Assembly: GCA_034766995.1 (NCBI GenBank) | Contig: CM068318.1 | Span: forward strand, 6,830,501 to 6,894,500 | Direction of reading: 5' to 3' | DNA: 64,000 nt | DNA from: Acanthacorydalis orientalis | Taxonomy: Eukaryota > Arthropoda > Insecta > Megaloptera > Corydalidae | Shown: piece by piece, positions 1-64,000 of the stretch | Position numbering within the stretch: position 1 is the stretch's first letter | Layout of the letters: each line of letters opens with the position of its first letter | Notes under the pieces: model-generated | Databases searched by the model: none | What the model was told of the DNA's origin: nothing | Seen by the model: the letters and a program-made list of their open reading frames with translations, nothing else | Translations under genes and position numbers: made by a program

Positions 1-37
1 TTTAATATGTTTATTTTCAAATACTATTATTCAATAT

Positions 38-213
38 TCATCCTTTATTGAAATTAAAATCTATTTTATGAACAAATATGTTTTTTTTGGTATAAATGGT
101 AACTGAATATTGGATTTTGAATGTTTCTTTTCCTGGTGGTTTAGTACGCTTAATTGGATGCCTGTCGAGCAATTCATCCTTGATAGTAATAAATCTACTT
201 AAAATGAAAAAGA
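38..213 (-). CDS. possible coding exon of an unrecognised gene (partial)
   Basis: An open frame on the minus strand reads into a stop at 38-40. A possible splice acceptor (TTTTAAG on the minus strand) lies near 200. The segment around positions 110-185 uses more G and C than its surroundings and translates to a charged stretch containing DELLDRHPIKRTKPPGKE, which looks like protein sequence rather than random AT-rich DNA. It could be the terminal exon of a gene whose other exons lie elsewhere. I do not recognise a family, see no start, and a chance frame is possible. Confidence 0.25.
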
Positions 214-558
214 TGGGGAAATAATATGCATACAGTATTGAAAATTTCAATAAATTTCTTCACGTATGTAGAGTTAAAGGGAATAAAACAAATAATCTAT
301 ATGTTCTTCATTCTTAATTGCAATACGACATTCATTTTAAAAATCACTCTTTTAATAATTATGAATAAAAAATTGACTTCAAATATTTTTTATATGAACA
401 AGAATACAGAAATAATTTAAATAAAATAAAAAATTATAATAAACAAAATTAAAAAAAATCATTCTTTCCCGTAGAATATTTTAATTTTTAAATAGTTATC
501 TTCCTAGCGAAATGGTTATTTTTCTTAAGAATAAATAGAATAAATGAGAGAAAAGACA

Positions 559-614
<56 letters not shown>

Positions 615-1239
615 TAAATCGATGGTTGTTTTATAGAAAATAAAGATTTATGGAAAAATGGAATTCATTCCAATCCTCAACATATCTCCATTATTTTATA
701 TAACTTTTCTCTATCTGTTGGGTAACTAACGAATCCTTTGTCGAAAAGAAGATGGTGACTTTGAATCGATGAACTAGTAATTCATTTTCGGGCTTCTCTT
801 ACAGTTTTAGAATTTTTTTCATGTTTTATGAATCATAACACTTTCCTCTAAAGCTCAACAACTCATTCCTGCGGCTTCGGTAGCATTTTTTTTTCAACTG
901 GAATACGAAAAGTATACTATGCCTAATATGCTACTTTTCGGATACCGCCGTGTTCATTATTGTTTTATGAGGTTATGCCAACTGCTTGGCCAAGATATAT
1001 AGTATTTTTACACGTTATGGTTGACACTTTAAAATTCTAAAACGGCGAGAAAATAGTTTAATTTAAAACAGAGTTATGGATGATTTAAGTTTAAGACACA
1101 GAATTAATTTGAATACCCAGTATTAAAATTTTAATACTTAGTATTGCTACTTATATTAATTATTGTCTGTAAACGATATCAATATTAAACTAATGATCAA
1201 GATATAATTCTCAACATATACATATTCGATTTTTTTTAG

Positions 1240-3725
1240 TTGAGGTGGTGAACAACGGGAAGATTATAATAGCAAAAAGGACATTTGTAGCAGAACGAGA
1301 AAACCACTGTATGTGTTTAATGCACTGCAGTTGTTTATGTGCTGGAAGACGCAATACAGTTAAATGTAAACCGATGGAGTCTGAAAAATACCACGATGCT
1401 GGTTTTGTTGGAGTTCCACCGCCTCCAGTATATGTGACCGTCAATGAAAATAAATCTTCATGGCATTGGATTCTCGGCATTTTAGATTTTATACTTTTAA
1501 TTTTATTGATTTTATTACTCTTAGGTAAGAATTTATGAAATAACAAATATTATTATTTTATAAGAATATTCAATTATGTAATTCAGTATTATTTTCAATC
1601 CTTAGTGTGTGTGTGTATATATATATACTTAGAGATCTAATATTAAGTTCTGTATTGATTTAGAGTAAAGAGAATAATCATTTTATATTTGAAGAAAATA
1701 TAACAGTTTTACAATGTACTATATTTTGATAAATATTTAACATTTATTACACTTCTAGTAAATTCATTCGATTGATAAATATATTACTAATATTAAATAA
1801 AATACAAATACGATTTATTCTTATTCAGACAATTATATCGATTATTTTAGGTAAAAATAATGAAATTTGACAAGAAAAGAATACGAATACTTAAGTCATT
1901 CATGAGTTTACAGGCTTATTACTCTTTTATCATATATACATTTATTTAACTTTATAATTAATTTCCAATTCACTAAATAGTACAATATCATACACTGGCA
2001 GATAAAAGTTAAATATTCTGTTTTTTTTTTAAATTCTGTTTTATTTGATATTTTATTTTATGAAATATTTTGTTTCTTTAACCTTTCTTTCTTGTACAAA
2101 TCGAAATTATTTAAAATTGTATTATATGAGATATTAAGACCTTAAATTTTTAATATGTGTATTGTTGAAATTGTTCTTTAATTTATTTATTATTTCTTTC
2201 AGTACAATATTTTAATACTGAAAATTTATAAAATATTAATTATTAATCTCAAAAGAACTATATAAACGGTTTTCTTTAATTCTTCTATATGTTATTTAAG
2301 TAGATTAATTCTAATATTAGTAATACTTTTTGGAAATGATAACTAAATCCACTTTCATAAATGGATTCTCTTTATTTTCTCACAAAGCACACAATCTTTT
2401 TCTGATCGACAATTGATTATTGTTTTTGCGATTTTTAATAGCATTTCATTATGGAAAAAAATGTTCTATACATTAATGCTTTGAAGATGATTGCACTATC
2501 ATCAAAATGTACCTAACAACAGTCAAAATAATCAATTGTTGAATTTTTTTTCACAATTATTTTCCTAGTTTAAAAGTATAAAATTTATTTTTAAAACTGG
2601 ACTTAACCAAAATGATAAAAGCTACATCGTGACTTGAGACTTAATTTTTGTAACATAAATAAAATAAAATAGTTTAATATAAAAACTACTACAGCCATTT
2701 TTTCCAAATTGTTTCATTTTTATTTAAGATCCATTTTATATTATTGTTCTCAATAAATACAATCAGCAGTGAAATAATACTGATATAATTCTATCTATCC
2801 AGGTTTACTGAAAGCTTTAATTGGACTTCAATGTAAATCAGTACGATTTTGTGGCATGGGACGTATAACTATTTGTTTATTTGCTTTTTTCGGTGAAAGT
2901 GATGAAATTGTATGCTCGAAAATATGTGAATGTCCAGAAAAAATAAAGGAACAGCAAAGACAGCGCATGGAAAATATAGATTGGTATAATTATTTAGTAT
3001 TTTACGTGTTAATAAATAATTGTTCTCAGAATTAATTATTTTTTCATTCCACAACCCACAAAAATTTTTCATGGCCAAAAATATTCAATAAATTCTCATT
3101 GAACATTTTTGGTTATTGCCGTTAACGGCAATCATTAGATGAGACAATTTTTATTATAGAGGTATTTTAATAATTAATTTTTTTCCAGCTTCACAATGTT
3201 CTGTATGAACTTATTATTCTTTTTTATTTATCCAATTTTATGTTTATGTGATTGCATATCAAAATGTTGTAAGAACGAATTTGATTCTGACCATTCGATA
3301 CCGATTTTTAATTTTAATGTTCCGAAAAATACCAAAAATGAACCTGATGAAAAGTATGACTTTCAAAAATTTGCAAAACTTAGAAATAGTGTGGCAAGTA
3401 AACTATAATATTTAAATTTAATTAAGCTTGTATATATATATATATATATATATGAATATAAATGCTTATAGAAGTATCTTTGATATTTCAGGATGTTCAT
3501 AGAAAAAATTTGCAAAAACAGGAAACACGAGAAAAAATAGATCGTTTAAATCAAGAATTACGGGAAGAGACCGAAACAGATAATCATTACCCTGGTAATA
3601 GCAGTCAAAATGAATTCTTGGATACATCATACGTTCTTGATAAGTTAAAGAAAAGCAAGGAAACATTGCAGGTAAAAATTTTAAATAAAAATAATATTAT
3701 GGCTCTAAAAATAATTCTACATTAA
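1240..3725 (+). CDS. Cys-rich multi-pass membrane protein, four exons, 5' end not found
   Basis: Four consecutive exons join in frame: 1240-1524 (acceptor TTTTTTTAG, phase 1 in and out), 2803-2983 (acceptor TATCCAG), 3189-3397 and about 3472 to 3671 or 3725. The first encodes a short Cys-rich stretch (CMCLMHCSCLC), a PPPP run and a very hydrophobic segment ending LILLILLLL. The second has further Cys residues and a KEQQRQR basic patch. The third has a membrane segment (LLFFFIYPILCLC) followed by DCISKCC. The last is Lys/Glu-rich and probably coiled. The frame across the last junction works with donor A|GTAAAC and acceptor TTATAG at 3471. The coding end is either a donor after 3671 or the in-frame stop at 3723-3725. 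The first exon begins at an acceptor, so an upstream exon should exist but was not found. I do not recognise the family. The gene may be a small Cys-rich membrane protein. Confidence 0.55.
2380..2575. repeat. MITE-like long-TIR repeat (family R1), intronic copy
   Basis: The left end reads CACAAAGCACACAATCTTTTTCTGATCGACAATTG in consecutive short blocks. The right end reads CAATTGTTGAATTTTTTTTCAC, its approximate inverse. The same termini recur about fifteen times in this window. This copy lies in the first identified intron of the Cys-rich membrane protein gene. Confidence 0.5.
3038..3140. repeat. MITE-like repeat R1, half copy with perfect palindrome
   Basis: This has the left-end consensus CCACAACCCACAAAAATTTT followed by a degenerate TGGCCAAAAATATTCAATAA. 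The copy stops in an 18-bp perfect palindrome at 3115-3132 (ATTGCCGTTAACGGCAAT). It lies in the intron before the third exon of the membrane protein gene. Confidence 0.5.
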
Positions 3726-3926
3726 TGCCTATAAAAATTATATGTCGATCATAAATACAAAATACCCCAGACATAAATTCAAATAGATATATTTTATTTT
3801 TTATAAAATTTGATCTTTTTTCACAATTAATAAATGCAAATATTAACATTATATTATTTTCAAGTAAATAAGTTCTAACTTATTCTTCAAGAATGTCATT
3901 ATCAAAAGTGGCGCCATATTTATACA

Positions 3927-4084
3927 TCTCTTTCTCTCTCTCTCTCTATATATATATATATAACAGGTGGGCTGAAAAGTTCGTAGGCTTGCATAGAAAA
4001 AATTTTTAAAAATGTTTAAGTCTTAATTTTTAAATTTTTTTTTAGAGTGTCAGCCTACGAACTATATATATATATATATATATT
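3927..4084. mobile_element. mariner-derived MITE (about 100 bp) inside a (TC)n(TA)n tract
   Basis: The left end at 3964 reads CAGGTGGGCTGAAAAGTTCG then TAGGCTTG. The right end, read on the minus strand from 4063, shares AGTTCGTAGGCT. These are mariner-type terminal inverted repeats. The interior is only A/T filler without coding capacity, so it is a deletion derivative. It is flanked on both sides by (TA)n, as expected of a TA-targeting element. Confidence 0.7.
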
Positions 4085-4564
4085 TAATCATTCATAAACA
4101 AAAGTGAATACTTTAAATGTGTTAATAATTGAAATAATAAATTAAAAAAAAGTTTTGTATCTACTTACTTGCTTTTATGATAAGGTATAAACCTGTTTTA
4201 GCACACCACAAATAAAAATCACTTCATTTATTTTATATTACAAAAAATATTTTTCTTTGCATTAGAAATGCAATTTTATTATATTAGAAACTAACTTCTT
4301 TAAAGTATAGAATTAAAAATATAAAATAACTACTATATTAGAAATGTATAAAAAAGATTTTTAGTGTTTAGAAGAATGATAATTATAAAATTATATAATC
4401 TATTACTATCACAATTTTATTACCTGAAAGTAAAATACATGAAGTATATTTTTTTAAAGACTTTAATATATAAACAAATATAAATTATAGGTACAATATA
4501 TAAAAAGAATTAAAAAGTGCCAAAAAAAAACTACTATATACATGTAATATTATATAAAATAGAT

Positions 4565-5743
4565 TTATTTAAAATATACATCAATGCATTCTCCCCCTTC
4601 TAAGTCCAACATTTCAGGGGTGTCTGTAAAATTTAAAACTTCACCATCAAAATAAAACTTTAATTTCTTGATATCAAGTTCAAATTCTTCAGAATATTTA
4701 ACCATTATGAGACCGATACAATCAGTTTTACTAATATTGATTAACCATGGTTTCTTATTTTTCTGATTTTGAATCTTCAACTGTAAAGAATTCTTTCCAA
4801 GTTCACTTGTTGTAGTATTATTTACAGTTGTCACTGTTCTATTTTTTGGTAAATAACCTGCTTCGATAACACTCGTTGAATTCATCTCTAAGGTATCTGG
4901 TGTATCATTAGGACTAATAATTTGATTATCGATCTTTAATAGTAATCTCTCATGTGGAATATTTTCTCTTTTCGAATAAAAATCGAACACGGTTTTAAGT
5001 TTTTGGTATCTACGCAGTTTAAAATCATTTAACTCTCTAAACTGCCACCAGACTTTAAAAGATATTTCAGAATTTAAATTTTCTACTATTTTAGGATCAA
5101 CATTTTTCACAACAACAGTATGTTTTATTTCTTCATCAGAATCTAAAACTACTATTGTTTCTTTAGGAACATCTCGTGGAATTTTATTACGTGATGTAGA
5201 ATTTCTTGTTTGTCTTCTATTACCATTTGTAATTTCAATATTTTCATTACTTGTACTAAACCTTCTTCTACTACGATTAGTTTGAGTTTCTTTTCTACCA
5301 GAATTTGTTTGATTGCTTCTACTTTTCTGTTTACTTCGGTTTCGTTTACGATTTCTTGTTTTACTTCCTCTATTATTCAAAGGAGTAACGACAGAAGAGT
5401 CATTTAAAGTTTCATCATTCATAACGACAGACGAGTCATTTAGAGTTTCATCATTCGTATCCACAGATGAGTTATTCGCTTTGGTTTTCGTTCGTCTCGA
5501 TCTTCGTGGTGTTATGTTATATTCATGCTCGGTTGTAACGTTAGACTCTACTTTTATTTCATTTTCCTTTGTATCTGTTAAATCCATAACATTATCATTC
5601 TGCTCTTCTTTTAATGAAGTGGATATAAAAGGACTAAGTATAATTTTTTCACAATCTTCATCGCCTGAATCTACGTTCTTAATCTTTTTTCCTAAAAGTT
5701 TTGCTGCATTGCCGTAATAACAATCATCTTCACTTGATGACAT
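4565..5743 (-). CDS. RENi family (Rad60/Esc2/NIP45) protein with two SUMO-like domains
   Basis: This is an uninterrupted 392-codon frame with its ATG at 5743. The N-terminal half is acidic and then strongly basic (Lys/Arg/Ser/Asn-rich), low complexity and likely disordered, with direct repeats of NDETLNDSSVV around residues 96-118. The C-terminal half holds two ubiquitin-like folds in tandem. One spans about residues 225-300 (contains FKVWWQFRELNDFKLRRYQK and DTPDTLEM). The other spans about 315-392 (contains LKFYFDGEVLNFTDTPEML and ends GGECIDVYFK). A final SUMO-like domain with the D-T-P-x-x-L-x-[LM]-x-x-G pattern is the hallmark of the Rad60-SLD/NFATC2IP group. Those proteins act in the nucleus in SUMO-dependent genome maintenance with the Smc5/6 and Ubc9 machinery. 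Being intronless, it could be a retrocopy, but it is intact. An AATAAA on the minus strand overlaps the stop codon (4564-4569). A RENi assignment is more likely than plain SUMO because of the length and the doubled fold. Confidence 0.78.
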   Translation of the reverse strand: MSSSEDDCYYGNAAKLLGKKIKNVDSGDEDCEKIILSPFISTSLKEEQNDNVMDLTDTKENEIKVESNVTTEHEYNITPRRSRRTKTKANNSSVDTNDETLNDSSVVMNDETLNDSSVVTPLNNRGSKTRNRKRNRSKQKSRSNQTNSGRKETQTNRSRRRFSTSNENIEITNGNRRQTRNSTSRNKIPRDVPKETIVVLDSDEEIKHTVVVKNVDPKIVENLNSEISFKVWWQFRELNDFKLRRYQKLKTVFDFYSKRENIPHERLLLKIDNQIISPNDTPDTLEMNSTSVIEAGYLPKNRTVTTVNNTTTSELGKNSLQLKIQNQKNKKPWLINISKTDCIGLIMVKYSEEFELDIKKLKFYFDGEVLNFTDTPEMLDLEGGECIDVYFK

Positions 5744-6604
5744 ATTTTAAAATTATTATGAATATATATTTTTATTCTTTATGTTGTTTGAAACAATTGT
5801 TGGTTATATTTTGAAATTTGTTTTTAACTATATCACGTGTGACACAAATGAAAACTGAATTTGTAAAATATTATTAAAATGAAATTACGTGACATATTTC
5901 TATACGTTTATGTTAAACATTTAATATTTATATACGTTTACTTTACATTATGTATTCAATTCAAAATATACAACAGTGTTGACAACATGATTATGTCACC
6001 AAGTAAAACAATTTATTGTCACAGACTTCTACACAAAAGATGTTATATATATTTAATAGAGTTCACTAACATGCAATAGTAGTTTTTTATTTGAAAACAA
6101 TCTTATATTTAAAAAAATATTAAAAAATAATATGTATATATAAATAAATAAATAGATATATATATATATATATATATATAATATGAACTAATGTTTTTCA
6201 TATTATTTTTTTTTTACTTCCAATTATCAATGAGTACCTATAAGAGGACTTAATTTATGCGTTATCAAAAAGTGTACTATCAAAACATGCAAGTCAAAAA
6301 TAAATTATTAATATAGCTTACGAAGACTCTGAGAAAAATCTTTGAAGTTTTACAGTTCATTAAAATTTCGAAATTTGACAAATTACTTTTAACTCAGATT
6401 AATAAAACAGTTTTTCATTTTATTTCGATATTTTATATTTATATTTTATATAAGTTATAAATAATAACCATGAATTATATAAAAGTTATTCATTTGATAA
6501 AATTTTTAGAGTGTTATAGTAAAAGAAAACATTTGCAATTCAAACTTAAATATATCTGGGTTATGCTATTTACTTTCAATCGCAATTTAAGTTTCGCAAA
6601 TATT

Positions 6605-6920
6605 TTCTAGCCGTTAACAAACCACAAAATATTTTTTTGATCAAAAATACTGAATAATTGATTAATAATTCTTTTTTATTGCTTCTTATTCGCACTTCGA
6701 TGGCAATACCAACATTTGCAGAATACTAAAGTATAGAAAACTCTTTATTATGTTACAAAAAGCTTCTCGGTCTTTCTATATATTTTAGTGCTCCGAGATT
6801 GATAGCATTACTATTTAAATCATTAGTAGTAATAAAAGTAGCAATAAAAAATGATCAATAATCAATTATTGAACACTTTTAACTAGAAAAATATTCTGTA
6901 GTTTGTGGAATAAGTTCCAA
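6605..6920. repeat. MITE-like repeat R1, full-length copy
   Basis: The best-preserved copy, about 300 bp. The left end AACCACAAAATATTTTTTTG continues through TCAATAATTGATTA-type sequence. The right end, read in reverse, is CCACAAACTACAGAATATTT followed by TCAATAATTGATTATTGATC. The imperfect terminal inverted repeats are roughly 70 bp. There is no open frame inside. Confidence 0.65.
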
Positions 6921-8061
6921 AAATCATTTGTAAAAGTGAATTTTGCTATAGTCCAAACATTATATTTTGATATAAATTATGTATCAAGAAATTATAAGTA
7001 ATAAATCAGTAAAATTCCTTTATATTTTATAATGGACATTATTTACTGTTCACGTTTATTTTAATTCCTATTTCATATTTTATTAATCTATGTCAAATAA
7101 ATTTCGTGTATAACATTATTCAGTTTGTTAAATTAATTGAAAAAATATAAATTTCATCTTTTATTCTATTTTCAAATCATTAATCTTGATTTATTTTTAT
7201 TTCAATCATTTCAGCATGATAAGAATCATCCATATGCAACAAACATTAAATAAGATTAACTTCTGCATTTTCATTCATGTAAACACAAAGACAACACATT
7301 CTTTTAACGCCTGATTTGATTTTTTTTTATTTTCGAATTATAATTTAACACGCCACGTTTGTAAAATGTACATAAAAAAATGTTTTTTTAAAGTTATAAA
7401 TATTTAAACAAACCGATTGATATTCTGTTTGATATTCACATATTCTTAGAAAACTTTCAATTCGTTCATTCATAAATTCGATCAATTTCATCAAAACTTA
7501 GCAGTTAAAATATATATTTTTTGATTTAAAATCCAATGTAATTCCGAAAATAAATAAAACTATATTCATTATATAAAACTATTACCCATAATATTATTTT
7601 AATAAATTAAACTTTTTTATTTAATCTATATATTTCTAACTGTAAAAATATTAATAATGAAAAAATATTTTAACAGTAAGAATAAAATCCATATATTTTT
7701 TATAACCGTTCTAATTATTGAGACACTTAAATGTAATATATCGTCCTGGTAGTCTTCATTCTATTAGATATTTGAGTTTCTGGTCTCTATTGCTAGTTTT
7801 AACATGTATGTCATCTTTGGGTAGAATCACAACTCTAAAATCAACCTAAAGATATCACTTGTGCAAAAAATAGTAGTCGAGTACAGAAATTCAGATGATT
7901 AAAAGGACGAAGACAGCTAGACAACGCATCAATAGGATCATAAATGAAGAAAATATAATTGTAAATTATACATATACTTGATGCTTTTTTGCATATTTTC
8001 AACTTTCTTTCTAATATCTGTATCCTCTGTCTGTTCCTAAGTTTCTTTCTATGATTTTATA

Positions 8062-8085
8062 TATTTCTTTATCTATCTATCTATC

Positions 8086-8137
<52 letters not shown>
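8062..8137. repeat. (ATCT)n followed by (TA)n microsatellite
   Basis: Several ATCT units lead into about 25 TA repeats. An apparent open frame across it is only a product of the repeat. Confidence 0.9.
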
Positions 8138-8140
<3 letters not shown>

Positions 8141-8204
8141 TTACATGGTTCGAATCAAAAAAAAAGAATAGAAAACAACTGCACAAATGGATGTAATCAT
8201 AAAA

Positions 8205-8500
8205 GTGCATCCATTACCATTGTCCTAAGACCGATCAGACATTTTGATCGCAGCCGTGAAGGTCAAGCTGTCTAATATCTAGATAAGTCTAAAAAGTGGC
8301 TAGTCCGACGGGATCAGTCCGGTGGCTTGGACTCCGATCGTAAATCTTCAGCCGCGAACGGTCCGTGATGTACGATATTTTCCGGCGTGTTGAGACGATA
8401 AATCAAATCTCCACACCGCGCTGCAGATAATCAGATAATTCCCGTGGAAGTTATGTCGTTCGGTTTAATTCATAAATAACGTCATCGTGTCTATCGTATA
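8205..8500. promoter_or_regulatory. GC-rich, CpG-containing island, possible regulatory element or non-coding exon
   Basis: About 300 bp stand out from the AT-rich surroundings, with many CpGs (for example GTCCGACGGGATCAG, CCGCGAACGGTCCG, CACACCGCGCTGC). No long open frame runs through it, and I recognise no gene. In insect genomes of this composition such islands are usually promoters, 5' UTR exons or conserved non-coding elements. It also contains palindromic GATC and CCGG sites. The functional call is an inference from composition. Confidence 0.35.
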
Positions 8501-9146
8501 TATAATATAATATAGTACGTTGTACGAGATGTGTTCTCATTTTCTTTTTTGACTTGTTTATAATACAATGGTTTATGTGTGTACTTACAAAAGACAATAA
8601 TATATTAGAGGTAGAATGAAACGTTTCAGAGACGTACTCGCAGTAAATTTAAATACGAAATGCATGTACAAACTGTACACTATTCCGTATTCAAATGTAT
8701 AACAAATATATTACTGAATTTAAACAATTTAGCTAATTGTAATAAAGTTCAACCGTTTGTTAGTTTTACTTCTTTCGAGTAGTATTTTCATTCTTATTAA
8801 AGAATTTAATTCATTCTTGAAATCTATACGCTCTACTTATTTAATTCAAAAATAAAAAGACTATATAATCCAATATGATTTTCATGCTATCAGTAGATTC
8901 GAATATTGATAATCTATTGTACAAAAAATCCCTTAAGATTATCTTTTATAAACATGAAAAATGTGTTTTGATTTGAGCTTAAATATATTTGAGTCTAAAT
9001 AAAATATTTTATATAAATGAATAGATTATACTTTATCTAATTTCAAATATTAAAAAATAGAGACCGGCTGATCCCACTATTATATCAAAGAATTCGATAT
9101 ATAATTATATACTGGAATTCAATATATAATTCCCTTTCTATTTCCT

Positions 9147-9161
9147 TTCTCTCTCTCTCTC

Positions 9162-9203
<42 letters not shown>
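9147..9203. repeat. (TC)n then (TA)n microsatellite
   Basis: A short CT run is followed by about 18 TA units. Confidence 0.9.
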
Positions 9204-9205
<2 letters not shown>

Positions 9206-9726
9206 TGAATGTGTATGCGTTCGTTATTTATATATTTATGTATGATGTCTGTAATACAATTAAGTGTATATAAAATATATAGAAATAGTTATACTCTAAT
9301 AAAAATCAATTGGCCAGTTTCCAAAATTTGATTTTATTCCATTCGTTTTATTCATAAGATTTTTACATAAATCGTCAAAAATAATGAAATATGGCTACTC
9401 GCTGTACGCAGAAAAAAATGTTACAGTTTTTGTTCTCATGTAATAATTCTTGAGTACATTTTCACTTGTCGGAATTCACTGGAAAATCACTTCATACTAG
9501 CAGTTATATATTATTGAATCTGAAGTGATACAAGAGCAGGAATGTCTTCTGTAGTATTCCACAGATATTAGGTCCTTAAAGTAATTGTTATTTGATTTAT
9601 TTATGGTTTTTAAAACAGAAACTCGACAGTATTTTTATATACGAGTATATCGTTGAGATTTATAAAAGAAATGTTTTATTTAACAGAAATATGATTTTTG
9701 AAATATATTTTTTTATAATTTTAAAT

Positions 9727-9770
<44 letters not shown>

Positions 9771-10282
9771 ATGATAAATTTTAAATCGATATAGTAATAT
9801 ATCATTGTATAGTGATACAAATTTCCTTATATGAAGAAACATGTCATTTATAATTTACATCTAGAAATATATCAATATTTTAAATATCTATTTGACCACT
9901 AGAAATGCACAACGTCTGTTCTATCACATTATTGTGTGTATATGTCATTGTGTTGTAATGTAATATTTCGTTTGTCACTTGGCATTATTATATTTGACAT
10001 AGACAAATGTAGCCAGAATCCAAGGATTTAAGATTGAAATATGAACTATGCTATCTGCCAAAAGTGGTTCGTATACATGTGCATCTACCGTTTAGAATAA
10101 TAAAAATCAATATAAAAAAAGAACAGTTCAACGTACATGAATACGAAAAAGTGTTTATATATATATATATATATTATTTAATGAACAATAAATGTATAAA
10201 ATATATTACTTTGTTATAATTTTTGATATCTAAACGTTTCTCAGTTGCTTTTCATTGCTAAAAAAATATCTCTCCTTTTTAT

Positions 10283-10466
10283 ATAGGGTGATTTAATTTA
10301 GACTACCACATGGAAGTATTAAAATAGGGCGTAGGGGTTAAGAAAAGTCGTTATTTTTTATTTAGTATTTTAGTTCAATTCAGTACTAAATTACAATTGA
10401 ACTAAAATACTAAATGGGGGATAATATGCTTTTTTTTACTCTCATGTGAAAGCCTAGGTTGAATCA

Positions 10467-10472
<6 letters not shown>
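10283..10472. mobile_element. foldback MITE with a second internal perfect hairpin
   Basis: The outer termini are inverted. The left end reads ATAGGGTGATTTAATTTAGA and ends near ACCACATG. The right end, on the minus strand, reads ATAGGTGATTCAACCTAGGC and ends TTTCACATG. Inside is a 21-bp perfect inverted repeat (10360-10380 and 10395-10415) around a 14-base loop. A (TA)n tract starts directly at the right end. A further end-like sequence, ATAGGTGAATTTAATTATAG, occurs at about 10538-10557. Confidence 0.65.

Positions 10473-10517
<45 letters not shown>
10470..10517. repeat. (TA)n microsatellite
   Basis: About 24 TA units directly abut the foldback MITE. Confidence 0.9.
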
Positions 10518-10521
<4 letters not shown>

Positions 10522-10869
10522 TTGATCATCTATCTATATAGGTGAATTTAATTATAGTGAAATTTGCGGGAACGATTTTATTCCTTGTTATCTAACCGTT
10601 ACTTGTTATATTAGTAACAAATAAATTACTTCAGAAAATGTTTATATATATATACCAATAATATGTTCACAAAATATTGTATAAAATAATACAAGTTTTA
10701 AATAACAAGTTAAAACAAAATTTTAACAAAACATGTATATATATATATATATCTAGAAATATCTTCATATTTTCATTTAATATACAAACATATTTTATAT
10801 TATAATTGAAATAATAATTTTATCGACAGACATATTGACATGCTTTCTTGAAGATCGTTATGTGACTAA

Positions 10870-11065
10870 ATTCACTTTCACAAATAATTGTTGCACCCTC
10901 TTGATAAACTAGAGAACTTTTCAATTTTTTCGGTACTTTAGCATTTTAATGATAATGGCGTCGCTATTGAAATGTATTTAATCAATAATCAAAAATGATT
11001 CATAATTAACTATTAAACAGTTTCATTATTTTTGTGTGATTTAATGGAAAATTCATTTTCTGGAA
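10870..11065. repeat. MITE-like repeat R1, degenerate copy
   Basis: It contains the internal block GCTATTGAAATGTATTTAAT followed by CAATAATCAAAAATGATTCA, matching the right half of the R1 consensus. Both ends have decayed. Confidence 0.45.
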
Positions 11066-11174
11066 GCTTTTATTTCATTTCAAATTTTGTGCATTAATAC
11101 TTATTGAATGAATGGTGTATATACTTTAATAAATGATTTATTATAATGAAGTATCATGCCTAATTATATCACGA

Positions 11175-11250
11175 TATTTTAACAGAGATCAACAGATCAA
11201 TTATATCTTAATAGAGATTAACAGACCAATTATATTTTGACAGAAATTAA
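11175..11250. repeat. 29-bp tandem repeat ending in a splice acceptor
   Basis: About 2.5 units of a sequence of the type ACAGAGATTAACAGACCAAT-TATATTTT. The last partial unit supplies the CAG acceptor and first codons of the exon at 11244. Confidence 0.55.
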
Positions 11251-13093
11251 CATCGGTATCGTCAGAAGATGTATTTGGAAACAGATACGAAACGAATGTA
11301 AAAGAAAAATCAATTATAAAATTCGACGAATGTGCTTGGCCTAAAGAAAGACAAACATATATGTTTCCTAAAATTCAAGATAACATTTTCAATGTGTATC
11401 ATACGAGTATAGCGACAAATTTTGACTCTTCGGACAACGAATCGATATCTCCGTGCAATATAAGAAACAAAACGAGATCTATTTCGAATGCAAGCCATGA
11501 TGGTAGATATTAAAAATCTTTTGATTTAAAAACAGATAAAAATATTTCATTAATTTCTGGTCAAATGTAAAATTCCTTCTTTTTAAAGAAAACTGAAAAG
11601 GTTCAACTATTTTGTTTAAGGAGCCATTTGAAAATATTCTTTGTCTGCAGTTAAAATCAAAAATGGTTAAGATACATAGCTGTAATTGAATTCAAAGATC
11701 CAAATGGAGATTTTTGATAATTAAAAAAAACGATTGGAACATTGATTAGATTCTTTTTTTAGATTCTGATACTTTACCAGAAATATTATCAGACACGTCA
11801 GAAGAATCAAACAAGGCGTACGGTTTACAAAGCAATTTGATTTCGTATAGTGCTAAATATTCAATGCAACCAGACGCGTTAGCCCGAGAAGCTGAAGACC
11901 TTGTTCATCGTTTATTAAAAGCTCGATTCGTGTTCAGACATTTCGATCATCCCATTGGAGGCATTGATACAGAAGCCGGTGTTTGTTATTGTATAAGGGG
12001 TTACTTTTTTCGTGGTGACCTAGGCACGTACAAGTTTATCGCACCTATACCGCTTAAACAGGTATGGATTTTTTTCAGAATGATATATTTTATGAGGTGT
12101 ATCGTGAAAAAATATTGATATTTTGTTATATAAAAAATATGGCAGTCTTTTCTTTTCTATTAAATTATAATTAAAAAGTATCATAAAATGTAGTAATAAA
12201 TAATCATACGGTTTTAATTATTTAACTTTGATAAATATATTTTTTTGTAAGGAAATTGTTTGAGATTTTTTTATATATTTAATAAATTAATAATATTAAA
12301 GATATTTTTTATATATGTTTAATGAAAATTGAATCACTCTAGAATTTTTAAAATCATTATCAATTGTAACTCATTTATCGAAAATGATTCAATAGGAAAG
12401 TATTTCTCGATTGAAATATGTAAATCTATTACAATTTAAAAAATCACAACTACTATTTATTTAAAGATAAAGAAGAGAAGAAAACTTCCAGTTTTATTAA
12501 ATTTTATATTTGAATCCTATTTCAATTAAATTCTTGATTAATATTTTTACTAAATTTAGAAAATAAACCATTCAAGTATCAATCTAAAAATGATTAAAAA
12601 TTTTTTTTATTATTTATTTATTATTTATATATATTTATCTGAACACATTTAAAAAAAAACATATTTAAATATATTGCAATTGAAAATATTTGTATTTTTG
12701 TAAAATACAGTTGATTAATAGATATAACTAATTTATAAAAAAAATAAATCGAACAGTTGAATATATATCGAGATTAAAATTTAAAAAAAAATAACCAAAC
12801 TTCAAGAATTTATTGTGTAATTAAAAAAGGTATAGATGACGAAATAGTAAATAATTTAATAAATCGATATTTTATTTCAGTATTGGAAAATCGTCGACGA
12901 TAAGGCTGAAGAAATAGAAGTACCGAAAATATTAGATCATTCAGAATTTCAAACCATATATGACAACTCTTTAGATATTCTCAGAACGGAAGATCTCTCA
13001 ATATTCTGTCGATCGATCTGTATTAATGTTTTATACTTAAATACACGTAAAGATCCAGATGTTATTTTATCAAGAACCAGTAGCTATTTGTAA
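11244..13093 (+). CDS. unrecognised conserved-looking protein, last three exons
   Basis: Three exons join cleanly: 11244-11502 (acceptor TTGACAG, phase 0 in, phase 1 out), 11763-12061 (acceptor TTTTTTAG, donor CAG|GTATGG, phase 0 out) and 12881-13093 (acceptor TATTTCAG, stop TAA). They encode 257 residues. Codon use is richer in G/C than the neighbouring DNA. The first exon is Ser/Asn/Asp-rich and probably disordered. The second encodes a helix around LAREAEDLVHRLLKAR and then a compact region with GGIDTEAGVCYCIRGYFF and GTYKFIAPIPLKQ. The third continues with YWKIVDDKAEE and ends in RTSSYL. An AATAAA follows at 13110. The first exon begins at an acceptor with no good start, so the 5' end lies upstream and was not located. 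I do not recognise the domain and propose no function. Confidence 0.7.
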
Positions 13094-13158
13094 TTGTAAT
13101 TAATGAAAAAATAAATAAGATTTCATAACCAAAGTATTTGAAATTTTATTTACTGTTC

Positions 13159-13182
13159 TCTCCCCCCTCTCTCTCTCTCTAT

Positions 13183-13242
<60 letters not shown>

Positions 13243-13271
13243 ATATCTATATATATATATATATATATATT
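13159..13271. repeat. compound microsatellite (CT)n(ATCT)n(TA)n
   Basis: A CT run is followed by about 15 ATCT units and then TA units. Confidence 0.9.
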
Positions 13272-13394
13272 CCATAAATGTTTAAGAAAATATCAACTCT
13301 AAATTTATGCATATGATTTTTATAAGTTTCTGCTTTTCTTAACGATCTAATATTTAATTTGTCTGACATGTTTTTTATGAATCATAAATAATTA

Positions 13395-13545
13395 GATCAT
13401 TCTGAAAAGATTTTCTAGGAGCGCACTGAGGATAATAGAATGGCAATTGAAATACACATAAGCAATAATCAAAATCGTCGATTAATCATTCCTTGAATAT
13501 TTTTGATTAGAAAAAGTTTTGTGGTTTGTGGAGTGCAAGGAAACT
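13395..13545. repeat. MITE-like repeat R1, right half
   Basis: It contains GGCAATTGAAATACACATAA, GCAATAATCAAAATCG and the terminal TTTTGTGGTTTGTGGAGTGC, matching the right end of the family. Confidence 0.6.
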
Positions 13546-13930
13546 ACATCTGGGAAAGCAAATCATATTTTCTGAAATAATTAATTCTATATAGTCGATA
13601 ATCTATCAATAATATTTTAATGATTCACAGAAAAAAACGACAATTAAAAAAATATTTTAGGAGTTGATTCTAAGAAAGTCTTAAGTTATGTATTTTATGT
13701 AGAAAAGTTCACAAGTTTTTTTTACAAGAATTCTCAAGCTAATAATACTATAAAAGACAATTTAATTGCTAGAAACAAAAAGTGAAACACATCTTTTCTC
13801 TAAAAAGTTAATATTCATTTGTATGTACAATTTCCTATAAGACAGATAATTTCCAATTGTATAGAAATATTAAACAATGAAAACAGAAACTTTAATTCGT
13901 TACATTTAGATATTTCAGTTATTTTGTCTC

Positions 13931-13931
<1 letters not shown>

Positions 13932-13984
<53 letters not shown>
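13932..13984. repeat. (TA)n microsatellite
   Basis: About 26 TA units end a few bases before the mariner element. Confidence 0.9.
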
Positions 13985-13990
<6 letters not shown>

Positions 13991-13993
13991 GTA

Positions 13994-14852
13994 TTAGGTA
14001 TCTGGAAAAGTTTTAGTTTTGCATTATTGAATGAAAATGCGTCACAGACATGAACTTACGAAACGTCTGGGAGAGTTGATCGAGCAACAGTTTTGAGACG
14101 ATTGAATGAAATGGGAAAAATTCAGAGTGGGTGTCGCATAAATTATTTGAAAACAGTATTGTCTGCCGGTTCAATATATGTATCTCGATGCTTTTCGGGG
14201 GATGTAAGGATTTTTTTGGAAAATTGTTACCGGCGATAAAAAATGAATATATACAACAATTCTAAATCCATACATTCATGGGCAGATCTCATTCAGACAT
14301 CAAAATTAATAGTAAAATCGAACATCCATGTCAAAATAGTCCTTCTATGTAACTAAAGGGGTATAAAGGGTGTGAGTATGAGTTACTTCAAACGGCTGAA
14401 ATTGTTACTTCCGAGCGATATGGTCATTTGGCTGATGAATGGTACAAAAAAAAACATTTACTGAACAATGAAGTCGGAAGATCATTTTGCTGTACTCAAG
14501 GTTAGGGCGGTTGTTGTTCTCACTACTCAGTCAACCATCATTAACTTGGACTGGGAAGTGGTTACCCAACGTATTCACTTAACTCGATGCCTTTAGATTA
14601 CCATTTATTTCGGTCGATACAGAACTCTTTAGCTGGACAGCGATTTCGAGATGTGACTTAGGTACAAAAAATTGATCGAAGATTTAATTTCCTGCAAATT
14701 TATGTCTTGTTTACGAAGGAATTTGAAATTTACTCTAAAGATGATAATAGAAAGCAGCAGTAGTTATTTTGATGATTGAATTGTATTTTATATATTATGA
14801 AAAAAAAGCGAAAATTTATTAAAAATTATTAAAACTTTTGCCTACACCTGTG
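13994..14852 (+). mobile_element. decayed mariner transposon
   Basis: The termini are inverted. The left reads TTAGGTATCTGGAAAAGTTT then TAG. The right, on the minus strand, reads ACAGGTGTAGGCAAAAGTTT then TAA. TA precedes the left end, and the right flank is degenerate. Between them, frameshifted pieces of a mariner transposase can be read: a helix-turn-helix-like stretch near VLRRLNEMGKI, a block near 14365-14450 with YELLQTAEIVTSERYGHLAD-like sequence, and the C-terminal SDYHLFRSIQNSLAGQ-type block (LDYHLFRSIQNSLAGQRF in the frame near 14595-14650). There are many stops and shifts and no intact frame, so it is inactive. Confidence 0.85.
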
Positions 14853-14872
14853 TGTATATGCACACATACACA

Positions 14873-14915
14873 CATACATATATATATATATATGTGTGTG
14901 TGTGTGTATGCATTT
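14873..14915. repeat. (CA)n(TA)n(TG)n microsatellite
   Basis: CACACATACA units grade into TA and then TG repeats, giving an imperfect palindrome beside the mariner right end. Confidence 0.8.
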
Positions 14916-15109
14916 GTATATTTTTTTCTGCGGAATAGATAATTCGTCCTTTTTTCATATATTTTCCATGCGAGCACTATTGTTGTTTCAGAATGAAAAA
15001 GCGAATGCAATTTCATAGAAGCAGTTTTCCTTTAAACCGTTTCATCTGCAATACGTTATAATGAACAACACGATTTTCAGCGGACAGATGTTTTTATATA
15101 AACAGATAA

Positions 15110-15350
15110 ATTTCGGTTATGGCACGAGTGGAGGGTGTTCGTAATGGCCATTTTGTCTTGCACAATACAGAGAAAAGGGACGGTTTTCACGAACGAAAGA
15201 AGCGTCTGATGCGCTCGCACGCAGACGAAACAGACGCGTCGGAGTGAGCGAAAGTGTTCATTTCAGTTCGTATTGTTTTTAGTTATTTATAACAACTGAT
15301 GTTTTTCGCGCGCCAGTGAACAAAATACGATTTATTTGTTATATTTTCTT
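15110..15350 (+). promoter_or_regulatory. GC-rich promoter-like island with an arthropod initiator
   Basis: This has a cluster of CpGs (GCGCTCGCACGCAGACG, GACGCGTCGGAGTGAGCG, TTTTTCGCGCGCCAGTG) in AT-rich DNA. It includes TCAGTTCG at about 15265, a match to the arthropod initiator TCAKTY. There is no long frame. It could be the promoter and 5' UTR exon of a gene starting here, or a conserved non-coding element. The strand is suggested only by the initiator. Confidence 0.35.
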
Positions 15351-15550
15351 TACACGTTTCTGGTAAAACGAGTACATAAAACATGTGTATTGAAGCAAAA
15401 GATATATATTTTTTTTATATTTCAGAACGCACTGACCTATACAATATTCGGTTAATTTTCAGTAAATCGGTCTTAGCATTTCCTGTCTACATAATTTATT
15501 TATACGATTACTAGTACTTACTGCTTCATACACACACATCTACACACACA

Positions 15551-15551
<1 letters not shown>

Positions 15552-15613
<62 letters not shown>
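15552..15613. repeat. (TA)n microsatellite
   Basis: About 30 TA units preceded by CA-rich sequence. Confidence 0.9.
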
Positions 15614-15615
<2 letters not shown>

Positions 15616-16984
15616 CTAATTTTTAAATCAAAACGATGGTAACAAAACAAATCACAATTGTATTGACATAACTAATTCAACTAAAAAGAAATAATGTTCA
15701 GTCTATATTAAAAATAAAGAACAAATCGCATAAATATATTTTTATATAAATTTTAAAAGAAAAAATGTTCAATCTACATTAAAAATAAAAAAAATAAATC
15801 GCTTAAATATATTTTAATATAAATATTAACCGGTGAGAGTAGATATTAAAACAATAACTGAAAGTTATAAAAAAATAATTTCAATTTATTTAAAGTTATA
15901 TATATATATATATTCAAACATTAAAAAATACATTTAAATAAATATTTATATGACTGTTAGTATTTTTAAGTAATGAAATATACAAGCGAGACTCGAATGC
16001 AACATATGTTTATGTAAAAACAAAATAAAATACAATAAAACTAATTTAAAACATTGGCTTTTAAATTACTTCCGAACCATTTAGTGCTTGAGATGGGTAG
16101 GTACAGGTGTTTTTCGGGTTATCAAGCACAATACTTTACCGAATTTGTCTTTTGTACACATACGCAATAACAAGCATTCATAATATATGCTTTGATAATA
16201 AATTTGTACTACGAAATATGTTTGAATAATATTCTTGCAAATGTTACCGTGCATAAATTTAAAAAAATGACATTACATGCAAGTTTACACATTATATATA
16301 TATATATACATCAAGCTGTCTGTTTTGAAATATAATAATGGCATTTTTTTAATTCAACACACCGCTTTTATTGTTTCGAATAATTATCAATTTTATCTTA
16401 AAAAAAATATTTTTATGAACATTTGAAATATTATGTGATTTATTATGACTGACTGATTCTTGAATCATGGTAAAATAATTTGTGTATTTTTTTCTATTTT
16501 ATATGTATAAAACGCAATTAAATTAGTTAAAGATACATAAATAAACGTAAATTTCATTTATATACACATAAAATGTACTTAAGCTACTTGAAGGTAATTT
16601 AATAATTGATTGTAGCTACTTATATAAAATATTATATGATTTAAAAAGGAACATCAAAGTAAGTGAATTTAAAGAAGAAAATAAATTATACATTTAAATA
16701 AGTGTTAGTTATCAGTGTTATTATGATGTTATTTTTTATAACTGGTTTAGAATATTAGGTATTTAGTTAGCTTTTATTTTCTTGTACTTAGTTCATCTTC
16801 TATTTTTGTCTTAAAATTCAAACATAAAATATTTATGTCTTGAGAACTGAAGTATAAGAAACGTCTTTAACTCTTTGTTTTCTGAATCATTAAATATGCA
16901 ATAATGGTACAATACCTCAAGAACGTTAATACAAGAAAACTAATCTACTAGTATTTTAGTCCAAAAAACAAATAGTATTTTATT

Positions 16985-17225
16985 AAATTATCACCTCATT
17001 ACAATCCACAAATTAATTTTGATTTTATCAAGAAATTACAAAAATTATACTTTAGTCTTTTTTAAAAATGAATTAAACATAAACAAGAATTTAGTAATTA
17101 AATTTTTTCATAAAGAAAATAATAAAGAAAATAATAAAGAATTAACAATTTTATTCATCAGATTATTTCGAAAAAGTTCACATTACTTTACAAAATTGTT
17201 AAATTTAATAACAGATACAGAGGAA
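16985..17225. repeat. repeat R3, copy 1 (upstream of array gene A)
   Basis: It shares a co-linear series of blocks with 18538-18765, including ATAAACAAGAATTTAGTAATTAAAT, AAAATAATAAAGAA, and ATTTCGAAAAAGT followed by ACATTA-TTTAC. The two copies flank the promoter and first exon of gene A about 1.55 kb apart. Confidence 0.55.
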
Positions 17226-17541
17226 TAAACTACAACAAACATCTTTTTTATGATATATTGTAATTTATAGATTCTATCAGTATAATTGTGTACAGAAATA
17301 TAAATTATTAAATGTGATATATGTTTTTTTATTCGAAATATAATAGCCCATTGATAAATATTATTTTAAAAAAATGTATTTATAACACGTGCACTATATT
17401 CTGACTTGAAAAGATTCATAGTTCAATATGTACTTATCTTCAGAGTTCAAATGTCAAGTAAAATAAATTGAAGGTAATTTAGCTACAAAAGACACTATTC
17501 AAACATATTTATTGATACGCATGCGTATTGTTTTTAATATT

Positions 17542-17571
17542 TTATATATATATATATATATATACACACAC

Positions 17572-17650
<79 letters not shown>
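17542..17650. repeat. long (TA)n tract with CA interruption
   Basis: About 108 bp of nearly pure TA with one ACACACA island. Confidence 0.9.
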
Positions 17651-17652
<2 letters not shown>

Positions 17653-17917
17653 TGAATATATGCAAGAGGAAATTATCATGAAACAGGATATTATTCATAG
17701 AATTACAAAATGAAATAAACTTTCATAGTTGTACTATGTATAATAAAAATAGTTGTAGGTTTAACAATAATTTATGCAAGCGAAACGATTAGGCTGTTTA
17801 TCACAAATAATTATTAATGTTTGAAATATTTTATGACGTGGATTATAAGGAAACAATGATAGATTATATTCGTCTATGAGTAAATATTATCTAGGTCTTG
17901 GTCAAACATCTCATATG

Positions 17918-17923
17918 TCAGTT
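17918..17923 (+). promoter_or_regulatory. candidate initiator of array gene A
   Basis: TCAGTTCG matches the arthropod initiator consensus and lies about 75 bases before the ATG of exon 1. I see no clear TATA box 30 bases upstream. Confidence 0.4.
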
Positions 17924-17993
17924 CGTGTAAAAACTACGTACTGTGAAATTGTAAAAGTTTAAAGAATAGTGTAAAAAAAATAGTTTTTATAAA

Positions 17994-19846
17994 ATGTCAA
18001 AGGAAAGTCTTATACTCTGTATAATTTTTATTACATGTTTTTCGGTAAGTAAATTAATATTGTGCAGTAAATATATTTTGAAAATAAACTGTTTTATATT
18101 TTTTTTGTCTATATTTTAATTCTTTTAGATAGAATTTTTTTAATTGAATTTATATTGAACTTATAATCTTTTTTTATTACATATATTGAAATATTATTTC
18201 ATTTAAATATTAGTTTTATACAATTTCTCCTATATTCAATAAATAGTGATGAGTTGTTCGTAGTTAGAGCCATATAATCAATAAAGAATTAAACCGAGAG
18301 ATTAACGATCAAGATTTATCAATACAAGTTTAATTTAATGTTAAATACTCATTCTATTAGATGATTATTAACATGCAATTTGATATTTATGTAATGAATC
18401 ATTGTAAAATTAGTCATATTAAGTGAAATATAACTGAGAATGTATGCATTAGGTTATATTTTTTAAAAAATTCTGGTATAAAATTAAAAAAAATATAATG
18501 AAATTATATTTAAAAAAATAATTAAACAGATTTTTTTTTAAATTATCACCGCAACAAAATATACAAATCGATAACAATTCTATTATCAAATTTCTAAGAA
18601 TAGACGTTAATCCTTTTTAAAAAATAACTGAATATAGACAAGAATTTAGAAATTAAATATTTTAATCAAGAAAATAATAAAAAAGTAACAATTAACATTT
18701 TTATTTATCAAATTACTTCGAAAAAGTGTACATTATTTTACGAAATCGTTAAGTTTCTGTAAAAATCACAGTGGAAAACTTTAAAAAAAAATGTACAATG
18801 CACAAATGAAATTATTTGATGATCTCACAAAGCACATTTTATTTATGTAGAGTGAAACCAAATAAAAATTTTTAGATTAAAACATTTTTTTTAAGAAATG
18901 TAATGAAATATACAAGAGAAATATACGTATAACGACGTAATATTATAAATTATTTATAAAAAAAATAATTTTAAATGGATGGGCTGCGCCATTCTAACTA
19001 TAAACGACTCAACCTATCAATCGATTCAAAATGACACATTTTTTTACAAAAAGTTAACTGAATTCTCTTCTCTAACTTGCATTGTATGCTTCTCCTGTCT
19101 ATCTACCGTTTATTATTCTATACAAATTCGGAAGGTCACACGTGAGTTCGTTTTTCCTACGATTTATTGAAACTTTCATCATCTGAGATTGATTTTGAAC
19201 TGTCAGTTCAAGATCTATCTGAAGATATTAAAAGTCAAACAGATTATAAAAGAAACAAACTCACAGGCGAATTTCAGTGTTTATATAGAGTAACGTTTCT
19301 AGTCTAATCTAAATAAGTTAAGACACATACTAATTTAGTTTAATTTATTGAAATTTGATTATTTTTATCCCAGTACTTTTATGTACAATTTTAATTTAAC
19401 ATAGCGCGTTTAAAAAGTCTGAATGAAGAATTTATGATATCAATAAAAAAAAGTGTAATAAAATGTATGTAACATTATCTAGTTGCACAGTTTAAGTTTT
19501 ATAATAATACATTTTATAAATATTACTATGTATAAGAAATAGTTTCACTGTAATAAAACATTTATAGGAAACTTTAGCGGCGACAAAACCAATAAGAGAT
19601 GTAAAACTAGAAAGTAAAATAGAACACATGAGAGCACGAGTAATGGCTGTTAAAACGGATATCAATACTATTAGAAATAGGTTTGAAATCATAGCAGAGA
19701 ATCAGCCAATATTTAGTGAAACAGTCGTTTCGATTCTGAACAATGTTACTAATGAGCTTTCGGAATATTTTAAGAATGAAGAAAAAGAGGTAAGTAGTTT
19801 GATTATTTATATTAATAAGTTGTGGAAAATTAATAGTATTATTTAA

Positions 19847-19880
<34 letters not shown>

Positions 19881-22334
19881 CAGAAACTGTAAACAAGAAT
19901 TAATTAAAGAGTGGAGTTAATTTGCATTATTTTATAATTTTTTAAATTGTTTTAAGTACTAAGAATGTTGAAAGATAGATATAATTCATTGATAGAAAAC
20001 AGAACATATTTTTATAATTATTAGAAAAAAACAGCTTATAGCAACATTTTTCCTTTCTTAAATTGTCAATAACTGATTAATGCCTATTTGATTGTAAATC
20101 AGTTACATAAATATCATATTCATAGCACAGTCGTAGAAAATTTGAGTCTAATATCTAATTTAGTTACAATTGTAAAAAAATTAACTCATATTTTTAAAGC
20201 TTCTTTTTGGTTTTGTATTTATTAAATTATATTTAAACAGTTATTAGTATAACTACTTAAAATTAAAAACCACAGAGACTATAAAAATTGATTTATAGAA
20301 TGACAATGTGTATATATGTTTTTACATGTCCAAATGTATAAAAATAATTATAATTAAATGGTTAAAAATTGAATAAACATATGATTGAATAATATAATAT
20401 ATACTTTCATTACTTATTAGAATATAAAAATATTTTTCAGTGACAGACAAATCTAACTTTAGTATCATTTTATTGATATTATTTTCTGTCAAACTTTATA
20501 ATAATTTTTGTGATAACAAACATTTCACGAAACTAATTTTTTACTGTTCTATAAACTATTTAAAAGTTTAATAATTGAAAATGTTTAACATTTAGATTAT
20601 TACTCATTTTAATTGTAGTTTATATCGATTAAAATGATGATTTCCTATCTTCATAGTGCTAATTAACAGTCAAATCTGATAGTTAAACTAAAATGATATT
20701 TTTCTGTACTTTAGAGCTCTGGATATAATGGTATAGCTATCGAAATGTGCATATGTAATAATCAAAATCACCAATTATTAAATTTTGTGGTTTGAGAAAA
20801 TGTGGAGAAAATGAAAGATTCATTTGTAAAACAAAATTTAACTACAATATAGAAATTGTTATTATTAAATAATTTATTATTTTAATTTAGTTTACAATAT
20901 TGATGAAATAATTTTGTACGAACAATAATTTTCAAATAATATTTTTCAGGCAAGAAAACTTGGAATGGTACTTCATAATCAACCGGAACTAGCAGTATTA
21001 ATTCTTATTTTACGTAATAAAACTGAATATACACACAAAATTGAAAGAGCACTAATGGATGAACCTATACCAGATAACGAAACAAAAATTTTACTTTTGG
21101 ATGTAATGAAAAATGTTATGAATTTAACAATTGATTGCTATAATAAATATATTTTTGAAGTAAGAAAAATTTTTAAAAAATATTATAATATAAATAATAT
21201 ATAAATAGGTAATAGATAGATGTATATCTCTTATTTAGCTTTTTTTTTAAAAAAAAAACGTTCATTTAAAAGCAATAATAATTGAGAATACATTAAATTA
21301 TATCAATAAATCTGATGTTCAAATTTTCAATGTGAAACAAAGATTTTATATTTAATAATTCCCCTATTAAATTTATTTTTAAAGGTTTTTACTTCACAAC
21401 GTGTTTTTAAATGAATATTAATTGTTTAAAAATTTTAGTTTTAAATACACTACAATCCCAATTAGTCAATCAGTATTAAATACGTATATTATTTAAAAAA
21501 AATACTTTTGACCAAGCCTCTATTAAATCGACCTTTTTTAAAAAAGCAGGTCATATATAATGTTTTTATTAAATAGTTTGTCACATTTGGTTGATAATAT
21601 TTTTATCAGAAATAAATCATTCTTAATAGTTTCTTTTTTTTTAGAAAACAACTAAAAATAAACTAGTCAAAACTTAGATCTGATATTAAATCGAAACTTG
21701 TACAGGTTAAATAATTATAATGAAAAACTAATTAATTATTCTTATTCATTAGAATGTTATTTTTAGTATATTTTTTTATAATTGAAAAATAATCTTCTAC
21801 CATCAAAATATGAATATGGAACTCAATTACTTTAAAGAAAGTGAATATGAAATTAATTCAATTATCTATTTACAACATTTGGATGAAAATTTTAGAATTA
21901 ATTTAGTTTGAATTCAGTATTTGTGATCAGTAGATATTTTTAATTATTTGAATTGAAAAAAAAATCGTTTAGGTACTGAATAAAAATATTCAGAAAACAA
22001 TTTTAGATTTATTTCTCCAAAGAGACAAATAAAAAAAGATACGATTAAAAATTATAATAATCATTTTTAAAAATTTCAGTTAACCGCACATACACAAGAA
22101 TGGATTTTAGTAGATCCAGTACTCAATTGGAAATTTCTAATGAATTCAGATTCAGAAGTGTATGATGAAAAAACTAAGGAAGCTATATTACGGATGCAAA
22201 ATATTATGAATAATTGTAAGAATCAACTCAAGAAGTACCAAACAGAATATGCATTAATCCTCGCGGAGTATCGAAGCAAATTGTTTGATATGGCTGAAGT
22301 AGCTTTTGATACTGAAACATTAAATACAATGTAA
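17994..22334 (+). CDS. array gene A: secreted helical protein, four phase-0 exons
   Basis: The exons are 17994-18044 (17 codons), 19568-19789 (74), 20950-21159 (70) and 22080-22334 (84 plus stop), all with GT-AG borders in phase 0. The product is about 245 residues. Exon 1 is a signal peptide (MSKESLILCIIFITCFS). Exon 2 carries the family motif in altered form, with MRARVMAVKTDI where the other genes have M-W. Exon 3 ends in the family motif DCYNKYIFE. Exon 4 opens with LTAHTQEWILV, giving the family His-x3-Trp, and is longer at the C terminus than in the other genes. Predicted structure is mostly helix. This is the left-most and most divergent member of the array. No known family was recognised. 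The signal peptide implies secretion, and the role is unknown. Confidence 0.82.
18538..18765. repeat. repeat R3, copy 2 (intron 1 of gene A)
   Basis: This is the counterpart of 16985-17225, in the same orientation. With that copy it brackets gene A exon 1. Confidence 0.55.
19849..19877. repeat. (TA)n microsatellite in gene A intron 2
   Basis: About 14 TA units. Confidence 0.85.
20695..20830. repeat. MITE-like repeat R1, right half, intronic
   Basis: It contains GCTATCGAAATGTGCATATG, TAATAATCAAAATCACCAAT and TTTTGTGGTTTGAGAAAATG, the family right end. It is in gene A intron 2. Confidence 0.55.
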
Positions 22335-22559
22335 AACTCGAATTGTTACAATTGATAGTGTTTATGAAAATAATTAAGTCTTAAAATAGAAATAGTTAAT
22401 TTTAACATAGATTCAATTTATATTTATTATATTATATTTTATTTATAAATACAATTTTATATATACTTTTTCTTATAAGTTTATTTCTATATATACCAAA
22501 TAAAAGAAATATTAAAAATTAATAGATAAATATTCCATTTTCTCTAAAAATAAAAATGT

Positions 22560-22930
22560 CCCGCTGATTTTTGTGTTTTATTCGTTCTTTGATTGGTGGA
22601 TATCGGTCACGTGGTCTATGTTCTCATTGGTTGATATGTCATATGATTAGTGTTCTATTTCACGGTGTACAACGAAAGAAGGAAAACAATTTCAGTGTAA
22701 AACTGATAAGAAATATATTCAAAATATTATATTCACTGAAGATTTAGAGTAAAAAAAACTGTTACAAATTTTAACATTGGAATTTGTTATGTAATTTTTA
22801 TAAAATTTTCCAATAAACATTTTACAATTTACATTTTACCATAGATTATTTGTATGTATAATTTATTAAGTTCTGTTATTTTTTAGAGGGGAGTCAGCGT
22901 TAGTGATCAGGAGACGAAATCCCCTAGAAT
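22560..22930 (+). repeat. repeat R2, copy 1, promoter-like sequence
   Basis: It contains two ATTGGT (inverted CCAAT) boxes at about 22592 and 22627, a CACGTG site, then a long shared block (AACTGATAAGAAATATATTC, CACTGAAGATTTAGAGTAAA, TTTTCCAATAAACATTTTAC, TTCTGTTATTTTTTAGAGGG) and a GC-richer end. It aligns co-linearly with 25400-25795. It may be a solo LTR or another non-coding repeat, and no class was proven. Confidence 0.55.
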
Positions 22931-24113
22931 GTTTTATATAAATTTTATACACGAATTTTCTTCAAGATGTTTATTGCATTTAAAAATAAGTAATTGGTTT
23001 TAAAGATTGTGGATATACTTGTTCATTTTATGAATAAAATTTTTAGAAAATTCCGATGTTCAGATAATATAACATTAAATGGAAAGAAGTTTGTAATGAA
23101 AATAAAAAATAAAATACTGTTTAAAGATATATTCTTGATTTTGAGAGACAGAAGTTTGATCTATCGTTCATATTTATAAAAAAATTGTTTACATCTGAAA
23201 CTTATCATTTTTTATAACTGCAATTTTAATAAACACATTTAAGGAGTTATATGATTGTCACTCTGGAAGTGATGGAACTGTCATTGAAATGCATACAGTA
23301 ATTGAAATAAATCGTAAATAATCTTCATGAAATACGAGTAATTTTTATAATGTATGGGATATTAATTCATTTGTGAAAATTAATTAAGTAGCTGTGCTAA
23401 ACCGTTATTATCATACAATTATTTTATATATAACATTAGCATATTTTCATAATATGTTTCTATAAATTCAAAATACCATCATGTATTTTTTAAATAAGAA
23501 TTTCTTAAACTTGATACCATGCATAATCAATGCAACACATTCTTCAAACACATTTTTTGATGAAATAGTATTTCATTCTATTTTTTTCTGTATACTTCCT
23601 GAAAACTACAACTATTAAAAAAACCCTTGTATATTTTCATTTTTAATTAAATAACTTAGACCCTCTGACAATTTTCTAATTTGATAGTTTAATTAAAAAA
23701 CTAATAAAAACGTTTCATTATTTATACTGAAAATATCTTAAGGAAGAATATACGAATTTAACTAATAAATAGATTTGCTTATTATTGTTACAAATTTTAA
23801 AAATTAAAAAAGTATAACCATTTTCAATAAACGGAAAATATTCTATAAGTACAACAAATATAATCTCTCAAAGAAATCAATTTAATGTCTCTATTTTAAT
23901 GTATTCCTCAAATCTTTCTCATATCGGGATGAAACTTTGTAAAGTTACTTTCAATAAACTTGTAACTAATAGGATATCTAAGAATATGATTAAATATTTC
24001 ACTTAAAAGAAATGGAGATTTCACGCAGATGGTGTTCAAAAATATAATAGCTAACAGAATTTAACTTTGAAAATTTATTATTTTCATTCAGATAACTACA
24101 TGTAATCTGTTAT

Positions 24114-24160
<47 letters not shown>

Positions 24161-24335
24161 GATTTACATTTAGCCCAAATAGTAAGACAAAAACTATTGT
24201 ATAATAAATGCAATTGGAAAAATAATTAAATATATATTTAATATATTTAGCCATAATAACAGAGTTTGAGTTTTAAATGTTTAGTTTTTGTATGCTATTT
24301 TCAAAACTCAGGGCCATATTTAGTGTTTATATCTA

Positions 24336-24337
<2 letters not shown>

Positions 24338-24403
<66 letters not shown>
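24338..24403. repeat. (TA)n microsatellite
   Basis: About 33 TA units, preceded at 24115-24158 by another tract of about 22 units. Confidence 0.9.
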
Positions 24404-24407
<4 letters not shown>

Positions 24408-25339
24408 ATGTGCGTGTGTGTTTTGAATAAACATCTATTTGGTTCAGTTTATAAGCATGATTTTTAGAAGTTAAACAATAACATAAATCTCTGTTCTTGA
24501 GTATCATTTGATAACTTTTTTCTTGACCTGATTTATCAATGAATAATACAGATAAATCAATATACCAAAGCCTGTTCAATCTCAATACAATACATGTACT
24601 CATACATATTTTCATTTAAGAAAATATTATTTACTACAATAACTAAACTTTGATTTTCATCATTTTATTTCTATCGATTTTCATTTTTGTATAAATATAT
24701 AAAACTTATAGTGTAAGAAAAGTTTTATTTTTTTTAATATATATAAAATTTTAAATTATATTTTATAAGTTATTAATTAAATATTTTAAAGATTTTATAT
24801 TATTTTATAATATGACTTTAAAATTACTATTTATTTGTTTTTTAATCGCTTTTTTTCATATCGTTTTATACATCCAATCTAATAACTGACTTGTTTAATG
24901 ATCAATAATCAGTTTTTAAACATTTTTGATCACAAACAAATGTATTATTATTGAAAGACTGAAAAATTTATTCGAAAAATACTTTAGAGCTTAGGAAATA
25001 TTTAAAATTCGTTTGAAAATTACACAATTTTTAATTTTCTTCACTTTTTAAGTAATATATTTAAATATAAAAAGACAGAACTCACAGTATAAGTTTTAGA
25101 AATACCAGTTTTTAAAAGTTTCTGTATTATCTACAGTTTGGATCATATGTTCATGTATATATATATATATATAATTATATTACATTGGTAATAACTGATA
25201 AGATTTAAGAGAATTTAGGCCAAATGGGCATCATAGTAAATCTTATTCTTTCTAACTATAATATTATAGTGACATCCTATCTGAGTTACCTCCAAAATCC
25301 GTATTTATTGGTAAATTCCTTGACTATTTGGATTATAAC

Positions 25340-25396
<57 letters not shown>

Positions 25397-25399
25397 CCA

Positions 25400-25795
25400 A
25401 AATCAAAATATAATCATCATGTGTAACCAATTATTCGTGTCCTGATTAGTTGATGGAGGAACGCATGGTCTCTGTTTCTGACTGGTTAACATCAGTCACA
25501 TGTATATATCTCTCTCACGATGTAGAACTAGAGAGGGTATACGATTTCAATATAAAATTGATAAGAAATTTATTCAAAATATTTGTATTCACCGAAGCTT
25601 TAGAGTAAAAAAAAATTTTACACATTTTATAATTGTGTTTTGTTATATTATTTTTTATAAAGTTTTCCAATCAAAATTTTACAATTATTTTGTTAGTATA
25701 ATTTGTTAATTTTTGTTATTTTTTAGGGGAGAGCGAGCGGTGGCGAAACTCCTTCGGGTGTTAACGAGTGTAGTGAGCAGAAATCTGAACCCTCT
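25400..25795 (+). repeat. repeat R2, copy 2
   Basis: It matches copy 1 in order: AAATTGATAAGAAATTTATT, CACCGAAGCTTTAGAGTAAA, TTTTCCAATCAAAATTTTAC, TTTTTGTTATTTTTTAGGGG, then a GC-richer end (GAGCGAGCGGTGGCGAAACT). A (TA)n tract follows. Confidence 0.55.
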
Positions 25796-25807
25796 AGTAT
25801 AATTATT

Positions 25808-25882
<75 letters not shown>

Positions 25883-25893
25883 ATATATATATG
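25808..25893. repeat. interrupted (TA)n tract
   Basis: TA runs are broken by single G substitutions (TATG). Confidence 0.85.
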
Positions 25894-26074
25894 TATACAA
25901 AATAATATTATTTGTAATATAACATTAGATTCTTTTAGACCTTGGTTATACAGATGTTATATACAAATAAAAAAAACATATGTAAAGATATGATATTGAG
26001 AGTAAATTGTTTCATGTATTGCATTAGTTCCTCAGATTTAATTCCATGAAGAAATGATATAACTAACTTACAAA

Positions 26075-26416
26075 ATGCAATTCAAATTCTTTTGTGTAAT
26101 AGTATTTTCACTCTGTTTACAGGTATGACTTTTATAAAAATATTTATTGCATGCATAAATATAGATCGAAAACCTGAAAAAATTATGTAAAGAATTTCTG
26201 TTCGATAAGAACATGAAAATATACTAAATTCAATAATTTTAGTTGAATAACAATTGTAATCGATGTACATTTTTTTTAAAAAAAAGCTAACTTTTTTATA
26301 ATTGTTTGTGTCACATAAATAGACATGAAAAATCCTCAGTTTTGCATAAAGTCCTTTGTTTATATACTATGGTCAATATTTGTTTTTGTCCGTATTTACA
26401 ATTAATATATTATTTC

Positions 26417-26459
<43 letters not shown>

Positions 26460-27370
26460 TTTGATATTTCGCAATTATCTATTAGACAAAACCTGCACAA
26501 GTTTTTTCAAATTAAATAATTGAGTATTTTTCCTTTTTATATATCTATAGTACATTGTCTTATATCTTTATTTCATTATATTCATGGATATTTTTTAGGA
26601 GTTCTCTTTTTTATTTCAGTTCAATAAATAATTTTCATTATTTATCTGCTACCTTTTTTATAATATTTTTTTTATTTCAATATTTTTAATTTAATTGGTT
26701 TTATATCCAGTTAATTGGTTTTATATCGTCTGTATTTTCTTGATATATTATGTATGTACGTATATACATATACTTGAATAGAGAAAAATAGATGAGAAAA
26801 TAATACTTGAAATAACTTATCTTTATTTCAACATACAACGACCAGAATTTTCAATATATTTCTTAAAATCTGTAACAAGTTTGCTAATTCTGCCAATAAG
26901 TGAACTAGGTGTTTACTCCTTCAATCAATCCTTCTCGATAGCTTTTAACTTGCTCGTGATTGAATTACAGTTCATTAAGATAATACGAAATCATACACTA
27001 ATTCAGGAATCCATGTAGTGGAACCAATTTGATATTATTTACATTATCCTGATAATCTAGATTAGATACTATTTGAATTTTACTTATTCGTCATATTAAA
27101 AAAATGATATCGAAGTAAATTACTTTAATGACGAAGATAAATCTGAAGGGAAGAATATTTGGAGCAGAAAAAATATTTCTTCATTGGTAGAATAAATGAA
27201 CTTGTTACAGGTTTACAGAAATGTATTTACAATAGAGTTAAATGTTGAAAAATAAATACATGATTTCAAAATTTATATTCTGATATTTATTTGTTTAATT
27301 CCAACATCTTAAATTAGTCTAGAATTATAACGCTCGCGAAAAAAAATCAACTATCTTTGTATGTTATATA

Positions 27371-27450
<80 letters not shown>

Positions 27451-27972
27451 CTAACGATCCAGTACAAAATAAATATTTTTTACAATTTAAATTATTCAAT
27501 ATAATACCTTAAACACATTTCTAAAATATTTGAAACATAAAATATTCATTCATTCATATTTCTCATGCCATTTTGTATCAACTGGCTTCCAGTTAATAAT
27601 TTCCGTCGACCATCTATTATATTCGTTTCTTATGACAGAAACGGACTGTTTATTTATATATTCTCTACTTTATTATTATATCAGTTAATCCAATCTGTCT
27701 ACGTTTTGTTGAGTATCCAGTACTTTTTATTCCTAAACATTTCCGATATATTTTCTAATTTATTTATATCGTCTGTTATTGACCTCTTTTGAGTTTTTGT
27801 ACATTTTCTAGCTTTCAAACAAAAATTTCCTCTGTTTAATTAGTTTATTCTTTTTTTATAAGCCCTCCGTTATATGATTAGGTATGATTATCACAGATTT
27901 TTATTATTCTTGTTATCATACAAAAATTTTCAATTTTTTAACATGTTCACGATTTTTCTCCTCTATTTCTCA

Positions 27973-28066
<94 letters not shown>

Positions 28067-28071
28067 TATAC

Positions 28072-28121
<50 letters not shown>

Positions 28122-31100
28122 ATATGGTTTAAATTTTAGAGTGTATTTACTGATGATGCACATAGAAATACATATCGCGACACATATGGAGATAGAAATG
28201 GCGACACTGAAGGCGACATAAATGTAGATACAACTGCCGATACACACAGGAATACATATGAAGACCCATATGGTGATGTACGTGGTGATCCACATAGAGA
28301 TACCCATGACGATACCGATGGTGATACACATATGGATGCATATGGCGACCCATATGGTGATACTCGTGATTATGAAGGTGGTGGTACACATGCTGATACA
28401 CATGATAGAGATGGACACAGAGATGCACATGGGGACCCATATGGTGATAGACGTGAAAATGCTCATGATGACATGAATGGTGATAGACATGGTAATACAC
28501 TTATGGATACATATGGTGAGCTATATAGCGATCCACGAGATGATACACGTGATGATACACATAGGGATGTACATAGTGACCCATATACTGGTACTCCTGG
28601 TTATACACATGGTGATACACGTGCTGATACACATATGGATACATATGGCGACCCGTATAGCGATTCACGAGATGATACTCGAGGTTATACTTATGGTGAT
28701 CCACATGTTGATCCACGTGCCGATCGACGTACTTATCCACATGCTGATCCGCGCGGTGACCCACGTAGTGACCCACGTGTTGATACTCGTGGTGATACTC
28801 GAGGTTATTCACGTGGTGAACCACATACTGATCCACGTGGCGACGCTCGTGGTAGTGATCCACATACTGATACACGTGGTGACCCACGCAGTGACCCACG
28901 CAGCGACCCACGCAGCGACCCACGCAGCGACCCACGAAGCGACCCACGAAGCGACCCACGCAGCGACCCACGTAGCGACCCACGTAGCGACCCACGTAGC
29001 GACCCACGTAGCGACCCACGTAGCGACCCACGTAGCGACCCACGTAGCGACCCACGTAGCGACCCACGTAGCGACCCACGTAGCGACCCACGTAGCGAGC
29101 CACGTAGCGAGCCACGTAGCGAGCCACGTAGCGACCCACGCAGCGACCCACGCAGCGACCCACGTAGCGACCCACGTAGCGACCCACGCAGCGACCCACG
29201 CAGCGACCCACGCAGCGACCCACGCAGCGACCCACGCAGCGACCCACGCAGCGACCCACGCAGCGACCCACGTAGCGACCCACGTAGCGACCCACGTAGC
29301 GACCCACGTAGCGACCCACGTAGCGACCCACGTAGCGACCCACGTAGCGACCCACGTAGCGACCCACGTGCTGATCCTCGTGGTGACCCACGTGCTGATC
29401 CTCGTGGTGACACTCGAGGTTATACACGTGTTGATCCACATGCTGATCCACGTGGTGACCCTCGTGGTGGTGACCCATATGCAGATCCACGTGGTGACGC
29501 ACGTAGTGGTGACCCACATGCTGATCCACGTGGCGACCCTCTTGGTGGTGACCCATATGCAGATCCACGTGGTGACCCACATGCTGATCCGCGTGGCGAC
29601 CCTCGTGGTGGTGACCCATATGCAGATCCACGTGGTGACCCACATGCTGATCCACGTGGCGACCCTCTTGGTGGTGACCCATATGCAGATCCACGTGGTG
29701 ACCCACATTTTGATCCACGTGGCGACCCTCGTGGTGGTGACCCTTATGCAGATCCACGTGGTGACCCTCGTGGTGGTGAACCACATGCTGATCCACGTGG
29801 CGACCCTCGTGGTGGTGACCCACATTTTGATCCACGTGGCGACCCTCGTGGTGGTGACCCTTATGCTGATCCACGTGGCGACCCTCGTGGTGGTGACCCA
29901 CATTTTGACCCACATTTTGATCCAAATCGAGATACAAACAGGGATACAACCAGAGATACGATCCAGGATCCATATTCGGAGTCAAATCGAGATAGATATT
30001 TTAAAGCTCGTTTTCAAAGATTGTTTGATGTAATGTGGGCAAAAGTGAATCGAGCAAAAGCGGAAATCACAAACACAAGAGCGCCATTCGAATATTTAAT
30101 CGTTCTGCCTGTTTACTATTTGAATGCTTTAGAAGGAGTATATAAAAATTTAAGCGATGAACTGACATACAACTACAGAAATATAGAAATTTCGGTACGT
30201 ATATAAATACAAGTAGTAGTTATATTTTTAAATATATGAGATACTTTTTTAATTGTCATCGTTTCAGATAGGACTTTCTGATGAGTATTTGAATAAAAAT
30301 TAGTGAAATTGTAATTGTTTAACATATTTTATATCAGTACTTTTAAATATTTGTTCGTTTACGACAAAAATGGCATAAAAATGTATACATCTTTTACGAG
30401 ACATTTTAGAGTTTTCTATTTACTAAAATATAAATAACGATCATAAAAATTCTGTAAATGTGATTATAGAAATATATTGATAAGTATTTTCCAAATTAAC
30501 AACTGGCATCTCTTATAACCTTTATTTTCATATTTTTTGAGTCATGATTTTATTATTAAACATGTGATTGTAAGTCTTTGAATTTGGACAGTGGTTGCAA
30601 TGAACTAAGATAATTATATTAACACAAAATTAATTTTACTAAAATCAATTTACGAAAATCACTTATAATTACAAAGAGATAAGATATGTGTAAAAAATCG
30701 AATATCGAATAATAACGACAAAAAAATAATAGACATACATTTAAAAACTATCAAATAATGCTGTATAAGATTTTGAAATATGTTTTCATTTGAAAAATGG
30801 GAATAAACAGCTCTAGACTATACACTGGAGAAAAAACATAACTTTTCATTTTGAAATACCTGAAAGTGGATCATTTTTACATATTAGTACACATTCTTTT
30901 GTAACAGTTGTTTAATTATTGTTTGATTTTGTTTTATAGATAAAAACAATAAAATAAATAAAAGAATTCTAAAATTTGCTGGGAACATAATAAATTTATG
31001 TTGTTCTCTATGATAACGATATTAATATTGGTGACTATTTTTGATTATAGTCCAGAAATGAAAAATTGTGCCATTTTTATCGAAAACAAACAATATACGA

Positions 31101-31191
31101 GTATTCTTCATATTTTTTATTGACTGTATATTCCTCTAGACCGATATTTTATTTTTTCTAATACGATCGTTTTAAATATTTCCATTGTCTT

Positions 31192-31229
<38 letters not shown>

Positions 31230-32532
31230 GGTACCTTAAGATGGTGCAAGAATTGAAATCGGTAATACTAATATATGATAATAAAGATTGAATGATAGAC
31301 GTATTAGAAAAATATAACTGAAAAAAGTTCAATAAAGGTCTGTTTGAAAATGATGAATATATCGAAACCAGTCCTAAAAGATAAAGAAAAGAAATAGCAG
31401 TGTTTTAAGAATACACTGCGAGGAGTTATCTTTGTAATTGTTATCTAGCTTATGAATGAAATTTGATTTCATAGTAAGTTGAAAAATGGTTATAAACAAG
31501 ACTATTGTATAATGAAATCAATATTTACAACACTGCAAGTCTGTTCTAAAAATATTCTACAATAACTCATTTTTTACTGTAATTATAGTCGTTTAACGTT
31601 TTGATTTGCAGCTGTTGAATATTTTGAGAATGTTGATAATATACATTGTATTGATTTTCGTGTGAAAAAAGTATCTATCAATATAAAAAAAATGTATCTA
31701 TGAGAGTTGCAGTGAATAATTATTTAAAGAATAGAAAGAAAAAAAATGTCTATAATGATTGGCTATGAACAATTTAATTGTAAATTTATGCTGTTTTTAA
31801 AGGCGAAAATAACTAAAGATTTGTCTTATGAACCACCACAAATCTTTGTGATGCGTAAACTTTCGGACCATGAACCAGTCATAAACGAAATATATGTAGC
31901 AGTGATGTTGAGTCGAGGTGGTACTTACATCGATCCATATATTAAAAATAGAGCAATGGAACCGATTCGAAGAATATTTCAAATAGCAGTGGATTTCTAC
32001 AAAAGCTATTTAAGAGAAGTATATATTTTTTTTTACTTTTTATATCTAAAAACCACTACATTTTCTCATTACAACAATTGATTATAAGTTTAATATCGAA
32101 TAAATTCAATGTGGTCTAATCTATTTTTAAAATCGATGTGTTATGAAAATACATGGATTTTATTTTTTTTAAATCACTGTATTATTAAAATATGAATATT
32201 AAAGTAATAATTATTGTATATAGAATAATGATACACATTGTTTTATTTCTCAAGAATACTGAGCTCCTCTACAAAACATATAACTCTCTTTATATGTTTG
32301 GTTTTTAATGTTTATTTATTTTCGCCAGATTGAATCTTCACCTGAAATTTGGGATAATATCGGAGCTATACGCTTCTTTAATACTCTAGCACCGACACAT
32401 CCAATATGTGAATATTCAAATGCAGAAAAAGTTGCAATGGAACGAGTGAAGAATGAGTTCAGTATCGCGGATAGACAGATGAAGAGCTATTTAAGAGAAC
32501 TTGATTTAACATTGGAGGGAGGAAGATATTAA
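26075..32532 (+). CDS. array gene B: secreted protein with giant Asp-Pro-Arg repeat exon
   Basis: The exons are 26075-26122 (signal peptide [16 protein letters not shown]), 28140-30194 (685 codons), 31803-32018 (72) and 32329-32532 (67 plus stop). All introns are phase 0, and the product is about 840 residues. The first ~618 residues of exon 2 are D/P/R/G/H/T-rich tetrapeptides. A normal family exon 2 end follows, with [16 protein letters not shown]. Exon 3 ends DFYKSYLRE, where Tyr replaces the usual Cys context. Exon 4 opens [11 protein letters not shown] and ends LEGGRY. The expansion is therefore inserted between signal peptide and helical core of an ordinary family member. The repeat frame is set by this open reading through both splice sites. 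The other frames are open only because the 12-bp unit lacks stops. The long intron 1 (2.0 kb) makes the exon 1 assignment the least certain part. The product is expected to be secreted, with a long disordered polyampholyte arm. Its function is unknown. Confidence 0.8.
27366..27447. repeat. long (TA)n tract in gene B intron 1
   Basis: About 40 TA units with one G interruption. Confidence 0.9.
27975..28119. repeat. (TA)n tract just before the repeat exon
   Basis: About 145 bp of TA with periodic AAATATA interruptions. It ends 20 bases before the acceptor TTTTAG of gene B exon 2. The Ile-Tyr frames seen across it are artefacts. Confidence 0.9.
28140..29994 (+). repeat. coding tetrapeptide expansion of gene B exon 2
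   Basis: This has three zones. First, 28140-28880 holds degenerate tetrapeptides of the type x-D-[PT]-[RHY] with Asp in nearly every unit. Second, 28881-29360 holds 40 perfect 12-bp units encoding DPRS, three of them EPRS, varying almost only at the third base of the Arg codon. Third, 29361-29925 holds longer composite units such as [20 protein letters not shown] short [12 protein letters not shown] tail follows. About twenty RGD tripeptides occur, mostly in the third zone. The GC content is far above the flanking DNA. Confidence 0.95.
31194..31226. repeat. (TA)n microsatellite in gene B intron 2
   Basis: About 16 TA units. Confidence 0.85.
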
Positions 32533-33244
32533 ATATATATCAATACAATTACTGATTGAAAACAAACTGGAAGATTGATTAAAACAATGTAATGAAAACA
32601 ATATTCTGAGCTTTATATAAAATAATTAATTGGAATTATGTAAATTTTTAGGTATTTAAATTTTGTTATTTAACTAACAAGCCGTTTTTAAGAAAAGGTT
32701 ATTTTTTTAATCGAAGAAAAAACATAAAATATTAAAAATGATTCTAATACACGGTTTTATATTGACAGGTTGTCATGAAAATCCATAAACATTATTTTTC
32801 ACCCGAATAACCGAGCTTTTTTATTATTAAAATTTGATTAACTTACTATACAATGTGCAAAAGAACAGTTTATAAGAAAAACATAGGCTATAAATATTTT
32901 AATTTAGCAATTTAAGGAAAGTTTAATATTTCAGTGGAAAATATTCAATTTAGAAATAAATTGTTTTTAACAGACAAATATTACATATATTTATTAATTA
33001 ATGATTTTATTAATTATAATTATCTACATTGGCAATAAAAGGGTATGTTTCTATTTTTCTTTTTTTATTAGTAGAGGTATTTATCAACATCCACTAATGT
33101 TTCCTTTAGTTTAATATGTAATAATGTTATAAACAAAGATTTATAGAGAAAGTAACTATGCTCGAGTTCTTTTTTGACTTATAAATGAAAAACATTTCTA
33201 AACATAATTTGTAAGTTGCTTTCACAAATAAAATCTATTTACAC

Positions 33245-33305
33245 ATACAAATCACAACATATTTCTAGTCATAAATGTTCAATAAATCATTATTCATTAT
33301 TTTTT
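33245..33305. repeat. MITE-like repeat R1, left end only
   Basis: It reads AAATCACAACATATTTCTAG, then TCATAAATGTTCAATAAATC, the family left end. Confidence 0.45.
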
Positions 33306-33559
33306 ATCTGTCCACAAAATGTCCCTCTATTAGATTTATTTGCATATCTTTATTATTATGTTCTGATTGTGTTGAAAAAAAATCATTTATAAAAGAGAAA
33401 AAAATATTTGTTTATGGTGAGCACTATTTTCAATTAATGAATTATCTGCTTGACGTGGAGAATATTTATTTTTTTAGATATTTTCGACACTCACGGGGCT
33501 GAAAATTTATCTGAATATATTTCGTCCTATTTACGTTTTTTATTTATTATATCTTACAT

Positions 33560-33645
33560 TGACTGACGACAATAAATCAGAACAGGGACCACATGATCTC
33601 TATCAACCAATCAGAACACGAATAAAAGTTTCAAAAAGTGTGCTC
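33560..33645 (-). repeat. repeat R2, inverted fragment
   Basis: CAACCAATCAGAACACGAAT, with GGGACCACATGATC before it, matches the CCAAT-box part of copies 1 and 2 in reverse orientation. Confidence 0.5.
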
Positions 33646-34502
33646 TGGACTAACATTTAATTATAGAGAGAAATATTTTACTAAAAATCTAACAAATAAG
33701 TTATTTTTTTATTTGAAAATAAACACCTTTTTACTTCACTGAATTGAGAAATAAAGTAAAGAAAGAATATGCTGTTTTTAATACCTGAAAATAAATGAAA
33801 TGTAATTAACAACTACTTAAACAGTTAAAGAAATGCTTATATTATACTTTCAAGCAGATATTTTTACAATAAAATCAAATATTTCTTATTTAAATATAAA
33901 TAATGAAAAAGTTACGTTGTGGATTTGAATTATTTTTTTAAAGAATACCATACGTTACTATACTTGTTCGGACTACTTATTTTCATGTAAGATAGTATTA
34001 TTTGTCATACAAGAAATTTTAAAAATTTAATTACAAAAAAAACGATTTCACTGAACAAATCTAGTAAAAAAATAAATTTTACTTGTTTAACGTAATTTGA
34101 TACTATTTTGATCATTATCGTTCGGAGATCTTTCTTATTTTCTATTTTCTTCCGTGTATTTTACTATAATTTTTCAGTTTGTTTATAATATACAAATATT
34201 TTGATGATTTGTTTACAATACCATCAAAATATTTACTAAAATATTTTTATAAAACACAATATTTATATTTCATATTCATATAATAGAATGGTACAGAAAA
34301 ATTCACTTTTAAATTATTGTTTAATTTATAAACATTTTACTTAAAGAAAATAGGTACAAACTGAAAGATATAACTTTAAGGATTATATTTAAATTTAGAT
34401 TTTGATATATAATAAATATTATTCAATTATATTTTTGAATTGTAGACAAGTAACAAGTCTGATATTTCTTGTATGACAATTTAATTTCAAAAAAGTACAT
34501 AC

Positions 34503-34660
34503 GTTTGCAAATGTTATGTGATTAATTACTCCAAAAGAAGAAGCAGTAATATTTAGACACATATCTGCCCTCATCATTACGAATATCACATCTTTTTGGA
34601 CCTTAACTGGCGCATTGTACCATTTACTGTCATAGATTGAAAATTTTATTTGTTCGCTCT

Positions 34661-34717
<57 letters not shown>

Positions 34718-34892
34718 ATATGTACCTATGTATAAAATACACTTTTTTATATGCAAGTATAAAACACATACCTCATTTATTAATTTCTGAGAATAAAAAC
34801 TGGATACGAATAATACAGTAGTCCAGCCAAATAAATGAAGTACAAATTTTATTAAATCTTCTGCTGATGACACCTTTTTAAAACACAGATTG

Positions 34893-34937
<45 letters not shown>

Positions 34938-37005
34938 TGTACGTATATTTAATAGAACGATTTTTTCAAAATAAAACCTATGAAATATCTTTTGTTCATT
35001 TACAGTAATTGTTAATACTTGTTTAAAAGTTTATAAAATATCTAAATAAAAGCAGCTCAACAAACTAAAAATTTATAGTGTTATCTCTTGTTCAATTTAT
35101 TATATAAAGAATAATATATAAAAAATTTAAAAATACTTAAAAAGTATCTGATATTTTTAAATACAGATTTAAATCTAGTATATGTATAAGGGATATGTTC
35201 AAACACTTTCTAGATCATAGAACTTTCAGATCTTTAAGAAATGTATCAATAATTACCAAAATGATTTCAAGTACTATAAAACTGATTTCGAGACAAATCA
35301 TACAAATATGAAGAACCATCATGCCGCTAAATGCTTCTTTTATGATAAAGGCACACCTGAAAGAACTTGATGTAATATATTTTTATACTTTTATGAACAA
35401 AATTTGTATGTTTTTTAACTTTATTAATCGGAAAAAATTAAAATGTTTTGTTCAATTTGATTTTCTATACGAATGATGTTGGTCACGTGTTCCGAGGTTA
35501 TTTCTTCTACGCCCAGTTTTATAACCTTCGATATCTTTAGATAGATTGAGCAAAATATGAAAAAATTGTTCGTAGGGGAAATTAATTTATAAATATTTTG
35601 AAGATCACTTCGAAATATACACAATAAGTACATAGGAAAAATCATAATAAAGACATTAATTTGGTATAAAAAACAATGATAAATATTGAGATATAAAGGT
35701 GTAATATAGAGTAAACACGATGTTAAAAAATGAGTGAAAAGAAGTTTGTCAATGGTTTTATTCAATTGATAAAAACCTGTCAATAATTAGAATTTAACTT
35801 AGAAATTTGAAAAATAAAATTGTACTATTTTACAAAAAAAATCTGCCATATATTTTTTAACAAAGAGATGATTTGTTTTGTTGCTCTTAAAATTCACATA
35901 TATTTTATAAAACGTTTCACTACTTTTCAACTTTTCCATATTTTACAAAAATGATTTCATAAAACCACTCAAAACATTAAAATCACTGGCATATATTTTA
36001 TAAAGAAAAATATATTTTCCTACATATAATATTGTTAATTTTACTATTTAGGAGAATATACACACAGAATAAATTAAAAAATAACTAAATAATCTTTTAA
36101 AACTTAATAATTACATATTTTAAGAATTGTAAATGATCGTATTTATTTTTGATAATAAAACCATAACTTCATACCTTATGTACAAAATGAAAAATGATCA
36201 TATCAAGATGAAATAATACTTACTCGATTATTGCAATATGATGTTTGATACCAGAATTTAATTTATTAATTAATATATTTGTTGTGTCTTCATTGTTATC
36301 AAATATTGTTCGAAAATAATGTTGCAAATATTTCAACTCGTCATTAATATATATTAGGAGTGATGACAAAAAAGTGGCATAGAGTAAAACAATATAACTA
36401 CCAAAATAAATTACCATTATTTGAGATGCCACATACAATGGTTTGATTAAAGAATGACTGACATCGAATGGAAATCTTACAGGAATAGGTATTTCACAGA
36501 CTATCAAACCATGATATCTAGTTATATTTCTTGTTTGTTCTATCACTTCTTGTTCGTGTTCACATTTTTTATATAATAATACAGGAATAAAGTTGAAAAG
36601 CGAACAAGATATAAATACATAAAATAAAATCATTTTCGTTATCGTTTTCACTTTCATTTCAGTACCTTCAGATAGACATTTATTGGGACGAAACGTTTTA
36701 AAGTCAAGGATTCTATTTAATATATTAATTATTAAACCTCTATTGATATTAAAGCAAGTTGTCATGTACGCATTTCCACAAACCGACAATCCAGTAATTA
36801 CAGCGTCCATTATATATACGATTCTACCACTATTTCTCACAAGATCAATGCCATTCAAAATAACAGGCACAGCGACAGGTATCATTATAAAGAAACAAAA
36901 AAAATAAGATTTAAGAGTTGACAATAAACTAGATTCTTCTGTTGGCCATAAAAATAGTATTTTCATTACTTTATAATGAATGGTGAGAATTTCCTGTTCC
37001 TTCAT
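34503..37005 (-). CDS. insect odorant receptor, four exons, terminal exon not located
   Basis: The minus-strand exons are 37005-36224 (260 codons plus 2 nt, from an ATG), 35356-35257, 34873-34772 and 34658-34503. All junctions are GT-AG with matching phases. They give 380 residues, near the usual length of about 400 for insect 7TM receptors. Exon 1 has a typical N-terminal ILFLWPTEE-like segment and several membrane helices. Exon 2 (FIIKEAFSGMMVLHIC) and exon 3 (LHLFGWTTVLFVSSFYSQKL) are the late membrane helices. Exon 4 has the family hallmark IYDSKWYNAPVKVQKDVIF followed by MMRAD. Odorant receptors form ligand-gated cation channels with Orco in the dendrites of olfactory neurons. The last exon, normally about 15-25 residues ending in a short SYF/SYL-type tail, was not found below 34503. 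Either it lies unrecognised there or the gene is decayed. An AG directly before the ATG leaves an upstream start exon possible. Confidence 0.88.
34663..34713. repeat. (TA)n microsatellite in odorant receptor intron
   Basis: TA units start four bases beyond the acceptor of the fourth receptor exon, so they form its polypyrimidine side. Confidence 0.9.
34896..34934. repeat. (TA)n microsatellite in odorant receptor intron
   Basis: About 19 TA units. Confidence 0.9.
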
Positions 37006-37009
37006 GACC

Positions 37010-37578
37010 TGAAAATAAATTACAAATACTTTTCACGTAACTAACAGTCGAATGAATGGTTACTTGCTATTAGAGTTTCTAATGACGACCGATTAAAAAA
37101 TTCTCAACATGATTTTAATCGTAACACAGCTGAGTAATATTTTACGAGTATAAATAAACAAAGTACATTTTTCATTTGATTTAAGTTGTGTTTTCTGCTT
37201 ATGAAATAAAAAGGCTGCTTTATATCCGAAAAATTAATGAATTTAAATTTAATAAAAATTAATTTTAAATTGAGACAAAGCCAGAAATTAGAGAAAAAAT
37301 CAGAAGAATTAGAGGAAAAATCCTGGATATATATATATATAAAGACTGTACTTGAAATCCTTTTTTTTTAAATCTGCGCTTTAATTGGTGTATTGTCTTG
37401 GTAATCTTGAGTTTGAAATTAATTTTAGTATTTATTTGCCACTAGTTTTAGCTCTTGAGCTGTCGTAAAGTTTGTTAACAAACTAAGTTACTCAAATACT
37501 ACCGGAAGATAAGTCTACAAACCAAAATTAATCGTGGTAGATATATACTCAAGTGATTTGTCAGAACTAAGACATTAA

Positions 37579-37617
<39 letters not shown>

Positions 37618-40600
37618 TATTATCTGGTATATGTGTCCTAATGTTATATTATTATACGAATTTCAATTAATTTTTATGTTAGCTTGAAATTTAATTCGGA
37701 TAGAGACAAGAGTATAAATAATAATTGAGAATATTAAATTGGCATTTAAAGTATATATATATATAAATAAATTTTTCAAAATAAAATAAATACAAAAATG
37801 TCCCTAATATTTATTACATTCTAACCTAACAGAATTCAAAAATTTATTTAAAAAAAATGTGGATTAACTTACCAAAAATTTACCAACTTTTCTGTGCAAA
37901 TAATAACTAAATATTATCGGAAAACAGTTTACTATTACAAAGATATTGTAACAGTTTCTGAATTAAAAAGTATATTCAGCGTACAAGTTAGATATTTTCT
38001 TTTATACACTGTCTGTTATTAGTTATGATCAATGAAAACATTTGTAAACATGTTATTAGAAATATACATTTTCTATTTTTCTTATAATGATTACATATAT
38101 CAAAGAAAAATTTACAAGAGATATATTGTTATAGAAGTTCAGAGAAAAGTATATTAAGAATTTAAAGTAAACGATTGTCGTTGAATTTAGGTTTTATTTT
38201 TTTATTATTATTGTATAATACCATTATTAATTATTGTATGAATATAGATTATGTAGAAAAGATAAGTCAAACATATGGCATACTCGTTTAATAAATATTA
38301 TTGAATATAAGCAAATTTATAAGAGTAGAAACATTATAGATATATTTTTATATTTGTAAAGAATTTATTTTTGAAATAAAATTACTGAAATATTTTTTAC
38401 AGTTTAAATTGTCAATTAGTAGAATCCTATTGTAGTATTTTAATTAAATATACATCAGTTTATAAACATACATATGATTTAATTTTCTGATACATATTTC
38501 GTTGAGCTGTTAAAACTTTAAAATAAATAAATATTCTAAAAAAGAATTCAATTTCAAAATTGAATTAAAAAAAATTTGTTTAATATTTATTCTCCCAAGT
38601 TGATGACACTTCCATCTAAATTCGTATTAGTATGTTCTAATTTGAATGATTATTTGAGACTTTAATTCATTTTTAACAAGACGTCTACTGGTTCTAAATT
38701 TAAACACTAATTTAGTGAGTAAAAAATAAATTTATAAGAATGAAAAAGGTTTTTCAAAACTTTCAGCAGTATCCAAGAAGGTAAAAAATATACCTCGATA
38801 AAATATCAGTGATGCTGTTTATGACTACAAACTGAATCATATGATATCAGAAGAAGTTAAGTGAATAGCTTAATACGCATTACGATTTTCGACACTTACG
38901 AGGAAATACGTTATCAGAACTATTTAAAACATGATTAAAAGAGGTTACTAATGTCAACTGTCAATCCAGTTAATTTTTGTTGAAAGAAATCGTCACAGTT
39001 GCAATAAAACAGGATAAAGATACAGATTAAAGTAAGTCTTTATCAAGAACGGAGCTTGAATAACGGGCGAATTAAAAAACGAATTGTTTGACTTTAAAAT
39101 CTTAGATATGTTAATTAATTTTATTTATTATACGATTTTATATGAGAAAATAAACTCATTTTGAGATAAAAATTACTAATAGTATACAGTTGTGATACTG
39201 TGGATAAATTTACTTTTATAAATAATTTCTTTTTTACTTCAAAAAACTCGACATTTTTTTCTGATCAACAATGTTCAATCAATCAATATTCATCATTTTT
39301 AATTGCTACATATGCACATTTTGATGGGGATGCATTTATTCTCAGGGTGACAAGGTACAGAAAAAAAAGGATTTTCCGTATCTCGACTCTGTGATGATGA
39401 CGAATCATCATCCAAATGAACCCATAATCAACAATCAAAAATGATATATTCAAATTTTTTAAACCAGAAAAATATTTGTTGTTTATGGGATGAGAAAATA
39501 ATTCATTTATGATTAAAAAAATATTGTTATTTTACTGCGAATAAAATAAATTATTTTAATTATCAGAATAAAGCTTCGAACGATTTTAATTTGAAAATTC
39601 ATAAATGTTAAACAAAACTATTAAAATCGATATGTTTGAATGATTAAATGACAAAAATCGATATGTTTGAATGACAAAAATTAAGCAATATTTTAAATCT
39701 TTAGTTTTAATTTTTAAATACATTAACAGGTAATTAAATATATAAATATGGACTAGAACCATGTTCTTTTTTTTAGGAAAAAGTAATAATTAAAGAACAG
39801 TTATTCTACTTAACTCATATATTAAAATTATTTTCTTTTCATTTTTGGAACTTGTTATCAACAATAAATTTAGAGTGAAACTCATAATCTACATTCTTTA
39901 AAGTAGTTATACATGATGACCAACCAAAAAAAATTAATACTTATTATATTCCAAAGATTAATCTACACATATAATTAGTATATGATTATTCTTTCAAATA
40001 AACTCCACATGATAACCATTTGACTCGGCATTCAAGCCAATTTGAAGAGTAATGATAGAAGTATATTACTATTATAGGAATTCAATCTACTTTCGAATGA
40101 TATTAAGTATTTTTCTTTAACTCTAGTTTGAAGTTTGGAAGAAGAAAAATCTCACTAATGAATTCCAAAGGTGCAATATATCAAAGAAATGTCAAAAATT
40201 ATTCAATAGAAATGACAGTGCAGACAAAAGAAGCGTAGATATACTGTGTAACCCAAATATTATCTTTCTTTAATTCCTTTAATAGAATTTTGTATGCTAA
40301 AAATATCAAAGTTTCTATATTTAATAAATAAAATTATGTGCCACACTATTTATTTATTTAACAAAAGTATATATTTTCCATTTTAGACAATGAAATCTTC
40401 CATATTTTAATAGTATCGATTAAATATTATAACTGGTTAAATGTAATTCAAAAGAAACTACGAATTACTTATAGACTCTGTAAGATAACTCATAGCAAAT
40501 CAAATGTTTTAAATATATTTTTTGATTCATAATTTTCTCCACAAAACCTCAATTGATCATGTATTAGAATATTCGAAAGATTCTTTTAACTGATCCATTT

Positions 40601-40876
40601 TCAAGAATATTTTAACTTAAATAACGATCATTTCAGTGCTTATTTTGAGTTATAACGAAAATTAATTTAAGATGGAAATAAAAATATTAAAATTCTCCTC
40701 ATGAATTTCTAGTTATCAACGCACATGTTTAAATTCATATTACTGAAATATTATTGATAAAGTTTATCAACATGTACTTTCATAGTTAATATTTTCAAAA
40801 AAAAAAAATTTAATGTGTATGTTTGTCAGTGATAGTTTTCTGCTGGTTACATTCAAATATATTTTATACAATTAAA
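37010..40876. other. gene-free interval between the odorant receptor and gene C
   Basis: No supportable exon was found. There is a (TA)n tract at 37580-37612 and a full R1 copy at 39215-39500. The rest is AT-rich DNA. Confidence 0.6.
39215..39500. repeat. MITE-like repeat R1, full-length copy
   Basis: The left part reads TTTTTTTCTGATCAACAATG, TTCAATCAATCAATATTCAT, CATATGCACATTTTGATGGG. The right part holds CAACAATCAAAAATGATATA and AAATATTTGTTGTTTATGGG in inverse order. Confidence 0.6.
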
Positions 40877-41481
40877 ATGATTTCTAAATTTATATATATT
40901 TTTATTTTTGTTGTTTGCTTTGAGGTATTGTACATTTTAATTTATATTTTATTATCTCATATATATATATATATATATATCCTTATTTATTAATTGAAAA
41001 TTACTAATGTTACTTTATCTTTGAAAAGTATGAGAAATAAAATCAATTCTAAATTAATATCACTTCATACGATAATGTATTTTTTCTACATATTTTTGTA
41101 TATAATAATATAACTAATTTTCTATTATAATATAAGAGTAAAGATACCATTTTTTTGTTTACTTTTAATGTCTTATCCAAATTAATATCATTTAACAACA
41201 CTGAATATAGCAAATTCAATAATATATACATATTGTGATTATTTTGTTCACTACTGTCAGATTATTTTTTTTAGATTTAAAATAAATGATATTAAATTTT
41301 CATTAATATATTCAACCCAGTGTGAAATAAGTATGTATTTTCATATATAGTTCTGAAACTCATATGCCGTGTGAATTCAATTACTTATTTAAAAAAAATT
41401 AAAAATATATTCAGACCTTGAACCTGCTTTTTCATATTAATATCGCACTGAACGATTTGAATAAGTTCAAATATTTATGTA

Positions 41482-41530
<49 letters not shown>

Positions 41531-43459
41531 GTTCATATTTTATTTTAGAATACATGTTCGTTAGTAATAAGGAGGAGTACCGATGAAACATTAGATCAGC
41601 AATTAACCACTATGTGGTCAAAAGTCAACAAAGCCAAAGAATCATTAGAATTGTTTAAAAATAAAACAATTGAAAAAACTACTAAGTTAGATCCAGATGT
41701 AAAACGACAGTTGAATCAATTAATAGACAATTGTTTGCAACAATTCACACACGAGTTTGAAAATATTGAAGAACAGGTAAAATAATTATATTGAATACAA
41801 TTTTTAGTTATATCCATTAAAGCATATACACCAATCGTTCTTATTAACTTATTTATAACATTACTTTTGTTTTCTTTAATATTATTTTTAACATGAAAAA
41901 GAGGATATAAAGGTGATTGATTTAAGTAGATAAACTTTATTTATGGTAGAAATCTACTATTTTATGAAAATAAAAACAAACTTTACAGTATAATCAAATA
42001 CTCTTTTTTAATTTCAGAAATTAATTTATCATTCTCGTATAATAGAATAGTTTGAATTAATTTAGAATTTTATAAAGAGTATGTATAAAAAGACAGGTTT
42101 TGGTACTAACAATAAACCAATTATGAAATCAGCTTTTAATTCCTCAAACTCCAAACAAATTCCTAATCTAAAATGTTTAATAATTGATTATTTATTATTT
42201 TTGTTTGTTGCTTATTTGAAATTCGATGGTGTCTTATGGTACGTGGGGCCATTATTCTCAAAATTAATATGAACAAAAATCAAAATTGACTAATAAACTA
42301 TTATGGTATATTTTTGGTTAGAAACCTATTTGATATATGAATAGTAAGAAAATCATTTATGGAACTGAATGTAGTTCCAAGAGAAATATTTTTTATATTT
42401 ACATATAACCAAAACCAGATTAAGATTTCCTATTAATTATATCTTATAAGAACAAACAATGAAAAATAGTTTTAAATATATTAAAATTTTACTGATTTTC
42501 AATTTTAAAAAATGTAAGTTTCAAGTACCAAATTACAGATTTTCATATTTAATTCATCATCCTAAAAAATATTTTAAAAATTCTACTGTAGTTTAACAAA
42601 ACGAACAAATAGTCTCCTTCTCTCTAAATAACTACAATAGAGTTCAATAGAAAATAAATATTTAATAGTGTTATTATTTTTACAAATATTATCATATTTC
42701 AGGCCAGAAAGACCGGACACTTAGAATACGATATTCCAGAGTTAGTTATTTTAAAGATTGTATCAAAAAAGTATCCAGAAATTCATAAATTGTTGATATC
42801 CACATTTGAAAAACTTCCATATCCACTCGAAGTTCAAACAAAATACGATATCGAAAGAGTTTCAACGGAAATGTTGAATAGTACTTTACAGAATTTGCAA
42901 GAATTATGTGATGAAGTAAGTCATTTAACAATTATAGATGTAATATTGGAGGATTCATATCTGATTGATCTGAAATATCATATCTGATTTTTCTTATTAA
43001 ACAACTTTGTACATAACCAAAATTATTCATTTAGTCAATCAAAAAATATTCACTATTTTCTATATATTTTTCTAGCAGTATTTTTTATTGTAATGTTTAT
43101 TCTTCTAGTTCAAATCTTTAACATTTAATACAAACGAACAATCAATAAAAACTAATAGTTTACTTAATATGAAAATAAAATCAATATTTTTTATCTTTAT
43201 ATTTAAATACTATTACACGATTTTCAATATCTAGATAAGCACGCATCAAGAGTCATGGAGAAAACTGGATCTTTCGTTGAGCTTAACTTATTTCAGAGAA
43301 GAGAAAGATCCGTCGAAATATGATGAAGAAACATTAGCATCTTTTGATCGTGCAAAAATAATTATCGAGAGACAAAAGAAAACGCAAGAGGAGAAGATTA
43401 AAATTGTACAAGCCATTTTAGCCGCGGATGTAATAAAAAAAATTAAATCAAACAAATAG
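40877..43459 (+). CDS. array gene C: secreted helical protein, four phase-0 exons
   Basis: The exons are 40877-40924 (signal peptide MISKFIYIFIFVVCFE), 41549-41776 (76 codons), 42703-42915 (71) and 43235-43459 (74 plus stop), GT-AG and phase 0 throughout. The product is 237 residues. Exon 2 has QLTTMWSKVNKAKESL. Exon 3 opens ARKTGHLEYD and ends LQELCDE, a shortened version of the family C-terminal motif. Exon 4 opens ISTHQESWRKL, has KYDEETLASF in the middle and ends in a Lys-rich tail. Cys residues lie in exons 2 and 3 but their number differs from neighbours, so there is no fixed disulphide pattern. Intron 2 holds an R1 repeat. The product is expected to be secreted. The family is unknown. 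Confidence 0.85.
41485..41523. repeat. (TA)n microsatellite in gene C intron 1
   Basis: About 19 TA units, 25 bases before the exon 2 acceptor. Confidence 0.9.
42140..42360. repeat. MITE-like repeat R1, intronic copy in gene C
   Basis: It contains CTAAAATGTTTAATAATTGA, TTGCTTATTTGAAATTCGAT and the inverse block AAAATCAAAATTGACTAATA. Confidence 0.5.
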
Positions 43460-43640
43460 AAAATAAATCGATATAATATTAGCCAACATAAGTTCATTTC
43501 TTAATTCGTTTCTTAATTCATAACAGAGCTTTACTTTAATATGAGTGGAAAATTTATAAAAGATCAACCAAAAATATGAAAATTAAACATAAAAATAATT
43601 GTTTTAATAAAGAACTTTCATATAAAATAGTATCGTTTTA

Positions 43641-43644
<4 letters not shown>

Positions 43645-43697
<53 letters not shown>

Positions 43698-43701
43698 CGT
43701 G
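43645..43701. repeat. (TA)n(TG)n microsatellite
   Basis: TA units pass into TG units about 190 bases after gene C. Confidence 0.9.
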
Positions 43702-44022
43702 TGCGTGTGTATTAGAAGTATTTAATAATAATTTATCTTATTTAAATGTAAGCTCAAGATTTTATATAGAAATATTAAAAGCATGTCGTTATGGTTAATG
43801 AAGCTATTGATCAATAAATTGCATTCAGTTAAAAATACAAAAGTTTATTTTATTTATTATATACTTTGATTGCATTAATCTAAATTAATATAATTTTATA
43901 TATAATTTGCAAAAATAAATATAGTAATAAATAAATCTGCCTTCTGTTCTACAATTTTATATTTAATTTCAATAATTAATATACATACTATAGTTGATGT
44001 GTTTAATTTTAATAATTAATAC

Positions 44023-44058
<36 letters not shown>

Positions 44059-45747
44059 TTATACTTGATGGACATATTTTTTTTGAACAAAATTAAGAAT
44101 TACTTTAATCCATGTGTTCAAAAAATTCTAGGAAATAAGTCATATATTCGATATTTTTTGTTCCATTAATTTGTTTATTTATATTTAGACATTTAAATTG
44201 CATTGCAAGGACATAAATGAGTCACCTGTCATGTATCTAAAGTCATACATGTTGAAGATGTATCTATTTATGTACAATTTTATAACTCATTGTTTTATAA
44301 TCTAAAGTTGCACTGACTGACTTTTATAATATATTCAATACCTAACCTCACATCGATTAAAATTTATTATTAACAATTCAAATTATCACCACCAGACTAT
44401 AAAATTAGTTCCGTAGAAAATAATATTACACAGTATTTTTTCCAAGAAAAGCAATGTCACCTTGTTATATTCATGTTATATAAAAATTAGAGATAAATAC
44501 AATCTCAACATTCTGTTTTGTATTATTTGAGTTCATGAAATTTATGTGTTTTAAATGTTTTTTTTTTTTGAAAACGAAAACACATGCGTCTGTTTTAATA
44601 ATTTTCTATAAATTTTTAATATTTTATGTCAATTTTTAATAGTAAAATTATCAGTTTTATCTTTCATAAGTTGAAATTTTTTTTTAATAGTTTCGTTACA
44701 AATTTATATTTTGATTTATTAACTGAAACGCTTTGAACATATTGCTGAATTAGAAAAAAAACATTCATAGAATAAACATGTACATAGAAAACAGTTTATA
44801 TAAACTATATAATGATATAGTTTCTAATAAAAAAAATACCGATATATCCAAGCAATGATTTAAGTAACAAATTTCTCAAACACGTTTTCATGCCATAGTG
44901 CCAGCTAATTAATTCCTGGTGTGCAGATCTCCGTAATATTAGATCCAAGACAATGTCAAAAAATATTTATTCTTTTAACCTGTTTAAAGAATTTTCAATC
45001 GCAAAATATTCCAAATAATACATAACATCTTATCTACAAGTTTTAGTTTTTCAAAATCATTTCATGCTGGGTAAAACTAATTTTTTATATCATCTATCGA
45101 CAATATAGTTTTTTATAAAATTCTCTTTAGCACCTCCACTAACCAAAATAGCTTATTTTTGAATTTTTTTTAAAAAATTGATTATTCATCATTTTTATCA
45201 TATATATATATATATATATGTATAAATGAAAAATTAATTTAATTTAACTTTCAATAAATTTTTCAATAATACTTCATACTTCAATATTATAATTCTTACT
45301 ATATAAATAACAAAAAAAAACTATAACTGTAGAAGTTATTATAAACGTTCAAATATATATTTTCATATACTTTAGATAAAAAATGAAACATTTTTATATT
45401 TTATATTATTATAAAGAGTAATAAAAGATTTCGTGTCAATATTTGTATTCAAATGTTCGTATTTTCTTCAAATTATGTTTTCAAGTAAATATTTTTCTTC
45501 AAAACATAATTTCATAAAAAGCTATAAAACTTTTTAATACAGATGAATACATATATTACGTTGTTTTCAAATAAAAAGTAAATAAATACAGAATTAGAGT
45601 TCATAAAAACGCTTATTTTTTACTATGGAAGTGTTTTTTTTACTATTCTTCTTGTTCGCAACTGTAAATATTACTTATTTTCCTTAAGCACGATTTTTTA
45701 AATCGATAACCGTTCGCGAATTGAATATCAAACATAAACAAGGTGGG

Positions 45748-45805
45748 TAATTGTAAATCCCGCTTTGAATTTGAATAAGACTTCAAGAGCGGGTTTTTAC
45801 AATTA
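45748..45805. repeat. imperfect hairpin, GC-containing arms
   Basis: The left arm TAATTGTAAATCCCGCTTTG AA pairs with TTCAAGAGCGGGTTTTTACA ATTA around a short loop. Confidence 0.5.
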
Positions 45806-47495
45806 TTCAGTGGCGTAACAGTTGTGAAGATTATATTAAACATAGTACAACAATGTACATGAATTGAAATTGATGCGAGTATAGAATGAAATTATTCAAA
45901 TAAGCGATAAAAAAATTGTATAGACATGTTAATACATATGTAGGTACTCTATTCAATTATAATAATGAAAATATATTTTGAGAAGCACTATAGCAAAAAA
46001 ATAAACATTTAGTATCAATTAAGAAATCGAGCCATGTTTCTAAATTTAATTTGAGAAATTAGTTGTTATTTTTTGAATTCGTATAATAATTTTTATTTAT
46101 TAATATATAAATTGTATAATAAATCTAATAAGATATTTTTTATGTTATCTATATTGAATAATTGATAGTAATTGGTTATCTGAGATGTTACCTAAGACTG
46201 TGTTAAAAAAGAACAACATGCGCATGCTATAAAAATATCAAACTCTGGTTGTTGTTCTTGTAAGTAAGTTGTAATGCTATTATTAAATGTACTATAAGTA
46301 TAATGGTATTTAAACTGTGTAAAAAATATATCAATTGACAATAAGAAGTCTTAAAATAAAGAAAAATCAAAAGCAACACTGTATTAATGAAAACGGGTAA
46401 ATTTGTTTGGATTGAAATGTTTGAAGTGAGTTTCATTATTAAGCATTTTATAATTATAACTGGTTCTTTCATTCTATTCTAGATTTCTTTAACCTTGAGA
46501 ATAAACTAAGTTTTTATCAAGTACAATAAATGAATTAACTTATAAACAATATCACATCCATGTATATATATATATATATATATGACTAGAAAATTAAATT
46601 AAAATTATTTTATAATATCTAGCTGGGAATGAAAATTGAGATTATAGTAAAAGTGAAAAATAGACATTTAGCTGATTCAAAAGAATGAAGACCAACAAGA
46701 CAACGAAATAACTGGTATAAAAATTTAAAATTACTATTATAATTAATTTAGGTAAGTATTTATAATTATTATTAAAGTAAATTAATCATTAAACCAATTA
46801 AGACAAAAATTTACAATTATAATACACAACTAAATTCATACATGAGTTATATATGAGAGGAACTGATCTGTGAGCTAATAGAGAAACCTAAAGAATCGAA
46901 ACTTGTCATAGCAGATAAAAACTTATTTGTTTCCAATGGTTAAGATTATCAACACAATATTCTATGGCTTATTAATCTGAATTTGTTGTTAAAAATTAAC
47001 GATTTGAGACAAATTTCTGACACTATATATGTTTTAATATTCATAGATGTTTCAACTTGAATATTTTTGTAATTATTATTATTTTTCCAAAAAAAAAACA
47101 ATTAATTTACAGAGCTATTCCATTTTTCTTTAATCTGTATAAAATTATTACTAATTTTAAAGTAATTATATTAAAATCTTTGGTTTTACTTTTAGTTTGC
47201 TAGAAATATTACTACATTTAATTATTATTACATGAATTTTGTCGTAGAAATTTAATTTTGTCAAATTTTTTCTCCTGTTTATTTTTTCCTGATAATTATG
47301 TATGATATTTCAAAATAAATATAAAATAATTATTGATTACATTTTTTAATTGTATTTTTTAATTGTAAATAGACATTACAAATAGAGAACACTACTGATA
47401 CTTTTAAAGTTTTTTTTTTGGATTAAATCTAATGTACATCGAAACTATTACTATTATGAGAATAAAAGATTTATTGAAATGATCCACACATTCTA

Positions 47496-47548
<53 letters not shown>

Positions 47549-47650
47549 GTACTGATTTACATAAAAAAAATAAAACATTTATTTCTACGCCCATGTTGTA
47601 ATTGTTAATTTTTTGATTATCTTGTTTTTGTTGTCTTTGAACCATTACTA

Positions 47651-47686
47651 TATATAAATAATAAATTTATGAAGTCAATTTCAGTT
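47651..47686 (+). promoter_or_regulatory. core promoter of gene D: TATA box and initiator
   Basis: TATATAAA at 47651-47658 and TCAGTT at 47681-47686 lie 30 bases apart start to start. This is the canonical insect spacing, and the ATG is 36 bases further on. Both elements are conserved in the duplicate gene E. Confidence 0.7.
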
Positions 47687-47721
47687 TATTTCTTGTCTAC
47701 TATTTCGACACATCATTAACA

Positions 47722-47803
47722 ATGGCAGTCGTTCAATATTTTGTCTTGTTGGTAATTTATCTATGGCACAGTCAGGTATTTACAAATATTTTTTACTAAA
47801 TTA

Positions 47804-47852
<49 letters not shown>

Positions 47853-48359
47853 GTATATTTTCAATATAATATAATTTTGAAGCACTGAAATGTAAAATAT
47901 ACCGATTGTTCAGTTTTCAGATATGTTATTTTTTTAAAAAATATAATGAAATTTGGAAACGTTAATTTTCACAAAGATAAAATAACATCTGTTAAAAATT
48001 AAATGTTGTTTTTTTACAGAACGAAGTGACTGCAAATACCATTTCTCCAAATTTACAAAAGGATATTGATAAAATGTGGGAAAGATTCAATGAAATAAAA
48101 GAAATAGTTCTAGAACGAAAAGTCAATATGAAACATAGAGTTAATATGACGAGCAGCGAAAAATGCGAAAAATATATTGATAATTTCGTTGATGAAGCAA
48201 CGAAACATTTCACGGATACAGAGAAAAAAGTAACAGAATTATATTCATATTTCTTTGTACATTGCCTGAAGTAACAGTATAAAAAAATGTTATGCTTTGT
48301 CATTCAACATAATTAAAAGTAGTCTTCTTTACAAACTTTTTAATCTTAACTCACTATAA

Positions 48360-48420
<61 letters not shown>

Positions 48421-50246
48421 TATTTTCAAATAAGAAAGAATATTTAATTTCAACTAAATAGTTTTAATATAAAAACATTCTGAATTCTTTAAATAAAAGC
48501 AAATAACTGTATAAAAAAATAACTCAATCGAATTCATTCTAGAGCATTTTAGGCCAATGAACTCTAAAGGACAGCAAATAAAAACAGGCTGTACTAATAT
48601 AAAAACTGGTCCCCAAACACATTAATTACCAATTCATTCTCTTGAAATTTTAGTAGAATTATTTTCTTAATCCGAATCTATCAGTTTTATAAGTATACTC
48701 GATTGATATTTCTTTATTATACATTAAATATACGTTAAAAAAGTGTTTACTCTTACTTAAATATATAAAATATAATCCATTTAAATTGATATATATATAT
48801 ATATATAATTCTATAAATTAATTAGAAAAGTATTATTAAGTAATTTTTTTACTTTAAGGCAAGAGAAGAAGGTGTGCTCAATCATGAAAGAACTGATATT
48901 TATTTAGTTAAACGGTTTTGTGGAAATTACGATGGCTTCTTTCCTATATTTATGGAAGAAAAATTAGCCAGTGAAAATGTTGATGAACCGACAAAAGCTA
49001 AACTTACAAAAGTTTTATTAAATATGAAACAAGTGGGTGATGAAATGTGTGATAAATATATAAACGAGGTATGTTTTACAAATTATTCTTCTCAAAAGAG
49101 ATATAAATGGTTTATTAGTTAAAATATTTAAAGTTCACTTGTTTAAATAATTTTATAAATAATTTATTTATTTGTTTTATCTCAAAAATTCAAAGAAAAA
49201 TAATTAAAATATTAATATAGACTAATATGTTACAAATTGATTCAATATAATCATTTATGTTTGAAGTTTGATTAAGATTTATACAGTAAAATATTAGAAT
49301 ATAATTAAGAACCATTGGTGTTTTCATAAATAACTTGTAAAATTCACAATAAACATTTTTTCAAAATTAATAATTTCTCAAATGTTATATAATTGATTAC
49401 TGATTATTTTTGATATTTATCAATAATTGTAAGTAATTCAATCGTTGAAATCTAATCTGATAAACATTAGGATTTTTTCTCAAGATTGGATTTTCTTGGA
49501 TCTATTTACTATAAATATGATGACATCTAGATTTAAATTCGCAAAATAGAAACAAAACATGATTCATAAAAAATTATTGATTATTTTTAATCAGATTCTT
49601 TATAATTGTAAGAGAGTAAATAAATAATTCTCGAATTGATTATACACAAAGCAATAAAATGTATATTGTTGATTTTAAAATGATTTATAAACTTATAATT
49701 TGATTTTAAAAACAATTGTTATTTTTAAAATTTTCAAAATACTTATTGAAAGATAGAGTATTTAAAATCAAAATTTATTTAAAAAAATCTCTAACTAATT
49801 CATAAAAATAATGATACTTTTATACAGGAGATTAGAAAAGTATATATTAATTTCTCTGTACTTAAATGTGGTTAATTTTAATATATGAAATATATATGAA
49901 AATTTATTCTGTTATATATATATATATATAACTAGTCACAATACAAATAAATTCTTAAGGATTTATAAATAGACCGAATCGTTCATTGTATATGTTCGTT
50001 AATTTTAATCTTATCATTTTTTAGCTCGATACTCATTTGGAAGTGTGGAAAACGTTCGATTCACTTATATTTTTAAATAAATTAAGTCATTTAAACGCCG
50101 ATAAATATGATACAGCAACTCAACAATCTTTGAATAATATAAAGAAAATCGACGAATGGCAAACAAAACGTCAACAGGAAGTTTTCGAAGAATATAATTC
50201 TATTTTGAATGCTTATTATGCAATTCATCCGAAATCAGAACACTAA
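47722..50246 (+). CDS. array gene D: secreted helical protein, duplicate of gene E
   Basis: The exons are 47722-47775 (signal peptide MAVVQYFVLLVIYLWHSQ), 48020-48229 (70 codons), 48859-49068 (70) and 50025-50246 (73 plus stop), all phase 0. The product is 231 residues. Exon 2 has DIDKMWERFNEIKE. Exon 3 opens AREEGVLNHE and ends GDEMCDKYINE, and has two Cys. Exon 4 opens LDTHLEVWKTFDSL, has DKYDTATQQSL and ends HPKSEH. AATAAA follows at about 50309. Reading through the exon 2 donor would give a short tail and stop, but the matching acceptor and the family plan favour splicing. The gene differs from gene E by about 40 residues. It is expected to be secreted, and its function is unknown. Confidence 0.88.
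48364..48417. repeat. (TA)n microsatellite in gene D intron 2
   Basis: About 27 TA units. The equivalent site in gene E (52615-52629) has only about 7, so length has changed since duplication. Confidence 0.9.
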
Positions 50247-51349
50247 GATCATTTTAACATCTGCATGACTTATATTTGTGTTAAATTTGTTAATATCTAC
50301 TAACAAATAATAAATAAATATAATATACTTGTCAATAAAAAAAACATTAAAATTGAATAAATAGATATCTACTTACAGTTTAATTGAAGTATATCTGTAA
50401 AAGAACAAAGAATAATTAGACTATAAATAAATTTTTTACTTTGCTAAACAATAAAGTATAATTATTACAATATAGAGTATTTTTATTTTTAAACATCAAT
50501 AAATATAAGTTATGAAAATTCTATAAAATAGATATATATATTTAATAAATCGTTTATTTTTTATTTTAGTGAAATGAATACCTTATATTTATTATGACTC
50601 CTAAAATTATTATCGTATAATGACTATACAATATGAAAAATAATATTCATTTTTAGATTTTAAATCCATTTCTCTATAAAATACTAATCATTACAGTAAA
50701 CTCTTCGCATTTATTTAGCATACAACAAGTAATATTTCAACACAATTTAAATTCATAAATGTATCCAACTTCAGGAGATTACAAAATTGGAAATTTATAT
50801 ACAGCAATAAAAAAAAGTAAGAATGAGATAGTAAAATTAGTTTTTACCATCTAGCTGAGAATGAAAATTGAGATGAAACTACTAATGAAGAACAGGACAT
50901 TTTGCTGATTCAAAAGAACAAAGACCAACAGGATAACCAAATTTCTGGTATAAAAATTTACAATTACTATTACAAATTATTTAGACAAATATTTGTAATT
51001 ATTAAATTAATTAATGAAGAATATTAAAACAAAAATTTACAATTATAATTATAATACACAACTAATTTCATATACGAGTTATCTATAAGAAGAACATATC
51101 TCTGAGCTAATTGAGAAACCTGAAGAATCGAAACTTGTCATAGCAGATAAAAACTTATTTGTTTTCAAAGGTCAAGATTATCAACACAATATTTTATGGC
51201 TAATTAATCTGAATTTGTTGTTAAAAATTGATGATTTGTGACAAAGTTCTACCACTATAAATATTCATAGGTGTTTCAACTTGAATATTTTAGTAATTAT
51301 TATTTTTTTGCAAGAAATAAACTTAATTTACAAAACTATTTCGTTTCTC

Positions 51350-51404
<55 letters not shown>

Positions 51405-51881
51405 TTATTACTAATTTTAAAGTAATTTTATCAACATTTTTGGTTTCACCTTTATCTGCCCTAAAAGTTTGATTTTGTCAAATTTTACTTATGTTTTACT
51501 TATGTTTACTTTTACTCTGTTTATTTTTTCCGGATAGTTATGTATGATTTTTCAATAAAATATAAAATAATTATTTCTTAAATATTTTAATTGTATTTTA
51601 GAATAATAGACATGATAAATAAAAAACGTTATGGATATATTTCAAAGTCTTTTTTGGGATTAAATCTAATGTACATCAAAATTATTACAACTGTGAAAAT
51701 AAAAGAAACATTGAAATGATCCATTATATTTTTTTTTTGATATATATATATATATATATACATATATAAATATATAAAATGTACTGATTTACATAAAAAA
51801 ACAAAACATTTATTTCTACGCTCATGTTCTAATCGTTAATTACTTCAGTATCTTGTTTTTGTTGTGATTGAATCGTTACTA

Positions 51882-51917
51882 TATATAAACAATACATTTC
51901 TGAAGTCAACTTCAGTT
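51882..51917 (+). promoter_or_regulatory. core promoter of gene E: TATA box and initiator
   Basis: TATATAAA at 51882-51889 and TCAGTT at 51912-51917 have the same 30-base spacing as in gene D. Both are retained although the surrounding bases differ. Confidence 0.7.
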
Positions 51918-51952
51918 TATTACTTGCATACTATTTCAACACATCATTAACA

Positions 51953-52044
51953 ATGGCAGTCGTTCAATATTTTGTCTTGTTTGTGATTTTACTGTGGCAC
52001 AGCCAGGTATTTACAAATATTTTTATTAAATTATTTATATATAT

Positions 52045-52096
<52 letters not shown>

Positions 52097-54204
52097 GTAT
52101 ATTTTTAATATAATATAATTTTTAAGTATTGAAATATAAAATATACCGATTGTTCAATATTCAGATATTGTTATTTTTTTAAAAAAAAATAATGAAATTT
52201 GGAAACGTGAAGTGTTACGAAGATTAAATAAAATCTATTAAAAATTAAAATTAAATGTTGTTTTTTACAGAATGAAGTGACTGCAAATACCATTTCTCCA
52301 AATTTACAAAAGGATATTGATAAAATGTGGGAAAGATTCAATGAAGTAAAAGAATTATCTCTAGCACGAAAAGCTAATATGAAACATTATTATAATATGA
52401 CGAGTAGCGAAAAATCCGAAAAATTTATTGATAATTTTATTGATGAAGCAACGAAACATTTCACGGATATAGAGAAAAAAGTAACAGAATTATGTTCATA
52501 TTTCTTTGTACATTGCTTGAAGTAACAGCATAAAAAATGTTATGCTCTGTCATTCAACATAATTAAATGTAGTCTTCTATACAAACTTTGTTAATCTCAA
52601 CTCACTATAATAATTATATATATATATATTACTGAATATTTTCAAATGAGAAAGAATATTTAATTTCAACTAAATAGTTTTAATATAAAAACATTCTGAA
52701 TTCCTAAAATAAAAGCAAATAACTGTATAAAAAAATAAGTCAAGAGAGTTCATTCTAGAGTATTTTAGGCCAATGAACTCTAAAGTACTAGCAAATAAAA
52801 ACAGGCTGTACTAATATAAAAACTGGTCACTAAATATATTAATTACTAATTCGTTCTCTTGAAATCTTATAATTATTTTTTAAATTCGAATCTATCAATT
52901 TTATAAATATACTTGATTGATTTTTCTTTATTATTCACTAAATAAAAAACTATTTTAAAAAGAATGGATTCTGATTTGAATCTATAAAAAATAACCTATA
53001 TAAATTGAAATATATATATATATATATATAGAATGCTATAAATTAAATTAGATACGTGCCATTAATTATTTTTTAATTTGTAGGCAAGAGAAGAAGGTGT
53101 GCTCAATCACGAAAGAACTGACATTTATTTACTTAAACAAACTTGTGGAAGTTACAATGAATCCTTTCTTATATTTATGGAAGAAAAATTAGCTAGTGAA
53201 AATGTCGATGAACCGACAAAAGCTAAGCTTACAAAAGTTTTATTAAATTTGAATCAATTGGGTAATGAAATGTGTGATAAATATATAAACGAGGTATGTT
53301 TTATCAATAATTTGGTCAGAATAAATATAATTTCTTTGTTAGGAACCATTAAAATATTCAATATTAATTTTAGAAAAAAATAATAAATATATATCTTAAT
53401 AAAATAGTTATATTAATTGTCAGTTATAATATTTTAAATTAACTTATTTAAATAATTTTACGTACGATTTATTTATATATTTTATCTCAATAATTCAAAT
53501 AGAAATAATTAAAATATTAATAAAAACCAATTGTTACCAATTGCTTCAATATAACCCTTAATGTTTGAAACTTGAGTAAGATTTGTACAGTAAAATATTA
53601 GAATATAATAAAGAACCATTGGTGTTTTCATAAATAATTATAAAAATTCACAATAAACTTTTTTTTCAAAATTGAATATGTTATATAATTGATTACTAAT
53701 TCTTTTTGATATTTATCTATACTTATTTCAATCGTTGAAATCTAATATGATAAACATTAGGATTTTTTCACAAGATTAGATTTTCCTGGATCTGTTTACT
53801 ATAAATATGATGACATCTAGATTTAAATTCGCAAAAATAAAAATCGAACATGATTCATAAATAATTATTGGTTATTTTTAATCAGATTCTATATAATTGT
53901 AAGGGAGTAAATAAATAATTCTCAAATTGATTATACGCAAAGAAGTAAAATGTATATGGTTGATTTTTGAAATGATTTATAAACTTATAATTTGATTTTA
54001 AAAACAATTATTTTATTTTTAAAATCTTCAAAATGCTTACTGAAAGATAGAGTATTTAAAATCTAAATTTATCTAAAAAAATCTCTAACCAATTCATAAA
54101 AATAATGATACTTTTATACAGGAGATTAGAAAAGTATATATTAATTTCTCGGTACTTAAAAGTGGTTAATTTTAATATATGAAATATATATGAAAATTTA
54201 TTCT

Positions 54205-54252
<48 letters not shown>

Positions 54253-54563
54253 GTCACAATACAAATCAATTCTTAAGGGTTTATAAATAGACCGAATCGT
54301 TCATTGTATATGTTCGTTAATTTTAATTTTATATTTTTTAGCTCGATACTCATCCGGAAGTGTGGAAAACGTTCGATTCATTAATATTTTTCAGTAAATT
54401 AAGTTCTTTAAATGTCGATAAATATGATGCAGCAACTCAACAATCTTTGAATAATATAAAGAAAATCGACGAATTGCGAACCGTACGTCAAAAGGAAATT
54501 TTCGATGAATATTATTCTATTGTGAATGCTTATTATGCAGCACATCCGAAATCGGAACACTAA
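51953..54563 (+). CDS. array gene E: secreted helical protein, duplicate of gene D
   Basis: The exons are 51953-52006 (signal peptide MAVVQYFVLFVILLWHSQ), 52271-52480 (70 codons), 53084-53293 (70) and 54342-54563 (73 plus stop), all phase 0. The product is 231 residues, the same length as gene D. Exon 2 has DIDKMWERFNEVKELSLARK. Exon 3 ends GNEMCDKYINE. Exon 4 opens LDTHPEVWKTFDSL and ends HPKSEH. Substitutions relative to gene D are spread over all three mature exons and cluster at LSLARKANMKHYY, LLKQTCGSYNESF and LRTVRQKEIFDEYY. Most nucleotide differences change the amino acid. The family motifs Met-Trp, Cys-x-Lys-Tyr and His-x3-Trp are unchanged. The gene is intact. Confidence 0.88.
52036..52092. 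repeat. (TA)n microsatellite in gene E intron 1
   Basis: Imperfect TA run with ATACATACATA. Gene D has a shorter run at the same place (47814-47849). Confidence 0.85.
54209..54248. repeat. (TA)n microsatellite in gene E intron 3
   Basis: About 20 TA units against about 8 at the matching site in gene D (49914-49930). Confidence 0.9.
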
Positions 54564-55229
54564 GATCCATTTAACATATACATGACTTATATTCGTGTAA
54601 AATTTGTTAATAAATACTTATAAACAATATAATAAATATAATTTACTTCTCAATAAAAAAAAACATTTGAATAAATAGATATCTACTTATAGATTTTTTG
54701 AGGTATATATGTAAAAGAACAAAGAATAATTAGAGAACGAATAAAGTTTTTAATTTGCTGAACAATAAAATATAATTATTGTAATATAGATTACTTTTAT
54801 TTTAAAACATCAATACGTATCTGTCATGAAAATTCTATAAAATAGATATATATTTAATAAATCGTTTATTTTTTACTTTAGTGAAATGAATATCTTAGAT
54901 TTATTATGATTCTTAAAAATACTATGGTATAATAACTATACAATATGAAAAATAATATTCATTTACAGATTTTTAATCCGCTTCTCTGGAAATCATTAGA
55001 GTAAACTCTCCAGATTTATTTAGTAAACAACAGTAATATTTCTATACATTTTAAATTCATAAATGTATCCAACTTCAGGAGATTACAGAATTGTACATTT
55101 TATGTACAATAATCTAAAAAAACAAGCATGTGATTGTTTAGTTATTTTTCGAACATTAGATTGGCTACATTAGATTTAGCATCATATATTCATCACTTAG
55201 GTGTGTATTAAATATAATTAAACTATTTT

Positions 55230-55263
<34 letters not shown>

Positions 55264-55607
55264 GACTATTATTTTAATTTAATATTTAATAAAAATCTCA
55301 TTGTGAAACCAAAATAATTCAGATATTACATTGTTTCTTAGTTTATAGAATAAAATAGATTTAATGACGTGTTATTTAAAAAAAAATGTTAAGGCATTAA
55401 TTTGTAATTTAAATATTGTGACTGATTTGAAATACTAACTGATATAAAAATATATTTATTAATATTGTTTACGATATTTAAATACATATTTTCTGAAAAT
55501 ATTGCTGCAGTATATCAAATTATAGATATTTGAAAGGTTAAAGAGATAACCCATAAAATTTAATTAACAGTTCTAATAGTTTAGTAAATAATTATTTTTC
55601 AATTTAT

Positions 55608-55613
55608 TCAGTT
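55608..55613 (+). promoter_or_regulatory. candidate initiator of gene F
   Basis: TCAGTTTA lies 51 bases before the gene F ATG, the same initiator core as in D and E. No clear TATA box is seen at the expected position. Confidence 0.4.
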
Positions 55614-55658
55614 TAGAAACCACATCTGAGAGGATATTTTTAAATAAAATTTATAAAA

Positions 55659-56131
55659 ATGTACGTGAAGCTACTTTCGGTTCTTTTTCTATGCGGGATA
55701 TTAATACAGGTAATAAAATATCATTTAGTAATTAAATACTATATCAATAGAATTGTTTAGTACATATTTTAAATATTTAACAGGAAAAATGTCTTATTAA
55801 GGTTTTTGTTGTATTATGTAAATAGTTTAAGTGATGTATTTAGTACAGCATCTCAATTAAATATAAAAATTTTAAATTTAATTAAAATTTATTAGAATTC
55901 TAGCGGTGGTTCGGTTCGGAATCCAGAGGTCGATAAGAATTTAGAAAAAATGTGGATACAAGTAAATAAAGTTAAACAAGAATTCCAAGAATTTCAAATA
56001 GAAACAAACAGAAGCCTTGAATATCCTTATTGTCAGCGTTATATGGAACTTCAACAAGTTGTTATAGATGAATTGGATGTTTATTATAATTCTGTAGAAA
56101 AGGAGGTATTTAAATAATGATATAAAGATAC

Positions 56132-56173
<42 letters not shown>

Positions 56174-56610
56174 CGAGAGAGAGAGAAAAGACAATATATT
56201 GAAAAATAGATAATTATTATGAGTATATTAATTTTCAGTTATTTTTAATATAATATTAAGTGACATCAAGTATAAATTAATTTAATTATAATATTGAATT
56301 CTTCCTCTTGTCACCAAGTTGTCACATATGTACACTAAATATAATTTGGATTTATAAGAAAACATTAAACTTTTATCATAACTATGCATATTTTTATAAA
56401 TATATCTTTAAAAGAATATAAGCAGCTATATGTACTAAAACATAAATATTTTGTTTATATTTTTCTGTTTTATTTATCATTAATATAATAAAATATTTAA
56501 AAATTTATAATAAAAAGTATAAAGACAGAACACAAAATTGTTTAAATTAAAGTAATTGATATATAAGTTAAATTATTATATATGAATTGAATATATATAT
56601 ATATATATAA

Positions 56611-56642
<32 letters not shown>

Positions 56643-57535
56643 GTAGATCATTAATCACTTTTTTTATTAGAATTAAATTATTGTTAAAAACTACACTTTC
56701 GTAAATGACAATATCAATTACATATATAATTACATATTTGTTTATTATTCAGGCAAAAAAATCAGGTGTAGTACAATATGAAAGACCCAATATGGTTGCT
56801 TTAAGAAAATTATGCAGTTTGACAGACGAATTTTCACAAATATTCCAACAAAAATTAATGCATGACGTAAAGTGTGATAACGAAACATGGGATAAACTTC
56901 TAGACGTCACTAAAGAAATTAATAAAGAAAATCGAGATTTCTGCACAAAGTACTCGCAGGAAGTATGCAATTTTCATTAAATAGAAACATTTTAATAACA
57001 AATATTTCTAACACTAAATTCGCATTCATAAATATATTATTTTTTTACCCCACAAACAACAAAATTTTTTTTAGATAAAAATGTTCAATAAATTATTATT
57101 GATAATTTTTAATTGTTGCTTATCTGCATTTAAATGTCGATGACATCAGAGAATAAATATGAGAAAATAACAGATTTATTAAATATTTTTGACTAGATGC
57201 ATTTTTTATCGTTTGTGAAATGAAAGAAAGAATCTACTTGTGAAATTTTCAATCACTTTTCCTGTTATATTAATTAGAATCTTTGTTATTTTTCTATTTA
57301 CGACTTGTTACAGATTGAATCACATGCAGACGTTTGGGATAAAATTGAGAATGTACTATTTTTGAAATTTTTAACGAAGACGACCCCAAATAAACAGTTT
57401 GATGAGAAAACTGACGAAGCTATCGATCGTGTTGTGCTAATGAACAGAGAACATATGTTAAAACTCGAACAATTTGGCAATCAATTCAATAAAATCTATT
57501 CTGATTATATCAAGAAGGGAAAGAAGAAAACATAA
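55659..57535 (+). CDS. array gene F: secreted helical protein, four phase-0 exons
   Basis: The exons are 55659-55709 (signal peptide MYVKLLSVLFLCGILIQ), 55896-56105 (70 codons), 56753-56962 (70) and 57314-57535 (73 plus stop), all GT-AG and phase 0. The product is 230 residues. Exon 2 begins NSSGGSVRNPEV and has NLEKMWIQVNKVKQEF. Exon 3 opens AKKSGVVQYE and ends NRDFCTKYSQE. It has three Cys, and exon 2 has one more. Exon 4 opens IESHADVWDKIENVLFLKFL, continues with a QFDEKTDEAI segment and ends in a Lys tail. An AATAAA lies at 57612. It is the most compact gene of the array, and intron 3 holds an R1 repeat. Expected to be secreted, function unknown. Confidence 0.88.
56590..56642. repeat. interrupted (TA)n tract in gene F intron 2
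   Basis: TA runs with AAATATA interruptions. A shorter tract followed by a (GA)n stretch is at 56136-56186. Confidence 0.85.
57045..57240. repeat. MITE-like repeat R1, full copy in gene F intron 3
   Basis: The left end is CCCCACAAACAACAAAATTT then AAAATGTTCAATAAATTATT. The right end, TTTTTGACTAGATGCATTTT then ATCGTTTGTGAAATG, is the inverse. Confidence 0.65.
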
Positions 57536-57856
57536 AAAAATATTATTTAATACAGTATAATATTTTTATCATCAATGTTGCTTTTTTTCTATTTTTTTTT
57601 TGTTTTATACCAATAAAAAAATTACTTTAAGGTCGCGAAAATTTAATGTGTGAGTAACATTTTTGAATTAAAAACATTTTCTAAAACTAAAGATTTATCA
57701 AAATTTATTCTAGATTTACTTAATAAAACAGATTGTATAAAAAGAACATATCTATTTGCTTATGTATCTTCCAAGTATGGAAAGGCAAAACAAAAATATC
57801 TGTACATATGCAGAAAAAAGAAGCAATTAGTTCTATTCATTTCTGTTTAATATTTG

Positions 57857-57865
<9 letters not shown>

Positions 57866-57922
<57 letters not shown>
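57866..57922. repeat. (TA)n microsatellite downstream of gene F
   Basis: About 28 TA units. Confidence 0.9.
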
Positions 57923-57925
<3 letters not shown>

Positions 57926-58939
57926 CTTTTATTTAAACAGTAGTTTAATAGTGAAAAAAACATTTAAATACAATGAAAAATTAATGGGCACAGAATTGAA
58001 AATGTAGAAGATAAAGTGAATTAGAGATTTATCAAAGTCTCGGAAAACTAAAATTATCTGATGCATAAACTATTGCAGATTTTCTGTAGTTTTCATTATT
58101 AATATAGAACTAAAATTGCGTTTATATATGTATATACTCATTTGTATGTGTATGTATGTATATATATATATATATATATACAATATAGAGAGACTCAATG
58201 TTAAAATAATTAACTTACGTATTATTACATTTTGATGATATATAAGATTAATCAATAAAAATGTTGTATATTTAAGAATTTGTTAAAAGCAAAAATGCTA
58301 ATAATTACTCATGTATTGTATTAAAAACTTATTGTACTTTTTTATACTAATATATAAAAAAAGAAAATTGTTCTCATTTCGAATCAGATCATAGTTTATA
58401 TGATGGAGTGAGGAATGTTTTAAATTTATCTTTTTCTTCTATTTAGGATTGAATACATTGTTAAACCTTATTCTTGTTTTATTACTTATTTTAACTTATT
58501 TAGTATATATTGAACTAATATGGATATTAGCATAGGGATTATATTCCCCCATTTTATTTTTAAAGTTCTTTTCAGATCATTTTTATTTAAACATTTTTTT
58601 CTTATATTATTTTCAAATTTGATCATAAAATCTGCTACACATTTCAACAATAAACACAAAATGAAAAAATGGAAATTTTAGATATGTTTATTGAATGATA
58701 ATTGTATGAACCAGATATGATTACCCATTTTAAATATTTCTCTGTACGTTTTTGTTTCTATTAGATGTAAGAATTAATTCTGTGTCTTTAAATTGAATCA
58801 ATCATAATTCTGTTTAAATTAAAATATTTTCTCGTCATCTTATTATTTTAAAATTCCAAACTTAACATTTGAAAACACTATACATCTTGGCAAAGCAAAT
58901 GGAATAACTTCACAAGACAGTACTGGACATGATCGTGTC

Positions 58940-59150
58940 CGAAAAGCAGAGTATTAGGTATTGTATATTTTTCCCATTCCAGTTGAAAAAAATACTGCCG
59001 AAGCTAGAGAAATGGTTTGTTCAGCTTTGGGGGAAAGTGTTGTGATGTAAAAAATATTAAAACAGTGGATGTGGTTTGAAAAGATATTTCAACTTTATCG
59101 ACTCAGATCCACTATCTTCTGTCGATAAGTGATTCGTCAGCTACACGACA
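58940..59150 (+). mobile_element. mariner transposase fragment, N-terminal part, decayed
   Basis: A frame around 58980-59048 reads QLKKNTAEAREMVCSALGES, then a stop. It continues as KQWMWFEKI, the pattern of the mariner paired-like N terminus (HLKKxAAExxxxLxxxYGExxx and xxWFxRF). There are several stops and no visible TIRs. Confidence 0.65.
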
Positions 59151-59899
59151 GATGAAGCAAAATTATATAAAATAATGAGGAAGATTTTGAGGATTGAAAT
59201 GTATTCTTCAACTTTTCTGTAAATATTCATTTTCTATAAAAAGGCACGTAATTAATTTCCTTTCAGTTCAAATATTAATGTTAATATTTGACAAAAATGT
59301 ATACCCATTATCTGATAATATATGATAAATGTTAAGGCTTATTTTTTCGGGAAAAATGAGGATAAACATGTTTTAACCCCCAATTATCCAGTACTGATCT
59401 TCAAAATTTTCCAATAAAATATTCAAGTATACATTTTTGTTCATATTTAGATAAACAAACACTAAATACTCTATATCCTTTAAGAACATGGAGTCATAGA
59501 TCATTACATTATCTGATTTGTATTTGAACGTAGATTTTAATTAATTTTCTTATAAATCTGTATTTTTTCACTTAACCAGAATATTATTTCAGAATAAAAG
59601 AATTAATTTACTCTTATCATCGAGTAAAATTGTCTTTAGAAAGTATATATTAATAATATTTTGATATTAAATTTTTAGGTTATTATTAAAAGAGTAATTA
59701 TTCTATTATTCATTTTAATAAAACATTTTAGAAATATTGTTTTGTATTGAGGATAATACGGAATTGATAAATACTTTTTTATAATTTAACAACTTTTCTG
59801 AAGAATATAATGCTGTATTTTATGATTTTTGAATATTCCTCGTGTCTTTTGAATAAAATTAACATTAAATCTTTTCCAAAACTAAAAAAATATATGTTT

Positions 59900-60080
59900 G
59901 TAATAATGAATATTTTCTTCGCAAATTCTCATATATTAAATGTCTTTAATAATATTAAAACTATGAGAATTGAGGTATCAGTAATTAAATGTGCATAAGC
60001 TACACTGAAAATGATCGATGATATCGAACATTTTTGATCAGAAAAATATTTTGTGAGACAAGTGGGAAATTTATTCAGAA
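59900..60080. repeat. MITE-like repeat R1, right half
   Basis: It contains ATTAAATGTGCATAAGCTAC, CATTTTTGATCAGAAAAATA and TTTTGTGAGACAAGTGGG. Confidence 0.5.
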
Positions 60081-60218
60081 AAAAAAGATACTTTATCGAG
60101 ATATATTTTAAATCTATATAAATACCATAATTAAATATATTCCTAAAGAAAAGTATTAAAGTCATTCATAAAATAAGAAAAGAAATTATTCAGACGAAGA
60201 GTATTGTGTTTACAATTT

Positions 60219-60224
<6 letters not shown>

Positions 60225-60259
<35 letters not shown>
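60225..60259. repeat. (TA)n microsatellite
   Basis: About 17 TA units. Confidence 0.9.
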
Positions 60260-60262
<3 letters not shown>

Positions 60263-60899
60263 GTATTAAAAATAAGATACTAGTAACCTTTTATTATCAA
60301 AAAATATGACATTTATTTTTTACAAACTGTAAATTGTATACAAAATACTGTATAATAAATTATATATATATTTACTCTTTGAAGATAGCATAGAAAATAA
60401 AAAAAATTCGTAGAAATTATTGACAATTTCAAATAAAGTGCATAAAAAATAGTTTTTTTAACAATTCTGTCAGTCTTATGTATAAAATGTAGCCAAGATA
60501 AACTGAATAATTAATTAATTATATATATATATATATATAATGCGTTATAAATTTATTGAAAAGTGAGGAACTAGTTTATTAAATAGTTTACTAATGTCAA
60601 CTCAGTTCAATAAAATTTAAAGATTTATCTAAAAAGTCCTTCACAGTTGCCAAAAAATAAAATATTGAAATTAGAAACACTTTTATCTAATAAATTGATG
60701 TAAAAAATACAGTCGGTTATTTTAAATAATCAATATCTATATAAATTAGTGCATGCTCACTGCACAGTAATCTTATTTATTATTGCTTCAAAACATATTA
60801 TGAATTTTCCTCTCTCTCTCTCTACTTAATAATATCTGATAAGATTTATTTATAACGGTTTTTAATATAATTTTAGAAAAATACTAGAATATAAATGTA

Positions 60900-61885
60900 C
60901 AGCGGTACCTCGACTTACGAACCGCTTTACATACGAACTTTTCGACATACGAACTTTTTCCGTACTCTAATTTGGTCTCTAGATACGAACTTAATTTCGA
61001 CATACGAACCTTGAAATTTCCGAGTCCTGTAACATATGTTTATAATTTGGTAATGAGATTTTCATTATTACTTTCATAAAATATATTTCTTGTTTCTGGC
61101 ATTATGAGGCAGTGTATCGCAAAGAAGGTTCTCCGAAATACTGTAATTGTTTTTTCTGTTGCAACTGATACAAACTACTTTAAACAAATGTGATCAATAT
61201 GAAAATCGATAAATATCAATAAACTTATTTCATTGTTGGATTTAAAGCTTTTAAAAAAATCGTTAGAAATTCGGTTTGTTATAAGAGACAATATCTTCTA
61301 CTATAGTGTTGATATGACTACTGAAGAGCTACAGGAGTTAAGAAGAGAGCAGGAAAAGAAAAGGATGAGGAAGAAAAGCAAATATCTTCAGAGGGCAAAG
61401 AAGGTAGCAACAAAAAATATGCTATTAAAATAAATGACGTAAAAAAAATTGCAACACTGAAACGAATTAAGAGAGATGGTTAGCAAGTGGCATACGAACC
61501 AAGACGTCATCTGTATAACCACCAATATTTTTAATAATAATGTCATTAATCAATTTAAGAGAGTGTTGACAAAGCGAAAGACTCAATCAACGCTGGATTG
61601 CTTCCTCAAACCTTCTTCACTGAAGAAACGAAAGGAATCATTGTAGGAAGCACTATTATAGAAAATGTTTTTTTTTTAAAAGAAAACATGTAAAACCAAA
61701 AATTTCCCAAATAAAAACAATTATATTTGGATACAAATGAATTTTTGTTCAAAAATTTTAAGTCTGAGAACGGATTAATTGATTTTCCCTAAGATATAAT
61801 GGAAAACTGGGTTTCGAGATACATACTTTTCAAGATACTATCTTTGGACTGGAACGAATTATGTTCGTAAGTCGAGGCACCACTG
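60900..61885 (+). mobile_element. pogo/Tigger-like element, non-autonomous, intact TIRs
   Basis: The left TIR at 60900-60922 reads CAGCGGTACCTCGACTTACG then AAC. The right TIR at 61863-61885, on the minus strand, reads CAGTGGTGCCTCGACTTACG then AAC, so 21 of 23 bases match. TA flanks both ends (60898-60899 and 61886-61887). Subterminal TACGAAC motifs recur near the left end (about 60940, 60980, 61000) and again at 61494. The interior is under 1 kb and holds only remnants of a transposase. One remnant is a Lys/Arg/Glu-rich helix (about 61315-61395). The other is a C-terminal block with QSTLDCFLKPSS, which resembles the PCNA-interacting (PIP) box known at the end of pogo transposases. No catalytic core is left. 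Confidence 0.85.
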
Positions 61886-63140
61886 TAATTTGTTTCATAT
61901 CTGTGTACGGAATTTTTTTAAGTTTTTTTTTGCATCTTATGGAGGTAACTGTTTAATAATATTCAAAAATCGACTTCAAGGAGAAGCAACTTAATTTAAA
62001 AAAAGACGAATATAATTTTTCAAACATTCACTAAATTTATTTTCACAAAAATAGATCAATAAGTCAAGATTATTTTCTTATATCAATTGTTGACCTAATT
62101 TATTTATGTGTTATGACTGAATAAGTATTTTTAATAAAAAAAAAACATATTTAATGCGTATTAATTGATACAGTTACAAATTACAACTTATTACAAGTGA
62201 ATTGATAATTAAGACATAAATAAAATATGATGAAATATTGATAACTAACCTGAGTGTTATATACGAGATATATCAGTAATAACTATCCAGACTTGTTTAT
62301 AAATATAACTAGATAGATAAGTCGCAAATACAATGAAACCAATCACCGTGTGATTTGAAGAAAATTCAGCAAATAAAAGAAAAGCCAAAACAATTAAATT
62401 GCTTTAATTATATTGCTCACAATCGAAGAACACTTTCAGAGTGCTAAGATAGAAAAAAATATTTATAGTCAAGAATTTATACTTTTATATTTCTAAGAAT
62501 ATTTCGCTAACTGATTATTACGATTACTTCTTATTATTAATCAGTTATATTCAAATCGATTTTAGTTAAAAATTTATATAATATGATTATATTTAAGTTT
62601 TAAAAATCGAAAATCAGCTATATATTTTATAATTCTATTTTAAACGACTGTACTATTTCATAATAAATTTTGTTGATATTTTGTTTACTTAACAATCTAC
62701 TGATATTATTAATCAACTATTTTCTATAGTATTTAGTTCTTTGTATTAAATAATATTTATTTAATAAGTTAAATTGGATTTGTTGCTCTATTTTTATGAA
62801 AAAAATATAATTTTCAATAAAATATACTGAAAACTAAAGTATCCATCATAAATGTACTCGAAACGCATGTGTCTATTTCTGAATCTCGTATTATGAAACG
62901 AATTGAAAGAATAATATTGAAAATAGGATGAATGATGTTATCTCTATAAAAAAGTTGAATACTTGTATAAAAATTAATCAACATTGGTTCATCGAGGATG
63001 ACACCGATATCAATGGGGGTCATTAAATTCAGAATAATTATCAATTAGGTTATTTACAGTGGAACACAGATTTATTGACAACATAGAGCATACTTAAAAA
63101 CACACGATTATCAAATCGATCGTTTGAAGGTCACGGTCGA

Positions 63141-63153
63141 ATATATATATATA
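63141..63153 (+). promoter_or_regulatory. candidate TATA box of gene G
   Basis: ATATATATATATAAA lies about 66 bases before the gene G ATG, similar in place to those of D and E. The low-complexity background makes this tentative. Confidence 0.3.
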
Positions 63154-63218
63154 AATTAATTTGTTCAATAAATTTCTACATTAGTTTCATTTAATGTAAT
63201 AATTTAAACATATTCAAT

Positions 63219-63269
63219 ATGTTTACCAAGTTAAGTGTATTTGCGTTATTGGTGGTCGTCATTGTGAAG
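63219..63269 (+). CDS. array gene G: first exon (signal peptide) only, gene continues past the window
   Basis: ATG at 63219 opens a 17-codon exon, MFTKLSVFALLVVVIVK, ending in GTAATT. This has the same length, hydrophobic content and phase-0 donor as exon 1 of the other array genes, on the same strand. Exons 2-4 would lie beyond position 64000. No family exon 2 is seen in the remaining 730 bases. The call rests on the signal-peptide pattern and array context. Confidence 0.6.
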
Positions 63270-63789
63270 GTAATTCGATTTGTAATATTTATTCAAATAT
63301 GTAACACTCAATCTGTAAACTACTAGAATCGAATTAAGCTGTTCTAAAATAAGGTTAAATATGTTGATTCAAATTTGATAATTTATATTAAATAATAATA
63401 ATGTTTAAAAAAATTATTTTCGTATTTGTTTGAGAAAACATTTAAAACAAATTTATTTGTAAGATTTAAAATTCAAAAAAGTGGTTCTTCGAAAAAAAGA
63501 ATTATGACTTTATAGTTTTGTTCTACGATTTCAACCCTTATAGATTTCAATGATTGATCAACAAGCAACCGAACCATCAAATGCAATTTAAGTTAAATAT
63601 CTTAGATTTTTCGATGATTATTTCACAAAATTTTCAAGTCTAAATTTATATAACTGCATTTTAAATTCAAATAATTATTAAATGATGAAATTAAATAATA
63701 ATCCTAATGATAACTATACAGTGATATACAAATATATCTATTTTAAAAAATATCTACTTTGATATAATAATCACAAATGAATTTTTCAG

Positions 63790-63995
63790 TCGCATACAAA
63801 AATGCATCTAAACTTAAAAGTCCCCTGATTAATTATTGATCAACTTTAATTATTGCATGAGTGCATTTTGATGGCGATGCTGCCATTATCAGAGCGCTTA
63901 ATTAAACATCTGAGAAAATAAATATGTTTCTGAATATAAACGTTTTATGAATTTTCATCAAATGTAAATAAACAATAATTAAAAACGATAATTTA
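63790..63995. repeat. MITE-like repeat R1, left part at window edge
   Basis: It contains TGATTAATTATTGATCAACT, TAATTATTGCATGAGTGCAT, TTTGATGGCGATGCTGCCAT and TTATCAGAGCG, matching the family interior. It lies in the presumed intron 1 of gene G. Confidence 0.55.
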
Positions 63996-64000
63996 ACAAC

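Follow-up and report, generated by a model that had tools for sequence, protein, structure and literature searches.

Two groups of secreted insect proteins offer the closest described parallels to the locus analysed here. The AAPP gene of the mosquito Anopheles stephensi is described as having four exons, of which exon 2 encodes a calcium-binding GE-rich repeat region, while collagen binding requires exons 3 and 4 (PMC6395645). According to the account in PMC5307786, the An. gambiae 30-kDa gene has four exons as well; the N-terminal half of its product is acidic and of low complexity, and the C-terminal domain consists mainly of two helices and contains four cysteines. The arm-less SG7, a derivative of the 30-kDa family, is most likely the outcome of an exon 2 loss (PMC5307786). 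For the Drosophila glue proteins, PMC6352337 describes Sgs3 with internal repeats next to the clustered relatives Sgs7 and Sgs8 without them, and Sgs5 with Pro-(Glu/Asp) repeats in several species next to Sgs5bis, which never has repeats. The same account reports fast change in the number and motif of the repeats, variation in their number inside one D. melanogaster population, and predicted disorder of the repeat-bearing proteins (PMC6352337).

Gene B of the array described below has a repeat arm between an apparent signal peptide and a predicted helical core. A preliminary description of this DNA had stated that no secreted family with this architecture was described. That statement falls, since mosquito AAPP/aegyptin, Drosophila Sgs3/7/8 and Sgs5/5bis have such a layout; the architecture is already known. 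Compared by their descriptions, gene B and the mosquito 30-kDa (AAPP/aegyptin) family share four exons, a charged low-complexity region in exon 2, later exons for a helical domain, predicted in the case of B, and an arm-less relative. The mosquito arm is given as Gly/Glu/Asp-rich, strongly acidic and roughly 100–150 residues long, whereas that of B has about 613 residues and mixed charge. The mosquito helical domain is defined by four conserved cysteines, whereas the B core has one, and in B the arm and the first core helices lie in one exon, unlike in the mosquito family as described. With Sgs3/7/8 and Sgs5/5bis, gene B shares the situation of one clustered paralogue in which repeats separate the signal peptide from a conserved C-terminal part, next to others without repeats. 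As far as the published accounts go, the repeats of the large glue proteins are Pro/Thr/Ser-rich, unlike the Asp-Pro-Arg type of B; the intron shared by Sgs3/7/8 lies in phase 1 inside the signal peptide, whereas that of B is in phase 0; and Sgs7/8 are Cys-rich (12–14%) proteins of about 75 residues, whereas the B core has 1 Cys in 209 residues and its paralogues 2–4. Gene B is best taken as a case of a secreted tandem family in which one copy grew a repeat arm.

A tandem array of six genes

The window, i.e. the whole stretch of DNA analysed, is 64,000 bases long (24% GC) and contains six tandem plus-strand genes, A to F, each with four exons and with introns that are all in phase 0. Exon sizes in the array are about 50, 215, 210 and 220 bp, and the only departure is exon 2 of gene B. 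Gene A (17994–22334) has exons at 17994–18044, 19568–19789, 20950–21159 and 22080–22334; gene C (40877–43459) at 40877–40924, 41549–41776, 42703–42915 and 43235–43459; gene D (47722–50246) at 47722–47775, 48020–48229, 48859–49068 and 50025–50246; gene E (51953–54563) at 51953–52006, 52271–52480, 53084–53293 and 54342–54563; and gene F (55659–57535) at 55659–55709, 55896–56105, 56753–56962 and 57314–57535. Profiles of exons 2, 3 and 4 matched all six genes with an E-value of 2.5e-23 or better per exon when both strands of the window were searched. The best matches outside the expected places, on either strand of the window, were E = 0.16 for exon 2, E = 0.0098 for exon 3 (this being exon 4 of gene A) and E = 0.066 for exon 4. 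No further array member was found by the exon profiles at 44–47 kb or 57.5–64 kb. The array reaches near the window end and may extend past it.

Gene B (26075–32532, plus strand) begins with an exon of 16 residues at 26075–26122, which holds the start and, judged by eye, the hydrophobic part of an apparent signal peptide, and ends in phase 0 at the donor CAG/GTATGA (leave-one-out donor score 12.0). Exon 2, at 28140–30194, has 685 codons and encodes the tail of the signal peptide, the repeat arm and the first piece of the helical core. Its acceptor ends in AAATTTTAG before AGT, its donor is TCG/GTACGT, and frame 0 has no stop. Exon 3 (31803–32018) is predicted to be helical, and exon 4 (32329–32532) ends with the stop codon. 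All splice borders in the array are AG/GT. Exon 2 measures 222, 2055, 228, 210, 210 and 210 bp in genes A to F. Thus, the preliminary description was right in giving 28140–30194 as a 2055-bp exon in this frame, as the AG/GT borders, the open frame and the phase of the neighbouring exons agree with it, and also in its range of 210–228 bp for the other members, which we measured in all five. It also placed the extra sequence correctly, between the signal peptide (a by-eye reading) and the Met-Trp helix. Since the exon profiles find exactly six genes with these exon sizes, we take the coordinates 28140–30194 to be right.

Gene B is the most diverged of the six members. In a leave-one-out test, its joined core scored 68.0 bits against a profile of the other five, compared with 7.1 bits for the top of 2000 shuffles; in the same test A reached 92.6, C 79.2, D 96.2 (with a profile lacking both D and E) and F 125.6 bits. 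With single-exon profiles built without B, exon 2 of B was matched at E = 1.9e-5, exon 4 at E = 0.041 and exon 3 only at E = 0.67. As far as sequence comparison goes, membership of B in the family is clear from exon 2 and the joined core, with exons 3 and 4 weak when taken singly. The view that B is otherwise a normal family member is borne out by its four phase-0 exons and the 68.0 bits of its core.

The other five members were compared with A at 18–25% identity, and the reading frames of all six are intact. D and E are, on comparison of their sequences, a recent duplication, with dN of 0.098, dS of 0.151 and dN/dS of 0.65; their introns 2 and 3 differ by 9–11% and their 1-kb upstream regions by 13.7% (46722–50246 compared with 50953–54563). 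The core of B contains 1 Cys in 209 residues, those of A, C, D, E and F contain 2, 3, 3, 2 and 4, and no cysteine position in the alignment is shared by all six members. The six genes appear to be a fast-evolving tandem family of small, apparently secreted helical proteins. Within gene B, the end of exon 3 (31803–32018) resembles the end of exon 4 (32329–32532) with 55% identity over 22 residues (E = 0.04). Alignment of the exon 3 and exon 4 profiles with hhalign gave E = 0.0073 and a probability of only 5% over 28 columns, the exon 3 profile touches exon 4 of A at the E-value of 0.0098 mentioned above, and exon 2 gave no hhalign match to the exon 3 or exon 4 profile. These similarities hint at an old exon duplication behind exons 3 and 4 of gene B.

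Composition and age of the repeat arm

The arm consists of three parts. In its degenerate N-terminal third (28140–28859) the unit is approximately Gly-Asp-Thr-His/Tyr, and neighbouring 12-mers are 0.54–0.65 identical. A near-perfect Ser-Asp-Pro-Arg centre follows at 28860–29393, in which 12-mer identity reaches 0.92–0.99 in the bins from 28860 to 29339 and is 0.71 in the bin at 29340; TRF reports 28873–29393 with periods of 24 and 36 and 94% matches. The C-terminal part (29394–29978) is built from higher units of 39 and 63 bp and then from NRDT/TRDT, with 12-mer identity of 0.47–0.62. The outer parts are thus degenerate GDTH/Y, ADPR and GDPR, in part arranged in 39- and 63-bp units. Since identity between neighbouring 12-mers peaks in the centre and falls in the flanks, the arm reads as an in-frame 12-bp minisatellite renewed from its middle, with an old unit of about Gly-Asp-Thr-His/Tyr and a young unit Ser-Asp-Pro-Arg.

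The first 615 residues of exon 2 contain 140 Asp, 100 Arg, 100 Pro, 65 Gly, 51 Ser and neither Lys nor Cys, and include one run of 40 S(D/E)PR units. The arm is 41% charged with a net charge of -0.08 per residue; in the centre, Arg and Asp are equally frequent and the net charge is +0.006 per residue. Charges are well mixed along the chain: the patterning value is 0.025, compared with a mean of 0.068 in shuffled sequences and a minimum of 0.051 among 200 shuffles, so that the arm is better mixed than all of them. The calculated pI is 4.8 for the arm and 8.5 for the core.

The remainder of exon 2 (29979–30194) is the piece of the helical core that bears the Met-Trp helix and that the profile without B detects. 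AlphaFold2 was run on separate exon pieces of B (exons 2 and 3), using an alignment to the exons 2 of the five paralogues in the case of exon 2. It predicts coil throughout the arm, apart from a low-confidence helix at residues 2–15, with block pLDDT of 35–52. In the exon 2 core, helices are predicted at exon residues 614–647 and 658–684, with block pLDDT of 84–94 in five of eight blocks and 69–77 in the other three. For exon 3, helices are predicted at 12–23, 25–35 and 45–71 with a mean pLDDT of 69. As the core helices start at exon residue 614, the arm, counted with the signal-peptide tail, has about 613 residues. The preliminary description had given an Asp-Pro-Arg tetrapeptide arm of about 618 residues. 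The long arm stands, and its length is corrected to 613–615, depending on whether the helix start or the chosen core start is used; the tetrapeptide is present in 67 DPR triplets, 39 of which belong to SDPR units, but the regularity does not extend over the whole length, only 28860–29393 being near-perfect. Its further points, a long, charged, disordered arm and a helical core, agree with the predicted coil, the charge content and the predicted helices, those in exon 2 reaching a pLDDT of 94 and those in exon 3 being less sure.

Conservation of the aspartate spacing

We compared changes between codon columns in the degenerate parts of the arm, using a four-codon register that was fitted on the same data that were tested. 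The N-terminal part comprises protein residues 17–256, about 60 units with register switches at 106 and 255, and Asp is present at 46 of the 60 unit positions. At the first two codon positions, the Asp column is off the majority base in 12 of 120 cases and the other columns in 128 of 360 (Fisher p = 1.6e-8). Taken singly, the other columns are off at 43/124, 41/118 and 44/118, and Asp differs from each with p below 1e-5. At position 3 the Asp column changes as often as the rest (15/60 vs 48/180; p = 0.87). The C-terminal part covers residues 435–616, with 10 register switches and larger units that make its results weaker. There, Asp occupies 41 of its 43 unit positions and Pro 39 of 43. Changes at positions 1 and 2 affect Asp in 1 of 86 cases compared with 54 of 278 for the others (p = 3.3e-6), the single values being 4/86 for Pro and 22/104 and 28/88 for the remaining columns; Pro is kept like Asp (4/86 vs 1/86; p = 0.37). 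Third positions are changed in 19 of 43 Asp codons and 29 of 139 others. Column 4 (R/H/Y) shows more change at positions 1 and 2 than at position 3. Because duplication copies changes, the units are not independent, and all these p-values make the evidence look stronger than it is, most of all in the C-terminal part.

The Asp codon is thus relatively spared at positions 1 and 2 and not at position 3, and for this reason the Asp spacing looks selected. This is moderate evidence that one Asp every four residues is a kept feature of the arm, and we lean towards selection for Asp spacing as its cause. The same pattern bears on the reading that the arm is translated and merely tolerated, an in-frame minisatellite being harmless behind a signal peptide as long as the helical body, which alone would matter, is made. 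Absence of the arm from five of the six paralogues fits such baggage, as does the young, homogenised centre; Drosophila glue genes differ widely in repeat number, even inside a single population (PMC6352337), and the downstream core would force the frame to be kept in any case. Baggage leaves unexplained, however, why Asp is spared at positions 1 and 2 in the oldest part, and why, in the degenerate parts, a drift to AT is seen at third positions but not at positions 1 and 2. We consider it rather unlikely.

Length, frame and processing of the arm

The length of the arm is read from an assembly through the repeat, and the true allele could be much shorter or longer. The run of 40 S(D/E)PR units would be a plausible place for such an error, and an (AT)n tract at 27972–28125 ends only 14 bases before exon 2. 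On the other hand, the degenerate flanks alone amount to about 1300 bp, far more than the 210–228 bp found in the paralogues, and the sequence of the N-terminal part, at least, is probably varied enough to assemble. An arm that exists with a badly wrong length is, to our minds, quite unlikely.

A further rival reading places the repeat outside the mature message, as part of intron 1 with a shorter exon 2 or as a noncoding exon. The acceptor at 28140 scores 2.63, within the span of -3.0 to 14.2 of all 18 acceptors in the array, and the exon 2 donor (2.98) is the weakest of 18 donors. At least 12 AGs in 26123–30194 outscore this acceptor, the best with 12.46 at 27211, and all of them lie in the wrong phase or lead into a frame with a stop. 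Seven phase-0 AGs give an open frame to the end of exon 2, among which 28140 ranks first and the next scores -4.33. Two in-phase AGs near the core, at 29967 and 29982, could serve a shorter exon 2, but they score -4.33 and -12.8. The acceptor AG of exon 2 closes an in-frame TAG. This coincidence of acceptor and frame opening carries little weight, as 8 of 18 acceptors have a terminal TAG.

Openness of the frame by itself is likewise weak evidence, because a 12-bp repeat copies it cheaply, and other frames are open over long stretches: frame +1 for 518 codons (28477–30033) and minus-strand frames for up to 499 codons. Over the whole arm, the plus strand nevertheless has no stop in frame 0, compared with 3 in frame +1 and 110 in frame +2, so only frame 0 is stop-free throughout, and it alone links the first exon with the conserved core. 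Dinucleotide shuffles with any open plus-strand frame numbered 0 of 1000 for 28140–28872, for 29394–30011 and for the whole exon. Codon-position contrast in GC content also argues against an intron. GC is 0.68, 0.51 and 0.16 at positions 1, 2 and 3 in one degenerate part of the arm and 0.87, 0.63 and 0.20 in the other; GC3 is 0.25 in the other five members, and the wobble position of the degenerate arm is likewise AT-rich in frame 0. The young centre lacks an AT-rich wobble (0.75, 0.75 and 0.57). Together, these sequence features indicate that the arm exon is very probably a real, translated coding exon, and a repeat outside the message appears improbable.

It is equally improbable that the arm gives rise to short peptides or serves as a protease substrate, cut by trypsin-like enzymes at Arg into Ser-Asp-Pro-Arg pieces that are released or divert proteases from the body, for against the 100 Arg per 615 residues and the run of 40 S(D/E)PR units stand only two Arg-Arg pairs in the whole arm and none in the centre, an old part that keeps Asp best and not Arg, the mismatch of RSDPR with the P4-Arg rule of furin sites, and the shortness of tetrapeptide units for peptide hormones.

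Proposed origin and role of the arm

The explanation that we prefer is that gene B is an intact secreted member of the family whose arm grew from a minisatellite and acts as a hydrated, charge-alternating spacer; as a whole, we give it a probability of about 0.5. Gene B would belong to a fast-evolving tandem family of secreted helical proteins, and a 12-bp in-frame minisatellite in exon 2, right after the signal peptide, would have expanded in B alone by slippage or unequal exchange. The predicted product has 840 residues (about 95 kDa), with a flexible arm of about 613 residues made of Xaa-Asp-Pro-Arg-like units before a helical body of about 210 residues. The body may do the specific work, such as partner binding or assembly. 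The arm, with Asp every four residues and, in its young part, Asp alternating with Arg, would form a long hydrated spacer of alternating charge. By analogy with AAPP, it would probably bind divalent cations, and it might make the secretion cohesive or provide many weak contacts for the body. Because Arg is as frequent as Asp in the centre, the arm would bind cations less strongly than AAPP. We put forward this spacer, cation or cohesion role as tentative.

A bolder version, which we think unlikely, is that the array is an undescribed insect secreted family with one member carrying a selected 'aspartate ladder', i.e. a 600-residue Xaa-Asp-Pro-Arg polymer of alternating charge fused to a helical binding body, the whole acting as a cohesive or hydrating extracellular polymer set by divalent cations.

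If our preferred explanation is true, gene B adds a further case, beside fly glue and mosquito saliva, of one family copy with a repeat polymer absent from its relatives. It stands out from routine cases by the extreme length of its arm, by a tetrapeptide of mixed charge and by the hint that selection acts on Asp spacing; as a natural material, so long a polymer of mixed-charge tetrapeptides would be of unusual design. Natural controls are available in the five neighbours that lack the arm, and the presence of old and young repeat zones within one exon would give a direct look at what selection keeps in a disordered arm.

Database and literature searches

A search of the protein database with the six-member alignment returned 1739 candidates, none with E ≤ 0.01. 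The absence of relatives is no proof of novelty, because a control search of the same database with a fragment of the neighbouring odorant-receptor gene was also negative (338 candidates, none with E ≤ 1e-5); either close insects are missing, with birds, fish and abalone present, or word seeding fails. A search with the exon 2 protein gave at least 70 matches from at least 7987 scored candidates, all of them low-complexity, and none of those listed has the family core (best exon-profile E = 0.5). The best of the exon 2 matches listed was P0001 (818 residues; E = 1.2e-46) with a GDPR/SDLR repeat. It contains 27 DPR triplets, the most among the matches listed, compared with 67 in B, and its start reads as a CCCH motif rather than a hydrophobic leader. 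In the PDB, gene F had no match by sequence, and the family profile gave eight matches, all at chance level (E = 0.045 to 0.18) and none bearing the name AAPP or aegyptin. Pfam and NCBIfam gave only sub-threshold matches for the six members (B taken without its arm), and none for the B core or B exon 2.

In the open-access literature, we found no description of the Asp-Pro-Arg repeat or of the six-gene family, no Asp-Pro-Arg repeats in insects, and no such arrays or Asp-rich repeats in connection with venom. Jones et al. in 1992 reportedly described, going by their title, a hymenopteran (wasp) venom protein with a repeating internal structure. The motif Ser-Asp-Pro-Arg was met in the open-access literature only in peptides of the somatostatin system, as judged by titles and abstracts. 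For tetrapeptide repeats in wasp venom glands, the searched text of PMC10304110 gave only the name of a homeobox-like protein.

Neighbouring features

Overlapping the arm on the plus strand, frame +1 at 28477–30033 forms a 518-codon open reading frame of Val-Ala-Thr-His repeats. It is probably a by-product of the 12-bp repeat and could mislead gene finders. Near 14.0–14.8 kb a mariner-like relic was considered and rejected, as it had no Pfam support. Between array members B and C, an odorant-receptor gene (7tm_6) occupies 34422–37032 on the minus strand; its 3′ piece (34422–34658) is matched by Pfam at E = 1.4e-6, above the cut-off, and its larger 5′ piece (36223–37032) at E = 4.3e-4, below it. 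The match to this receptor family points to an insect. The minus strand also has an open frame of 393 codons at 4568–5746 with a Rad60-SLD (SUMO-like) domain (E = 1e-15), which we take to be an NFATC2IP/Rad60-type gene.
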